NCBI GenBank assembly: GCA_900320245.1
Contig: ONRP01000014.1
Span: forward strand, 1-51,118
Reading direction: 5' to 3'
Source: an uncultured Prevotellaceae bacterium
GTDB lineage: Bacteria; Bacteroidota; Bacteroidia; Bacteroidales; Muribaculaceae
Length of the DNA stretch: 51,118 bases
Positions 1-51,118 of the stretch are shown here, piece after piece. The translations under genes were made by a program, and so were the position numbers. The notes beneath the pieces are model-generated. The model was given only the letters and a program-made list of their open reading frames with translations, did no database searches and had not been told where the DNA came from. The first letter of the stretch is position 1; each line of letters opens with the position of its first letter.

Positions 1-1023
1 GGCAGCGAAGTCCTGCGACAGCTTGGCGTCGTAGAGCATCACGGCGCAGATAGCGCTCTGGGTGGGCTTGATGTCAAAGCCGGCAGCGATCATCTTGTCG
101 CGGAAGTAGTTCACGTTGTCTACGAGCTTGTCGTGCAGGGCATTGCTCTCCTTGAGCATCTTGAACATCTCGATGCTGGCACCCACGATGCCGGGAGCGA
201 TGCTGTTGCTGAACAGGTAAGGACGTGAGCGCTGACGCAGCATGTCGATGATCTCCTTGCGACCCGTGGTGAAACCGCCCATGGCACCGCCGAAGGCCTT
301 GCCCAGCGTGCCGGTGAAGACGTCGATGCGGCCGTAGATGTCGAACTGCTCGGCTACGCCGTGGCCGGTCGGGCCAACGACACCTGCCGAGTGTGACTCA
401 TCGACCATGACCATGGCATCATATTTCTCGGCCAGGTCACAGATCTTGTCCATGGGAGCCACGTTGCCGTCCATCGAGAAGACGCCGTCGGTAGCGATGA
501 TGCGGAAGCGCTGCTCCTGGGCCTGCTTGAGGCACTCCTCGAGTTCGCCCATGTCGGCGTTGGCATAGCGGTAGCGTTTAGCCTTGCACAGGCGCACGCC
601 GTCGATGATCGAAGCGTGGTTCAGCGAGTCGCTGATGATGGCATCCTCCTCGGTCAACAGGGCCTCGAACAGACCGCCGTTGGCGTCAAAGCATGAGCCG
701 TAGAGGATGGCGTCCTCGGTGTGGAAATAGTCGGCGATGGCAGCCTCCAGTTCCTTGTGGATATCGCTGGTACCGCAGATGAAACGTACCGATGACATGC
801 CGTAGCCATGGTGTGACATGGTCTCGGTAGCGGCCTTGATCAGGCGGCTGTTGTCACTGAGGCCCAGATAGTTGTTGGCGCAGAAGTTCATCACCTCGTC
901 GTTGGGCTTCACCTTGATGTCGGCGCGCTGCGGCGTGGTGATGATGCGTTCGTTCTTGTACAAACCGGCAGCCTGGATGTCGGCGAGTTCCTTCTGGAGA
1001 TGTTCCTGAAATTTTCCAAACAT
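1..1023 (-). CDS. kbl: Glycine C-acetyltransferase (2-amino-3-ketobutyrate CoA ligase), 3' end cut by window edge
   Basis: PLP-dependent alpha-oxoamine synthase that cleaves 2-amino-3-ketobutyrate with CoA to glycine and acetyl-CoA, the second step of threonine catabolism, in the cytosol. The protein starts MFGKFQEHLQKEL at 1023 and keeps the family landmarks: NNYLGLS near residue 50, the GSCFDANGG segment, the D-E-S-H PLP-ring segment (VMVDESHSAG) and the lysine region FTGTLGKAFGG. 341 residues are visible of a usual 395 or so; the C-terminus lies left of position 1. Its partner enzyme tdh is at 9437-10396, not adjacent. A -7 box (TACCTTTG) lies 55 bp upstream. Identity is secure; only the missing end is uncertain. 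Confidence 0.95.
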   Translation of the reverse strand, partial: MFGKFQEHLQKELADIQAAGLYKNERIITTPQRADIKVKPNDEVMNFCANNYLGLSDNSRLIKAATETMSHHGYGMSSVRFICGTSDIHKELEAAIADYFHTEDAILYGSCFDANGGLFEALLTEEDAIISDSLNHASIIDGVRLCKAKRYRYANADMGELEECLKQAQEQRFRIIATDGVFSMDGNVAPMDKICDLAEKYDAMVMVDESHSAGVVGPTGHGVAEQFDIYGRIDVFTGTLGKAFGGAMGGFTTGRKEIIDMLRQRSRPYLFSNSIAPGIVGASIEMFKMLKESNALHDKLVDNVNYFRDKMIAAGFDIKPTQSAICAVMLYDAKLSQDFAA

Positions 1024-1380
1024 GATAAAATCAGTTATTTAAAGGTTTGACATTAAGTTAGGTTCATTAGATGACCACAAAGGTAGTGCTTTTTAGTTAA
1101 TAGTGAACAGTTAATAGATAATAGTTTTTATCTTTTTAACGGGTCGCTAACTAATCAGCCAAAGCGCCCTCCACCAAATTTCACGCGAAGTCGCGAAGAC
1201 GCAAAGTTTTTTTTGATTTTCAGTCAATTATCATAGTCAAAACAGGGATGCTTTTTGATAGATTGAAGCATTTTATTTCGTCTGACATATCATAAACAAA
1301 GAATGTAATATGTTAAATATTAAACTCTTAGCACCTTAGCGACTTAGCGCCTTAGCGTGGGGATAATGGCTGAATCGTTA
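1024..1380. other. Intergenic region with promoter and degenerate octamer repeats
   Basis: 357 bp without a convincing gene. It holds the kbl promoter and an AT-rich stretch of TTAACTGTT/TTAATAG words near 1095-1125. It also holds two degenerate 8-mer repeat tracts in opposite orientation: CGCGAAGT-type units at 1182-1206 and CTTAGCGC-type units at 1327-1358, the second reading CGCTAAGG/CGCTAAGT on the minus strand. No terminator with a clear T-run is visible for either flanking gene. Confidence 0.6.
1078..1085 (-). promoter_or_regulatory. -7 box of kbl promoter (TACCTTTG)
   Basis: Matches the Bacteroidota sigma-ABfr -7 consensus TAnnTTTG on the minus strand, 55 bp before the kbl ATG. The extended form CACTACCTTTG recurs at several other promoters in the window. 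No clear -33 TTTG is seen at the usual distance. Confidence 0.6.
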
Positions 1381-2133
1381 CTAATCGTTGTCCGCGCTTG
1401 AAGAAACCTGACCCTGACGCAGGGGAGTGAAGGGTTGCTGGTTCTCTTGGCTCTGCTCCTGCTGCACTTGTTGATGGTCGGTGGTACGGTTGCGGCGTTT
1501 GCGGTGGTGCCATCGTCCGCTGTCGGTCGTGGTTTCCTCCTCGATGACCTCGACTGTGGCGGTTGCTTTGCTGTCAAGGCGCATGCCGCCGTCGAGGGCG
1601 TAGAGTTCATACTGCTCGATGATGCGGATGAGTTTGGCGGGATAGTTCACGTCCTCGGCATAGCCGCAGTCCCTAAGCCCCTGTGCCCAACTGCGGTAGT
1701 CGGTGACGTCGAGTTCGTAGAGCACGCTGTAACGCGGTCCCTTGAGGAACTTGGCGTGGTCGAGGAACGAGTCTTCGGGGGCGCCATACTTGCGGTAACC
1801 CACCGAGCCGAGCGAATCGCCGCCATACACCTCGCCGCTCCAGTGGTAAGCCTTGATGCCGAAGTGGTTGTTAGCCTCCTGGGCCATCTTGCTCTGGCCC
1901 ACGCTGCTCTCGAGGATGCCCTGGGCCAGTGTTATGCTGGCCGGCACACCATATTCACGCTCATGCTGCAAGGCGACAGTCTTGTAGCGGTCGATGTAGT
2001 CCAGATATCGTTGTTGTTTGCTCTGTGCTGGGGCCATAAAGGCCGAAAACAGCACAAAAATCAAGCAAAAAACCAATAATTGCTTGTTTATCGGAAAAAA
2101 AACTTTAATTTTGCGTTCAAAGTTAAAACTCAT
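1381..2133 (-). CDS. Glucosaminidase-domain (FlgJ/AcmA-like) secreted peptidoglycan hydrolase
   Basis: Predicted N-acetylglucosaminidase acting on peptidoglycan in the periplasm or at the surface. The hydrophobic run KQLLVFCLIFVLFSAFMAPAQS is a signal peptide. The mannosyl-glycoprotein endo-beta-N-acetylglucosaminidase fold follows: YGVPASITLAQGILESSVGQS (probable catalytic Glu in ILES), then NNHFGIK, a conserved Y-R-K-Y segment, and LRDCGYAEDVNYPAKLI. The last 60 residues are a Q/E/R-rich low-complexity tail. The frame is open back to 2163; in-frame ATGs lie at 2163, 2145 and 2133. I chose 2133 because it avoids overlapping cdd, which starts at 2144 on the other strand. A possible -7 box lies at 2166-2173, inside cdd. 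Confidence 0.85.
   Translation of the reverse strand: MSFNFERKIKVFFPINKQLLVFCLIFVLFSAFMAPAQSKQQRYLDYIDRYKTVALQHEREYGVPASITLAQGILESSVGQSKMAQEANNHFGIKAYHWSGEVYGGDSLGSVGYRKYGAPEDSFLDHAKFLKGPRYSVLYELDVTDYRSWAQGLRDCGYAEDVNYPAKLIRIIEQYELYALDGGMRLDSKATATVEVIEEETTTDSGRWHHRKRRNRTTDHQQVQQEQSQENQQPFTPLRQGQVSSSADND
2084..2113 (+). promoter_or_regulatory. Promoter of cdd (-33 TTG, 19 nt, -7 TAATTTTG)
   Basis: TTG at 2084-2086 and TAATTTTG at 2106-2113 with 19 nt between them fit the Bacteroidota promoter. The -7 box is 30 bp before the cdd ATG and lies inside the 5' coding part of the divergent glucosaminidase gene. Confidence 0.7.
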
Positions 2134-2143
2134 AATTTCATTC

Positions 2144-2608
2144 ATGACTGAAAAGAAAATCACGACAAAGGTAAGGGTTTATTCTTATAATGAACTCACT
2201 GAGGAGCAAAAAAAATTAGTTGACCTTGCTCGCGAGGCCACAATGAACTCCTATTCGCCTTATAGCAACTTCAAGGTTGGCGCCGCCTTGGAACTTGACA
2301 ATGGAGAAATCTTTATCGGTGCTAATCAGGAGAATGCGGCCTTTGCAGGCATCTGTGGTGAGCGTGCCGCACTCTATGCTGCCGGTGCAAAATTCCCAGG
2401 TGTGCCCGTCAAGTCGGTTGCCATCACTTCTTTCACGCGAGACGAGTTCGTCGTAGAGCCCACGGCCCCCTGCGGCGTGTGCCGCCAGGCTTTCCTGGAG
2501 TTTGAGAAAAACGGTCATCCCATCGAACTGATCCTTGCTGGCAAGGAGAAAATCTATATCCTTGACAGTTTCAAGGACACCATGCCGCTGTCGTTTACCG
2601 AATTCTGA
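2144..2608 (+). CDS. cdd: Cytidine deaminase
   Basis: Zinc hydrolase converting (deoxy)cytidine to (deoxy)uridine in pyrimidine salvage. The 154-residue protein has the cytidine deaminase signature: C71-x-E73 (ICGERAA) and the P-C110-G-V-C113 motif supply the zinc ligands and catalytic Glu of the tetrameric class, with SPYSNFKVGAAL near the N-terminus. Length is a little above the 130-140 typical of the family. The open frame extends back to 2018, but the -7 box at 2106-2113 rules out earlier starts. The start is ATG 2144, one base from a candidate start of the divergent glucosaminidase gene. Confidence 0.95.
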   Translation: MTEKKITTKVRVYSYNELTEEQKKLVDLAREATMNSYSPYSNFKVGAALELDNGEIFIGANQENAAFAGICGERAALYAAGAKFPGVPVKSVAITSFTRDEFVVEPTAPCGVCRQAFLEFEKNGHPIELILAGKEKIYILDSFKDTMPLSFTEF

Positions 2609-2643
2609 TACATCAGGCGACAAGAACAACGACGTGAGACAAC

Positions 2644-2667
2644 CTTGACAACACGGTATAACCGTTG
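2644..2667 (+). terminator. Possible weak terminator or hairpin after cdd
   Basis: GACAACACGGT-ATA-ACCGTTGTC forms an imperfect stem with a two-base bulge, 36 bp after the cdd stop. There is no T-run, so termination is uncertain; it could also be a regulatory hairpin in the leader of the next gene. Confidence 0.3.
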
Positions 2668-2684
2668 TCACGGAGTGTTTCCCT

Positions 2685-5246
2685 ATGAATCAACAAAAAT
2701 CAACCATAATAATGAGTAATAATTTAGACAAGAAACTGATTGGGTCGCTGTCGCTTGCCGACGTGGTCCACTTCGTGATTGCGGTGATAACCTTCGCCGT
2801 CATCTCATGGATTTATTTCTATCCCAACGATGTGAATGGTGACGTCCTGCAGCAGCACGATACCCAGCAGGGTATCGCCAACAGCCAGGAGTTACACACC
2901 TTTGAGGCACAAACGGGTGAGAAATCATGGTGGACCGATGCCTTGTTCGGCGGTATGCCCGCATTCCAGATTGCACCGTCCTATGAGGGCACGAGTTACC
3001 TGACCCCCTTACAGGGTCTGCTGCGCTTGTACTTCCCCACGCCGGTGAGTTGGGTGTTCCTGCTGATGCTGGGATTCTTCCTGCTGATGCTGGCCTTCAA
3101 GGTCAAGTGGTACTATGCCGTGCTGGGTGCTATCGGCTACGCCTTCTCGAGTTACTTCTTCATCTTGATGGGAGCCGGCCACATCTGGAAACTGATGGTG
3201 CTTGCCTATATCCCGCCCACCATTGCCGGCATCGTGTGGTGCTACCGTGGCAAATACCTGGGCGGCGCTGCCATCGCTGCCTTGTTTGGTGCGCTGCAAC
3301 TGGCCAGCAACCATGTGCAGATGACCTATTACTCGATGTTCATCGTCGCGTTGCTGGTCATCGCCTATCTGGTCAAGGCCATCATGGACAAGAAGGTGGG
3401 ACGCTGGTGCATCGCCACGGCCTCGCTTGCCGTGGCTGCAGGATTGGCCTTGGCGGCCAATGCCCCCAACCTGTACATGACCTATAAATACTCCAAGGAA
3501 ACCATCCGTGGCGGGCACAGCGAACTCACGCCCACTGGCGAAGAGGCCGCAAATGCAAAGCCCACCAAGGGCGGCCTGGACAAGGATTATATCACCCAGT
3601 GGAGTTACGGCAAGGGCGAGACGTTCACGCTGCTCATCCCCAACTGCAAGGGTGGTGCTTCCATCAAGCCCGAGCACGGTCAAAACCGAGGCCTCAGCCT
3701 GATGGATGTGCCCAAGGCACAGGATTTGGCCGAGAGCGGGAGAATAGGCAGCACGGAAGCCCAGGTTCTGAGTCAAATGCCACAATACTTCGGTGACCAG
3801 CCGATGACCAACGGCCCGGTCTACGTCGGTGCACTCATCTTTGCCCTGTTCCTGCTGGGATGTATCATTGTAAAGGGTCCCGAGAAGTGGGCTCTGCTCA
3901 TTGTCACCATCATCAGCATCCTGCTCTCGTGGGGTCACAATATGATGTGGCTCACCGACTTCATGATTGACCACTTCCCGATGTACAACAAGTTCCGCAC
4001 GGTAGCGTCGATTCTTGTCATTGCCGAGATTGCCATGCCCATCCTCGCGGTGCTTGGCCTGCGGGAACTGTTCAAGGAGCCTGACGGCTGGCGCAAGTAC
4101 CGCATCCCGCTGATCATTTCGTTCGGCTTCAGTGCTTTTGTCTGCCTGTTGGCAGCATTGATTCCCGACATCTTCGGCCACTTCTCGGTCCAGGAGAATG
4201 AGCAACTTGTTTCCATGGGTCTCTTGCAGCAGCATCCTGAAGTCGATGATGCTATCGCCGCCGTGCGTGGCAGCATGGTGCGTGCCGATGCCCTGCGCAG
4301 TCTCTTGTTTATCGCCCTTGGCTGTGGTGTCATCTTCCTTTATCTCAAGGGAAAACTCAACGAGTTGGCTGCAACGCTCATTGTGGCAGGCATCGTGCTG
4401 GTGGACATGTACGCCGTGAACAAGCGCTACATCGACTCCGAGACCTTCACTTCGCGCTACGAGGTGAGTGAAACGCCTATTGCCATGCGTCCCGTTGATG
4501 CCCAGATTCTGCAGGACAAGGATATGAACTACCGCGTGTTTGATGTGAGGAACTTTGGTGATGCAGCGCCCAGTTACTTCCACAAGACCGTGGGCGGTTA
4601 CCATGCCGCCAAGTTGTCGCGTTACAACGACCTGATTGAGCATCAGATTGCCAACAACAATTTCCAAGTGCTCAATATGCTCAACACGCGCTACATCATC
4701 ATCGATGAAAATACCGCACAGCGCAATCCCGATGCATTGGGCAACGCTTGGTTTGTCGACTCGCTGACCTATGTCAAGAATGCTGACGATGAGATGGCCT
4801 TCCTCAATGACTTCAACCCCGCCAAGAGCGCTGTCGCCGACACCAAGTTCCGTGATAAATTGGGCGAGGCCAGGGCTGCCCAGCCGGGCGACACCATCTA
4901 CGAGACCTCCTATGCCCCCAACCACCTCACCTACAAGAGCCATAGCGCCCTGGGCGGTGTTGCCGTCTTCAGCGAGGTGTATTTCCCCTGGGGCTGGAAG
5001 GTGACCGTCGACGGCAAACCCGTCGAGATGGGTCGTGTGAACTACGTGCTGCGCGCCCTGCAGTTGCCGGCCGGTGACCATGAGATTGACTTCAAGTTCG
5101 ACCCCGACGAGGTCACCAAGACGCAGACCTGGGCCAAGATTGGCGTGATAGCCATCTACATCCTGCTGCTGTTGGCGCTGAACTACGCTATCTTTGGCAA
5201 CAAGTTGCGCAAGAAAGAGAGCGAGGAAACCGAAATCAGCGAATAA
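2685..5246 (+). CDS. YfhO-family polytopic membrane protein
   Basis: Large inner-membrane protein of the YfhO family, whose members resemble GT-C glycosyltransferases; a role in cell-envelope glycan transfer is inferred and the substrate is unknown. 853 residues with about 12 hydrophobic helices: one near residue 30, a dense block 115-260, another 375-480 and more at 510-590. A soluble C-terminal domain follows (about 590-820; ARAAQPGDTIYETSYAPNHLTY..WKVTVDGKPV) and a final helix KIGVIAIYILLLLALNYAIF. The YFPWGWKVTVDG strand near the end is a common signature of Bacteroidota YfhO proteins. ATG 2712 (MSNNLDKK) is an equally plausible start. The next gene begins at or before this gene's stop, so the two are co-transcribed. 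Confidence 0.85.
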   Translation: MNQQKSTIIMSNNLDKKLIGSLSLADVVHFVIAVITFAVISWIYFYPNDVNGDVLQQHDTQQGIANSQELHTFEAQTGEKSWWTDALFGGMPAFQIAPSYEGTSYLTPLQGLLRLYFPTPVSWVFLLMLGFFLLMLAFKVKWYYAVLGAIGYAFSSYFFILMGAGHIWKLMVLAYIPPTIAGIVWCYRGKYLGGAAIAALFGALQLASNHVQMTYYSMFIVALLVIAYLVKAIMDKKVGRWCIATASLAVAAGLALAANAPNLYMTYKYSKETIRGGHSELTPTGEEAANAKPTKGGLDKDYITQWSYGKGETFTLLIPNCKGGASIKPEHGQNRGLSLMDVPKAQDLAESGRIGSTEAQVLSQMPQYFGDQPMTNGPVYVGALIFALFLLGCIIVKGPEKWALLIVTIISILLSWGHNMMWLTDFMIDHFPMYNKFRTVASILVIAEIAMPILAVLGLRELFKEPDGWRKYRIPLIISFGFSAFVCLLAALIPDIFGHFSVQENEQLVSMGLLQQHPEVDDAIAAVRGSMVRADALRSLLFIALGCGVIFLYLKGKLNELAATLIVAGIVLVDMYAVNKRYIDSETFTSRYEVSETPIAMRPVDAQILQDKDMNYRVFDVRNFGDAAPSYFHKTVGGYHAAKLSRYNDLIEHQIANNNFQVLNMLNTRYIIIDENTAQRNPDALGNAWFVDSLTYVKNADDEMAFLNDFNPAKSAVADTKFRDKLGEARAAQPGDTIYETSYAPNHLTYKSHSALGGVAVFSEVYFPWGWKVTVDGKPVEMGRVNYVLRALQLPAGDHEIDFKFDPDEVTKTQTWAKIGVIAIYILLLLALNYAIFGNKLRKKESEETEISE

Positions 5247-5256
5247 TAATCGGCCA

Positions 5257-5961
5257 TTGAGCGCCCTGAAACGATATCTCACAGCCTGGAGCCGCCACCA
5301 CCGCAGTGGCGGCTTCGGCATACATTCGCCCTACGCCTACGCCTTCGTGCGCAACGTGTGGCGCCAGCGCCTGCCCTATTATGCCTATGAAGGCATCCAC
5401 CAGTTGCTTGACACCATCAAGTCGGGCACCACGCGGGAGCAGCGCCGCGAGATAGACCTCATCAGCGAGAGCGAGGCGAGGCTGTTGTTCAGGTTGGCCA
5501 ACTTTTTTGGACCGCTGCGCATCCTGCAGGCGGGAGCCGCCACAGGTGTCGAGAGTGTCGCCATGCTCGAGGTGAGCCATCGCAGCCACCTCTACCTGTA
5601 TGACCCGCAACTGGAGCACAAACCACTTGCCGTGCGCGTGTTGCAGAGCCAGTTGGATAGGGTAGAGTGCTATGACGACCTCCAGGTCGCCCTCGATGAA
5701 ATGATGTCTGCCGGCGATTGTGATGACGCGCTGATGATGGCACTGGTCAACATGCCTGTCGGCGAAGCCGTGTTGATGCGCCTGCTGGATGTCCGTTGTG
5801 TGGTTGTGCTGCGCAACCTGATCCGCGACCCGGATATGGCACGCCTGTTCGACGTCTGCTGCCGCCACATGGCTAAGGGTCAGACTTACACCAACGGCAA
5901 AATCGGTATCCTCAATCCCAATGCCAAACTCCAGCGCGAGGATTTTTCGCTGTGGCTGTAA
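5257..5961 (+). CDS. SAM-dependent methyltransferase-like protein
   Basis: About 235 residues, resembling the Bacteroidota class I methyltransferase family that begins with a basic helix and the motif GFGIHSPYAYAFV. A Rossmann-like segment PLRILQAGAATGVESVAML (the usual E/D-x-G-x-G-x-G is degenerate) would bind SAM, followed by LYLYDPQL. The substrate is unknown. The frame stays open back to an ATG at 5194, which would overlap the YfhO gene by 53 bp and add a very basic, unconserved-looking leader. TTG 5257, 10 bp past the YfhO stop, gives the more natural N-terminus LSALKRYLTAW. It is the last gene before a bidirectional terminator. Confidence 0.7.
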   Translation: MSALKRYLTAWSRHHRSGGFGIHSPYAYAFVRNVWRQRLPYYAYEGIHQLLDTIKSGTTREQRREIDLISESEARLLFRLANFFGPLRILQAGAATGVESVAMLEVSHRSHLYLYDPQLEHKPLAVRVLQSQLDRVECYDDLQVALDEMMSAGDCDDALMMALVNMPVGEAVLMRLLDVRCVVVLRNLIRDPDMARLFDVCCRHMAKGQTYTNGKIGILNPNAKLQREDFSLWL

Positions 5962-5994
5962 CCACTGTAACTGTCCATCATGCGACATAAAGAA

Positions 5995-6022
5995 ACCGCC
6001 CTGGCCGATAGGTCAGGGCGGT
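5995..6022. terminator. Bidirectional terminator between convergent genes
   Basis: Perfect 9-bp stem ACCGCCCTG / CAGGGCGGT with a 10-nt loop, between convergent stops at 5961 and 6050. On the minus strand it is followed by TTTCTTT; on the plus strand only a weak T-run (AATCGTTT) follows. Confidence 0.7.
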
Positions 6023-6049
6023 AATCGTTTCGGTATTCCGACGATGGGA

Positions 6050-6925
6050 TTACTTCATGCGCACTTGAGGCATCTGAGGCATAGCAGGCTGCTCGTTGGG
6101 ATCCTGAATACCTACGGTCTCAATTTCGAAAAGCAAGGTCTCGTTGGCCTTGATATTGGGCATCCTGCCCTGCTTGCCGTAAGCCAAGTCGCTGGGGATG
6201 ACAACCTCAAACTTGCTGCCGGGCTTCATGAGTTGGAGAATCTCGGCGAAGCCGGGAACAACCTGCTTCAGGTTCATGGGCCTGGGCTCACCCTTGCTGT
6301 TGTCAAACTCGGTGCCGTCGATGTGCTTGCCGACGTAAATCACCTTGACAACGTCGCTGTCGCAGAAGTTCTTGCCCTCACCCGGGTTGATAACTTTGTA
6401 GGCGATACCCGACTTGGTGAAGGTGTAACTCTTGTCGTTTTTGAGTTTCTTCATGTACTCCTCACCCTTAGCCTTGTTCTCCTTGGCCATGGGCGACTGC
6501 TCGATAGCCTTGTCGATGAGGGGCTCAATCTTGCTCTGGATGGCAGCCATATCTTCTTGGCTCATGGGGGTCTTGGCGTTGAGGGCGTCGGTCAGATGCT
6601 TCATGAACAGGGCCTTGTTCATGGGCATACCGCACTGCATGTTGATGCCCTGATAGAGTTGGGCAACCTGCATACCCATCTGCAGACCGGCCTGGAACGA
6701 CCTGCTGGTGTCGGCGTTAGCCATATATTCAATACCCTTGAGCAATTCGTTGATGTCGATGGTCGAGTCCATGGAAATACGCTGTTTCATGTCGGCACCT
6801 GCCAGGTCACCGAATACCATGCTCAGCGAGTCCATTGCGTCCGAAGATGACGATGCGCTGTCGTTGCAACTCATGAAGCCCATAGAGAGCATACCTGCTG
6901 CTACAAATACTAAAATCTTCTTCAT
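6050..6925 (-). CDS. FKBP-type peptidyl-prolyl isomerase lipoprotein with N-terminal dimerisation region (Mip/FkpA-like)
   Basis: Periplasmic or outer-membrane lipoprotein isomerase/chaperone. Signal peptide with lipobox LSMGFMSC near residue 20. Residues 40-170 are an alpha-helical FKBP_N-like segment (GLQMGMQVAQLYQG, MNKALFMKHLTDAL), and 180-275 form the FKBP fold (VIYVGKHIDGTEFDNS, VVPGFAEILQLM, SDLAYG). Compared with its two neighbours the pocket is altered: VIPGW is VVPGF, so the tryptophan at the floor of the site is replaced by phenylalanine, and the usual F after the hairpin is M. Catalysis may be weak and chaperone activity dominant. Last gene of a three-FKBP run (57 bp gap). Confidence 0.92.
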   Translation of the reverse strand: MKKILVFVAAGMLSMGFMSCNDSASSSSDAMDSLSMVFGDLAGADMKQRISMDSTIDINELLKGIEYMANADTSRSFQAGLQMGMQVAQLYQGINMQCGMPMNKALFMKHLTDALNAKTPMSQEDMAAIQSKIEPLIDKAIEQSPMAKENKAKGEEYMKKLKNDKSYTFTKSGIAYKVINPGEGKNFCDSDVVKVIYVGKHIDGTEFDNSKGEPRPMNLKQVVPGFAEILQLMKPGSKFEVVIPSDLAYGKQGRMPNIKANETLLFEIETVGIQDPNEQPAMPQMPQVRMK

Positions 6926-6982
6926 AATAATAAAACTGTAGTTTTTTAAAGAAATAATGTTGTTATGTGATTAAAAATGTTT

Positions 6983-7516
6983 TTACTTGCTCTTGGTGAC
7001 CTTGATCAACTCGACGTCAAAGATGAGCGTGGAATTGGGCAGGATGTCATCGCCGGCACCACGTTCGCCATAGGCCAACTCGCTGGGGATGAACAGACGG
7101 TACTTGGAGCCCTCGCTCATGAGTTGCAGACCCTCGGTCCAACCGGGGATGACGCGGTTCAGGGGGAAGGTGGCGGGTTCGCCGCGCTCCACGCTGCTGT
7201 CAAACACCTTGCCGTCGATCAGGGTACCGGTGTAGTGAACAGTGACGGTGTCGGTGGCGCCGGGCTTAGCACCCTTGCCTTCCTTCAGTACCATGTACTG
7301 CAGGCCGCTCTCGGTGACCTTGACACTGTCCTTCTTGGCGTTCTCTTCGAGGAACTCACGGCCCAGGGTCAGGTTGTCCTTAATCTGGTTAACCGTGTCG
7401 GGAGCCGTCTGCTCGGTATTCTCGGTATTGGCCTCGGTCGTTGACTCATTGCCGCCGCAACCTGCCATGCCTGCAACCAGCATAGCCACCATTGCCATTG
7501 CAAAAAACTTCTTCAT
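6983..7516 (-). CDS. FKBP-type peptidyl-prolyl isomerase lipoprotein
   Basis: 177-residue secreted lipoprotein with lipobox VAGMAGC (Cys20), an acidic Thr-rich linker to about residue 45, a short helix ([15 protein letters not shown]) and a complete FKBP domain: [54 protein letters not shown]. All pocket residues (Tyr, Phe-Asp, Val-Ile, Trp, Tyr) are present, so it should be an active prolyl isomerase in the periplasm. It is clearly paralogous to the next upstream gene: the stretch encoding [13 protein letters not shown] is almost identical at DNA level (near 7170-7210 and 7750-7790). Confidence 0.93.
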
Positions 7517-7563
7517 TTCAGTGTATTTAAATGTTGAAAACTTATTGATTCGATGGGAGTGGG

Positions 7564-8151
7564 TTACTTCTTCTCGACTTTGAGGAGTTGTACGTCAAAG
7601 ATGAGGGTGGAGTTGGGCTGGATGGGACCAGTGCCGTGGGAACCGTAGGCGAGGTTGGATGGGATGAACAACCTGTAGGCAGCACCCTCGCGCATCAGTT
7701 GCAGACCCTCTACCCAGCCGGGGATGACCTGGCCGACGGCAAAGGTGGCGGGCTCGCCGCGCTCCACGCTGCTGTCAAACACGGTGCCGTCGATCAGCAT
7801 GCCGGTATAATGTACGGTGACCACATCGTTGGGGCCGGGCTGCAGGCCGTCGCCCTCTTTCACAACCTGATACTGCAGGCCGCTCTCGGTGACTTTGACA
7901 CCCTCGGCGTTCTTGTTCTTCTCCAGGTACTCGCGACCCAGGCGCTCGTTCTGTTCGGCACCTTCCTTCTCGAGATTGGTAAAGAAGTCGGTTACAATCT
8001 GCTTGGCCTCGTCAAAGGTCATCTTCTGCTCTGCACCTTCATAGATGGCTCTCAGTCCATCGGCAAAGTCGTTGATATCCAGTTTCTTGATGCCTGAGCC
8101 AATGAAGTTTCCGCCCATGCTCAAGCCTAATGCATAACTCAGTTTATCCAT
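7564..8151 (-). CDS. FKBP-type peptidyl-prolyl isomerase, no signal peptide (FklB-like)
   Basis: 195 residues with no signal peptide, so probably cytosolic. The N-terminus [16 protein letters not shown] and the helical region to about residue 85 match the dimerisation arm of FklB/FKBP22-type isomerases; the catalytic domain follows ([54 protein letters not shown]) with a full set of pocket residues. First gene of the three-FKBP operon, with a -7 box about 30 bp upstream. Confidence 0.93.
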
Positions 8152-8182
8152 TGATTAATCTACTTTTTTGTAAAAAACGGTG

Positions 8183-8190
8183 CAAAGATA
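8183..8190 (-). promoter_or_regulatory. -7 box (TATCTTTG) for the FKBP operon
   Basis: TAnnTTTG on the minus strand, 32 bp before the first FKBP ATG. It sits in a 125-bp divergent region shared with the sirtuin gene. No convincing -33 TTTG is visible. Confidence 0.55.
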
Positions 8191-8233
8191 GTTATTTATG
8201 TGATTGTGGTGACCGTTTTTGATTTTTTTTTAT

Positions 8234-8241
8234 TATTTTTG
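8234..8241 (+). promoter_or_regulatory. -7 box (TATTTTTG) for the sirtuin gene
   Basis: TAnnTTTG on the plus strand, 35 bp before ATG 8277, inside a T-rich tract. A -33 element is not clear, so this is a moderate call. Confidence 0.45.
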
Positions 8242-8276
8242 CTCTCACATTATTAAAAAAACTTATCTCAAGGACT

Positions 8277-8984
8277 ATGAGCATGAAGAAATTAGTGATT
8301 TCGTCTGGCGCGGGCATCAGCGCCGAGAGTGGCATCAAGACGTTCCGTGATGCCGATGGCCTGTGGGAAAACTATCCCGTGATGGATGTGGCAAGCCATG
8401 AGGGCTTCTTGCGCAACCCTGCGCTCATCCACCAGTTCTATAACGAGCGCCGCCTGCAACTGCAGGGAGCACAGCCCAATGCGGCTCACCTCGGACTTGT
8501 GGAACTCGAGAAGGACTTCGACGTGCGTGTCATCACCCAGAATGTTGATGACCTGCATGAGCGTGCCGGCAGCGCCAACGTGCTGCACCTGCACGGCGAA
8601 CTGATGAAGGTGCGTTCACTCAGGCACGAGAACCGGGTGTATACCTTGCCCTGTGACGAACTGACCGACAAGGGTCTCGAGACCAGTGTCGACACACGTG
8701 ACCCCTACGGTGACGAGGTGAGGCCCCACATCGTCTTCTTTGGCGAGGCCGTGCCCAATATGGACGCTGCGGCTCAACTGGCTCATGACGCTGACATCTT
8801 TGTCGTTATCGGCACCTCGCTGGTAGTCTATCCTGCCGCCGCGCTCATCCAGTATGTCAAGCGTGGAACCCCCATCTACTACATCGACCCCAAGCCGGCT
8901 GCTGTACCCGATTGGGTACACGTCATCCAAAAACCTGCAACCCAGGGTGTAGCCGAACTCATTGAGATACTCAGGAAGGGTTGA
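8277..8984 (+). CDS. cobB: NAD-dependent protein deacylase, Sir2 family, lacking the zinc ribbon
   Basis: Removes acyl groups from lysine using NAD+. 235 residues. NAD-binding SGAGISAESGIKTFRD lies at residues 9-24, TQNVDDLHERAG and catalytic His in HLHGE near 85-110, and VFFGEAVP and IGTSLVVYPAA toward the C-terminus. FYNERR near residue 56 carries the Tyr-x-x-Arg pair that in CobB and SIRT5 recognises negatively charged acyl groups, so desuccinylase or demalonylase activity is plausible. The four zinc-binding cysteines expected after HLHGE are absent; a single Cys (LPCDEL) remains in the shortened segment. ATG 8283 is an alternative start. Confidence 0.9.
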   Translation: MSMKKLVISSGAGISAESGIKTFRDADGLWENYPVMDVASHEGFLRNPALIHQFYNERRLQLQGAQPNAAHLGLVELEKDFDVRVITQNVDDLHERAGSANVLHLHGELMKVRSLRHENRVYTLPCDELTDKGLETSVDTRDPYGDEVRPHIVFFGEAVPNMDAAAQLAHDADIFVVIGTSLVVYPAAALIQYVKRGTPIYYIDPKPAAVPDWVHVIQKPATQGVAELIEILRKG

Positions 8985-9016
8985 TGCCGGGTATTCCCGC
9001 TTCAGGGTAAAAAGCA

Positions 9017-9048
9017 ACAGCGCCTGCAGGTTATCCTGCGGGCGCTGT
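9017..9048. terminator. Bidirectional terminator
   Basis: Long stem ACAGCGCC-TGCAGG / CCTGCG-GGCGCTGT with loop TTAT, between convergent stops 8984 and 9071. On the minus strand it is followed by TTGCTTTTT, a good T-run for the lipoprotein/tdh transcript. Confidence 0.75.
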
Positions 9049-9070
9049 CGTGTTATAAACGGTCTTTGAA

Positions 9071-9427
9071 TCAGTCTTTGAACTTGATGACAGTAGTCTC
9101 GCCGGCGCGTATTTCCACCACTTCCTGAAAGAGAAGACGTTCATTCTTCTGGCGTACCATCACCCTGCGGGGACCCTGCTGGGCTCCATATTTCATGCCT
9201 TGGACCTCACCGTCCACTATCTGTGCCGTCGAAGCCAGGAATGTCTTGTCAAGGCCCGAGATGTTGACCCACAGGTCATCATACTGTTGGCCTGACTCGC
9301 TGACGAACACAAGGTAGCCGAACGTCTCGGTAGTTCTGTAGTCCTTGGCCAATTTGTAACTGCTTCCCGAGCATCCGCTCAGCAACAGGCAGGCAAGGAG
9401 TGACAGGGCCAGTAGAAACCGTTTCAT
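9071..9427 (-). CDS. Small lipoprotein, unknown function
   Basis: 118 residues beginning with a clean lipoprotein signal MKRFLLALSLLACLLLSGC (Cys19). The rest is a single small, probably beta-rich domain (FGYLVFVSESGQQYDDLWVNISG ending in EIRAGETTVIKFKD). I do not recognise the family. It starts 9 bp after tdh ends, so it is co-transcribed with tdh, though a link to threonine catabolism is not evident. Confidence 0.75.
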   Translation of the reverse strand: MKRFLLALSLLACLLLSGCSGSSYKLAKDYRTTETFGYLVFVSESGQQYDDLWVNISGLDKTFLASTAQIVDGEVQGMKYGAQQGPRRVMVRQKNERLLFQEVVEIRAGETTVIKFKD

Positions 9428-9436
9428 TGTCGTGTT

Positions 9437-10396
9437 TTACTTGTTGAGGCCAAACTTGATGCGGAGTTTCTCGATCATGTCCTTGGTCATGGCGTCGAGA
9501 TCGTACTCGGGTTTCCAATCCCACTCGACGCGGGCACAGGTGTCGTCCAACTTGTTGGGCCAACTGTCGGCAATGCTCTGGCGCAGCGGGTCAACCTCGT
9601 ACTCCATCTCAAATCCGGGGATGTATTCCTGAATCTTGTGGTAGATTACCTCAGGATCGAAACTCATCGATGCGATGTTGAACGAGTTGCGGTGAACCAG
9701 ACGCGACGGGTCGGCTTCCATAATCTCGATGGCGGCGCGCAGGGCGTCGGGCATGTACATCATGTCCATCAGGGTGCCGGCGGCGATGGGGCAGATGAAC
9801 TTCTTACCCTGGACGGCGCTGTAATAGATGTCCACGGCATAGTCGGTCGTGCCACCACCCGGAGGCGTGACGTAACTGATGAGGCCGGGGAAGCGCACCG
9901 AACGGGTGTCAACGCCGAACTTGAGTGCGTAGTAGTTGCTCAGCAACTCGCCGGTGACCTTGGTCACACCGTACATCGTGCGCGGCTGCTGGATGGTGTC
10001 CTGCGGCGTGCCGTCTTTGGGGGCGTTGGGGCCGAAGGAGCCGATGCTGCTGGGGGTGAACACGGCGCACTTCTTCTCGCGCGACACTTCCAGCACGTTC
10101 ATCAGACCGTCGATACCGATGTGCCAAGCCAACTGGGGCTTGTTCTCGGCAACGGCGCTCAGCAGGGCAGCCAGGTTGTAGATGGTGTCGATGTTGTACT
10201 TGTCGACAACAGCGGCAATCTGTTGGGCATTGGTGATGTCAACGATTTCCGAAGGGCCGCTCTCGGCGAGTTCGCCCTTGGGCTCAGCGCCGGGAATGTA
10301 GCCAGCCACAACATTTCCCGAATAGATGCCTCTCAACTTCATTGTCAGCTCCGAACCGATTTGTCCTGTCGAGCCGATGATCAGGATATTTTTCAT
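9437..10396 (-). CDS. tdh: L-threonine 3-dehydrogenase, short-chain (SDR/epimerase) type
   Basis: Oxidises threonine to 2-amino-3-ketobutyrate with NAD+, the substrate of Kbl. 319 residues of the extended SDR fold: GSTGQIGS NAD-binding motif at residues 8-15, NLAALLSA, the serine region TPSSIGSFGP, the catalytic YGVTK (Tyr-x-x-x-Lys), and the FPGLISYVTPPGGGTTDYAVD segment typical of bacterial and animal SDR threonine dehydrogenases rather than generic epimerases. It is unrelated to the zinc MDR-type Tdh of E. coli. Its partner kbl is 8.4 kb away on the same strand. A good promoter lies about 50 bp upstream. Confidence 0.93.
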   Translation of the reverse strand: MKNILIIGSTGQIGSELTMKLRGIYSGNVVAGYIPGAEPKGELAESGPSEIVDITNAQQIAAVVDKYNIDTIYNLAALLSAVAENKPQLAWHIGIDGLMNVLEVSREKKCAVFTPSSIGSFGPNAPKDGTPQDTIQQPRTMYGVTKVTGELLSNYYALKFGVDTRSVRFPGLISYVTPPGGGTTDYAVDIYYSAVQGKKFICPIAAGTLMDMMYMPDALRAAIEIMEADPSRLVHRNSFNIASMSFDPEVIYHKIQEYIPGFEMEYEVDPLRQSIADSWPNKLDDTCARVEWDWKPEYDLDAMTKDMIEKLRIKFGLNK

Positions 10397-10444
10397 TGCA
10401 GTATCTTAAAATTATGTTCAGGTTTATGTTTTCTAATCAAGGCA

Positions 10445-10475
10445 CAAAAATACACTTTTTATTAAAAACCCGCAA
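10445..10475 (-). promoter_or_regulatory. Promoter of tdh (-33 TTG, 20 nt, -7 TATTTTTG)
   Basis: On the minus strand TTG (10475-10473) and TATTTTTG (10452-10445) are separated by 20 nt, 49 bp before the tdh ATG. Confidence 0.6.
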
Positions 10476-10529
10476 TACTGCCCTTATTTTTTTTGACCAA
10501 TTTTCCCGACAGAAATAGCCTCGTGCGTG

Positions 10530-10907
10530 TCAGATGTGGAGGATGTTGCGCACAAAAAGCCAGATGAAGTAGGTGATGATGTAGAAATAGACGACGCGAC
10601 GGTCCTGGATGAAGTTGCGCAGTTTCTGGCTCCACCCGTAGTCAGGAGCGACCCAGACCACGACGAACGACAGGGCATAAGGCAGCGAGTAGGCCAGGTA
10701 GTAGTTATAACTGATGGCCTCGATAAAGTGCCCATGGAAGAGCGCGTGGATAGCGCGCTGGATGCCGCATCCGGGACAATCCCAGCCCGTGAGCATCTTG
10801 AAGGGGCATTTGGGCGAGAAAATGAATTGCGTCGGGTTAAAACAGTACAGCCACGTTCCGCATAGCAGGACGATCAAGAGCAGCAATATGACGCGTTTGG
10901 GCCTCAA
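10530..10907 (-). CDS. DUF2752 membrane protein
   Basis: 125-residue small membrane protein. The motif CPFKMLTGWDCPGCGIQRAIHALFHG is the DUF2752 hallmark: conserved cysteines with a G-C-G-x-x-R-A core. It is flanked by three hydrophobic helices at residues 5-25, 65-87 and 105-122. Molecular function is unknown for the family. It lies 95 bp downstream of a CD225-family gene on the same strand, a pairing that suggests the two membrane proteins work together. Confidence 0.85.
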   Translation of the reverse strand: MRPKRVILLLLIVLLCGTWLYCFNPTQFIFSPKCPFKMLTGWDCPGCGIQRAIHALFHGHFIEAISYNYYLAYSLPYALSFVVVWVAPDYGWSQKLRNFIQDRRVVYFYIITYFIWLFVRNILHI

Positions 10908-10935
10908 TGGTCAGCGATAAATCATACAGATACAA

Positions 10936-10968
10936 CCCCACAACAGTGGTGGCTGTTGCGTGGTGGGG
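10936..10968 (-). terminator. Possible hairpin between CD225 and DUF2752 genes
   Basis: CAACAG-CCACCA-CTGTTG flanked by CCCC/GGGG on the minus strand, followed by TTGTAT. It may be a partial terminator after the CD225 gene; the T-run is poor. Confidence 0.4.
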
Positions 10969-11002
10969 ATTCTGCTGTCGGGATGGATGATGAGGACCCA
11001 GG

Positions 11003-11362
11003 TTACAGGAAGAAGAAGGGTGCGGCTCCCATACCGCCAACGATAATCAGGTAGCCAACATTGATGACGAGTCCGATGACAATACTCCAGATGCACCAGT
11101 TCTTGGCCTCGGAGGATGCGAGGTTGGCGGCATCATATTGCCTCATAGCGTAGAAGGAGTTCACGTTGTTGGCCTTCATGATGGCAATGATGCCGGTAAT
11201 CAGACAACAGCAGATGGTGCAGAAGATAGCCAGTCCCATGTAGTTGTTGGGCTTGACGGGTTGCGGCGGTCCATAGGGGTTGTATTGAGGCTGATTGTAG
11301 CCATATTGGGGTTGCGGGCCGTATTGTGGCTGCTGATTGTACGGTGGCTGTTGGTTGTTCAT
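11003..11362 (-). CDS. CD225/dispanin-family membrane protein
   Basis: 119 residues. A Pro/Gln/Tyr-rich cytosolic N-terminus with repeated QPQYG/NQPQY units (residues 1-40) precedes the dispanin core: NNYMGLAIFCTICCCLITGIIAIMKA helix, the short loop NNVNSFYAMRQYDAANLASSEAKNW, then a second helix WSIVIGLVINVGYLIIVGGMG. This is the interferon-induced-transmembrane-like fold common in bacteria, where its role is unknown. The frame is open to 11464, but ATG 11362 (MNNQQPPYN) fits the family and leaves a 100-nt leader after the -7 box at 11473-11480. Confidence 0.88.
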   Translation of the reverse strand: MNNQQPPYNQQPQYGPQPQYGYNQPQYNPYGPPQPVKPNNYMGLAIFCTICCCLITGIIAIMKANNVNSFYAMRQYDAANLASSEAKNWCIWSIVIGLVINVGYLIIVGGMGAAPFFFL

Positions 11363-11472
11363 AAAATGATGACGGATTTTATAAAATAGTTTTGTTTTAA
11401 AGCAAACCGGTGACGCTGACAGGCCTTTTAGGCTATCATTTAGCCATTGATGCTGCCATGCCAACTATTTTG

Positions 11473-11502
11473 CAAAGATAGTGTTTATTTACAAAAAAGC
11501 AA
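11473..11502 (-). promoter_or_regulatory. Promoter of the CD225 gene (-33 TTG, 19 nt, -7 TATCTTTG)
   Basis: -7 box TATCTTTG at 11480-11473 within CACTATCTTTG; TTG at 11502-11500 gives 19-nt spacing. The distance to the chosen ATG is about 110 bp. Confidence 0.6.
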
Positions 11503-11565
11503 CACTTTTTTTACAAAAATATGACAATCCCGGTCGCATCAGGGCGAGAACTGTGATGCCGCAGG

Positions 11566-12582
11566 TTATATGCCGAAGAGTTCGCGGGAGCGTTGCTGCA
11601 GGGCTGTATTCTTGATTTTGCTAAGGACGTCCAGCAGATACTCTGGATTGATTTCGCTCATGATTTTTACCAGGCCACGCGTCAACTGGCTCTCGGGGTG
11701 GTCACAGCACCATTGCATGAACCGCTCAGTGTCACAGAACATGCGGTTGAATGCCAGTATGCTGAAGTCGCCCTGCAGTTGGGTGGGGTCGGTGATGTGG
11801 CCTCGTGTCTCGTTGAGCAAGGCCTCCACCTTGTCACAGAAGGTCGTATCGCTCAGCGGTGCCCATCCCATCAACTCGAGTTGGCGCTTGTAACGCCAGT
11901 ATGGCGTGATCACGGTTGTGTCGGCGCTGTATACGGTGCCGATTTTCCCTACCGTGAAATGACCGTTGTTGCCAATAGTGATGGGTATTTCGTTGTCGAT
12001 GAACCACAGGGTGGAGTCGGTGCCCGTGTCAGCGCCATCGTGCTGCTCGTTGTAGGAAACCCAGCGGCTAACGTTGATGGGTTTGCCGAACTTGTCGGGC
12101 ATGACCATACGCATCGAGTCGATGCCCACGAGGCGGGTGTGTTCATCGATATCGTCCCAGTAGGAGAGGTTCATGCCGCCGCATTCGCCCAGGCGCATGA
12201 AGTCAAGCATGCCCTCTTTGCCGTAGGTTGCCAGCCAGCAAGTGCGGGTGTCGCTGTAGGAGGTTTGTCCCAGCAGCAAGGTGATACCTTTGTCGGGATA
12301 GTTCTGTACACCCCACACGCGGACGATGCTGTAATTAGTGTCCACGCCCATCATCTTGTCAAGTCCCAGGGCCTGGCAAGTGGCCAGATCCAGGATGCGG
12401 TGAGGCAGTTTCTCTCCATCGTTGTCAAAGTTGAACTCATTGCCGCTGAGCACCAGCGAGTCCTCACTGATGCCTGCATTGGCCAGGAAATCGTGGCCGT
12501 TGTTGATGCTATCGCCAGGCTTCCATTCGCTACTGCAGGACACGAAAGCCATTACCAGAAGAATTATAACCAGATGTCTCAT
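11566..12582 (-). CDS. Lipoprotein of unknown function
   Basis: 338 residues with lipoprotein signal MRHLVIILLVMAFVSC (Cys16). No catalytic motif is recognised. The middle (VRVWGVQNYPDKGITLLLGQTSYSDTRTCWLATYGKEGMLDF ... NGHFTVGKIG) follows the same order of strands as the two lipoproteins at 17088-18831 (GVRDVGGGNTLAAYY ... YDKQGNILDAI ... LGHFVLQGQQV), so the three look like distant paralogues. The C-terminal 80 residues are helical. It lies 55 bp downstream of ettA on the same strand and may be transcribed with it. Confidence 0.75.
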   Translation of the reverse strand: MRHLVIILLVMAFVSCSSEWKPGDSINNGHDFLANAGISEDSLVLSGNEFNFDNDGEKLPHRILDLATCQALGLDKMMGVDTNYSIVRVWGVQNYPDKGITLLLGQTSYSDTRTCWLATYGKEGMLDFMRLGECGGMNLSYWDDIDEHTRLVGIDSMRMVMPDKFGKPINVSRWVSYNEQHDGADTGTDSTLWFIDNEIPITIGNNGHFTVGKIGTVYSADTTVITPYWRYKRQLELMGWAPLSDTTFCDKVEALLNETRGHITDPTQLQGDFSILAFNRMFCDTERFMQWCCDHPESQLTRGLVKIMSEINPEYLLDVLSKIKNTALQQRSRELFGI

Positions 12583-12637
12583 ATTGTGCCAACTTTTATC
12601 TTTTATCTCTTATCTCTTAACTGTTAACTCATAACTG

Positions 12638-14332
12638 TCAACTGTCCAACTTGCGGTAACGCACCCGGGTGGGCTCTTCCTTGCCAAGGCGCTTGAGTTT
12701 GTTCTCCTCGTATTCGCTGTAACTGCCCTCGAAGAAGAACACGTTGCTGTTGCCCTCGAAGGCAAGAATATGGGTGCAGATGCGATCCAGGAACCAGCGG
12801 TCGTGGCTGATGACCACGGCACAGCCGGCGAAGTCCTCGAGACCTTCTTCCAGGGCGCGCAGGGTGTTCACGTCGATATCGTTGGTGGGCTCATCGAGCA
12901 GCAGGACGTTACCCTCCTCCTTGAGGGCGAGTGCCAGTTGCAGGCGGTTGCGTTCACCGCCCGAGAGCACGCCACACTTCTTCTGCTGGTCCACACCGCT
13001 GAAGTTGAAGCGCGACAGGTAGGCGCGGGCGTTCACGTCGCGGCCTCCCATGCGCAGCAGTTCCACACCACCCGAGATGACCTCATAGACGGTCTTGTCG
13101 GGGTCGATGCTGGTGTGCTGCTGGTCCACGTAGACGGCCTTCACGGTCTCGCCGACCTCAAATATGCCGCTGTCGGGTTTCTCGAGGCCCATGATTAGGC
13201 GGAACAACGTGGTTTTGCCGGCACCGTTGGGGCCGATGACACCCACGATGCCGTTGGGCGGCAGCATGAAGTTGAGGTCGTCAAACAGCAGTTTGTCGCC
13301 GAAGGACTTGGCGACGTGCTGTGCCTCGATGACCTTGTTGCCAAGACGGGGACCGTTGGGGATGAAGATCTCGAGTTTCTCCTCCTTCTCCTTGACGGTC
13401 TCGTTCAGCAGTTTGTCGTAACTGTTCAAGCGCGCCTTGCCTTTGGCTTGGCGGGCTTTGGGCGCCATGCGAACCCATTCCAACTCACGCTGCAGGGTCT
13501 TCTGGCGCTTGCTCTCGGTCTTCTCCTCCTGGGCGAGGCGCTGGGTCTTCTGCTCCAGCCAACTGCTGTAGTTGCCCTTCCAGGGAATGCCCTCACCTCG
13601 GTCAAGTTCGAGGATCCAGCCGGCGACGTTGTCGAGGAAATAGCGGTCGTGGGTCACGGCGATGACCGTGCCCTCGTATTGCTGCAGGTGCTGCTCCAGC
13701 CAGTCGATGGACTCGGCGTCCAAGTGGTTGGTGGGCTCGTCGAGCAACAGGACGTCGGGCTTCTGCAGCAGCAGGCGGCACAGGGCCACGCGGCGCCGCT
13801 CGCCACCGCTCAGGTGCTCGGTCAACTGGTCGCCTTCGGGGCAGCGCAGGGCATCCATCGCACGCTCCAGTCGGTTGTCCAGGTTCCAGGCATCGGTGGC
13901 GTCGATGATGTCTTGCAACTCGGCCTGACGGGCAAACAGTTTGTCCATCTTCTCGGGATCCTCATAGTATTCGGGCAGGCCGAACTTGAGGTTGATTTCC
14001 TCGAATTCCTTGAGCGTGTCCACCACGTGCTGCACGCCTTCCTGCACCACTTCCTTGACCGTTTTGGTCGGGTCGAGTTGCGGATCCTGGGGCAGGTAGC
14101 CCACAGTGTATCCGGGAGCGAACACCACCTGGCCCTGGTACTGCGTTTCCAGACCGGCGATAATCTTCATCAGCGTGGATTTACCCGCGCCATTGAGGCC
14201 GATGATGCCGATTTTGGCGCCATAGTAGAACGAGAGGTAGATGTTCTTGAGGATTTGCTTCTGGTTCTGCTGGATGGTCTTGCTCACGCCCACCATCGAG
14301 AAGATGATTTTCTTGTCGTCAACTGTTGCCAT
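12638..14332 (-). CDS. ettA: Energy-dependent translational throttle protein, ABC-F ATPase
   Basis: Cytosolic ABC-F protein that binds the ribosomal E site and gates the first elongation step according to the ATP/ADP ratio. 564 residues, close to E. coli EttA (555). Two ABC cassettes: GLNGAGKS, LSGGERRRVAL and LLLDEPTNHLD in the first; GPNGAGKT, LSGGERNRLQLAL and LLLDEPTNDID in the second, joined by the charged linker RELEWVRMAPKARQAKGKARLNSYDKL diagnostic of EttA. There are no membrane segments. Promoter at 14361-14391. Confidence 0.95.
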   Translation of the reverse strand: MATVDDKKIIFSMVGVSKTIQQNQKQILKNIYLSFYYGAKIGIIGLNGAGKSTLMKIIAGLETQYQGQVVFAPGYTVGYLPQDPQLDPTKTVKEVVQEGVQHVVDTLKEFEEINLKFGLPEYYEDPEKMDKLFARQAELQDIIDATDAWNLDNRLERAMDALRCPEGDQLTEHLSGGERRRVALCRLLLQKPDVLLLDEPTNHLDAESIDWLEQHLQQYEGTVIAVTHDRYFLDNVAGWILELDRGEGIPWKGNYSSWLEQKTQRLAQEEKTESKRQKTLQRELEWVRMAPKARQAKGKARLNSYDKLLNETVKEKEEKLEIFIPNGPRLGNKVIEAQHVAKSFGDKLLFDDLNFMLPPNGIVGVIGPNGAGKTTLFRLIMGLEKPDSGIFEVGETVKAVYVDQQHTSIDPDKTVYEVISGGVELLRMGGRDVNARAYLSRFNFSGVDQQKKCGVLSGGERNRLQLALALKEEGNVLLLDEPTNDIDVNTLRALEEGLEDFAGCAVVISHDRWFLDRICTHILAFEGNSNVFFFEGSYSEYEENKLKRLGKEEPTRVRYRKLDS

Positions 14333-14360
14333 GATAAAATAGTTTTTTTGTTACTGCTTG

Positions 14361-14391
14361 CAAAGGTAGTGAAAAAAAACAGATTATACAA
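14361..14391 (-). promoter_or_regulatory. Promoter of ettA (-33 TTG, 20 nt, -7 TACCTTTG)
   Basis: -7 box TACCTTTG at 14368-14361 in the extended form CACTACCTTTG; TTG at 14391-14389 gives 20-nt spacing. A large hairpin ends just upstream of it. Confidence 0.65.
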
Positions 14392-14396
14392 TACTC

Positions 14397-14450
14397 TGCC
14401 CCGCATCACCATAATTGATAAAGAATTATCGTTCTTGGCGATGCGGGGCA
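14397..14450 (-). terminator. Large two-part hairpin between the AT-rich cluster and ettA
   Basis: Outer arms TGCCCCGCATC / GATGCGGGGCA (11 bp, perfect) enclose an inner hairpin ATAATT / AATTAT. It lies downstream of the minus-strand gene at 14534 and immediately upstream of the ettA -33 box. It could end the upstream transcript, although no T-run follows. Confidence 0.5.
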
Positions 14451-14533
14451 AGGCTTTATAGGTTATACAAATGTTTGTGGTCGAAAGATCTAATCACAAT
14501 TGAATCACAAATCCCTTGATAATTGCGAATATC

Positions 14534-15022
14534 TCATTCTCTCATTGAAAAAGCAGATGTTTCTCCATTGGCATTCAGAAAACTACCTTCATAAACACCG
14601 TTATATAGGAAACCATCTAATGTACCAGTCAATACACCTGTTTTCTTGACTTGAAGAATCAATTTTCCGGAGGTTTCATCATAAGAAACAAGTGATATAT
14701 TTCGATGCTCCAGGCTTGACGCATTAGTGCTTTTACCGTTAGGATTATAAAATAGTTCTCCCTCGACATTGGCAAAGGTCATTTTAGCACCACATTCTCC
14801 AAGCAAGCCATGAACTGTAAAGTTTAAAACACCGGTTTTCTTGTCGGATGTCGTATTGGTTGAAGTGTTGTCATTGGCATTTGCTCGATTGATGGCGGAT
14901 TGCTCAAAGGGATTGAACTCATTGTCATCGCTATGGCTGGGCCAAATGACCACGTATGCTGCAATTAGAACTGATATTACAGCCAAAGCGATTCCGACAA
15001 AATAACCTATCTTCTTGTTCAT
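14534..15022 (-). CDS. Membrane-anchored small protein, unknown function
   Basis: About 162 residues: one N-terminal helix (IGYFVGIALAVISVLIAAYVVIW), a polar linker with NEFNPFEQSAI, then a beta-rich domain (KKTGVLNFTVHGLLGECGAKMTF ... KKTGVLTGTLDGFLYNGVYEGSF) containing two similar KKTGVL-x-x-T strands. ATG 15022 (MNKKIGYF) is preferred over ATG 15031. Codons are AT-richer than in the flanking genes. It is the third gene of an AT-rich cluster with an L,D-transpeptidase and an SH3 lipoprotein; the NPF-x(2)-x-A-I motif is shared with the L,D-transpeptidase. Function unknown. Confidence 0.75.
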   Translation of the reverse strand: MNKKIGYFVGIALAVISVLIAAYVVIWPSHSDDNEFNPFEQSAINRANANDNTSTNTTSDKKTGVLNFTVHGLLGECGAKMTFANVEGELFYNPNGKSTNASSLEHRNISLVSYDETSGKLILQVKKTGVLTGTLDGFLYNGVYEGSFLNANGETSAFSMRE

Positions 15023-15084
15023 GAGAAACATTAAAGGATTAAAAGATAGTAATAATCATTCTGCATAATTATAATGTCAGTAGT

Positions 15085-15804
15085 TCACTGGCTATTGGAC
15101 GGATTGAGCAATTTACCATCAGATTTCTTGGCTTGATCTTCAAACGGAAGATTGCCCTGTTCCTCGCCTTTTATGATGACGGGCATCCCGACATGGGCAT
15201 AATTGTCATGCAAGTGGTTCAGGTCATTATCACGCATTCTTATGCATCCCTCACTATCTCGACCTGGCATCTTGTCCTCGTTGTTGGTGCTACCATGGAT
15301 GCCAATGCCTGAGAACGGTGTTTCCAACCGTAAGAACCAATGCCCATAGGCGAGAATCTTGCCGCGACCATCTCCAAAGTCATGCTCCCAATCACTTGCA
15401 TCTTGAATTTGTTTGATAGTGAAAGGTTTGCCAGGCTCGGATTCTGGTGTCTTCATATCACCAGACTTCTCTTTCTGACCTTTGTTTCGACTCAAACAAA
15501 CAGGGTAGCGTGCTATTAGTGTTGTGTCGTTGTTGATGTCAGCGTAGACGCTCAACTGCAGGTTTCGTTTTGAAATGACAATGAACGTTTTATCCTTGTC
15601 GATCTCTCCATCATAGAACAATCTTGCAGTGTCTGGACTATATGATTGAGAACGGTTCTCGTAGTTTGTGTCGGTTGTCTCTGGCACTTGCTCAACGATC
15701 GCGTTGTCTTGAAAGGGATTCTTGTTGTTGCCGCCTTTACAAGATGAAACAAGCAACAAAGCACCGAGAATGATGCAGACAAACGGATGACGATAATCTT
15801 TCAT
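15085..15804 (-). CDS. L,D-transpeptidase (YkuD domain) lipoprotein
   Basis: 239 residues with lipobox LLLVSSC near Cys22, a linker with NPFQDNAI, then a YkuD catalytic domain: KTFIVISKRNLQLSVYADI at its start, TPESEPGKPFTI, and the active-site motif GIGIHGSTN ... DSEGCIRMRDNDL with catalytic Cys187 and its His. It should form 3-3 cross-links in peptidoglycan or attach proteins to it, in the periplasm. It lies 11 bp after the SH3 lipoprotein gene and is co-transcribed with it. DNA is AT-richer than the window average. Confidence 0.9.
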   Translation of the reverse strand: MKDYRHPFVCIILGALLLVSSCKGGNNKNPFQDNAIVEQVPETTDTNYENRSQSYSPDTARLFYDGEIDKDKTFIVISKRNLQLSVYADINNDTTLIARYPVCLSRNKGQKEKSGDMKTPESEPGKPFTIKQIQDASDWEHDFGDGRGKILAYGHWFLRLETPFSGIGIHGSTNNEDKMPGRDSEGCIRMRDNDLNHLHDNYAHVGMPVIIKGEEQGNLPFEDQAKKSDGKLLNPSNSQ

Positions 15805-15815
15805 CGTTGGTGAGT

Positions 15816-16925
15816 TTATTGAGGAGTGGCAAATTTCTTGGAGATGTAGGCCTCTTCTCCCTTATATTTCACCCTGTAAAAGTCACCTGACTCTCCTAAG
15901 CACTCCAGAACATCACCTTTGTTGGGGTGTAGATTAGTTCCATCAGCCTTCTTAATAATGTTTCCGTCAGACATCTCGGGGGACTTGCGTAATCGCACGT
16001 TAACACCAGTAACTTGGACTTTTGTAACTTTATCAGACGTAGCCTTCTCTTTTGAAGAGGATTTGCCACTGTCGGGATTAGCAGCCTTGAACTCGTCATA
16101 TTCCTTACCAGAGAATTTAGCGTACTGCAGGAGTGCGTCAAGTGGCGAACGATTCTTGTAGGTAAAAGTAACGGTCCATGTGAAGTCATGGTCGATAGCC
16201 GCGCGATAATAACCGGGTGTGTATAGCGTATAGGTGTATGCTTCACCAGGTTGCAAATCAACGCCTTGCTCTACCATTTTCGAGGATGCCGCTGCCCCGC
16301 TTGGCGTATAAAAATAAAACTCTACGGTGTACTCATTCCACGAGATAGGAACATTTCCAATATTTCGGATGGGCTGGGTTACTGTGACCGCAGGGTTCCA
16401 TCCGCCTGACCAGGCGTAGGTTCCGCTTTCGGATATAAGGTTTCCATTAACAACGTCACTATATTTTTCAAACAAAAATTTGAGGTATTCGCTATCATCG
16501 ATGAAAAGATTGTTGAGTGCCTTGTCGGTGATTTGTTTCATTGGTACACCTGTTTTTAAGGCCAATTCTTTGTTTGCAGAGTCTAACTCGAAGATGCAAT
16601 AAGTATCTTGAATCTTGAAAGTTTCTTCTCCTTCGGGTTTAAAGAGGATTTTCTGACTGCGTGAATTGTTAATTGATGCAATGTAGTTTCCCGATTTGTC
16701 GTCTTTGCTGACGGTGACTTCGCCGGCAGGAATGCTGTCTGGTATAGACAGTTTTTCAAGAGTCTTTATGTCGGGAAACATATCATACACAGTGGCTTTG
16801 TCGTTGCCATTAACGGCCTCAATAAATTGGTTAGTCAAATTCTCGACTTTGCCCTTGTTCTTGTCACACGATGCCAATAACAGGAGCAGCATTGACATCA
16901 GCATTAAACTTTTTTTTGTCATCAT
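15816..16925 (-). CDS. Lipoprotein with C-terminal SH3-like domain
   Basis: 369 residues with lipobox LLLLLASC. An N-terminal helical region (ENLTNQFIEAVNGNDKATVYDMFPDI) resembles small NTF2-like or regulatory domains. A central beta-sandwich follows (about 165-260: NPAVTVTQPIRNIGNVPISWNEYTVEFYFY), then a charged linker and a bacterial SH3b domain at about 300-369 (VTGVNVRLRKSPEMSDGNII ... GDVLECLGESGDFYRVKYKGEEAYISKKF). SH3b domains often bind peptidoglycan, which fits the downstream L,D-transpeptidase. First gene of the AT-rich operon, with promoter at 16981-17011. Confidence 0.82.
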   Translation of the reverse strand: MMTKKSLMLMSMLLLLLASCDKNKGKVENLTNQFIEAVNGNDKATVYDMFPDIKTLEKLSIPDSIPAGEVTVSKDDKSGNYIASINNSRSQKILFKPEGEETFKIQDTYCIFELDSANKELALKTGVPMKQITDKALNNLFIDDSEYLKFLFEKYSDVVNGNLISESGTYAWSGGWNPAVTVTQPIRNIGNVPISWNEYTVEFYFYTPSGAAASSKMVEQGVDLQPGEAYTYTLYTPGYYRAAIDHDFTWTVTFTYKNRSPLDALLQYAKFSGKEYDEFKAANPDSGKSSSKEKATSDKVTKVQVTGVNVRLRKSPEMSDGNIIKKADGTNLHPNKGDVLECLGESGDFYRVKYKGEEAYISKKFATPQ

Positions 16926-16980
16926 AGTTGTAAAAATTTAGGTTTATGTAGTGATTAAACAATTCGGTTTTAATTGCTTG

Positions 16981-17011
16981 CAAAGGTAGTGGTTTTCCTT
17001 AAAAATTGCAA
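16981..17011 (-). promoter_or_regulatory. Promoter of the SH3 lipoprotein / L,D-transpeptidase operon
   Basis: -7 box TACCTTTG at 16988-16981 (extended CACTACCTTTG) and TTG at 17011-17009, 20-nt spacing, 56 bp before the start codon. Confidence 0.65.
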
Positions 17012-17087
17012 TATAATGCGGAGGAAATTTACAAGGCAGGGCCTTGCATTACCCTCAACCGCCAAGTGTCATGAGCGATGGCTGCGG

Positions 17088-17777
17088 TCAATTGCTTGGT
17101 TGGGTGGGGAGGTCGCGGGACATGTATTGGTCCACGATGGTGTCGTTGTAGGGGGCGGTGTGCCGGGTGAGTTGTTGGCCTTGGAAATGGAAGTGGCCGT
17201 TGGCATCGATGTTGTAGTGGTTGTCCCACTCGGCGCGCCACAGTTCGGTCAGGCGGTGGCCCTTGTGATAGAGGCTGGTGAGGGTCATCACGCGGTGCAG
17301 GGTGAAGTGGTCCGCTGCGTCAAAACGCACCTCGGCATCGGTGGTGTGGAAACGGTTGCCGCCCAGTCGCATGGGTCCGTCATGCTCACTGGTGTGGAAC
17401 TCGCGCAGGTTCAGGACGTCGATTATTGCGTCGTTCTTGTCAAGGGTGGCGAAGTAGACATTGAAACTGTCTGGGTTTTCACCTGTCGGCACCTTGTAGG
17501 CCGCGAGTGTGATGTCTTCGTTGACGGCACGCACGCCGATGAGTTGAGTGCTGTCGGGCACGTCGCTCTTGATGTATTGGGCAAGGCTGGTGCGTTGCTG
17601 CTCGCTCAGTAGGGGATAGGTCGTCGGCTCGATGGTGTCGCGACTCAGGATGCTGTGTCCCACCTGCAGCAGATCGGGGATTGCTGGTGCCGTATCGTTC
17701 ATTTTCTGTGTTGTGGTAGTGCCGTTGCAACCCATGAGCAGCAGGACGGCGGTGACGATAGTGATGAGGGTCTTCAT
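17088..17777 (-). CDS. Lipoprotein of unknown function, paralogue of the upstream gene
   Basis: 229 residues with lipobox LLLMGC (Cys17). The body matches the neighbouring lipoprotein at 17785-18831 in order and spacing: GVRAVNEDITLAAY, a central LDKNDAIIDVLNLREFH, FTLHRVMTLTSLYHKGHRL, then NIDANGHFHFQGQQLTR near the C-terminus. No catalytic residues are evident. The frame is open to 17852, but the signal peptide starts at ATG 17777, 7 bp after the upstream stop. A tandem duplication is the simplest origin. Confidence 0.75.
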   Translation of the reverse strand: MKTLITIVTAVLLLMGCNGTTTTQKMNDTAPAIPDLLQVGHSILSRDTIEPTTYPLLSEQQRTSLAQYIKSDVPDSTQLIGVRAVNEDITLAAYKVPTGENPDSFNVYFATLDKNDAIIDVLNLREFHTSEHDGPMRLGGNRFHTTDAEVRFDAADHFTLHRVMTLTSLYHKGHRLTELWRAEWDNHYNIDANGHFHFQGQQLTRHTAPYNDTIVDQYMSRDLPTQPSN

Positions 17778-17784
17778 TCGACGT

Positions 17785-18831
17785 TTACAGGTGTTTGGTG
17801 AGAGGCTTGTCGTCCCATGAGTTGACAAGGTCGGTGAGCCACTGGCGGGCACTGCTGTCGTCGAGGCGCTTGATTTCCTCGAGCAGGGCGGGACGCTCGT
17901 CGACAGGCAGTTTGAACTGCGGTAGCAGGCGGTTGTCTTTACCGCGGTGTGCCGCCATCCACTTGAGGAAGCGCTGCGGATTCATCTTGTAGAGTTCTGA
18001 GATGTCCCACGGGAACGGATTGTACTCGTAGTCGGGGTCGTAGGTCGAGTTGACCAGTTCGCTGTAATCGTTCCAGACGTCCATCACGGCAGGGTCGTGC
18101 CGGGAGCAGATCAGCATATCCCAGGACTTGAAATCCAGGACGGCATATTGGTCCACATCGCCCTGCTGACCGGTCACCTGTTGGCCTTGCAGCACGAAGT
18201 GCCCCAATGGGTTGATGAAGTATTGCTGCTGCCACTGCTGCGACCACTGCGGCTTGCCTTTCAGGTCGCCGTCAAAGTCCATGAGGCAGCGTCCCATCGT
18301 GCGGTGCAGCGTCAAGCGGTTGGGGCCGTCAAAGGTGATGAAGCCATCCAGTGTGAACGAGTTGTCGTCTTTGGGATTCTTGAGGTCACACCGCCACAGC
18401 AGGTGCAGTTCGCGCGCATTGATGGCATCGAGGATGTTGCCTTGCTTGTCATAGGTGATGAGGTCCACACAGTAACCCATGCCGTTGCAGGCATAGTAGG
18501 CCGCCAGGGTGTTGCCACCGCCCACGTCACGCACGCCCAGCAGCAGCCAGTTGCTCATCGTGTCAGCAAAATCGGGCCCGGCGGGAACGATGAGTGCCTC
18601 GTATTGCTCGGGGTCAAGTCGCTTGCCCTTGAGGTCATCAACCGACTGTGTCGCGTCGCCGCAGTAGATGTCGGGCATCGAGATGGTATCACTCAAAAGC
18701 AATTCGGCATCGCAGGTGATGCCCAGTTTGTCGAGGAAGGGGAATTGCCCACTGGCGACTTTTGCGTCCTGGGAACATGCTGCCATCAGCATCAGGCACA
18801 TGGCCGCGGCCCAAATGTGTATCGTTCTCAT
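17785..18831 (-). CDS. Lipoprotein of unknown function
   Basis: 348 residues with lipobox LMLMAAC. The shared core (GVRDVGGGNTLAAYY, ITYDKQGNILDAINARELH, LTLHRTMGRCLMDFDGDLKGKPQW, INPLGHFVLQGQQVTGQ) spans about residues 90-225; a C-terminal helical region (about 245-340; FPWDISELYKMNPQRFLKWMAAHRG, LPVDERPALLEEIKRL) is absent from the shorter paralogue downstream. Function unknown; probably an outer-membrane or periplasmic lipoprotein. A -7 box lies at 18864-18871. Confidence 0.75.
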   Translation of the reverse strand: MRTIHIWAAAMCLMLMAACSQDAKVASGQFPFLDKLGITCDAELLLSDTISMPDIYCGDATQSVDDLKGKRLDPEQYEALIVPAGPDFADTMSNWLLLGVRDVGGGNTLAAYYACNGMGYCVDLITYDKQGNILDAINARELHLLWRCDLKNPKDDNSFTLDGFITFDGPNRLTLHRTMGRCLMDFDGDLKGKPQWSQQWQQQYFINPLGHFVLQGQQVTGQQGDVDQYAVLDFKSWDMLICSRHDPAVMDVWNDYSELVNSTYDPDYEYNPFPWDISELYKMNPQRFLKWMAAHRGKDNRLLPQFKLPVDERPALLEEIKRLDDSSARQWLTDLVNSWDDKPLTKHL

Positions 18832-18863
18832 AATTACTACTACTCGATATTGTTACTGTGTTG

Positions 18864-18871
18864 CAAAGGTA
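18864..18871 (-). promoter_or_regulatory. -7 box (TACCTTTG) for the paralogous lipoprotein pair
   Basis: Extended CACTACCTTTG on the minus strand, 33 bp before ATG 18831. Spacing to a -33 TTG is not ideal. Confidence 0.55.
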
Positions 18872-18993
18872 GTGAAAATAAGTGCAAGTTGAACACATGG
18901 GCAGTATTTATTTCGGATGCCTCAAGCCGTCGGCCTTTGATTTAAAAAACTTGAAAAATTATATGCCGATGGCAGGAATCGCTGTTTTTTGTG

Positions 18994-19001
18994 TAATTTT
19001 G
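18994..19001 (+). promoter_or_regulatory. -7 box (TAATTTTG) directly before the DUF3822 gene
   Basis: The box ends only 8 bp before ATG 19010, so the transcript would carry almost no leader. It would drive the long plus-strand run DUF3822-rsmD-susC-susD-fur-mtgA. No clear -33 box. Confidence 0.55.
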
Positions 19002-19009
19002 CGAAATCA

Positions 19010-19819
19010 ATGGAAGGAAACAAACACATCAATATCGAACATCCCGAGGCTTGGGAACTGCTGGTTTCCATCGACGACAAGCAAGTGGACTATATCCTGT
19101 TCACTCCGTCGGTCGCCGGTTCGCTCATCGTCGGTGATGTGGCCAGGACCGGCGAGACGCTGCAGGCCCTGGAAGACGCTGTCTATGATACGCCCGAACT
19201 GCTCAATGAGTACAGGCGTGTCAGGGTCATCGTGCGCTCGCCGCATTTCGTGCTGTTGCCGCAGGAGACCACCGATGATGACTGCCTTGCACTGGTGCAT
19301 GCCGCTTTCCCGGGCGACCCGGGCGATGCAGCGGTGTGTCCTCTTCCGCAAAACGGTGTCAAGGTCGCTTACCTGATGCCGCAAGGCCTGCAGGCTTTTA
19401 TGGGCCGCACGTTCAACTATCCCACGGTATGCCACCACCTGGTGCCGTTGTGTGAACACTTCAAGGAGTTGAATCGCGGTGCTGCCGTGTCCCGCATGTT
19501 CGTCCACCTGTCAGGCGGGCACATGGACCTGGCCATCTATCGTGACGACAGGTTGGTGTGTGCCAACACCTATCCCTATGCCGATGCCCATGATGCCGCC
19601 TATTTTGTCCTAAACGCGTGGCGCACCCATGGCCTCGACCAATTGACCGACGAATTGCAGTTGCTGGGCGATGGTGACCTGCGTGCCCAGATGTCGCCCG
19701 TGCTGCGTGAATATGTGAAATTTGTGATGCCCGCTGTCTATCCTGCCGCAGCCATGAGGCTCGGCCGCAATGCGATGCAGGCACCCCTGGAACTGATACA
19801 ACTTGCCCTATGCGAATAA
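19010..19819 (+). CDS. DUF3822 family protein (pilus-assembly-ATPase-like fold)
   Basis: 269 residues, no signal peptide, no catalytic motif seen. The sequence (HPEAWELLVSIDDKQVDYILFTPSVAGSLIVGDV ... MFVHLSGGHMDLAIYRDDRLVCANTYPYADAHDAAYFVLNAW) fits the Bacteroidota DUF3822 family, which has an actin/ASKHA-like repeat and almost always precedes rsmD. Here its end overlaps rsmD by 10 bp. The frame can be read from TTG 18989, but that codon lies upstream of the predicted transcription start; ATG 19010 is preferred. Function unknown; the linkage to rsmD suggests a housekeeping role. Confidence 0.8.
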   Translation: MEGNKHINIEHPEAWELLVSIDDKQVDYILFTPSVAGSLIVGDVARTGETLQALEDAVYDTPELLNEYRRVRVIVRSPHFVLLPQETTDDDCLALVHAAFPGDPGDAAVCPLPQNGVKVAYLMPQGLQAFMGRTFNYPTVCHHLVPLCEHFKELNRGAAVSRMFVHLSGGHMDLAIYRDDRLVCANTYPYADAHDAAYFVLNAWRTHGLDQLTDELQLLGDGDLRAQMSPVLREYVKFVMPAVYPAAAMRLGRNAMQAPLELIQLALCE

Positions 19820-20364
19820 TCAGCGGAAAATACGGACGCCGGCGTTTTGACGTGCCCACCAACATCACGGCGCGGCCCACGACCGATATGGCGCGCGAGA
19901 ATCTGTTCAACGTGCTGTCCAACATCATCGACCTGGAGGGCAAGACGGTGCTTGACCTGTTTGCCGGAACAGGAGCGATGAGTTTTGAGTTCCTCTCGCG
20001 TGGTTGTGCACACGTCACGGCAGTCGAGAAGGCGCGCACCCAGGCCGAGTTCATCAAGCGGGTGCAGCAGCAGTTGGGCGACCCGAACCTGACGCTCGTG
20101 CGTGGCGACGTGTTCAAGTTCCTCTCTGCCTGCCGCCAGTCGTTTGACGTCATCTTTGCCGATCCACCCTACGACCTGCCCCGGTTTGCCGAGGTGCCGA
20201 AGTTGGTACTGGAGTCATCACTGGTGCATGACGGCACATTGTTCATCATGGAGCATCCTCGTGAGCATGACTTCAGCGTCTTGCCTCATTTCTCGCAGCA
20301 GCGTGTCTATGGCAAGGTGAACTTTTCAATTTTTGACATACATATTATGAGTTCGATGGAATGA
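19810..20364 (+). CDS. rsmD: 16S rRNA (guanine(966)-N(2))-methyltransferase
   Basis: Methylates G966 of 16S rRNA using SAM. 184 residues with the family start MRIISGKYGRRRF, the RPTTDMARENLFNVL segment, SAM motif LDLFAGTGAMSFEFLSRG, and the N6/N2-adenine/guanine-type catalytic motif ADPPYDL. Cytosolic. It overlaps DUF3822 by 10 bp at its start and the SusC-like gene by 4 bp (ATGA) at its end, so a housekeeping rRNA gene is translationally linked to an outer-membrane transporter. Confidence 0.93.
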   Translation: MRIISGKYGRRRFDVPTNITARPTTDMARENLFNVLSNIIDLEGKTVLDLFAGTGAMSFEFLSRGCAHVTAVEKARTQAEFIKRVQQQLGDPNLTLVRGDVFKFLSACRQSFDVIFADPPYDLPRFAEVPKLVLESSLVHDGTLFIMEHPREHDFSVLPHFSQQRVYGKVNFSIFDIHIMSSME

Positions 20365-23066
20365 TGAAACAGACATTTCACTTTAGATATGTCATGCTCA
20401 TGGCCTTGTTGGCCATGGGGTTGTCTCTCACGGCTCAAAACACGCAGCGCACCGACACAGTGGCCCGCTCACTGTCTCGCGACGTGGTCACAGCCGACCA
20501 GGTGAGCCAGCAGCAGGTGACCAACCCGCTGGAGGCTATCAATGGCCGCGTTGCCGGTGTGACGATACAAAAGAGCAATAACGGTGCCGCGGCAATGAAT
20601 GCCGTGCGAGTGCGCGGTACGACTTCGGTCACAGGCGGCAATGACCCGTTAATCATCATCGACGGTGTGTTTGGCGACTTGAGCACGTTGTCATCAATTT
20701 ATCCTTCGGACATTGAGAGTTTCACAGTACTCAAGGACGCTAGCGAGACGGCTCAGTACGGCTCGCGTGGCGCTTCGGGTGTCATCGAGGTCGTCACCAA
20801 GAAGGGGGCGGCCCAGCGCACCACAGTGACCTATAACGGCAGCGTTGGCGTCACCCATGTTGTCAAAAATCTGGATATGCTGAATGCTGTCGGTTACCGC
20901 AGCGCCGTGACCCGCCAGGGCGGAATGCTTATCGACAAGGGATTTGACACCGATTGGCAGACGGCCATCCAGCAGACGGCCTTCTTGCAGGACCACCACA
21001 TCGCTTTCATGGGTGGTGGCGAGCGCTCGGGCTACCGCGTGTCGCTGGGTTATATGGACCACCAGGGCGTTATCTTGCATGACAAGTTGCGAAACTTGAC
21101 CAGCAACATGAACATGCACCAGCGCATGTTTGGCGATCTGCTCAATATCGAGGTGGGCATGTTCGGTAATGTGCAGAAAGACTTGACAGCCGTCTATGAC
21201 GTGCAGAAAACATTCTACTCGGCTCAAGCATGGAACCCCACCTTCGGCACCATGCGCAATAGTGGCGGCGGTTGGGACGGTTTCACCCTATCCAACCAGA
21301 TTAACCATCCGCTGGCCCTTATGGATAGCCGCACCCAGAACAAGATTACCCACTTGAGCACCCATGCCAAGTTGACCTTCAACCTGACTAGCAACTGGAC
21401 CTTGACCCTGTTTGGCGCATATAGCCATAACGAGGTGGAAATTGCCCAATTCCTGCCGACGAGCATCTGGAGCGGCGGCAAAGGCTACCGTAGCAGTGCC
21501 AAAACCGAGTCATGGCTTGGAAACGCCACCATCGCATGGGACAAGCGTTTGGGTGCCCATCATTTCAACGTGATGGGACTTGCCGAGGTGGAACGGGACG
21601 TGCACACCGGCTTCTACACAACCACAACAGGCTTCTCGACCGATGCCATCGGCCTCGACGCCATCCAGTCGGGCTCTGTAACCTTGTGGGACGGCACCGG
21701 CAGTTACCGCAATGCACCGTCGCTGGCATCGTTCATGGGGCGCTTTGCCTATGACTACGATAGCCGTTACTCTCTAACGGCAACGATGCGTGCCGACGGG
21801 TCCAGCAAATTCGGCAACGGCAACAAGTGGGGTTTCTTCCCCTCGATATCCGCTACATGGAACATCTGTAGGGAGGCGATAATGCATGAAGTGGACTGGC
21901 TCGATGACTTGAAATGGAGCATCGGATACGGACTGGCAGGTAATTTAGGAGGAGTGGACAATTACTTGACCCAAAACCTGCTAAGTCCTGCTGGCATCGT
22001 TCCTGTCGGTCAACGTCTTGCCGTGACATTTGACGAGTTGCGCAATGCCAATCCCGACCTCAAGTGGGAGGTGAAACGGAGTTTCAACACGGGACTGAGT
22101 GCCGCGTTCCTGGGCAACCGCATCATTACGTCGGTGGACTTTTATACTGCCAAAACCTGTGATATGCTGTACTTGTATAACGTGGGCGTGCCGCCATTCA
22201 GTTACAACAAGTTACTCGATAACCTGGGTTCGATGCGCAACAGCGGTGTCGAGGTGGCGTTGGGACTGACCCCGCTTGCCACACGGGACATGGAACTCAA
22301 CATCAATGCCAATGTGGCCTATCAATACAACAAACTGCTCTCGTTGAGCGGCTTTTACAACGAGTACTGGCTGGAGGCACCGGGTGAAGTGGATCTGGTG
22401 AACCTCAATGGTGCGGGTTTCCATGGTGGCAACAACCACATCGTCTATCAGATTGTGGGACAACCGCTTGGCGTGTTCTATCTGCCGCATTGCACTGGTC
22501 TCAAGAGTGACGGCTCGGGAGGCTATGTGTATGAAATCGCTGACCTGGACGGCTCGGGCGACGTGAATATCGCTAACGGCAAGGACCGCCGCGTGTGCGG
22601 CCAGGCGATGCCCAAGGTGTTGCTGGGCAGCAATATCAATTTCCGCTATAGGCAATGGGACGTGACGATGCAGGTCAATGGTGCTTTTGGCCACAAGATT
22701 TACAATGGCACGGCCCTGACCTATATGAACATGAATAGTTTGCCAGGCTATAACGTCCTGGCTGATGCGCCTGAACGCAACATCCATGACCAGACCGCGA
22801 CCGACTACTGGTTGGAGCGCGGCGACTATGTCAACATTGATTACGTGACGTTGGGCTGGAATGTGCCGTTGAGCCAGCGGTTGCAGCGCACGGTGAGCCG
22901 ACTGCGCTTGTCCCTGACCATTGATGACCTGCTGACCGTTACGGGTTACTCGGGCCTCACGCCTATGATTAACAGTTCGTCTGCAGGTGGCACGTTGGGT
23001 GTCGATGACAAGAATGTCTATCCTGTGACCCGTTCCTATTATCTTGGAGTTACCGTCACGTTCTAA
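20361..23066 (+). CDS. SusC/RagA-family TonB-dependent outer-membrane transporter, short form
   Basis: 901 residues, shorter than the usual 1000 or more. Signal peptide MMKQTFHFRYVMLMALLAMGLSLTAQ. The carboxypeptidase-regulatory-like N-terminal domain of most SusC proteins is missing. The plug starts almost at once (VTNPLEAINGRVAGVTIQKSNNG ... VRVRGTTSVTGGNDPLIIIDGVFGDLSTLSSIYPSDIESFTVLKDASETAQYGSRGASGVIEVVTKKG, residues about 50-150). A 22-strand barrel follows and ends in the aromatic strand SYYLGVTVTF. It imports a ligand captured by the SusD partner 6 bp downstream. No glycan-degrading enzyme lies nearby, so the ligand is unknown; the Fur-family gene downstream leaves metal or siderophore uptake possible. 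Confidence 0.92.
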   Translation: MMKQTFHFRYVMLMALLAMGLSLTAQNTQRTDTVARSLSRDVVTADQVSQQQVTNPLEAINGRVAGVTIQKSNNGAAAMNAVRVRGTTSVTGGNDPLIIIDGVFGDLSTLSSIYPSDIESFTVLKDASETAQYGSRGASGVIEVVTKKGAAQRTTVTYNGSVGVTHVVKNLDMLNAVGYRSAVTRQGGMLIDKGFDTDWQTAIQQTAFLQDHHIAFMGGGERSGYRVSLGYMDHQGVILHDKLRNLTSNMNMHQRMFGDLLNIEVGMFGNVQKDLTAVYDVQKTFYSAQAWNPTFGTMRNSGGGWDGFTLSNQINHPLALMDSRTQNKITHLSTHAKLTFNLTSNWTLTLFGAYSHNEVEIAQFLPTSIWSGGKGYRSSAKTESWLGNATIAWDKRLGAHHFNVMGLAEVERDVHTGFYTTTTGFSTDAIGLDAIQSGSVTLWDGTGSYRNAPSLASFMGRFAYDYDSRYSLTATMRADGSSKFGNGNKWGFFPSISATWNICREAIMHEVDWLDDLKWSIGYGLAGNLGGVDNYLTQNLLSPAGIVPVGQRLAVTFDELRNANPDLKWEVKRSFNTGLSAAFLGNRIITSVDFYTAKTCDMLYLYNVGVPPFSYNKLLDNLGSMRNSGVEVALGLTPLATRDMELNINANVAYQYNKLLSLSGFYNEYWLEAPGEVDLVNLNGAGFHGGNNHIVYQIVGQPLGVFYLPHCTGLKSDGSGGYVYEIADLDGSGDVNIANGKDRRVCGQAMPKVLLGSNINFRYRQWDVTMQVNGAFGHKIYNGTALTYMNMNSLPGYNVLADAPERNIHDQTATDYWLERGDYVNIDYVTLGWNVPLSQRLQRTVSRLRLSLTIDDLLTVTGYSGLTPMINSSSAGGTLGVDDKNVYPVTRSYYLGVTVTF

Positions 23067-23072
23067 TCCCGA

Positions 23073-24719
23073 ATGACAATGAAACAGATTGCTACGATAT
23101 ATCAGATCCTGTTGATGGTATCCCTGCTCGCGTTGGGTTCATGTAACAAATTTCTGGAAGATGAGCCCACCGACCGCATCCCTGCCGATGAAGCCTATAA
23201 CACCTTGTCGGACCTGCAACTCAATGCACTTGGGCCCATCTATCGCAATATTGGCGGCAGTGGCGATTCACAAGGCTTACAAGGCACCGCTCGCGGGGTG
23301 TGGGACTTGAACACCTTCAGCACCGATGAAGCCATTATCCCCACCCGTGGCGCCGACTGGTATGACGGCGGCATCTGGCAGAACCTGTTCCTGCATCGTT
23401 TTGGCAACGTGGACTTCACGGGCGACACCTGGAATTACCTGTTCAAGGAGGTGCTGGCCTGCAACCGCGCCCTTGAGCGCATCAATGCCTTCGCGTCGAG
23501 CCATGCGGGCGAGGACGTGCGCCATCTGCGTGCCGAGGCGCGCTCGCTGCGCGCGATGTTCTTGTTCTACGCGATGGACCTCTATGGCCGCGTGCCGTTG
23601 TTCACCACGTCCAGCCCCACCGTACAGGAGATGAAACTGCAGGATCGCTCGGTGGCTTTCCGCCACATCGTGAGCGAGTTGCAGGCAGTGGAATACGACC
23701 TTATCAACGAGCGTAGTCCGCGCCATGGTGAGTATTACGGCCGCATAACACGCCCTGTAGTGCAGTTCCTGTTGGCTAAGGTGTTGCTGAATGCCGAGGT
23801 GTATGCCGACGATGACTGGACCGATGACTCCCGACCCGATGGCTCCGCCATGATGTGGACGGTGGACGGTGAGCAGATGAACACCTGGCAGGCGGTCGAC
23901 TACTATTGTACCAAGTTGCAGGACGTGGGCTATTGCCTGGCTGAGAATTTCGGCGACAACTTCAGTATCAACAATGAGGAGTCGCCCGAGTTGATCTTCA
24001 CTATCCCGATGGATATCTATGACTATGCCAACCGCTTCACCCAGCAATTCCGCTCGTTGCACTACAATCATGCCGCAGCATTGGGCTTGAACGGTGAGAA
24101 CGGCCCGTGCGCCACTATCGAGGCGATGCGGACATTCGGTTACGGTACTGACGGCCACGATTTCCGTCTGTCACAAACCTATTACACCGACGAGGTTTAT
24201 CTCGAAAATTCCTTTACTCCAGTAACCCTCGATGACGGTTCGCCGCTGGTTTATTATCCCATGGAGGTGCGTCTGGACTTGTCCAACAGCCCATACGAGA
24301 CCACTGCAGGCGCCCGGATGCACAAGTATGAGATTGACTTGGCAGCCATGAGCGATGGGCAGTTGCGCCGTAACGACATCGTGCTGTTCCGCTATGCCGA
24401 TGTGTTGCTGATGCGATGCGAAGCCATGCTGCGTGACGGCAAGGCAGGGGCCCTGGCCGACGAATTGCTCAACCAAGTGCGCCGTCGTGCTTCGATGGAC
24501 GACCGCACTGCCACACTCGAGAGTGTGCTCGAGGAGCGCATGCTCGAATTGGCATGGGAGGGTTGGCGTCGCAATGACCTGATACGTTACGGTCGCTTTA
24601 CTCTTGCTTATACCGACCGCCCGCAACAGGATGCCGATGTCAAGGGCTACACCATCGTGTTCCCTATTCCCGGAGAAACGCTCACGGCTTGCGGCAGTGC
24701 ACAAAATCCAGGGTATTGA
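23073..24719 (+). CDS. SusD/RagB-family nutrient-binding lipoprotein
   Basis: 548 residues with lipoprotein signal ending LLALGSC (Cys24 from ATG 23073; ATG 23079 is also possible), then NKFLEDEPTDRIPADEAYNTL, the canonical SusD N-terminus. TPR-like helices carry ACNRALERINAF and LRAEARSLRAMFLFYAMDLYGRVPLFT; the C-terminus carries RNDIVLFRYADVLLMRCEAML and EERMLELAWEGWRRNDLIRYGRF. It forms the lid of the SusC transporter encoded 6 bp upstream. The bound ligand cannot be inferred. Confidence 0.93.
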   Translation: MTMKQIATIYQILLMVSLLALGSCNKFLEDEPTDRIPADEAYNTLSDLQLNALGPIYRNIGGSGDSQGLQGTARGVWDLNTFSTDEAIIPTRGADWYDGGIWQNLFLHRFGNVDFTGDTWNYLFKEVLACNRALERINAFASSHAGEDVRHLRAEARSLRAMFLFYAMDLYGRVPLFTTSSPTVQEMKLQDRSVAFRHIVSELQAVEYDLINERSPRHGEYYGRITRPVVQFLLAKVLLNAEVYADDDWTDDSRPDGSAMMWTVDGEQMNTWQAVDYYCTKLQDVGYCLAENFGDNFSINNEESPELIFTIPMDIYDYANRFTQQFRSLHYNHAAALGLNGENGPCATIEAMRTFGYGTDGHDFRLSQTYYTDEVYLENSFTPVTLDDGSPLVYYPMEVRLDLSNSPYETTAGARMHKYEIDLAAMSDGQLRRNDIVLFRYADVLLMRCEAMLRDGKAGALADELLNQVRRRASMDDRTATLESVLEERMLELAWEGWRRNDLIRYGRFTLAYTDRPQQDADVKGYTIVFPIPGETLTACGSAQNPGY

Positions 24720-24745
24720 GGACTTAAATGATCATTTTTGATTCT

Positions 24746-25183
24746 ATGGCAGACGAAACAAAATATATTGAAAGGCTTGAGGAGCACGAGGTGAAGCCCA
24801 CGGCCATCCGCATCCTGCTGTTGCGCACGATGATGGCGCAGGAGGAGGCCTTCTCGCTACAGAGCCTTGAGGACGAACTGGACACGGTCGACAAGTCGAC
24901 CATCTACCGCACCATCACCCTTTTCCTCACTCATCACCTCATCCATGCCATCGACGACGGCACCGGCATGTTCAAGTATGCCGTGTGCAGCCCCGATTGC
25001 CATTGCGGTGAGGACGACGGCACCATCGACCACATGCACGCCCACTTTAACTGCGAACGCTGCGGGCGCACCTTCTGCCTGCAGACAACCCAGGTGCCGC
25101 TGGTGGCCCTGCCCGGCAATTTCCGGGTGCATAGCATCAACTATGTCCTCAAGGGCCTCTGCCCCGACTGTGCCAAGACTTAA
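24746..25183 (+). CDS. Fur-family metal-responsive transcriptional regulator
   Basis: About 145 residues. Winged helix (VKPTAIRILLLRTMMAQEEAFSLQSLEDELDTVDKSTIYRTITLFLTHHLIH, residues 10-65) followed by the metal and dimerisation domain: HMHAHFNCERCGRTFCL and GLCPDCAKT provide two C-x-x-C pairs for a structural zinc, with His residues (HCGEDDGTIDHMHAH) for the sensory site. Fur, Zur or PerR specificity cannot be settled by eye. ATG 24728 would add six residues (MIIFDS); ATG 24746 fits the family better. It follows susD by 26 bp, so it may sense the metal status that controls that transporter. Confidence 0.87.
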   Translation: MADETKYIERLEEHEVKPTAIRILLLRTMMAQEEAFSLQSLEDELDTVDKSTIYRTITLFLTHHLIHAIDDGTGMFKYAVCSPDCHCGEDDGTIDHMHAHFNCERCGRTFCLQTTQVPLVALPGNFRVHSINYVLKGLCPDCAKT

Positions 25184-25196
25184 AAATACAAAGATT

Positions 25197-25919
25197 ATGG
25201 CCACCAAGAAGCAAAATACAAATAGTATGAATAAAGTGTTACGATGGATTCGCAATCTGCTGATTTTCTTCTTCACCTCGACGACGCTGGCGGTGGTGAT
25301 ATTGAAATATGTTCCCGTTTACGTCACTCCGCTGATGCTGATTCGAGCCTGCGAGCAGATGCTGGACGGAGAGTCGCCCACTATCAACCACGAGTGGGTG
25401 CCACTCGAGAAAATCAACCATAACCTGCCCCAGGCTGTGATGGCCAGCGAGGACAACCTGTTCCTGAAACATAACGGCTTTGACCTGGCGCAGATTCAGA
25501 AAGCGCAAATCGAGGCCAAGGAGGGCAAGCGCCAACGCGGAGCGAGCACCATCAGCCAGCAGACGGCCCGCAACGTGTTCCTGTGGCAACACCGCTCGTG
25601 GCTGCGCAAGGGGCTTGAGGCCTACTTCACTTTCCTGATTGAGACCATCTGGGGCAAGGAACGCATCATGGAGGTGTATCTCAACTCTATCGAGATGGGT
25701 AAGGGAATCTATGGAGCCCAGGCGGTCGCCCAATGCAATTTCGGCACCACCCCCGACCGGCTCACCAAGGACCAGTGTGCCTATATCGCCGTGTCGCTGC
25801 CCAACCCCTTGTCGCGCGACAGCGCCCATCCCACGCCCAAGATGCGCAAGATGCACAACACCATCATGACGCGCATGAACCAGATTGACAAGTTCCCACC
25901 CGAGGCGTGTGCCAAGTGA
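25197..25919 (+). CDS. mtgA: Monofunctional biosynthetic peptidoglycan transglycosylase
   Basis: GT51 enzyme that polymerises lipid II into glycan strands at the inner membrane. 240 residues: one N-terminal helix (LLIFFFTSTTLAVVILKYVPVYVTPLML), then the GT51 motifs MASEDNLFLKHNGFD (catalytic Glu), KRQRGASTISQQTARNVFLW, KERIMEVYLNSIEMGKGIYGAQAVAQ and SLPNPLSRDS. There is no transpeptidase domain. ATG 25197 is 13 bp after the Fur-family stop; an open frame upstream is an artefact overlapping that gene. Confidence 0.94.
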   Translation: MATKKQNTNSMNKVLRWIRNLLIFFFTSTTLAVVILKYVPVYVTPLMLIRACEQMLDGESPTINHEWVPLEKINHNLPQAVMASEDNLFLKHNGFDLAQIQKAQIEAKEGKRQRGASTISQQTARNVFLWQHRSWLRKGLEAYFTFLIETIWGKERIMEVYLNSIEMGKGIYGAQAVAQCNFGTTPDRLTKDQCAYIAVSLPNPLSRDSAHPTPKMRKMHNTIMTRMNQIDKFPPEACAK

Positions 25920-25952
25920 CCGTGGCTGTGTTCGGGCTAAGAGTGTCGAGGC

Positions 25953-26555
25953 CTACAGTGTGCAGAAGAAGGTGACGAGGAAGGGGACCGAAAAATCCAC
26001 AAGGAAACCGTGAAACAGTGACAGGATGACAAAGTCCTCGCCGCTGCTGCGTGTGATGATGGGCAACGTGGTGTCCATCGTTGTTGCCCCGCCGCAAGAG
26101 ATAGGGGAGAGCGGCCCGAAGTATCTTACCAGCAACGGAGCGCCCAACAGGGTGATGACCTCGCGGACAATGTTGGCGAGCAGGGCGACAGTGCCCAACT
26201 CCGGACCTTGGTATTGCGTGATAAGGATGCTGGACAGCGAGTAGTAGCCGAATCCCGAGCCCACGGCGAGGCAGTCGGCAAGGCTGCGGTGCGGCATTCC
26301 CAGCGATGCGATGGCCGTGGCACAGAGTGTGCCCATGATGGTCATCAAGGGTAGCAGCATCAGTCGCGGATCGAGGCTTTTGAAGGATTTCAGGAGTGTG
26401 GTGTTGTTGCCCACTGTGATGCCCACGCAGAACAGCAGGGCATAAAGTGTCCAGACACTGACGTTGCCGAAGGCGTTCAGGTCGGGCAACCAGTGCATTA
26501 CTCCGCAGACGATGCCCAGGACAAAGAACCCGACGATGATGAGGCTCCCTTTCAC
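25953..26555 (-). CDS. lysO: LysO-family exporter, C-terminal subunit (split gene)
   Basis: 200 residues, hydrophobic throughout, with about six helices (IIVGFFVLGIVCGVMHWL, TLYALLFCVGITVGNNTTLL, MLLPLMTIMGTLCATAIASLGM, and others) and the motifs VGSGFGYYSLSSI, GTVALLANIVREV and CGGATTMDTTLPII that match the larger domain of the lysine exporter LysO (YbjE). The start is GTG 26555, overlapping the stop of the upstream half by 4 bp (GTGA), so the two halves are translationally coupled. E. coli LysO is one 299-residue chain; here 93 plus 200 residues make the same total. Confidence 0.85.
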   Translation of the reverse strand: MKGSLIIVGFFVLGIVCGVMHWLPDLNAFGNVSVWTLYALLFCVGITVGNNTTLLKSFKSLDPRLMLLPLMTIMGTLCATAIASLGMPHRSLADCLAVGSGFGYYSLSSILITQYQGPELGTVALLANIVREVITLLGAPLLVRYFGPLSPISCGGATTMDTTLPIITRSSGEDFVILSLFHGFLVDFSVPFLVTFFCTL

Positions 26556-26833
26556 GACTCGCCTCCTTTCTTCTTGCAGTTGACCCACCGCCACAGAGCC
26601 CATGAGAAGAGCACTGTTCCCGCGATGCCGGCCAGTGACAGCCACAGGGCTTCCAGTCCCAGACTACTGATGCCGTTGATGACCTGCGGATTCTCGCCCA
26701 CCTCGACGCCCAGGAAGAACAGCAGCGCCCAGATGAGTACAGTCACCGCATGCGGCACCACCCGCAGCCGCCGTTTTCTGAGAAGAAATCCGACTGCGAT
26801 TCCGCTCAATATGATGGCAACGAACTTGAGCAT
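26552..26833 (-). CDS. LysO-family exporter, N-terminal subunit (split gene)
   Basis: 93 residues with three hydrophobic helices (FVAIILSGIAVGFLL, VTVLIWALLFFLGVEVGENPQVI, ALWLSLAGIAGTVLFSWALW), matching the N-terminal part of LysO. The motif FFLGVEVGENP is typical of this half. The frame is open upstream into repeat DNA, but ATG 26833 is only 7 bp after the -7 box (26848-26841), so earlier starts cannot be transcribed and the message is close to leaderless. Confidence 0.82.
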   Translation of the reverse strand: MLKFVAIILSGIAVGFLLRKRRLRVVPHAVTVLIWALLFFLGVEVGENPQVINGISSLGLEALWLSLAGIAGTVLFSWALWRWVNCKKKGGES

Positions 26834-26840
26834 AGCGCTA

Positions 26841-26872
26841 CAAAGGTAGTGCAAGCCGAACACAATGGCAAA
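26841..26872 (-). promoter_or_regulatory. Promoter of split lysO, inside palindromic element copy R1
   Basis: TTTG at 26872-26869 and TACCTTTG at 26848-26841 with 20-nt spacing on the minus strand. The -33 lies in the inner arm and the -7 in the outer arm of the palindromic repeat. Confidence 0.7.
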
Positions 26873-26916
26873 AAACGAAGCCGTTTTTTGACCATAGTTG
26901 AGGCGCCGCCTACCTT
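26843..26916 (-). repeat. Palindromic promoter element, copy R1 (intact)
   Basis: Terminal inverted repeats AAGGTAG / CTACCTT and a strong inner hairpin CAAAAAACG-GCTT-CGTTTTTTG flanked by the pairing words ATGG/CCAT and AAC/GTT. On the minus strand the right end forms the -7 box of lysO. It is related to R2-R5. Confidence 0.75.
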
Positions 26917-26929
26917 CGCCACAGGCAGC

Positions 26930-27001
26930 GGTAGTGCAAGCCGAACACAATGGCAACAAACGAAGCCGTTTTTTGACCATAGTTGAGGCGCCTCCTACCT
27001 T
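26930..27001 (-). repeat. Palindromic promoter element, copy R2 (tandem, -7 box decayed)
   Basis: A direct copy of R1 at 85-bp offset; the matching block, extended slightly past the element (26845-26921 against 26930-27006), differs at 2 of 77 positions. Homology stops inside the -7 box: R1 has TACC-TTTG, R2 has TACC-GCTG, so R2 should not initiate. Confidence 0.75.
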
Positions 27002-27171
27002 CGCCATCATCTCGCCTGGAAGGCGAGTCTTTGAGCACGTGGTGATGCGGACTGCCGAGCAAAGCGAGTAAGACTGCATCACCACGGGAATGCGATGCAA
27101 CAGAATGTCGCTGGAGGCGACCCCAATGCCATACACTCCGTTGTTTTATTTGTTGGTTTTTAATCGTGTGT
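27002..27171. other. Intergenic DNA with two consecutive hairpins
   Basis: Between the R2 repeat and the promoter of the next gene. CTCGCCT-GGA-AGGCGAG (27011-27027) is a perfect 7-bp hairpin; CGTGGTGATGC / GCATCACCACG (27038-27048 and 27076-27086) is a perfect 11-bp inverted repeat with a 27-nt loop. No gene is seen. Confidence 0.55.
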
Positions 27172-27202
27172 TTTGCTGATTTTGAGAAATGGTGTAATTT
27201 TG
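27172..27202 (+). promoter_or_regulatory. Promoter of the DUF3828-like lipoprotein / M6 peptidase operon
   Basis: TTTG at 27172-27175 and TAATTTTG at 27195-27202, 19-nt spacing, 26 bp before ATG 27228. Confidence 0.7.
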
Positions 27203-27227
27203 CACGACAAGAAAACAATCAATAAAA

Positions 27228-27830
27228 ATGCAAATGATGAAATGGATATGGTCGATGGTGATGGTGTGTGCCCTGTGCGCATGCCATAGCCAGAGTGAGA
27301 ACGCAGGTACACCTAATCTCAAGGACAGTGCAAATCAGATTGCCGATGCCGAGGCTGTTCAGCAGCGCGTGCAAGAGATTTACAGCGACGTGTTCAAGGA
27401 GTATAACCTTGAGGACTCGCTGCGCAACCTGGATATGCTCGATGGCCCAGGCGCCAGTGCCCGCCGTGGTGACTTCAACCGGAATTATTGCAGCCGGGAG
27501 TGGAATGACTTGTCGCGCCAGATTCGCGAGATTGACAGCCTGTACCATGCCGATGAGTTGGGCTTTTGGGAGGCCGACTATTGGATTATGGGACAGGACT
27601 GGCATCAACTGTCGATCAGCGACATCGAGGTGCTGAACGTGTCGCCGACCGAGGCCGATGTCAAGTTCATGTTACACAACCTGGGTGAGGCTAAGCCTGT
27701 GGCCTTGATACTGGTCAAGGAAGACGGAATCTGGAAAATCGACAACTTCAAGGACCTGAATATTGACATGGATTGGAAACGGGCGATGAAGGAATATGTC
27801 GGCCAAGAATCAGCCAAAAACAAGAAATGA
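27228..27830 (+). CDS. DUF3828-like lipoprotein
   Basis: 200 residues with lipobox CALCAC (Cys19), a helical segment (ADAEAVQQRVQEIYSDVFKEYN), and a domain with DYWIMGQDWHQLSISDIEVLNVSPTEADVKFML ... ALILVKEDGIWKIDNFKDL that resembles DUF3828 (NTF2-like cone). The family assignment is tentative. Its stop overlaps the ATG of the M6 metallopeptidase by 4 bp (ATGA). A partner or inhibitor role for the peptidase is possible but unproven. Confidence 0.7.
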   Translation: MQMMKWIWSMVMVCALCACHSQSENAGTPNLKDSANQIADAEAVQQRVQEIYSDVFKEYNLEDSLRNLDMLDGPGASARRGDFNRNYCSREWNDLSRQIREIDSLYHADELGFWEADYWIMGQDWHQLSISDIEVLNVSPTEADVKFMLHNLGEAKPVALILVKEDGIWKIDNFKDLNIDMDWKRAMKEYVGQESAKNKK

Positions 27831-29560
27831 TGACCAAAAAGTTGATTCTCACGGCCGTGGTCGTGATGGCGTGTTGGGCCATGATGATGGCTGCCCCTGC
27901 CAAACCAGAGCCTTTTACCCACGTGCAAAGCGACGGCACGACAGTGACGTTGGTGATGCGGGGTGGGGAGTTTGTTCACTCGATGATGACTATGGACGGC
28001 CTGACGGTGGCCCTTGACGACAGGGGCAACTACTGCTACACTGCCGGCGGCGCCTTGAGTGATGTGCTGGCCCATGACAAGGGCCATCGTGGCGTCGAGG
28101 AGCAGGCTTTCATTGTCGCTTACCGCACCCAGATGACCATGGGTGCCGGTGTGCGCCGCATGCCTCGCCGTGAAGAGGAGAACAGCCAGCCGCAGGTGCC
28201 CACTATGGGTTCGCCGCGCATCCCCATCATTCTGGCCAATTACACCGATGTGCGATTCATCGATGACGACCCCGTGGTGACCTTTGAGAACCAGTTCAAC
28301 TTCAAGGAGTACAGTAGTCTGCACTATTTCGAGTCGCAGTCCCGAGGTGCGTTCTCACCGCGTTTCGAAATCCTGGGCCCCGTCGACCTGCCGCAGAACC
28401 GTTCTTTCTATGGCAAAAACAAGCGTATATTCGGTACCGAGGTCGACAAGCAATTGGGCACCATGATCTATGATGCCTGCATGGGATTGAACGATGTTGA
28501 TTTTTCCAACTACGACAACGACGGTGACGGCTTTGTCGACGTCGTGGTCGTGCTCTATGCCGGCGTGGGCGAGGCCCAGGCCTATAACACCGTCCCCGAG
28601 TCGGTGTGGCCCTGCCAGTGGGACATGACCGAGTCCCTTGAATGGGGGTGCAGCACTACGGGTCCCTTCCAACTCAACGGGGTGACCATCGACAAGTATG
28701 CCGTTTTCAATGAGTTGGAGGGGCGCTACGACACGAGCACCAACATCGACGGCGTGGGCACTTTCTGCCATGAGTTCGGCCATTGCTTGGGTCTGCCCGA
28801 CTTCTATCCCACCGATGGCGGTTACTACTACGGTATGAGCAACTGGGACATTATGGACAACGGCTGCTACCTGGGCGGCGGACACCGTCCCGCGGGCTAT
28901 ACCTCCTATGAGCGCCACTTCATGGGGTGGATGGACCTTACCGATGCCGCCCCCAACACCCGCTACACGCTCGCCCCGCTTAATACCGACGAGGGTGGCG
29001 CTGTCAAGGTCACCAACGATGCCAACCCCGATGAATACTACCTGCTCGAGTACCGCGTCAAGACAGGCTGGGATGAGTACTTGGCTGCCGAGGGCATATT
29101 GGTGCTGCACGTCGACTATGACAAGGCGGCCTGGGATGACAACTCCCCCAACAACATCGGCACCCATCAGCGCATGACAATCATTCCCGCCGACGGCTCC
29201 CTGACCAGTTACTCCAACAAGTACGACACATGGCCGCAGGGCGAACGGGATTCGCTTACCAACTATTCAACCCCTGCCGCTACGGTCTATACCGGTGGTT
29301 ATATGAATAAACCCATTACGTCCATGGCCGTAGATCAGCATAACGCCCTGGCATCGTTCTGGGTGATGCGGGCCGAAGTCCTGCCCGGTGACGTCAACGA
29401 TGACGGCGAGGTGAGCATTGCCGACGTCAATGCCCTCATCGGTATGATTCTGTCGGGACAACTCTTGTCCCGGGGTGATGTCAACGGCGACGGTGAAGTC
29501 AATATCGCCGATGTCAATGCCCTCATCGACATCCTGTTGGGAAAAGTCTCGGCACCATAG
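27827..29560 (+). CDS. Secreted M6-family metallopeptidase with C-terminal dockerin-like module
   Basis: 577 residues. Signal peptide MMTKKLILTAVVVMACWAMMMAAPA; a propeptide-like region to about residue 120; the M6 (immune inhibitor A type) catalytic domain with FCHEFGHCLGLPDFY (HExxH at 315-319, zinc ligands and catalytic Glu) and SNWDIMDNGCYLGGGHRPAGYTSYERHFMGW (Met-turn). A beta-rich region follows. The last 55 residues are two calcium-loop repeats, GDVNDDGEVSIADVNALIGMIL and GDVNGDGEVNIADVNALIDILL, the classic type I dockerin pattern. It is a zinc endopeptidase exported from the cell; the dockerin-like tail would tether it to a partner. It is followed by a strong terminator. Confidence 0.92.
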   Translation: MMTKKLILTAVVVMACWAMMMAAPAKPEPFTHVQSDGTTVTLVMRGGEFVHSMMTMDGLTVALDDRGNYCYTAGGALSDVLAHDKGHRGVEEQAFIVAYRTQMTMGAGVRRMPRREEENSQPQVPTMGSPRIPIILANYTDVRFIDDDPVVTFENQFNFKEYSSLHYFESQSRGAFSPRFEILGPVDLPQNRSFYGKNKRIFGTEVDKQLGTMIYDACMGLNDVDFSNYDNDGDGFVDVVVVLYAGVGEAQAYNTVPESVWPCQWDMTESLEWGCSTTGPFQLNGVTIDKYAVFNELEGRYDTSTNIDGVGTFCHEFGHCLGLPDFYPTDGGYYYGMSNWDIMDNGCYLGGGHRPAGYTSYERHFMGWMDLTDAAPNTRYTLAPLNTDEGGAVKVTNDANPDEYYLLEYRVKTGWDEYLAAEGILVLHVDYDKAAWDDNSPNNIGTHQRMTIIPADGSLTSYSNKYDTWPQGERDSLTNYSTPAATVYTGGYMNKPITSMAVDQHNALASFWVMRAEVLPGDVNDDGEVSIADVNALIGMILSGQLLSRGDVNGDGEVNIADVNALIDILLGKVSAP

Positions 29561-29594
29561 TCGTTCATTGGACCATAACACGTAATCCTGCGTC

Positions 29595-29640
29595 CAGCAG
29601 CAAGGTGAATCGGAAATCCTTGCTGCTGTGCCTTTTTTTA
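29595..29640 (+). terminator. Intrinsic terminator after the M6 peptidase gene
   Basis: Perfect 11-bp stem CAGCAGCAAGG / CCTTGCTGCTG with a 12-nt loop, followed by a run of seven T at 29633-29639. Confidence 0.88.
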
Positions 29641-29702
29641 TGCCATATTATGGGCGAAAATCAAGTTAAACCTAAAAATTCCACATTTTTTCTAAATTTT
29701 TC

Positions 29703-29733
29703 TTGTTTTTTATTAAATTATTTGTTAGATTTG
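29703..29733 (+). promoter_or_regulatory. Promoter (-33 TTG, 20 nt, -7 TAGATTTG)
   Basis: TTG at 29703-29705 and TAGATTTG at 29726-29733, about 60 bp upstream of the small lipoprotein gene. Confidence 0.6.
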
Positions 29734-29792
29734 CAGCATCCTTTTGGAAAGGAATACCTGATTATTATTGTACCTGATTATTTAAAATTTGG

Positions 29793-30284
29793 ATGATTAT
29801 GAGTTACGTGAAGTTATTTTTTGTGGCTTCCTGTGTCCTGTTTTTCAGGAACAGAAGGCTGTGCGTGCCCGAGGCGCCACGTCCGGCGCCGCATTTGGCA
29901 GCCCTGTTGTGTGTTCCGTTGCTGTTATTGGTATCGTTGCCGCTTCTCACCTCATGTGACAAGTCGGATGAGCCGGAATTTACTGTCGATTATTTTTTTA
30001 CTGTGGTATCGGGGCCGCCTGATTATGAGCCGGTGCCCAAGTCAGATGTGGCCTATACCATTACCAAAAAGATGAAGGAGTCCTTCAGGAAGGAATACCC
30101 AAAAGCCACCGTCGAGGGTAACGACGGGGCGGTGCTGAAGGCTTGCGACCTGGTGTATCTGAACTTCCTGCAAGAACATCCCGAAGCGGTCCAGTATTTC
30201 TATTGCGAAGCGAGGCTCAACCGCGCGCGGATGAGAGGCTCGATAGTGGTCAGTTACATCACAATCAAGCGCTATAATTTCTGA
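29793..30284 (+). CDS. Small lipoprotein-like protein, unknown function
   Basis: 163 residues (ATG 29799 also possible). An unusual N-terminus: a first hydrophobic stretch (KLFFVASCVLFF), a basic proline-rich spacer (RNRRLCVPEAPRPAPHL), then a lipoprotein-type segment ALLCVPLLLLVSLPLLTSC, so the mature protein may begin at Cys54. The domain after it (VDYFFTVVSGPPDYEPVPKSDVAYTITKKMKESF ... YLNFLQEHPEAVQYFYCEARLNRARMRGSIVVSYI) is not recognised. The real start may be an internal codon closer to the signal sequence, but no ATG is present there. Flanked by secreted dockerin peptidases. Confidence 0.65.
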   Translation: MIMSYVKLFFVASCVLFFRNRRLCVPEAPRPAPHLAALLCVPLLLLVSLPLLTSCDKSDEPEFTVDYFFTVVSGPPDYEPVPKSDVAYTITKKMKESFRKEYPKATVEGNDGAVLKACDLVYLNFLQEHPEAVQYFYCEARLNRARMRGSIVVSYITIKRYNF

Positions 30285-30301
30285 TGTAAGAAGAAAAACG
30301 G

Positions 30302-30309
30302 TATATTTG
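30302..30309 (+). promoter_or_regulatory. -7 box (TATATTTG) for the C10 peptidase gene
   Basis: TAnnTTTG match 104 bp before ATG 30413, leaving a long structured leader. No -33 TTTG at the right spacing. Confidence 0.5.
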
Positions 30310-30312
30310 TAG

Positions 30313-30360
30313 CCCTAAACTACAATGCAATGCGGCGAAGCCGCAGTTTAGAGTTTAGGG
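30313..30360 (+). promoter_or_regulatory. Structured 5' leader of the C10 peptidase gene
   Basis: CCCTAAAC / GTTTAGGG (8 bp) encloses an inner hairpin GCGGC-GAA-GCCGC. It starts just after the -7 box, so it lies at the extreme 5' end of the message. It may stabilise the transcript. Confidence 0.5.
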
Positions 30361-30412
30361 TTTAAAGATTAGAGATTTTCACCCACGACTAGAAACCCAA
30401 ATAACAGGCAAT

Positions 30413-32569
30413 ATGAGAAGAATAACATTATATATAATATTAGTGATGCTGTTGGCAACCCTGCCGATGACGGCGGCGCCTGTTGATGCCCTTGCTGCCA
30501 GTGAGGCGGCATCGCGCTTCGTCGCCGCCCAGGGCAGTGGTGGCAGCAGTAAGATAAAGGCCGTGAATCCCGCTGCCCTGCGGCTGGCCTACCGCCGACC
30601 GTCGGCTGCCTTGCCCGAAGCGGCCGACTACTACGTCTTTGACACCGGAGGCGGTTTTGTCATCGTTGCCGGTGATGATCGTGCCCAGGCCGTGTTGGCC
30701 TATGGCGACGGCCTGCCCGACATGGCTGCCCTGCCGTGCAACCTGAACTGGATGCTCAACCACTACGCTGAGCAGATGGAATGGCTGCACACCCATCCGG
30801 CGGCACGGGTAGAGCCGCAGTTCACGTCGACGACCGTCGTCGAGCCGCTGCTGCCCTGCACTTGGAGCCAAGGCACACCCTACTATGACCAGTGCCCCCT
30901 CTACCACGGTGAGCGTTGCGCAACGGGTTGCATCGCCACGGCGATGGCCCAGGTGATGTACTACTGGAAGTTTCCTGACACCCTGCCAGAGTTGCCCGCC
31001 TATACCACCATCATCAACAAAATCTATGTGCCTGCTTTGCCCGGTACGACATTGGACTGGGACAATATGCTCGACGGCTATGTTTACCAGAACTATACTC
31101 CCGCCCAGGGCGAGGCGGTGGCTACGCTGATGCGCTACTGCGGCCAGGGCTCAACGATGGAATACGGCACCGACGGCAGCGGCAGTGGCGCCTGGAACCA
31201 GTTGGTGGCCATGCAGGTGTTCGGCTATAACCTGAGCGCCCAGTCGTTGCACCGTGACGATTACGGCGCCGATGAGTGGAACGCCTTGATGCTTGAAGAC
31301 CTGACCGAGGGCATTCCCATCCTGTACACGGGCTATGGAGACGAGGGAGGCCATGCCTATGTGGTCGACGGATTTGACGGCAGCATGTATCACATTAACT
31401 GGGGTTGGGAAGGCAGTGGCAACGGTTATTTCGCGCTTGATGCGTTCATCGTCGGCCATTGGGATTTTTCTTTTGCCCAGCAGATGCAGCATCGTCTCTT
31501 TCCTGAGGTTTACTCGGGCTGCAGCGACCTGGAGGTTGACGGCGTGTTCTACAAGGTCGATGGTCATGAGGCCACGTTGACCTATGGCACACCCACCTTC
31601 AAGTCCTATGAGGGCCGTGTGGACATCCCGGCCCAGGTGACGGCCGGCGGCGTGACCTATGATGTCACGGCCATCGGCAACAATGCCTTCCGCAACTGCC
31701 GGCAGTTGACCAGCGTCACGTTGCCCTCGACCATAAGCCGCATCGGCAAGTATGCCTTCAAGGATTGTGTGGGCTTGTCGAGCGTGAACGTGCCGGGCAG
31801 TGTTGCCTTGATTGACTATGCCGCCTTCCAGGGGTGCATCAGCCTGTCGTCACTCACCCTGAACGACGGTCTTGAAGAAATCGGATACTACGCCTTCCAG
31901 GATTGCCGGTCACTCAAGCGGCTGTCGATACCCTGCAGCGTGAAAGCCATTGGTGACGGCGCTTTCATCTCGTGCAACGGATTGACAGATTTGACCATCA
32001 ACAATGATCCGGATATCGATATTGATGACTTCGACGGCGAGGGCTGCGAAATCGGCTATGCAGCCTTTGCCGATTGCTGGGCCCTGCGTGCGGCGTCGCT
32101 GGGCGACGGTGTGGTCGGCATCGGTGAGTCGGCGTTCTATCGATGCGGTCATCTGCAACATGTGACCATGGGGCTGACGATGGACCATATCGACAGCCTT
32201 GCCTTCCGCAACTGCCCCTCGTTGACGCAACTCATCGTGAAACCTGAGTTGCCGCCATTGCTTGCCGGGGTCAACTGCTTTGATGAGGGCCACTATGGTG
32301 CAGTGACCGTGGCGGTCCCTGCCTTCGCCCGCGACAACTACGTCTGTGACGAGTTGTGGACCCGCTTCTCGCGAATCGTCAATATCGAGGATATTGTGGT
32401 GATACCCGGCGACGTCAACGGCGACAGCGAGGTGAGCATTGCTGATGTCAACGCCGTCTTGGACATGATATTGTCGGGTTCGGTTGAGTCGCCCGGTGAT
32501 GTCAACGGCGACGGCGAGGTCAATGTCGCCGATGTCAACGCACTGACCGACATCATTCTCGGACAATAA
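30413..32569 (+). CDS. Secreted C10 (streptopain-like) cysteine peptidase with BspA-type leucine-rich repeats and a dockerin-like module
   Basis: 718 residues. Signal peptide ITLYIILVMLLATLPMTAAPVDA; inhibitory prodomain (AASRFVAAQ ... YYVFDTGGGFVIVAGDDRAQAVLAYGDG); C10 catalytic domain with ERCATGCIATAMAQVMYYW (catalytic Cys173), GGHAYVVDGFD (catalytic His314) and INWGWEGSGNGYF. Residues about 410-640 hold LRR_5 (BspA-type) repeats of the form AIGNNAFRNCRQLTSVTLPSTI. The last 55 residues are two dockerin repeats (GDVNGDSEVSIADVNAVLDMIL, GDVNGDGEVNVADVNALTDIIL). A secreted peptidase with a binding scaffold and a tether, probably for host or dietary protein. The first dockerin loop has Ser in place of the usual Gly after the third Asp. 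Confidence 0.93.
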   Translation: MRRITLYIILVMLLATLPMTAAPVDALAASEAASRFVAAQGSGGSSKIKAVNPAALRLAYRRPSAALPEAADYYVFDTGGGFVIVAGDDRAQAVLAYGDGLPDMAALPCNLNWMLNHYAEQMEWLHTHPAARVEPQFTSTTVVEPLLPCTWSQGTPYYDQCPLYHGERCATGCIATAMAQVMYYWKFPDTLPELPAYTTIINKIYVPALPGTTLDWDNMLDGYVYQNYTPAQGEAVATLMRYCGQGSTMEYGTDGSGSGAWNQLVAMQVFGYNLSAQSLHRDDYGADEWNALMLEDLTEGIPILYTGYGDEGGHAYVVDGFDGSMYHINWGWEGSGNGYFALDAFIVGHWDFSFAQQMQHRLFPEVYSGCSDLEVDGVFYKVDGHEATLTYGTPTFKSYEGRVDIPAQVTAGGVTYDVTAIGNNAFRNCRQLTSVTLPSTISRIGKYAFKDCVGLSSVNVPGSVALIDYAAFQGCISLSSLTLNDGLEEIGYYAFQDCRSLKRLSIPCSVKAIGDGAFISCNGLTDLTINNDPDIDIDDFDGEGCEIGYAAFADCWALRAASLGDGVVGIGESAFYRCGHLQHVTMGLTMDHIDSLAFRNCPSLTQLIVKPELPPLLAGVNCFDEGHYGAVTVAVPAFARDNYVCDELWTRFSRIVNIEDIVVIPGDVNGDSEVSIADVNAVLDMILSGSVESPGDVNGDGEVNVADVNALTDIILGQ

Positions 32570-32591
32570 GTTTTTTCATGATAACACAAAG

Positions 32592-32627
32592 ACGAGGCGG
32601 AGACCAATCGGTCCCCGCCTCGTTTTT
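32592..32627. terminator. Strong terminator between convergent genes
   Basis: ACGAGGCGG-A-GACC / GGTC-C-CCGCCTCGT, a 13-bp stem with one mismatch and loop AATC, followed on the plus strand by TTTTT. On the minus strand it is followed by CTTTGTG, so it may also work there. Confidence 0.85.
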
Positions 32628-32646
32628 GACACTGTAGTGTGATGCT

Positions 32647-33063
32647 TTACTTGTCGGCGATTTCCTGCAGTTTGCTCAGGAAGGCCAGACGTGCCCCTTG
32701 CAACAGGCTGATGGCACGCGGAACGATGTCGCTGAGTTCGGGCGTTGTGTCGGCGAGAATCTCGAATGCAGCCCACACGCTGCTCTCGCTCTTGCCCTCT
32801 TCGTCCTCGATGTCCATCGTGTAGAGTTTCACGACTTTGATACTGCCGTTCACCTCGTTCATCACCTGCATGATGGTGTCCTCGTTGTCCTCGGTGACGA
32901 CAAAGATGGCGGGCATCATCAGGCGGAAGTACTGCTCGTCGTCCTCGTCTTTGAAATAGAGGAAATTGAAGCCTTCGTTCTTGAAAGCGATGCCGAAGGG
33001 CGTCTCATGGGGGCGGAAGCCCTCTTCGGCCAGGTAGTTGATCATTAATTTGTTGAGATCCAT
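32647..33063 (-). CDS. YbjN-like protein (type III secretion chaperone-like fold)
   Basis: 138 residues, acidic, no signal or membrane segment. The sequence MDLNKLMINYLAEEGFRPHETPFGIAFKNEGFNFLYFKDEDDEQYFRLMMPAIF ... MNEVNGSIKVVKLYTMD has the helix-hairpin-strand pattern of YbjN-type proteins that resemble secretion chaperones. Function is unknown in Bacteroidota. It is the last gene of a four-gene operon, 26 bp after the kinase-AAA+ gene, which makes it a candidate adaptor or regulated client of that ATPase. Confidence 0.72.
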   Translation of the reverse strand: MDLNKLMINYLAEEGFRPHETPFGIAFKNEGFNFLYFKDEDDEQYFRLMMPAIFVVTEDNEDTIMQVMNEVNGSIKVVKLYTMDIEDEEGKSESSVWAAFEILADTTPELSDIVPRAISLLQGARLAFLSKLQEIADK

Positions 33064-33089
33064 ATTATTAGTGTTTAGTGTTATTGTTT

Positions 33090-34937
33090 TCAGTTGTTGG
33101 TGTTGAATCCCACGCGCGGCAGGGCATTGGTGCGGGAGATGCCTTCCATCTGGTCGCGCATGCCCTCGTATTCCTTGAGCAGTTCCTTGCTGACCGAGGG
33201 CTTGATGCCCTCCAGGGTCTTGATGAGCAGTTCCTGGGTGATGGGCTCGTGGTTAAAGGCAGCGATGGTGGCGGCCTCGTTGACGATGTAGGCGATGTCG
33301 CTGGCGACATATCCGTCGGACTTGGCCGCCAGGGCGTCGCTGTCGATGCCCTCGCAGGGGCGGTCCTTGAGGTAGAGTTCAAACATCAGTTTGCGCGCCG
33401 TGGGGTCGGGCATGGGCACATAGACCTGCTTGTCGATGCGTCCGGTGCGCAGCACGGCGGGGTCTACCTTGTCGGGCCTGTTGCTGGTGGCGATGACAAA
33501 GATGCCGCGCTTGGAGCAGTTGTTCAGTTGCGAGAGGAACTCGTTGACCTCGCCGGCCTGGTTGCCGCCGGAGTTGTCGGTGGAACGGTTGGGGACGAAG
33601 GCGTCAAACTCGTCGAAGCACAGCACGGTGGGGGCATTTTTCTCGGCCTTCTTGAACAGGTCGGCGATTTTGCTCTGTGAACCATGGATGTAGATTGAGC
33701 CCAGGTCGCTGGCTTTGACCAGAATGAAGTTAAAGCCGGTTTCCTCGGCAAATTTTTCGGCAAAGAAACTCTTGCCGCAGCCCGGAGGACCGTAGAGCAG
33801 CATACCGTTGGGCGGGGTGAGTTTATACTGTTCGGCCAGTTCCTTGTCCTTGAGAATCAGGATGACGCGCTTGCGCAGCATCTCCTTGAGTTCGTCCATA
33901 CCGGCAATGTCGGCGAAACCGTTGCCGCTGCCGCGCTTGATTTCAACGTCGGCACTGGTCATGGGGTCGCTGCGCTCGCTGCTGCGGCTGTCGTGCTCGT
34001 CTTCGCTTTCTTCCATCTCGCGGCGTTCGCGCATCGCCTGGCGTGCGGCAATCTGCTCTCGCAGTTCGCGGGCCTGCTCGCTGTCCTCGTCGGCGAGCAG
34101 ATATTCAATCAGTTCATCGACGGTGTCGATGCGCTCGGTATAGGCCAGGGCCATGCCCTGGGTGATAATGTCCTTGAGTTTCTGCTCCTCGATGTCGCTG
34201 ACGTCGATTTCGCCCTTCTCGCTGCGTGCAGCCTGTACGAGTCTGATTTTGTCTTTGCGCCTCATCTCGGGCGGGAATTCCACATCCCAGGGAGCCCGTC
34301 CGGTGAGCATCGTGTAGAACACAGCGGTAGCGGCAAAGATGTCGTTGAGTTCGTCATATTTGCCGAGGAATGACTGTCCGCTCGCATATCGCGGGTCGAG
34401 GTCGGCGGTGTCGAAGGGCGCATTGCCCATGAAGCAGGGCGAGATGTGCCCCAGGTCGATGAGTTCGGCCACGCCGCCGGTCTTGCTGCTGAGCATGACG
34501 TTGGTGGGGTTGATGTCGTTGTGCAACAGGATGCCGGGCTGCTCGTGCAGGTACTGCAATCCCTCGAGCATCTCGAGGAAGATTTTCACTGCCGTGTCGC
34601 GGTCGAGTTTTCCCTCGCGCTGCAGCATCTCGCTGAGCAGTTCGCCGCTGAAGTAGGTGGCGACGAGGTATCGGCATTCTCCTGACTCGTCGCTGTACTT
34701 GCCGTCGGCGATGTAACTCACGATGTTCTTGTGGCTGAGTCGGCGGCTGACGGCAATTTCGGTGACGTCACCGTCGACGATGAGTTTGTCGGGGGTGCAC
34801 TTGAGGCGGTACATCTTCATGAAATAAGGATTGCCGCTCTCGTCCTCGACGCGGTAACTCTCGGCATAGGGGTTCTCCTTGATGAGGTAGACCACATGCC
34901 ATTTATTGTCGATAATTTGTCCTGGTTTGAGAATCAT
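33090..34937 (-). CDS. Hanks-type protein kinase fused to an AAA+ ATPase
   Basis: 615 residues, no signal or membrane segment. Residues about 10-280 form a eukaryotic-like kinase: Lys41 (YFMKMY), helix-C Glu60, catalytic loop HNDINPTN (His139, Asp141, Asn146) and D161-L-G in place of DFG. The glycine-rich loop is replaced by KENPYAESYRV. A charged low-complexity linker (about 285-325) follows. Residues about 335-600 are an AAA+ domain of the CDC48/FtsH type: FADIAGMDELKEML, Walker A GPPGCGKS (383-390), Walker B VLCFDEFDAF, and a second region of homology ATSNRPDKVDPAVLRTGRID with its arginine finger. A hexameric remodeller controlled by an attached kinase is the natural inference; substrates are unknown. 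It lies 16 bp after a MauE/DoxX membrane gene and 26 bp before a YbjN-like gene. Confidence 0.88.
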   Translation of the reverse strand: MILKPGQIIDNKWHVVYLIKENPYAESYRVEDESGNPYFMKMYRLKCTPDKLIVDGDVTEIAVSRRLSHKNIVSYIADGKYSDESGECRYLVATYFSGELLSEMLQREGKLDRDTAVKIFLEMLEGLQYLHEQPGILLHNDINPTNVMLSSKTGGVAELIDLGHISPCFMGNAPFDTADLDPRYASGQSFLGKYDELNDIFAATAVFYTMLTGRAPWDVEFPPEMRRKDKIRLVQAARSEKGEIDVSDIEEQKLKDIITQGMALAYTERIDTVDELIEYLLADEDSEQARELREQIAARQAMRERREMEESEDEHDSRSSERSDPMTSADVEIKRGSGNGFADIAGMDELKEMLRKRVILILKDKELAEQYKLTPPNGMLLYGPPGCGKSFFAEKFAEETGFNFILVKASDLGSIYIHGSQSKIADLFKKAEKNAPTVLCFDEFDAFVPNRSTDNSGGNQAGEVNEFLSQLNNCSKRGIFVIATSNRPDKVDPAVLRTGRIDKQVYVPMPDPTARKLMFELYLKDRPCEGIDSDALAAKSDGYVASDIAYIVNEAATIAAFNHEPITQELLIKTLEGIKPSVSKELLKEYEGMRDQMEGISRTNALPRVGFNTNN

Positions 34938-34953
34938 ATCGTTAGGTTGGAAT

Positions 34954-36270
34954 TTAGAGATTAGAGTCGTTTTCTTTTTTCTTGTTGAAGAAGAGCCTCT
35001 TGATAACCAAGTGGGAGCGGTTGAGTACCAGCAGGCCCAGCATGGCGACCATGAAGGCGATCATGAGACTGGTCATGATTTTGTCGGTGTCGTAGTCGTC
35101 GGCGAGGGCAGCCAGTTCGATGGGCTGCTCGGCGCCTTCGAGCGACGAGAGCGTCCGTTTCCAGGTGATAAGGCCGTTCTGGACAAAGACGACAGCGGGG
35201 TTGCCGCGGGCGACCATCTTGAGTTCGCTGTCATCCATATTGTAGATGGGATAGGAGGCCATCGAGATGTCCTTCCATTGTTTGATTTCCTGAGCCGTGG
35301 CAGGGGTGAGGCCAATCACGTCGATATCGCTTACCAGCGCTGCATCGTTGAGTTCGTTGAGGCTATAGGAGTTGACGACGCCCACCTCGGGCAGGTCGGG
35401 GAAGAGCAGCAACAGGGCCGGTTTGCCAGTGGTGAGCACATCGGCGGTGATGTCGGTGCCGTCCTCGTCAAGGATGGCGATGCCGCTGTCGGTCTGTCCG
35501 TTCTGCACAATGACTTTGCCGCGCGGCCTGTTGGCGTGGTAACGGGTGACATATTCCCATCCGTCTTCTTCGTCGGGCAGGCTGTCGATGGTGAATTCCT
35601 GCTCAACGCCGTTGCGGCTGTAGACAAAGATGAAGTCATCTTCACTGCCTCCGTCATCCTCGGTGACCGCCGCTAGGCGTGTGCCGACGGGGTAGGGGCG
35701 GTAATCGATGAGTGGCTGGTGGAAGTAGCCGTAGTAGGCGACCGCCATGACCATGGCAAACGAGATTGCCATGACGGCCCAGTGCACGGCAGGACCATAG
35801 ATGCCCTTGACCGACTTGTTGAACATCAGCAGATAGACGAGTCCCAGGAGCAGCAGCACATTCTTGAAAAAGGTGGCCCAATTGCTCAAGTGCCATGCGT
35901 CGCCAAAGCAGCCACAGTCGGGCACCGCGTCGGTGACGGCGAGCCACAGCGTGACCGGGGTGAGCACGAGCATCAGCAGCAGGGCGAGCAGGGGTGCACT
36001 GCGGCGGTAGGCGCCCACGACGATGGCGATTCCCAGCAAGAACTCCAAGGCTGCTAGGCTGACGGCGATGAACAAGGCGATGCCCGTCCATCCGTCCATC
36101 CCCCAGGCGTTCAAGTAATCTGTGACCTTATAGGCGGCGCCCCAGGGGTCTACTGCCTTGGTGAATCCCGAGAAGACGAACACTGCACCCACCACGAGCC
36201 TCATGAGTATCGTCATCACACGACACCATTTCTCGTACTTGACAGCGTTGATAAAAGCCTTGATGGTCAT
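34954..36270 (-). CDS. MauE/DoxX-like redox membrane protein (BT_3928 family)
   Basis: 438 residues. Helices at about 18-40, 60-85, 90-112, 130-150 and 163-182 form a DoxX/MauE-like core (LMRLVVGAVFVFSGFTKAVDPWGAAYKVTDYL), with the cysteine pair in VPDCGCFGDAWHLSNWATFFKNVLLL that is typical of MauE/VKOR-like thiol-redox proteins. A periplasmic region (about 185-395) follows with the features of a bacteroidal accessory domain, then a last helix IMTSLMIAFMVAMLGLLVL and a basic tail. Probably handles disulfides in the envelope; the electron partner is unknown. In other Bacteroidales this gene also follows a DUF1599 gene, as here (19 bp). Confidence 0.82.
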   Translation of the reverse strand: MTIKAFINAVKYEKWCRVMTILMRLVVGAVFVFSGFTKAVDPWGAAYKVTDYLNAWGMDGWTGIALFIAVSLAALEFLLGIAIVVGAYRRSAPLLALLLMLVLTPVTLWLAVTDAVPDCGCFGDAWHLSNWATFFKNVLLLLGLVYLLMFNKSVKGIYGPAVHWAVMAISFAMVMAVAYYGYFHQPLIDYRPYPVGTRLAAVTEDDGGSEDDFIFVYSRNGVEQEFTIDSLPDEEDGWEYVTRYHANRPRGKVIVQNGQTDSGIAILDEDGTDITADVLTTGKPALLLLFPDLPEVGVVNSYSLNELNDAALVSDIDVIGLTPATAQEIKQWKDISMASYPIYNMDDSELKMVARGNPAVVFVQNGLITWKRTLSSLEGAEQPIELAALADDYDTDKIMTSLMIAFMVAMLGLLVLNRSHLVIKRLFFNKKKENDSNL

Positions 36271-36289
36271 TTTGTAGTGATGTTAGGGC

Positions 36290-36850
36290 TTAGCCCTGGC
36301 TATCGGTTGACAGTTGCTCGTTGTGCCTGATCAGGGCAAACACACTGTAGTTGATCATGTCCTGGTAGTTGGCGTCGATGCCCTCGCTCACCAGGGTGGC
36401 GCCGCCATGGTTCTCGATTTCCTTGGTGCGCTGTATCTTGGTGAGAATCAGGTCGGTGTAACTGGAGATGCGCATGTCACGCCAAGCCTCGCCGTAGTCG
36501 GTGTTTTTGGCAATCATCAACGCCTTGGTCGCTGCGATGAGTTCATCGTACATGCTCAGCGCCTGTTCGTTGCTGATGTCCACGGTGTCGCTGCAGCCCA
36601 GCCGCAGTTGAATGAGTCCGATGATGCCATAGTTGATAATGCCGACAAATTCGGGCCAGATGTCCTCGCCCACCATGGTGTCGCCATTGAGTTCGAGGGT
36701 ACGGATGCGCTTGGCCTTGATGAAAATCTGATCGGTGACCGAGCGTGGTCTGAGGATGCGCCACGAGGGTCCGTAGTCCTTCATTTTGTTGATGAACAGT
36801 TCACGGCACTGAGCGATAACCTCGTCATATTGTTTGCTTGTATTGTGCAT
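36290..36850 (-). CDS. DUF1599 protein with internal duplication
   Basis: 186 residues, no signal peptide. Two similar halves: KMKDYGPSWRILRPRSVTDQIFIKAKRIRTLE (about 22-55) and KNTDYGEAWRDMRISSYTDLILTKIQRTKEIE (about 115-148), each followed by an acidic helix ending in INYGIIGLIQLRL or INYSVFALIRHN. The repeated DYG-x-x-WR and following charged helix suggest an all-alpha, MazG-like or nucleotide-handling fold, but this is inference; the family has no assigned function. First gene of a four-gene operon driven from 36877-36907. Confidence 0.83.
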   Translation of the reverse strand: MHNTSKQYDEVIAQCRELFINKMKDYGPSWRILRPRSVTDQIFIKAKRIRTLELNGDTMVGEDIWPEFVGIINYGIIGLIQLRLGCSDTVDISNEQALSMYDELIAATKALMIAKNTDYGEAWRDMRISSYTDLILTKIQRTKEIENHGGATLVSEGIDANYQDMINYSVFALIRHNEQLSTDSQG

Positions 36851-36876
36851 ACGTTCTCAAAATTGATATTAAACCA

Positions 36877-36907
36877 CAAAGATAGTGCAAGCCGAGAGGA
36901 GTGGCAA
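36877..36907 (-). promoter_or_regulatory. Promoter of the DUF1599/kinase-AAA+ operon, within element copy R3
   Basis: TTG at 36907-36905 and TATCTTTG at 36884-36877, 20-nt spacing, 27 bp before ATG 36850. Confidence 0.7.
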
Positions 36908-36957
36908 GCAAAAAAGCAATTTTTTTGCATTGACACACCCGAGGCGCCGCCTATCTT
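36879..36957 (-). repeat. Palindromic promoter element, copy R3
   Basis: Terminal inverted repeats AAGATAG / CTATCTT, inner arms GCAAAAAA / TTTTTTGC with 5-nt loop, plus pairing words CAA/TTG and GTG/CAC between them. Same architecture as R1 but a diverged sequence in which pairing is kept. It lies between divergent genes. Confidence 0.72.
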
Positions 36958-36969
36958 GGGCGAAGCGGA

Positions 36970-37001
36970 TTTGCGTGCCTTGCCAAAAAACACTAATTTT
37001 G
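36970..37001 (+). promoter_or_regulatory. Promoter of the acyltransferase gene (-33 TTTG, 20 nt, -7 TAATTTTG)
   Basis: TTTG at 36970-36973 and TAATTTTG at 36994-37001; 50 bp before ATG 37052. Divergent from the promoter in R3. Confidence 0.7.
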
Positions 37002-37051
37002 CCGCTTCGATAGTTATGTGCTTTGTCCGTTGAATCAATGGCGATAGAATT

Positions 37052-38101
37052 ATGTTGTTAGGCCTGCTGTTACTGCTTTTTGTCTTGTGCCTGTATCGTG
37101 TGGAGGTAAACCTTGGTGGCTTCCATGCCGATTACCTGTCCAAGCCCAAGACCGATAGCGTGAAGGGCTTCTTTATTGTGGCCGTGCTGTTCAAGCATGC
37201 AGTCGGCTACCTCAATGACCTGGAATGCGGCTTTGAAGGCCTGGGCGACCACTGGTTTGTGTCGTTCAACAATTGCCTCGGGCAGTTGATGGTGGTGATG
37301 TTCCTGTTCTATTCGGGCTACGGCATCAGCGAGTCGTTCAAGCAGAAAGGCGAGGCCTACCTCAAGAGGTATCCCACCAGGCGCATCATGACCACGCTGC
37401 TCAACTTTGACGTGGCGGTAATGGCCTTTGTGCTGCTCGATTGGGCGTTGGGTATTCGAGTAACGACATCACAGGTTATGCTATCCCTGACTGGGTGGGA
37501 GAATGTGGGCAACAGCAACTGGTATATCTTCGTCATCATCATGTGCTATGTGCTGGCGTGGGTGGCGTTGAGGCTGCCGCTGCGGCAGTGGCTGCACCGT
37601 GCGGTATTCCTGTTCGTCCTGTGTCTCGCTCTGCTGGTGGTGCTGTCGCTGATCAAGGACACCTACTGGTTTGACACGTTGATGGCTTTCCCTGCAGGCT
37701 TTATGTTCTCGGCCTGTAAAGACCGGGTGGAGCGATTCCTCCAGCGTTGGTACTGGTTGCTGCTCACTGTGCTGGCCCTGTCGGTAGCCGTGCAACTGTA
37801 TGGTTTCTGGAGCGGGTGGTATGTCGACAGGTTGTGTCTGACCTACAATACTTTGAGCATCACGTTTGGACTGCTGGTGGTTATGCTGACGATGAAGGTG
37901 GGTATCGGCAACGGGGCATTGCAGTGGCTGGGAGTGCATCTCTTTCCCATCTACATCTACATGAGGATTCCGATGATGATTATGGTGCAGTGGCAACCCG
38001 GTCTGGTAACGGCCTGTCCTGCTGCATTTGTCGCGGTGAGTCTTGTCGTGACGTTGCTGATTGCATGGTTGTATCGCTACTGGCAAATCAGGCTGGGGTG
38101 A
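37052..38101 (+). CDS. Acyltransferase-3-like membrane protein
   Basis: 349 residues with about ten hydrophobic helices. The N-terminal part DSVKGFFIVAVLFKHAVGYL holds a His in the position of the catalytic His of acyltransferase family 3 (OatA/WecH type), followed by FVSFNNCLGQLMVVMFLFYSGYGISESFKQKG, the usual second motif. It would transfer acetyl or similar groups to an extracytoplasmic glycan; the acceptor is unknown. Assignment rests on motif pattern and topology. Confidence 0.8.
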   Translation: MLLGLLLLLFVLCLYRVEVNLGGFHADYLSKPKTDSVKGFFIVAVLFKHAVGYLNDLECGFEGLGDHWFVSFNNCLGQLMVVMFLFYSGYGISESFKQKGEAYLKRYPTRRIMTTLLNFDVAVMAFVLLDWALGIRVTTSQVMLSLTGWENVGNSNWYIFVIIMCYVLAWVALRLPLRQWLHRAVFLFVLCLALLVVLSLIKDTYWFDTLMAFPAGFMFSACKDRVERFLQRWYWLLLTVLALSVAVQLYGFWSGWYVDRLCLTYNTLSITFGLLVVMLTMKVGIGNGALQWLGVHLFPIYIYMRIPMMIMVQWQPGLVTACPAAFVAVSLVVTLLIAWLYRYWQIRLG

Positions 38102-38205
38102 CATGGCCCCGCAGTGGCACCAGCCATTGATGCGATGGCACGATTCTTGCTTATTATAAAAGGCTGAAAGGCGGAGCCGTCGATTGGTGGTCTCGCTTCT
38201 TTAGG
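38102..38205. other. Intergenic DNA after the acyltransferase gene
   Basis: GC-rich and no gene seen. GGCTGAAAGGCGGAGCC near 38162-38178 is a weak inverted repeat. It ends at the first palindromic element. Confidence 0.4.
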
Positions 38206-38283
38206 AAGATAGGCTGCACCTTAACAATGTCAAATCAAAAAAAAGTGTTTATTTGTTTGCCATTGTATGCGGTTTGCACTATC
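38206..38283 (+). repeat. Palindromic promoter element, copy R4 (distal, -7 box lost)
   Basis: 78 bp that match R5 at 77 positions. It starts AAGATAGGC and ends ACTATC; the next bases are GTTC instead of TTTG, so the -7 box is destroyed. Inner arms are A8 and T-rich words around GTG. Confidence 0.8.
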
Positions 38284-38311
38284 GTTCCCCGCGTTGCAGG
38301 GCCCCTTGGGT

Positions 38312-38389
38312 AAGATAGGCTGCACCTTAACAATGTCAAATCAAAAAAAAGTGTTTTTTTGTTTGCCATTGTATGCGGTTTGCACTATC
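38312..38389 (+). repeat. Palindromic promoter element, copy R5 (proximal, intact)
   Basis: Starts AAGATAGGC and ends ACTATC followed by TTTG, giving terminal inverted repeats AAGATAG / CTATCTT. ACAATG / CATTGT and CAAA / TTTG pair in the inner stem. Separated from R4 by 28 bp. Confidence 0.8.
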
Positions 38390-38393
38390 TTTG
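38362..38393 (+). promoter_or_regulatory. Promoter of the polyprenol-phosphate mannosyltransferase gene
   Basis: TTTG at 38362-38365 and TATCTTTG at 38386-38393, 20-nt spacing, 44 bp before ATG 38438. It lies in the right part of R5. Confidence 0.75.
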
Positions 38394-38437
38394 CCGTTTA
38401 AAAGTGTGAGGAGCAAACAATATTAGATTTGAGCACA

Positions 38438-39235
38438 ATGAAGTCAGACAGTATAGTAATCATTCCCACCTATAACGAGAAGGAGAACATCCGTGCTATC
38501 ATCGCTGCGGTACTGGCGCTTGAGGAGCATCAGTTCGATGTGCTGATAGTGGATGATAACTCCCCCGATGGCACGGGCGCCATCGTCGATGAGATCATCG
38601 CCGAGCAGCCCGAGCGTGTCCACATCCTGAAACGTGCGGGCAAGCAGGGACTGGGTACTGCCTATATTGCCGGCTTCAAGTGGGCGCTGGAACGTGACTA
38701 CGAGTACATCACCGAGATGGACGCCGATTTCTCACACCCGGTCGACAAGTTGCCCGAACTGCAGCGGACGTGTGCCAGCGGCGATGCCGACGTGGCCGTC
38801 GGGTCGCGTTACATTTCAGGGGTAAATGTCGTTAATTGGCCGATGGGCAGGATGCTGATGAGTTATTATGCGTCGGCCTATGTGCGTCTGGTTACTGGAA
38901 TGAAGGTGCGTGATGCGACGGCGGGCTTTGTGTGCTACCGCCGCGAGGTGCTGCAGAGTATCGACCTCGACGCAATTGAGTTCAAGGGCTACGCGTTCCA
39001 AATCGAGATGAAATTCACCGCCCATCGCATGGGCTTCACAATCAAGGAGGTGCCTATCGTGTTCGTCAACCGCGTGCTTGGAACAAGCAAGATGAACAGT
39101 AGTATCTTCTTTGAGGCATTATGGGGTGTGATCAAACTGCGCTGGGACTCGATCTTCAACAAGAAGCGTTTCCAGCGTCGCCCGTTACCATCCGCCAAAC
39201 CTCAGCCTTCTGAGCCTTCGACCGAGGGCGCATAG
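38438..39235 (+). CDS. Polyprenol monophosphomannose synthase (GT2)
   Basis: 265 residues, GT-A fold of the dolichol/polyprenol-phosphate mannose synthase type: SIVIIPTYNEKENI, VDDNSPDGTGAIVDE, KQGLGTAYIAGFKWAL, the metal-binding EMDADFSHP, DVAVGSRYISG, and DATAGFVCYRREVLQSIDLDAIEFKGYAFQIEM. No C-terminal membrane domain, as in soluble DPM1-type enzymes; a basic proline-rich tail ends the chain. It makes polyprenyl-phosphate-mannose for envelope glycosylation, possibly O-glycosylation of secreted proteins. A TTG at 38429 in frame is a weaker start. Confidence 0.9.
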   Translation: MKSDSIVIIPTYNEKENIRAIIAAVLALEEHQFDVLIVDDNSPDGTGAIVDEIIAEQPERVHILKRAGKQGLGTAYIAGFKWALERDYEYITEMDADFSHPVDKLPELQRTCASGDADVAVGSRYISGVNVVNWPMGRMLMSYYASAYVRLVTGMKVRDATAGFVCYRREVLQSIDLDAIEFKGYAFQIEMKFTAHRMGFTIKEVPIVFVNRVLGTSKMNSSIFFEALWGVIKLRWDSIFNKKRFQRRPLPSAKPQPSEPSTEGA

Positions 39236-39280
39236 CGGCTTGGTTCCCGACACCCCCAGGACAACACCGACCGGCTCAGC

Positions 39281-39339
39281 AAGGGGCGGTAGTTGTTGTT
39301 CTCGTTGTTTTGACTGTCGGGTGACGGACAGCGCCCCTT
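39281..39339 (+). terminator. Possible terminator or structured spacer
   Basis: AAGGGGCG / CGCCCCTT (8 bp) encloses CTGTC / GACAG. It lies between the glycosyltransferase and the calcium ATPase; no T-run follows. Confidence 0.4.
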
Positions 39340-39404
39340 GCGGGTATTGGCATGGTTATTGCATGCTACTGACACATCTCAAAAGAAGAAATTGACACTA
39401 CCTA

Positions 39405-42092
39405 ATGGCTAAAAAGATTCATTCAAAAGGCTTGTCGGCCGAGCAAGTTATTGCCAGCCGGCAGCAATATGGTCCCAATATAATCACCCCGCCGGCTCGT
39501 GAGCCGTTGTGGCGGCAGTTCATGAAGAAGTTTGATGACCCGCTCATCAAGATTCTGCTTGTGGCATTGGCGCTTTCGGTGGGCTTGTCGGTTTATGAGT
39601 ATTTTTGGTTGCACATGGGTGCCTCGATATTCTTTGAGCCCTTGGGCATCTTTTTGGCTGTCGTGTTGGCCACGCTGGTGGGTTTTCTGGTAGAAGTCAA
39701 TGCCAACAAGAAGTTCCGTCTGCTCAACCAGAGCGACGACGGCGCTATGGTCAAGGTCCTGCGCTCGGGTCATATCACGCAGGTGGCTCGCCGCGATGTC
39801 GTGGTAGGCGACATCGTGATTCTGGAAACCGGCGAGAAAGTGCCAGCCGACGGTACCGTAGTCGAGAGTTTCACCCTTACCGTCGACGAGAGTTCGTTCA
39901 CCGGCGAGCCTTCGTCGTGGAAGACGCACGAAACAGGCGTTTCGGGCCATGAAGCCACCTATCCCGTGAACCTGCTGCTGCGCGGTAGCACCATTCTTGA
40001 GGGCAATGCGGTGATGCATGTCGAGCGCGTGGGCGACCAGACCGAGTACGGCAAAATCTACCGTGACGCGCAAATTGACAACAACGTGAGAACGCCGCTC
40101 ACCCAGCAACTCGACCGTCTGGGGCACACGATTTCCATCGGCAGTTACATCATGGCGGGCTTGCTGGTGCTGGGCCGCGTGATAGAATTTATCATTTCCG
40201 GCTCTGAAGGCGCCGTGGCCGATGCCCAATACTTCATCGAGACTGTAATGCTGGCCGTCACACTCATTGTGGTGTCGGTGCCCGAGGGGCTGCCCATGAG
40301 TGTCACCCTGTCGCTGGCGTTGAGTATGCGCAAGATGTTGAAGCACAAAAACCTGGTGCGGCGCATGCACGCTTGCGAAACGATGGGTGCTGCCACCGTC
40401 ATCTGTACCGACAAGACCGGCACGTTGACCCAAAACAAGATGCAGGTCTATGAGGCCCATTTCTATGGCCTGCCCGACGGCGCCAGTCTGACCAACAATG
40501 AGGTGGGTACCATAGTCGGGGAGAGCATCGCCTGCAACAGCACGGCCTACCTCGACGATAGCGATCCTGACAATATCGTAGCGCTGGGCAATCCCACCGA
40601 AGGTGCCCTGCTGCTGTGGCTCCGCAATGCCGGTGTGGACTACATGGCTCTGCGTGACAACAGCGAACCCTTGGCGCAGTTCCCGTTCTCGACGATGACC
40701 AAGTATATGGCTACCGTCATCGACAGTGCCACCGGCCAGCGCCTGCTGCTGGTGAAGGGCGCTCCCGAGATTGTCATGGATTTGTGCTTTAATGCGCTGG
40801 GCGGAGTGTCTTCTGAGGAGGTATCCAGCGAACTCATTAATTATCAAGCCAAGGCGATGCGCACATTGGCATTTGCCTATCGCGTCTTGCCTGCCGATGC
40901 CGATCCCGTGGGTGTCGTGAAGCAATTGAAGGCGGGCGATGTGCCGCCGCTGACGTTTGTGGGCATCGTGGCCATCAGCGACCCCGTGCGCGAAGATGTG
41001 CCTGCTGCCATCAACGACTGCCGCAGTGCCGGCGTGAAGGTGAAGATTGTTACCGGTGACACTGGCGCCACGGCACGCGAAATCGGGCGCCAGGTGGGCC
41101 TGTGGAGCGACACAGACCATGACGAAGCCATCATTACCGGGCCGGATTTTGCCGCCCTGAGCGACGATGAGGCCGCCGAGCGTGCCAAATCCATCAAAAT
41201 CATGGCGCGTGCCCGTCCCGACGACAAGGCGCGACTCGTGCGCCTGCTGCAGCGGCAGGGCGAGGTGGTCGCTGTCACCGGCGACGGCACCAACGACGCC
41301 CCGGCGCTCAATGCCGCCCAGGTGGGCCTGTCGATGGGCGACGGCACCGCCGTGGCCAAGGAAGCCAGCGACATCACGATTCTGGACAATTCGTTTGCCA
41401 GCATCAACAAGGCTGTGTTGTGGGGGCGCTCGTTGTACAGCAACATCCAGCGCTTCATCCTCTTCCAGTTGGCCGTTAATGTGTGCGCCTGCCTGGTGGT
41501 TGCCGTGTGCTCGTTCTTCAGCAAGCAGCCGGCGCTGACGGTGACACAGATGCTGTGGGTGAACCTCATTATGGACACCTTTGCAGCACTCGCCCTGGCT
41601 TCGCTGCCTCCCAACAGTGTGCTCATGCGCCGCAAGCCGCGCGACTCCCGAGCAAGTATCATCACGCGAAAGATGATGCGCTTCATTTTGGTGACGGGAA
41701 TGGTTTTTGCCGTGTTGATGATTGGGTTGTACTATTATTTCATCCGTGAGGCTAACGGTGGCCCCGTGTTTATGCGTGGTGTCGATCCCAGGATCAGTCC
41801 CGAGGAGATGGGCATCTTTTTCAGCGTCTTCGTCTTCCTGCAGTTCTGGAACATGTTAAATGCTAGGTCGTTCGAAACGGGAAAATGGGCCTTCAACAAT
41901 ATGGAGGACAGCAAGGTCTTCTGGGCCGTGATGCTGGTCATCTTTGTGGGACAGATTGTGCTTGTGCAGTGCTTCTCGCCGTTGTTCAACTGCGCTCCGC
42001 TTGACCTGCGCACCTGGCTGCTCATCATCTTTGGCACCTCGCCGGTTTTCGTGGTTGGACAGATTGTGATGGGTATCAAAAACAGGGAATAG
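39405..42092 (+). CDS. Calcium-translocating P-type ATPase (PMCA-like)
   Basis: 895-residue P2-type ATPase. Cation-transporter N-domain (KGLSAEQVIASRQQYGPNIITPP), TM1-2 at 50-105, actuator with LTVDESSFTGEP, TM4 motif VIVVSVPEGLPMSV, phosphorylation site ICTDKTGTLTQNKM (Asp336), nucleotide-binding KGAPEIVMDLC, hinge VTGDGTNDAPAL near residue 625, and six C-terminal helices including MLWVNLIMDTFAALALASLPP (TM6 ligands N and D). The VPEGLP and NLIMDT motifs favour Ca2+ export, though Mn2+ transport cannot be excluded. No promoter is evident, so it may be transcribed from the upstream gene. Confidence 0.93.
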   Translation: MAKKIHSKGLSAEQVIASRQQYGPNIITPPAREPLWRQFMKKFDDPLIKILLVALALSVGLSVYEYFWLHMGASIFFEPLGIFLAVVLATLVGFLVEVNANKKFRLLNQSDDGAMVKVLRSGHITQVARRDVVVGDIVILETGEKVPADGTVVESFTLTVDESSFTGEPSSWKTHETGVSGHEATYPVNLLLRGSTILEGNAVMHVERVGDQTEYGKIYRDAQIDNNVRTPLTQQLDRLGHTISIGSYIMAGLLVLGRVIEFIISGSEGAVADAQYFIETVMLAVTLIVVSVPEGLPMSVTLSLALSMRKMLKHKNLVRRMHACETMGAATVICTDKTGTLTQNKMQVYEAHFYGLPDGASLTNNEVGTIVGESIACNSTAYLDDSDPDNIVALGNPTEGALLLWLRNAGVDYMALRDNSEPLAQFPFSTMTKYMATVIDSATGQRLLLVKGAPEIVMDLCFNALGGVSSEEVSSELINYQAKAMRTLAFAYRVLPADADPVGVVKQLKAGDVPPLTFVGIVAISDPVREDVPAAINDCRSAGVKVKIVTGDTGATAREIGRQVGLWSDTDHDEAIITGPDFAALSDDEAAERAKSIKIMARARPDDKARLVRLLQRQGEVVAVTGDGTNDAPALNAAQVGLSMGDGTAVAKEASDITILDNSFASINKAVLWGRSLYSNIQRFILFQLAVNVCACLVVAVCSFFSKQPALTVTQMLWVNLIMDTFAALALASLPPNSVLMRRKPRDSRASIITRKMMRFILVTGMVFAVLMIGLYYYFIREANGGPVFMRGVDPRISPEEMGIFFSVFVFLQFWNMLNARSFETGKWAFNNMEDSKVFWAVMLVIFVGQIVLVQCFSPLFNCAPLDLRTWLLIIFGTSPVFVVGQIVMGIKNRE

Positions 42093-42124
42093 ATTTTCGG
42101 GTGTAAAATTTATTGTAAAAAAGA

Positions 42125-42156
42125 TTTGTGAGATAAATAAAATAGGTGTAATTTTG
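42125..42156 (+). promoter_or_regulatory. Promoter of the secreted protein gene (-33 TTTG, 20 nt, -7 TAATTTTG)
   Basis: TTTG at 42125-42128 and TAATTTTG at 42149-42156, with 56 bp to ATG 42213. Confidence 0.72.
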
Positions 42157-42166
42157 CAACACCTAT
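42142..42166 (+). promoter_or_regulatory. Candidate operator palindrome over the -7 box
   Basis: ATAGGTGT / ACACCTAT, perfect 8-bp arms with a 9-nt spacer, centred on the -7 box of the promoter. A protein dimer bound here would block initiation; alternatively it forms a hairpin at the 5' end of the message. Confidence 0.5.
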
Positions 42167-42212
42167 ATCTATGTTACATCTGAATTATCAATTATATACA
42201 AAATTAAGCACT

Positions 42213-43418
42213 ATGAAGAAATCGTTACTCTTAACTTTCGCTTTGTTGGCTTTTGGCTTTGGCGTGGCCAATGCTGAAATCGAAGTCAATGCAGTCAACA
42301 TCAACCAGCCTGCTGGTGATACCTTGATGTTTGCATTGCCCGTTGATGTAAACGTGTATCAGGACATCCAGAACTATCCTGACTCCGATCCCAACATCCG
42401 TTTTATGAAATTCCAGCCTGAGTACCTGGTAACCGCCCTCGATTTTACCAAGGGTGACGTTGCCAAGGGTACCGCCACCTTGCCTGCCAATGCCAAGGTG
42501 ATCGGCTTGGGTCTCGATGGCTACGACAATGGTAGTGATATGACCAGCAAGGGTGTCTTCCTTGAGGTGACCGCTTGGTGCCGCAACATTCCCGTTGACA
42601 AGGTTGAACTCGACAACCTCGACCTCTTCGATGGTTACAATTGGAATCCTCCCGTGGGTGACCTGTTTACCGACACCGTGACCTACCGTGGCTACATGGG
42701 TTGGGTCGGCTATCCCGGCTACATCACCACCTTCGACCCTGAGGCTACTGCCGAGAATCCCGGCACGATTGTTGAAGTTCCCTTCGGCAACCCCGATGAT
42801 CCCAACATGCCTTTCTGGTACCAGGGTGAGAACATCTACCTGACCCTGTGGATGCTCAACGACTATGACGTTCACATGAAGTACCGCTACATGGCCTATG
42901 ATGATGCCGAGGCCGAGTATGCCAGCCTGATGCGTTCGGGCAACTATTGCTTCAGCCCCGAGTCGCAGGCCGACATTCTGGACTTCTTCGGTGTACCCCT
43001 GATGTACGAATTGCCCGAGCATCGTCTGCCCGCTTTCCGCACTCCGTATTACACCAACGACGTTCGCGTTTCCCTCGAGGGTTACGACACCGAGTTTGAG
43101 TTGAAGGATGGTGACGGCAACGTTTGGGCTCCCGCCGAGGATGGTAATTTCTACGGCCTCGACCACACCAAGCAGTACTTCGTGGTTGTTGTCGGTGAAG
43201 AGATCGCATCGTTCTCCTTCGACGATATCTACAAGGATATCCATCTGATTATCCAGAACCCGACCGCAGTTAACGAAGTTGAGGCTGCCAAGACCGTCAG
43301 CAACGTGGTTTACTACAACCTGGCCGGCCAGCAGAGTGCACAGCCCGTTGATGGTGTGAACATCGTTGTCACCACCTACAGCGACGGCAGCACTACCACC
43401 ACCAAGGTTATGAAGTAA
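42213..43418 (+). CDS. Secreted protein with type IX secretion-like C-terminal tail
   Basis: 401 residues. Signal peptide MKKSLLLTFALLAFGFGVANA; a large beta-rich domain rich in aromatic residues (YNWNPPVGDLFTDTVTYRGYMGWVGYPGYITTF) that I do not recognise. The last 50 residues (AVNEVEAAKTVSNVVYYNLAGQQSAQPVDGVNIVVTTYSDGSTTTTKVMK) have the YYNLAGQ ... GVNIVV-x-T-Y-x-DG pattern of the Bacteroidales type A secretion tail. Probably exported by the type IX system and attached to or released from the surface. Codon choice is unusually uniform (GTT, GAC, GGT, AAG), suggesting high expression. ATG 42213 is chosen; an upstream in-frame ATG at 42171 lies too near the promoter. Confidence 0.83.
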   Translation: MKKSLLLTFALLAFGFGVANAEIEVNAVNINQPAGDTLMFALPVDVNVYQDIQNYPDSDPNIRFMKFQPEYLVTALDFTKGDVAKGTATLPANAKVIGLGLDGYDNGSDMTSKGVFLEVTAWCRNIPVDKVELDNLDLFDGYNWNPPVGDLFTDTVTYRGYMGWVGYPGYITTFDPEATAENPGTIVEVPFGNPDDPNMPFWYQGENIYLTLWMLNDYDVHMKYRYMAYDDAEAEYASLMRSGNYCFSPESQADILDFFGVPLMYELPEHRLPAFRTPYYTNDVRVSLEGYDTEFELKDGDGNVWAPAEDGNFYGLDHTKQYFVVVVGEEIASFSFDDIYKDIHLIIQNPTAVNEVEAAKTVSNVVYYNLAGQQSAQPVDGVNIVVTTYSDGSTTTTKVMK

Positions 43419-43472
43419 TGACGCCGTGAACTGAGGTGCCCGTCATCGGGGGCCTCGGCGTAAAGGACTCTT

Positions 43473-43508
43473 AGAGGATGTGTCAAAATTCTGGCACATC
43501 CTCTTTTT
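43473..43508 (+). terminator. Intrinsic terminator after the secreted protein gene
   Basis: AGAGGATGTG / CACATCCTCT, 10-bp perfect stem with a 12-nt loop, followed by TTTTT. A second, GC-rich hairpin lies just upstream near 43431-43454. Confidence 0.87.
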
Positions 43509-43738
43509 GTGATCTGCTGTAAAACACATGGCAAAGCCTCTGCTTTCCCAAGCAGAGGGTATGTCATAAAAATCCCTTTACAATATTAATGCAACGTTGA
43601 CTGATTGGAAAACTCCACTCATTGCATGGTGCAGGTGGCGGTATTATCATAGCGGGGCGGGAATCTGGCGGTTTCCGCCCTCATTGTTGATGGGAGTTGC
43701 AATCCTAAATGGCTAATTGATAATTTTTTATAACCTGA
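43509..43738. other. Intergenic DNA, no gene seen
   Basis: 230 bp between the terminator and the nrdD regulatory region. AT content rises sharply after 43700. GCAGAGG words near 43540-43560 are not part of a clear structure. Confidence 0.5.
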
Positions 43739-43825
43739 TTTTTGGAAAAAGTTTTCCAAAAATTTTTGTAACTATTTGTAAATCAAAAAAATATATTTTT
43801 ACTAAGTCCAAAAAGTTTTCCAAAA
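43739..43825 (+). promoter_or_regulatory. Paired candidate operators upstream of nrdD
   Basis: TTTTTGGAAAA-AG-TTTTCCAAAAA at 43739-43762 is a perfect 11-bp inverted repeat with a 2-nt spacer. Its 16-base half AAAAAGTTTTCCAAAA recurs exactly at 43810-43825, 64 bp downstream. The spacing and placement before the nrdD promoter suggest binding sites for a regulator. It does not match the NrdR-box consensus. Confidence 0.5.
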
Positions 43826-43847
43826 CGATTTTTTTCTTCAAAAATGC

Positions 43848-43877
43848 TTGTAGATTGCGCAGCATTGTTTACCTTTG
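43848..43877 (+). promoter_or_regulatory. Promoter of nrdD (-33 TTG, 19 nt, -7 TACCTTTG)
   Basis: TTG at 43848-43850 and TACCTTTG at 43870-43877; 80 bp before ATG 43958. Confidence 0.68.
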
Positions 43878-43886
43878 CAAACCGTT

Positions 43887-43908
43887 ACCGGAAAAACCGG
43901 TTTTTTTT
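43887..43908 (+). terminator. Terminator-like hairpin in the nrdD leader (candidate attenuator)
   Basis: ACCGG-AAAAA-CCGGT followed by T8 begins 10 bp after the -7 box. AAACCG at 43879-43884 can pair with CGGTTT at 43898-43903 as a competing stem. Confidence 0.5.
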
Positions 43909-43957
43909 ACGATAGCAATAGATACAGAAACCTTCCCTTTTTTATCAATACACGGAT

Positions 43958-46165
43958 ATGATACAGACAGTGTTGAAGCGTGATGGCCGCGTAGTCGGCT
44001 ACAACGAGGAAAAAATCAAGGCCGCAATTCGCAAAGCCATGCTCGCCACCGATGCCGGTGAAGACGAGAGCCTCATTCAGCGCATTGCTGACCGCATCGG
44101 TCAGCGCGGCCGTGCCCAGATGAGTGTTGAGGATATCCAGGACCAGGTGGAACTGGAACTGATGAAGAGCCCCCGCAAGGAGGTGGCCCGGTGCTATATC
44201 AATTATCGCCATGCCCGTAGCGTGGCCCGCAAGGCCAAGACGCGCGACCTGTTCCTGGAAATCATTAATGCCAAGAACAACGACGTCACCCGCGAGAATG
44301 CCAACATGAATGCTGACACGCCTGCCGGCATGATGATGAAGTTCGCCAGCGAGACGACCAAGCCCTTTGTCGATGACTATCTGCTCAGCGAAGAGGCCCG
44401 TGAAGCCGTACGCGGCAACTATCTGCATATCCACGACAAGGATTATTATCCCACCAAGAGCCTCACCTGCGTGCAGCACCCGCTCGACAAGGTCCTCAAG
44501 CAGGGCTATATGGCCGGACATGGTGAGTCGCGTCCCGCCAAGCGCATCGAGACGGCTGGCGTGATAGCATGTATCACCATGGAAACGGCTCAGAACGAGA
44601 TGCATGGTGGACAGGCCATTCCCGCATTTGACTTCTATCTGGCACCCTATGTGCGCCGCACGTTCGTCGAGGAGGTCAAGGTCCTCGAGGCCCTGATGGG
44701 GCAGGACTACAGCCGCCTGTATGATGTCAAGTTCGACGACTATGAGGAGCGCGAACTCGACTTCCTGCAGGGCGATGAGCGCATCCTTCAGCACGCCATC
44801 AACAGGACCGTCCGCCGTGTGCATCAGGCTATGGAGGCCTTCATCCATAACATGAATACCATCCACTCGCGCGGTGGCAACCAGGTGGTGTTCAGTTCCA
44901 TCAACTATGGCACCGACACTAGCGCCGAGGGCCGATGCATCATCCGCGAATTGCTCAACTCCACCTATCGTGGCGTGGGCAACGGTTCCACAGCGATTTT
45001 CCCCATCCAGATCTGGAAAAAGAAGACGGGTGTGAGTTACAAGCCCGGCGACCGCAACTACGACCTGTACCAACTGGCCTGCAAGGTGACGGCCCGCCGC
45101 TTCTTCCCCAACTTCGTCAACCTGGATGCCACCTACAACTACCACGAGCAGTGGCGTCCCGATGACCCCGAACGCTACAAACACGAGGTGGCTACGATGG
45201 GCTGCCGCACGCGCGTGTTCGAGAACCGTTTCGGCGAGAAGACGTCCATCGGACGCGGCAACCTGTCGTTCTCGACCATCAACATCGTGCGCCTGGCCAT
45301 CGAGTGTATGGACATCAAGGACCAGCAGGAGCGCATCGACCGCTTCTTTGCCAAACTCGACAATATGCTCGAAATCACGGCACGCCAACTCGATGACCGC
45401 TTCCAGTATCAGAAGACCGCAATGGCCAAACAGTTCCCGCTGCTCATGTCGCAGTTGTGGAACGGTGCCAGTGAACTGGGGCCCGACGACAAGGTCGAGA
45501 GCGTCATCAACCAGGGTACGCTCGGCATCGGGTTCATCGGCTTGGCCGAGTGCCTGATTGCCCTCACAGGGCACCATCACGGCGAGAGCGAAGAGGCGCA
45601 GCAGTTGGGCTTGAAGATCATCACCTATATGCGTGACCGTGTCAACGACTTCAGCGAGCGCTACCGCCACAACTACAGCGTGCTGGCAACTCCGGCCGAG
45701 GGCCTTGCCGGCAAGTTCACGCGCCGCGACCGCAAGGACTTTGGTGAAATTCCCGGCGTGACCGACAAAATCTACTACACCAACAGCAACCACGTGCCTG
45801 TTTACTACAAGTGCTCGCCCAAGCACAAGGCCGAGGTCGAGGCTCCCTACCACGAACTCACCCGAGGCGGACACATCTTCTACGTCGAGATTGACGGTGA
45901 TGCCACCCACAATCCCGAGGCCATTGCCAACGTCGTGGATCTCATGGACAAGTACAACATGGGATACTGCTCGGTGAACCACAACCGCAACCGCTGCATG
46001 GACTGCGGCTATGAAGACGCCACCGAGGGGCTCGAGGAATGTCCTGAGTGCCACAGTCATCACATCGACCGCCTGCAGCGTATCACGGGCTACCTCGTCG
46101 GCACTACCGACCGCTGGAACAGCGGCAAACTCGCCGAACTCAAGGACCGCGTCGTCCACAAGTGA
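43958..46165 (+). CDS. nrdD: Anaerobic ribonucleoside-triphosphate reductase
   Basis: Class III glycyl-radical reductase that makes dNTPs without oxygen. 735 residues: ATP-cone VLKRDGRVVGYNEEKIKAAIRKAM at 5-90, the ten-stranded barrel (LHIHDKDYYPTKSLTCVQHPLDKVL, GGNQVVFSSINYGTD, GNGSTAIFPIQIW, MGCRTRVFENRFGEKTSIGRGNLSFSTINIVRLA), a C-terminal zinc ribbon (CMDCGYE ... CPECHSHH), and the glycyl radical loop RITGYLVGTTDRWNSGK with Gly711 as the radical site. The activase nrdG follows 146 bp downstream. Regulation appears complex, with paired operator-like sites and a terminator-like leader. ATG 43958 leaves the ATP cone intact. Confidence 0.96.
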   Translation: MIQTVLKRDGRVVGYNEEKIKAAIRKAMLATDAGEDESLIQRIADRIGQRGRAQMSVEDIQDQVELELMKSPRKEVARCYINYRHARSVARKAKTRDLFLEIINAKNNDVTRENANMNADTPAGMMMKFASETTKPFVDDYLLSEEAREAVRGNYLHIHDKDYYPTKSLTCVQHPLDKVLKQGYMAGHGESRPAKRIETAGVIACITMETAQNEMHGGQAIPAFDFYLAPYVRRTFVEEVKVLEALMGQDYSRLYDVKFDDYEERELDFLQGDERILQHAINRTVRRVHQAMEAFIHNMNTIHSRGGNQVVFSSINYGTDTSAEGRCIIRELLNSTYRGVGNGSTAIFPIQIWKKKTGVSYKPGDRNYDLYQLACKVTARRFFPNFVNLDATYNYHEQWRPDDPERYKHEVATMGCRTRVFENRFGEKTSIGRGNLSFSTINIVRLAIECMDIKDQQERIDRFFAKLDNMLEITARQLDDRFQYQKTAMAKQFPLLMSQLWNGASELGPDDKVESVINQGTLGIGFIGLAECLIALTGHHHGESEEAQQLGLKIITYMRDRVNDFSERYRHNYSVLATPAEGLAGKFTRRDRKDFGEIPGVTDKIYYTNSNHVPVYYKCSPKHKAEVEAPYHELTRGGHIFYVEIDGDATHNPEAIANVVDLMDKYNMGYCSVNHNRNRCMDCGYEDATEGLEECPECHSHHIDRLQRITGYLVGTTDRWNSGKLAELKDRVVHK

Positions 46166-46311
46166 TATCAGTTTAGAGTTTTAAGTTAAGAGTTGTAAGT
46201 TTTAAGTTTTTAGTTTTAAGTATGGAATGTATTGCCTAAAACACATCGTTAGGCTCTGGTAATCATACTAAAAACTTACAACTTACAACTAAAAACTTAC
46301 AACTATTAGTA
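46166..46311. repeat. AT-rich oligonucleotide repeats between nrdD and nrdG
   Basis: GTTTTAAGTT / TTGTAAGTTTTAAG words at 46170-46220 are mirrored by ACTAAAAACTTACAAC words at 46268-46306, so the spacer can fold into a long AU-rich hairpin. No promoter box of the standard type is clear; nrdG is probably co-transcribed with nrdD. Confidence 0.5.
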
Positions 46312-46794
46312 ATGCTCAGAGTACTGCACATCGTCGAGGGTACCAGTGTCGATGGACCGGGCCTGCGCACGTCAATCTATCTGGCGGGCTGCAATCATCG
46401 TTGCCCTGGTTGCCACAATCCTGATTCGTGGAATTTCATGGGCGGTGAAGAGCGCACCCTCGATGAACTGATGCAGGTCATTGCCTATAACGAGGCGCCT
46501 GTCACCCTGAGTGGCGGTGACCCCTTGCATCAGCCTGTCGGCACCCGTGACCTCATCCATCGCATCAAGCAGGAACTGGGCTACAATGTCTGGTGCTTCA
46601 CGGGCTACACTTGGGAGGAGATAATGGGAAATCCGGTGCTGCTTGACACCGTGCGTGAACTCGACGTGCTTGTCGATGGTCCCTTTGTCCAGGCCGAGCG
46701 GGATATCTCGCTGCGCTTTCGCGGCAGCCGCAACCAGCGCCTTATCGATGTCCAGCGCACCCTTGCTACGGGCAATGTAACCCTTTGGCAGTGA
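46312..46794 (+). CDS. nrdG: Anaerobic ribonucleotide reductase-activating protein (radical SAM)
   Basis: 160 residues. Iron-sulfur/SAM motif LAGCNHRCPGCHN (Cys27, Cys31, Cys34), SGGDPLHQ for SAM binding, and WCFTGYTWEEI and VDGPFVQAERDISLRFRGSRNQRLIDV toward the C-terminus, all typical of NrdG. It uses SAM cleavage to place the glycyl radical on NrdD. Functions with the nrdD product 146 bp upstream. Confidence 0.95.
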   Translation: MLRVLHIVEGTSVDGPGLRTSIYLAGCNHRCPGCHNPDSWNFMGGEERTLDELMQVIAYNEAPVTLSGGDPLHQPVGTRDLIHRIKQELGYNVWCFTGYTWEEIMGNPVLLDTVRELDVLVDGPFVQAERDISLRFRGSRNQRLIDVQRTLATGNVTLWQ

Positions 46795-46844
46795 GACGCT
46801 ATCGTTACCGGTCTGTCTTTTCGAGAGGAAAAAGATTTTTTTTG

Positions 46845-46875
46845 TTGTAAGGTAAATAAAAAAGCAGTATCTTTG
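46845..46875 (+). promoter_or_regulatory. Promoter of the B12 operon (-33 TTG, 20 nt, -7 TATCTTTG)
   Basis: TTG at 46845-46847 and TATCTTTG at 46868-46875, just upstream of the cobalamin riboswitch. Confidence 0.72.
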
Positions 46876-46890
46876 CAGCAAATTATTGAG

Positions 46891-47090
46891 CGTGTCGAGG
46901 TTTCCTGAGCCCCTTTCGGGGCCTGGAATCAAAAGGGAATCAGGTGTGAATCCTGAACAGTACCCGCTGCTGTAACTCCTTGGTAACACATCGCGAGGCA
47001 CAGATGCCACTGGTAGCAACGTCATGCTGCATCATCACCGGGAAGGCGCCATCGCGATGGGGGAGAAGTCAGAAGACCTGCCTCCGCACG
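46891..47090 (+). ncRNA. Cobalamin riboswitch
   Basis: All core words of the B12 aptamer are present in order: AAAAGGGAATCAGGTGTGAA around 46931, AATCC-TGAAC-AGTACCCGC-TGCTGTAA at 46949-46974, GCCACTG at 47006-47012, GGGAAGGC at 47040-47047 and AGAAGACCTGCC at 47071-47082. A P1 stem joins CGTG-GAGG (46891-46900) with CCTC-CACG (47081-47090). The transcript then continues 171 nt to the first gene. It should shut down the downstream uptake operon when adenosyl- or methylcobalamin is plentiful. Confidence 0.94.
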
Positions 47091-47261
47091 GCCATTTATC
47101 GTGGTTCACGCGGCATTTGAACCCTGGCGAAGCAAGATGATGCAGGGCAATCACCAACACTCTGTGCATTTTTTGGAAATCAATGCTGATTTCTGTGCGT
47201 CCTGACCTTTATGTCGCATGATTCACCTCGGATTGTGAAACAGTTTTATATGTAATGTGAT
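47091..47261 (+). promoter_or_regulatory. Expression platform of the cobalamin riboswitch
   Basis: GATGATGCAG at 47136-47145 is exactly complementary to CTGCATCATC at 47027-47036 inside the aptamer, so the platform can pair with the ligand-binding region. No hairpin with a long T-run is evident, which favours control of translation start over termination. Confidence 0.55.
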
Positions 47262-48380
47262 ATGAGGAAATCTTTGTTCATCGCAATAATGATAACAGCG
47301 ATGTCGGCATGGGCCGGCAACTCGCCCTATATCGCCCGCGTGTTTGATTACATGCCCGCTCCGGGGCAGTTCGTGAACGTGTACCCCTCCTACAAGCCGG
47401 GGTATACCCAGGACAGCATCAATGCCCAACTCGAAGCGGTGCTGGTGGGCTCGACCAACGCAACCGTCAGCCTGGGCAGTTATGGCGGATACATCGTGTT
47501 CGGCTTTGACCACCCGGTGGTGAACAGGCATGGTTATGACGTCAAGATCTACGGCAATGCCATCCAGAGCCAAGCCGTGCCCGATGTGGCAGGTGGCAGT
47601 TGCGAGCCTGGCATCATCATGGTGGGCGTGGATGAGGACGGCGACGGTGTGCCCAGCGATGGCGACCGTTGGTACGAAATCAAGGGCTCGAGTTATGACC
47701 GTTGCCAGCATGGCTTTGAGGTGACCTATTACAAGCCCGACGAAAACAAGCCCCGTGTGCCCCATGCCAGTTGGGGTTTCATTACCGATGTCGAGTATGT
47801 CTACTGGACGAGCAACGACCAGGTGCCCGACAGCACCAGCGGATATGTGTGGCGCAATGCGTTCCACAATCAGCCCTACTGGCCCTTGTGGATCGAGGAC
47901 ACGGTGCTGACCTTCAGAGGAACGAAACTGCCCAACTCCGCCGTCGATATGAGTGGCGGCAACGGGAACAATTGGTTCCAGCCGTTCTTTGGTGAAGGCT
48001 ATGTAGACAACCTGCCCAATAACATGGAGCCGGGATTCAAAATCGACTGGGCGGTTGACGAGGACGGTAACCCCGTCGATCTCGACCACATCGACTTTGT
48101 CAAGGTCTACTGCGGCCAGTTGGCATACTGTGGCTGGCTGGGTGAAACTTCGACAGAAATCGGCGGTGCCGAGGATTTGCACCCCGATGCCCTTCCTCTC
48201 AAGCGCGGCGATGTCGACGGTAACGGTGAAATCGACATCAACGATGTGACGCTGTTCATCGACTACGTGCTGGGCAGGAATCCCTCTGGATTTGTAATTG
48301 AAGCCGCCGATGTCGCCATTGATGGTGCCATCGATGTGAACGACGTGACGGCATTGATCGGCATATTGCTGGCTTATTAA
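47262..48380 (+). CDS. Secreted dockerin-tagged protein of the B12 operon, unknown binding domain
   Basis: 372 residues. Signal peptide MRKSLFIAIMITAMSAWAG, no lipobox. The main domain (about 20-310) is beta-rich: ARVFDYMPAPGQFVNVYPSY, ATVSLGSYGGYIVFGFDHPVVNRHGYDVKIYGNA, EPGIIMVGVDEDGDGVPSDGDRWYEIKGSSYD, and GHNW-type aromatic loops. This resembles the cell-surface proteins found in bacteroidal B12 loci, but I cannot name the fold. The last 55 residues are dockerin-like: GDVDGNGEIDINDVTLFIDYVLG and a second loop DVAIDGAIDVNDVTALIGILL that lacks one calcium-ligand position. First gene after the riboswitch, 13 bp before the next gene; it probably captures corrinoids or presents them to the transporter. 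Confidence 0.82.
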   Translation: MRKSLFIAIMITAMSAWAGNSPYIARVFDYMPAPGQFVNVYPSYKPGYTQDSINAQLEAVLVGSTNATVSLGSYGGYIVFGFDHPVVNRHGYDVKIYGNAIQSQAVPDVAGGSCEPGIIMVGVDEDGDGVPSDGDRWYEIKGSSYDRCQHGFEVTYYKPDENKPRVPHASWGFITDVEYVYWTSNDQVPDSTSGYVWRNAFHNQPYWPLWIEDTVLTFRGTKLPNSAVDMSGGNGNNWFQPFFGEGYVDNLPNNMEPGFKIDWAVDEDGNPVDLDHIDFVKVYCGQLAYCGWLGETSTEIGGAEDLHPDALPLKRGDVDGNGEIDINDVTLFIDYVLGRNPSGFVIEAADVAIDGAIDVNDVTALIGILLAY

Positions 48381-48393
48381 CGAGAAACCGGTT

Positions 48394-50061
48394 ATGAAAC
48401 ACGTTGCGCTGTTCTGGATTACCCTGTTTGTGGCCTTGATGGCCGGTGCACAGGATTTTAACTTCACCAACGGCATCATCTTCGTCAACGAGGACCGTTA
48501 TGGACCCAACCAGGGTTCCATCAACTATTACGACTATGACTATGACGAGATGGTGTACAATGTTTACGCCCTCGTCAACCCGACACAGAAACTGGGTGTG
48601 ACCACCCAGCATGGACAACTATTCGGCGGTCGGCTGTACCTGGTCAGCAAGCAGGCCAATGGCTCGGAGTCGGCCGGCAGCACCTATGGCTCGAGGCTGG
48701 CGGTGCTCGACGGCGCTACGCTCAAGCAGCAGGCAAGCCTGCTGCGCTTTGGCGCTGACCCCGACAGCGTCTACGACGGCCGTTGCTATTGCGCTGTCAA
48801 CAACGACAAGGGCTATGTGGCTACAAGCGCGGGCATTTTTGTGCTCGATGTCAACACGATGGCCGTTACCGGCCCCATTGCCGGCACCGCATCAAGCGCT
48901 AAGGGTGACTATAACAGCTTGTACTATGACCAGTGTGGCGACATGGTGCGCTTTGGCCAGTACGTGTTTGCCGTTCAGCAGGGTAAAGGTCTCCATGTCA
49001 TCGACCCCGTCAGCGATGTTGTTGTCAAGACCTTGCCCTTCCCCGATATCGTGACCGTCTTTGTGACGGCGGGCGGCAATCTGTATGTAGCAAACAACAG
49101 CCGCGAGATTTATGACTTCGGCACGGGGCCTTATGTCGCTGACTTTACACGAATCGACCCTGTTAACCTCGTGGCGCGTGAGGTGCACAACCTCGACGAG
49201 ACCCGCGGAGCCATTAGTTCATGGGGTGCATGGCGTGCACGCATGCTCTGCGTGGACCCGGTCGACGAGAAGGTATACTACTATTATGATGAGTTCCAGA
49301 ACTACATCAGTTGCTATGATTTTGACACAAGGGAGTTTACCGACCACCTCATCGACTTGCCCGAGGCCGCCGAAATCAATTGGGACGGCACACGCAACCA
49401 TCAGGGCCTGTATGCGTCGGCTCTGAGTTTTGACCCTCACACGGGCGACCTTGTGGTCCAGACCACCGAGGCGGCGCCGATGTATGCCTATCAAATTTTC
49501 AACCACAACTGGGTGCTGTTCTATGACCGGGCAACATGCGAGTTGAAGCGGCAGGTGCGCCTGCAGGACGCTTACTGGTTCACTGCGATGGCGGTCTATC
49601 CCGACACTTGCGACCCCACTGTATCAATCAGCGACGTGACGTTGCGCGCCGGTCAGGACACCGTCGTCTCGATGCTCGATGCCGTCAACGATGCCGACAA
49701 TATGGACGCGCTGGCCGTCTCGACGGCGGTGAGCAGCAACGAGAACGTGGTCCGGGTCGAAATGTCAGGGCTGGAACTGCACGTTACTGGCCTTAGGCTG
49801 GGTTCGGCAAGGGTCCAGGTCACCACCGACAGCAACGGCAAACCGGCGACCGGCAGTTTCGTTGTTATCGTCAAGGCCGCAGCCGGCGATGTGAATATGG
49901 ATGGGCGGGTCGATATCAACGACGTGACCAAACTCATTAACATCCTGTTGGGCAGTGTGCTCAACGATTATGACCCGTCGGCGGCTGATTACAACGGCAA
50001 CGGCACAATCGACATTTCTGATGTCACGGCTCTCATCAACCGCATCTTGACTGGACATTAA
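48394..50061 (+). CDS. BtuG-like beta-propeller protein (DUF5074/YncE-like) with dockerin-like module
   Basis: 555 residues. Signal peptide MKHVALFWITLFVALMAGA, no lipobox. Residues about 25-395 form a seven-bladed YncE-like propeller (GIIFVNEDRYGPNQGSINYYDYD, TTQHGQLFGGRLYLVSKQ, GYVATSAGIFVLDVNTM, RFGQYVFAVQQGKGLHVIDPVSDVVVKTLPF, GNLYVANNSREIYDFG). This matches the DUF5074 architecture of BtuG, the B12-binding lipoprotein of Bacteroides. An Ig-like domain (about 400-490) follows. Two calcium loops close the chain: GDVNMDGRVDINDVTKLINILLG and ADYNGNGTIDISDVTALINRIL. The missing lipobox and added dockerin suggest attachment to the cell by dockerin binding instead of a lipid. The riboswitch upstream supports a cobalamin role. 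Confidence 0.87.
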   Translation: MKHVALFWITLFVALMAGAQDFNFTNGIIFVNEDRYGPNQGSINYYDYDYDEMVYNVYALVNPTQKLGVTTQHGQLFGGRLYLVSKQANGSESAGSTYGSRLAVLDGATLKQQASLLRFGADPDSVYDGRCYCAVNNDKGYVATSAGIFVLDVNTMAVTGPIAGTASSAKGDYNSLYYDQCGDMVRFGQYVFAVQQGKGLHVIDPVSDVVVKTLPFPDIVTVFVTAGGNLYVANNSREIYDFGTGPYVADFTRIDPVNLVAREVHNLDETRGAISSWGAWRARMLCVDPVDEKVYYYYDEFQNYISCYDFDTREFTDHLIDLPEAAEINWDGTRNHQGLYASALSFDPHTGDLVVQTTEAAPMYAYQIFNHNWVLFYDRATCELKRQVRLQDAYWFTAMAVYPDTCDPTVSISDVTLRAGQDTVVSMLDAVNDADNMDALAVSTAVSSNENVVRVEMSGLELHVTGLRLGSARVQVTTDSNGKPATGSFVVIVKAAAGDVNMDGRVDINDVTKLINILLGSVLNDYDPSAADYNGNGTIDISDVTALINRILTGH

Positions 50062-50104
50062 TTGACTATCAACATAATGTTTAACTTCTAATAAATTAAT
50101 AGAC

Positions 50105-51118
50105 ATGAAAAAGATTTTTACATTAGCAGCAAGTGCCCTGCTGGCTTCGGCCGCTTGGGCAGGAGTGGTTACTTTGGACTTGAACAAGCCCATTAACCCC
50201 TCTTCGTTGGAGTACAATGACTATGGCATCTGGACTCAGTGCTACAATGACGTGGACTACACGTGGCTGGAGTTCGGCGACGAGGACGGCGAATTCATGC
50301 TCTCGCACCTCATCGATGGTGAGGGCGCTTCGTGGGGAGGCTATTACTGGGACGGTTTCTGCCCCGCTATCGGTGGTGACCAGACCGACTACGGTCAGCC
50401 CGGCAGCAGTGCTTCATGGACTACCTATTTCGGCGGTTGCATGGCTGGTGGCGGTTGCGTCATCAATGCCGATGGTACGGTAACTGCCGATCCCACACAG
50501 CCCTATCTCGTGGCTTACTACAGCAACTGGGCAATGGAAGGCCCGAGCAACCAGGTGATGTTTGTCGACAAGGAAGGCAAGACCACCTTTGAGCCCGTGG
50601 GCGTGTACGTGTGCAACCACCCCTGGCCCTATTATGGCTGTGAGCATGGTGACGGCTTCGGCGAACCTTTTGGCGAGGGTGACTACTTCGAACTCATCGC
50701 TCATGGTGTTGCTGCCGATGGCTCGGAAAAGACCGTCAGCATCAACCTCGTGGAGTTCAGCAATGGCGAACTTCATGCCTTGAACGACTGGACGTTCTTT
50801 GACCTCTCAAGCCTGGGTGAGGTGGAGTCGGTTTACTTCACCATGAACTCAACCGATACGGGTGACTATGGCATGAACACTGCCGCCTACTTCTGCATGG
50901 ACAAGTTCCAAGTGAAGGGTGAGGATGATCCCGAGCCTCCCACGCCCACCGAGAAGACTGGTGCTCCCGTATTCAACGGCTACACCACCGACGGCATCCA
51001 CGCTTACTTCATCGAGATTCAGGAGAGCGAGCCCAGCACCATCTACTACCGCGTACAGTTTGGTCAGAACGGTGAGTTCACCGAGTGGGCTGAGTACGAG
51101 GACATCCTGAGTTTCACC
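50105..51118 (+). CDS. DUF4465-like secreted protein of the B12 operon, 3' end beyond window
   Basis: At least 338 residues, open at the right edge. Signal peptide MKKIFTLAASALLASAAWA. Residues 20-275 fit DUF4465: VTLDLNKPINPSSLEYNDYGIWTQCYND, FMLSHLIDGEGASWGGYYWDGFCPAIGGDQTDYG, PYLVAYYSNW, QVMFVDKEGKTTFEPVGVYVCNHPWPYY, FDLSSLGEVESVYFTMNSTDTG and GMNTAAYFCMDKFQVKG. A proline-rich linker leads into a chitobiase/FN3-like domain (TGAPVFNGYTTDGIHAYFIEIQ) that is cut by the edge. DUF4465 proteins recur in bacteroidal B12-uptake loci. It lies 43 bp after the propeller gene, so the same riboswitch should control it. Whether it too ends in a dockerin cannot be seen. Confidence 0.82.
   Translation, partial: MKKIFTLAASALLASAAWAGVVTLDLNKPINPSSLEYNDYGIWTQCYNDVDYTWLEFGDEDGEFMLSHLIDGEGASWGGYYWDGFCPAIGGDQTDYGQPGSSASWTTYFGGCMAGGGCVINADGTVTADPTQPYLVAYYSNWAMEGPSNQVMFVDKEGKTTFEPVGVYVCNHPWPYYGCEHGDGFGEPFGEGDYFELIAHGVAADGSEKTVSINLVEFSNGELHALNDWTFFDLSSLGEVESVYFTMNSTDTGDYGMNTAAYFCMDKFQVKGEDDPEPPTPTEKTGAPVFNGYTTDGIHAYFIEIQESEPSTIYYRVQFGQNGEFTEWAEYEDILSFT

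What the first reader, a model, noticed from the sequence alone, without database searches (positions are those of the whole stretch)
26841..38393. A five-copy family of ~80-bp palindromic elements that carry working promoters
Copies at 26843-26916, 26930-27001, 36879-36957, 38206-38283 and 38312-38389 share ends AAGRTAGGC (left) and CTAYC (right), with a hairpin of A/T-rich arms between. Where the -7 box is TACCTTTG the far end is AAGGTAG; where it is TATCTTTG the far end is AAGATAG. The arms covary, so pairing is kept while sequence drifts. Inner pairs also covary (CAAAAAACG/CGTTTTTTG; GCAAAAAA/TTTTTTGC; CAAA/TTTG with ACAATG/CATTGT). In every intact copy the right arm plus TTTG is the -7 box of the adjacent gene and the -33 lies in the inner arm. 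This looks like a MITE-like or RNA-hairpin element that became a promoter module for lysO, the kinase-AAA+ operon and a mannosyltransferase.
Basis: seen in the sequence. Interest (0 to 1): 0.8.

Follow-up and report, generated by a model that had tools for sequence, protein, structure and literature searches.

The report
Mobile palindromic promoters inserted at promoters
Short self-complementary DNA elements, dozens per genome in many gut bacteria, sit exactly at the start signals of ordinary genes and bring a new start signal with them, so gene switches in these bacteria appear to be replaced again and again by a repeat that looks mobile.

Summary
The five copies are real and belong to a large family: 79 copies in 55 clusters in this genome, 33 of 37 genus members sampled, 22 of 207 sampled genera of the order. 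Pairing is kept through double changes (324 cells; shuffles 110, slid controls 32-80). NN of the -7 box TANNTTTG matches its complement in the left arm in 87 of 116 copies (shuffle maximum 44). Promoter anatomy: 43 of 55 cluster-final copies end in TANNTTTG against 2 of 24 upstream copies; TTG lies 19-20 nt upstream in 41 of 43. In four relatives 24 of 89 orthologous sites carry the element; 49 of the other 65 have a plain -7 box there. In other Bacteroidales it often stands directly behind an older -7 box (42 of 135; control windows 3-6), with direct repeats from TTTG of 7 nt or more in 8 of 21 (0 of 10,000 shuffles as high). Best reading: a non-autonomous palindromic mobile element that inserts at the TTTG of promoters and takes over the gene. 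In the window's own genus the insertion signature is nearly absent (1 of 26), and no mobilising enzyme was found.

The parts
26841..26920 (-). Palindromic promoter element, intact, gene-proximal copy of a tandem pair; -7 box TACCTTTG at 26841-26848, TTG of the -33 at 26869-26871 (20 nt between), left arm AAGGTAG
26926..27005 (-). Upstream tandem copy; nearly the same sequence but -7 box altered to TACCGCTG
26552..26833 (-). First part of lysO (Lys_export PF03956), downstream of the element at 26841; ATG 7 nt after TTTG
36877..36961 (-). Palindromic promoter element, single copy; -7 box TATCTTTG at 36877-36884, TTG of the -33 at 36905-36907
36290..36850 (-). DUF1599 gene (PF07659), first gene downstream of the element at 36877; MauE/DoxX gene and kinase-AAA+ gene follow
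38202..38287 (+). Upstream tandem copy; -7 box altered to TATCGTTC
38308..38393 (+). Palindromic promoter element, intact, gene-proximal; -7 box TATCTTTG at 38386-38393, TTG of the -33 at 38363-38365
38438..39235 (+). GT2 glycosyltransferase gene (PF00535) downstream of the element at 38308; in the relative G016 the same promoter position holds an element with a different interior

Best explanation
A non-autonomous, palindromic mobile element of about 65-90 bp. Its right end is a Bacteroidetes-type promoter: a TTG (-33) in the inner arm and TANN at the very end, which becomes a -7 box TANNTTTG when joined to TTTG. It inserts right behind the TTTG of an existing gene's -7 box, so that TTTG and often a few following bases are repeated on both sides. 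The old promoter is left upstream and a new one faces the gene. Further insertions or tandem duplication build arrays; in this genome the gene-nearest copy usually keeps the -7 box and upstream copies usually do not. Shown here: the family, the covariation, the promoter anatomy, orthologous sites without it, old -7 boxes directly upstream in other genera, direct repeats beginning TTTG there. Inferred: that the same process built the copies in the window's own genus, that it moves as a DNA hairpin with an enzyme supplied in trans, that the promoter is active, and that upstream copies are silenced by selection.
For: Family size and range. Pairing through double changes. NN of the -7 box and left arm covary: 58 of 78 in the own genome (shuffle maximum 33) and 29 of 38 in relatives (maximum 19); arms unrelated to a -7 box pair too (CATGTTT, CATCAAT, CCACCTT). 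The NN of the element differs from that of the old box it stands behind in several cases (for example TACC, TATT or TAAT upstream, TATC in the element), so the arms come with the element and are not copied from the target. Promoter: 43/55 final copies intact against 2/24 upstream; TTG at 19 or 20 nt in 41/43. All 30 final copies examined in detail (of 55 clusters) lie 4-205 nt before an ORF in the right sense. Relatives: present at 17/27 (G016), 0/21 (G002), 3/20 (G006), 4/21 (G036) orthologous sites; 49/65 sites without it have a plain TANNTTTG within 20 nt of the aligned box. Old -7 boxes upstream in other genera: 42/135 against 3, 5, 6 and 3 in control windows; by a rough rule 28 of the 42 are not tails of another copy. 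Direct repeats of 7 nt or more: 8 of 21, shuffle mean 2.6, maximum 7 in 10,000; leaving out the common TTTGCATAAG type, 4 of 14, 27 of 10,000 as high. Sites without the element while the old promoter is recognisable in the occupied genome: BV3P1 L177 against L416, and L137 against L421. Arrays of unlike elements in P. timonensis (L426, L435).
Against: No mobilising gene found: Y1 transposases do not track copy number (with counts) and no integron integrase passes the cut-off in 12 genomes. In the window's own genome 1 of 26 and in its genus relatives 0 of 15 first copies found by the pattern have an old -7 box upstream, so there the insertion model rests on other genera, and locus 6 looks like replacement of the native promoter. 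13 of 21 sites repeat fewer than 7 nt, and the rows are not all independent (L415 and L166 are orthologs). Most adjacent array members are alike (ratio 0.9 or more in 39 of 49, 7 of 9 and 3 of 7 pairs in other genera, own genome and relatives), which tandem duplication alone explains. One measure is unremarkable (further pair types 21 against 18.5, reached by 42 of 500 shuffles), and its 24 rows were chosen by hand. The arm test in the 44 other-genus copies (36 match, shuffle maximum 36) says nothing, since their loci were picked by end sequence. A first repeat test gave 2 of 44 (389 of 5000 shuffles as high) with a filter that wrongly removed TTTGCAT sites. No transcription or mobility data.
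Confidence: 0.66

Rival explanations
1. A classical MITE: terminal inverted repeats AAGATAG/CTATCTT cut by a DDE transposase of a related insertion sequence with a preference for TTTGCA targets.
For: Inverted ends, direct repeats of 7 nt or more at 8 of 21 sites, no coding capacity at this length, high copy number.
Against: Pairing extends over the whole length with changing sequence, not just the ends; direct repeats vary in length and often stop at TTTG. No insertion sequence with matching ends was noticed, but none was searched for.
Confidence: 0.25
2. No dedicated mobility. Strong promoter sequences are spread by rare ectopic gene conversion or template switching at the shared TANNTTTG, multiplied by tandem duplication, and the arms are kept alike by arm-to-arm template switching at the quasi-palindrome.
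For: Most adjacent copies are alike. Double changes with few G-U intermediates fit copying of one arm from the other. In the own genus the native promoter looks replaced rather than interrupted (locus 6). Mosaic and inverted copies exist (L009, L015).
Against: Old promoters directly upstream of the element and direct repeats of differing sequence (TTTGCAC, TTTGCAA, TTTGCATCG, TTTGCCTTCA) point to insertion. Arrays of unlike elements exist. The left and right ends keep the same asymmetric form (GGCTGC on the left, TTGCAC on the right) in several genera.
Confidence: 0.2
3. A regulatory hairpin: a binding site for a regulator, or an RNA structure, kept by selection on the genes it precedes.
For: It lies at promoters and pairing is conserved.
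Against: At the same gene in relatives the interior is exchanged for an unrelated one or the element is absent. Ten downstream proteins looked up belong to unrelated families. Paired arms are also kept in copies that are not promoters. The hairpin is upstream of its own start.
Confidence: 0.07

Closest known systems
Correia elements of Neisseria (PMC10969869, passages read)
   Same: Short repeats with inverted ends, over 100 copies, mapped mostly immediately upstream of genes, subtypes carrying strong promoters; one inserted immediately downstream of a promoter
   Different: Another phylum and promoter type; here the whole element is a covarying palindrome and its end completes a -7 box at the target
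BrickBuilt and other MITEs of Porphyromonas gingivalis (PMC4596501: outline with abstract, passages, part 1 of 2 of section 7)
   Same: Bacteroidales, intergenic, promoter activity, tandem repeats inside, target duplications of varying length
   Different: Inverted ends such as GAGACCTTTGCA shared with IS5-family elements; 19 copies; bidirectional promoters; found by its authors in P. gingivalis and P. gulae; no hairpin covariation or -7 targeting in what I read
REP/REPIN elements and RAYT transposases (PMC3733652, PMC3116915; titles and starts of abstracts)
   Same: Dispersed palindromes, often in arrays
   Different: REPs are 20-40 bp and tagged at one end (GTAG or CGTC in the title); here 65-90 bp with a promoter and variable ends, and Y1 genes do not track copy number
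Integron attC sites (PMC6393395, PMC3053210; starts of abstracts)
   Same: Palindromic sites recognised as folded single-stranded hairpins; asymmetric outer part, variable tip and direct arrays (these three recalled)
   Different: No GTTRRRY core (recalled consensus), no gene in the unit, no integron integrase over the cut-off
CTnDOT-type integrases (recalled; searches brought no text stating the core site)
   Same: Recalled target GTANNTTTGC looks like a -7 box plus C
   Different: Large conjugative elements; nothing here links an integrase to these repeats

Membership tests
MITE | short, non-coding, many dispersed copies | tested here: met
   79 copies of about 65-90 bp in 55 clusters; two copies with nested or enlarged loops are longer
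MITE | terminal inverted repeats | tested here: met
   All 7 end bases complementary in 57 of 116 copies, NN matched in 87 of 116
MITE | target site duplication | tested here: inconclusive
   8 of 21 sites repeat 7 nt or more, 0 of 10,000 shuffles as high, but length varies and the own genus shows almost no old box
MITE | parent transposon with the same ends | not tested
   No search for an autonomous element was made
REP/RAYT | accompanied by a Y1 (RAYT) transposase | tested here: not met
   element-free G004, G015, G021, G030 have 5, 9, 1, 8 Y1 matches; G028 (55 copies) and G012 (34 copies) have none, at 78% and 83% completeness
REP/RAYT | fixed tag (GTAG or CGTC) at one end | tested here: not met
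   Right ends vary: CTATC, CTACC, CTAAT, CTATT, CATGT and others
Integron cassette/attC | integron integrase in the genome | tested here: not met
   0 of 12 genomes over the cut-off of TIGR02249 (several are drafts)
Integron cassette/attC | GTTRRRY core site (recalled) | tested here: not met
   73 distinct junctions read TANNTTTG or altered forms of it
Bacteroidetes promoter | TTTG or TTG near -33 and TANNTTTG at -7, about 19-21 nt apart (consensus recalled) | tested here: met
   43 of 55 final copies have the box; 41 of those 43 have TTG at 19 or 20 nt
Bacteroidetes promoter | transcription starts just downstream | not testable with these tools
   no transcript data
Known structured RNA | match to an Rfam family | tested here: not met
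   Only a cobalamin riboswitch at 46881-47099 reaches the gathering score in the window

The most novel reading that the evidence does not exclude
A mobile promoter that uses promoters as its attachment site: the unit folds as a single-stranded DNA hairpin, and a host or element-borne recombinase joins it at TTTG, where the transcription bubble exposes single strands. The junction of two units (CTATCTT-TGCAT-AAGATAG in P. timonensis) would itself be a recombination site, giving arrays by repeated integration of unlike units, while in this genus one working promoter per array is kept. This would be a site-specific recombination system whose targets are promoters.
Probability: 0.2. Interest if true: 0.88.

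Novelty: new variant of a known kind. Interest (0 to 1): 0.7.

Why it matters
If right, many genes in gut and rumen Bacteroidales, including housekeeping ones (uridine kinase, DnaX, enolase, RNB exonuclease, RlmL, PrmC, RelA/SpoT), are read from promoters supplied by a repeat that lands on existing promoters and differs between closely related species. That gives a natural series of matched promoter swaps for studying how expression is rewired, a caution for promoter annotation in this order, and an unknown mobilising machinery to look for. Covariation that reaches into the -7 box asks directly why a double-stranded promoter should have to be a palindrome.

Tried and rejected
RNA family search of the window: nothing at the elements. 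Y1/RAYT transposase as mobiliser: no correlation. Integron integrase: none over the cut-off in 12 genomes. Viral contigs: 0 exact matches to the strict pattern. Papers: the listings show no description of this family; only open-licence PMC papers are held, listings were capped, and I opened three papers in part. Invertible promoters set aside: the whole unit is a palindrome, so inversion would not switch it off; I noticed one inverted copy (L015) but did not search for others. A 3' UTR hairpin was set aside for lysO, whose copies stand between divergent genes.

Failed or weak steps and dropped rows. Searches had wrong patterns and found nothing; one search ran, but its filter removed the TTTGCAT sites (2 of 44, not significant). 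One search repeated the repeat test on 21 rows but left out two unfavourable rows (L128, L142) and added L166 and L385; restores the two (8 of 21; with L166 and L385 10 of 23) and is the one I rely on. From the 28 native-like rows the 7 array rows are left out of that test. (125 of 162) pooled 44 other-genus copies chosen by end sequence and counted one G016 place twice; one search gives the cleaned counts used here. Alignment A2 is 24 hand-chosen rows: copies without a good left arm or redundant (such as L015, L017, L018, L022, L030, L033) were left out; A3 is not hand-chosen, but it is fitted to the model and 11 of its 94 rows are copies seen on the other strand. In one search I used 79 of the 94 rows; of the 15 dropped, 11 are such reverse views and 4 weak extra matches. 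One search covers 27 of 30 loci: 17 had no usable ortholog, 25 and 26 were left out, and rows with a short upstream stretch were dropped. The first look at orthologs was cut in the middle. In one search the pattern found only 26 of the 55 own-genome clusters.
Full report
Observation. The window (contig C50 of an unnamed draft genome of 3.02 Mb) holds the five copies as described: one tandem pair before lysO, one single copy before a DUF1599 gene, one tandem pair before a GT2 gene. As single-stranded DNA all five fold better than dinucleotide shuffles (z -2.26 to -4.97). Three of five have an intact TANNTTTG; the upstream copy of each pair does not.

Family. A pattern of both ends hits 16 places in the genome, one of them by eye a chance hit, against 1 for the reversed control; the right end with up to two mismatches hits 68 places against 3. 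A covariance model from 24 hand-chosen copies gives 92 matches at E 1 or better, some of them the same copy seen on the other strand. After fetching the surroundings I counted 79 copies in 55 clusters, 20 of which hold two to four copies. The same model finds the family in 33 of 37 genus members sampled, own genome included (9 to 67 matches; none in G004, G015, G021, G030), and in 2 of 24 genomes of other families; and in 40 of 393 genomes and 22 of 207 genera sampled across the order (strict filters). The distribution is patchy.

Structure. On the unselected set of 94 matches from the own genome (83 places, the rest reverse views) 86.4% of cells pair; 324 cells are changed on both sides, against 110 in shuffles and 32-80 with partners slid by 1-3 columns (this alignment is fitted to the model and leans towards pairing). 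On the 24 rows aligned without a structure the figures are 87.7%, 55, 18.5 and 9-26; one measure there, further pair types, is unremarkable. One-sided changes are few. Of 78 copies folded as RNA 55 have z below -2. In 78 own-genome copies NN of the -7 position equals the complement of the left arm in 58 (shuffle mean 19.9, maximum 33); in relatives in 29 of 38 (10.9, 19); among copies with an intact box in 64 of 73. In 44 copies from other genera 36 match, but their loci were picked by end sequence and the shuffle maximum is also 36, so they do not count. Copies without a -7 box can have fully complementary arms too (CATGTTT, CATCAAT, CCACCTT), so pairing is not a by-product of the promoter sequence.

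Promoter. Thirty array-final copies examined in detail all lie 4-205 nt before an ORF in the sense of the promoter. Over all 55 clusters 43 end in TANNTTTG and 51 have an ATG-started ORF within 260 nt. TTG stands 19 or 20 nt upstream of the box in 41 of 43; upstream array members keep the box in 2 of 24 cases. In the 8 near-identical adjacent pairs, 14 of 64 box positions differ but only 7 of 578 others (Fisher p 1.6e-10; pairs can share ancestry, so p is optimistic). Over 73 distinct array junctions from all sources TTTG is kept at the standard place in 13; the rest show several different changes. In P. timonensis inner boxes are often intact, so silencing is not universal. Ten downstream proteins looked up belong to ten unrelated families, mostly housekeeping.

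Relatives. Orthologs were usable at 27 of the 30 loci. The element is present at 17 of 27, 0 of 21, 3 of 20 and 4 of 21 sites in G016, G002, G006 and G036; where absent, 49 of 65 sites have a plain TANNTTTG within 20 nt of the aligned box. Side by side, occupied sites in the nearest of these relatives sometimes have the same interior (loci 5, 22, 24, 27) and sometimes another one (loci 3, 7, 14, 29), with the -7 box and downstream sequence still aligned. Locus 6 looks like a gain in the window's genome: three relatives have TAAATTTG behind a short spacer, the window's genome has two elements and TATCTTTG.

Insertion point. Outside the genus, 42 of 135 first copies have a complete TANNTTTG within 30 nt upstream of the left end, against 3, 5, 6 and 3 in four control windows further up; by a rough rule 28 of the 42 are not tails of another copy. 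The spacing is 3 nt in 13 of these 28 and 7-17 nt in 15. The upstream box often has other NN than the element, so I take it for the old promoter. In BV3P1 (L177) and H. timonensis (L137) the old promoter region can be recognised in an ortholog without the element (L416, L421). Upstream of gpmI four genomes of the H. timonensis genus without the element have TACCTTTGCA (L393, L396, L398, L404), the same box that stands behind the element in H. timonensis and BV3P1. In 21 single insertions with such a box the right flank repeats the left flank from TTTG on for 7 nt or more in 8, against 2.6 in shuffles and at most 7 in 10,000; without the common TTTGCATAAG type 4 of 14, reached by 27 of 10,000. 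The repeats differ in sequence (TTTGCAT, TTTGCAC, TTTGCAA, TTTGCATCG, TTTGCCTTCA), which fits duplication of the target. In the own genome this signature is nearly absent (1 of 26 first copies found by the pattern; relatives 0 of 15). I infer older insertions whose native promoter has decayed, or another route there.

Mechanism. Shown: a dispersed family with turnover at orthologous promoters, promoter anatomy in the right half, position behind TTTG in several genera, pairing kept throughout. Inferred: movement as DNA, perhaps as a folded single strand, because the whole length pairs, G-U pairs are few (7.7% against 14.9% in shuffles), and a constant asymmetry of the two ends could mark one strand. 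Unknown: the enzyme. Y1 transposases and integron integrases were tested and do not fit.

Known relatives. Promoter-carrying MITEs are known: Correia elements (PMC10969869, passages) and BrickBuilt in P. gingivalis (PMC4596501). This family differs in being a full-length covarying palindrome and in standing on the -7 box. The paper searches named under Tried and rejected brought no description of it; the library is limited. I rate it a new variant of a known kind.

Noticed in passing
L022:1379-1515 (G000 C40:88135-88271): An element nested inside the loop of another element, with the outer hairpin and -7 box intact.
   Followed up: partly
L341, L343, L345, L346, L347, L348, L355, L094: Related palindromes in the same genome whose end arms are not a -7 box (such as AAATTTG, AAACATG, TTGATG), partly in tandem; a non-promoter branch of the family.
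   Followed up: partly
L015 (G000 C28:113059) and L009 (C17:8774): A copy in inverted orientation whose downstream end still reads TTGCACTATCTTTG; and a copy that joins the left arm of one interior class to the right arm of another.
   Followed up: no
L017, L018 (G000 C32:57765 and 60331): Right halves of the element alone stand directly behind a GC-rich terminator-like hairpin, still ending in TATCTTTG.
   Followed up: no
L391 (G450) and L387 (G443): A related subfamily with right end GTTGGCACTATCTTTG upstream of gpmI, in L391 as an array with TTTGCAT between copies.
   Followed up: no
window 33090-34937 (-): One protein with a protein kinase domain and an AAA ATPase domain (PF00069, PF00004), a combination that seems unusual to me.
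   Followed up: no
window 25953-26833 (-): lysO is encoded as two overlapping ORFs, a short first part and a full Lys_export part.
   Followed up: no
window 46881-47099 (+): Cobalamin riboswitch (RF00174, 101 bits).
   Followed up: no
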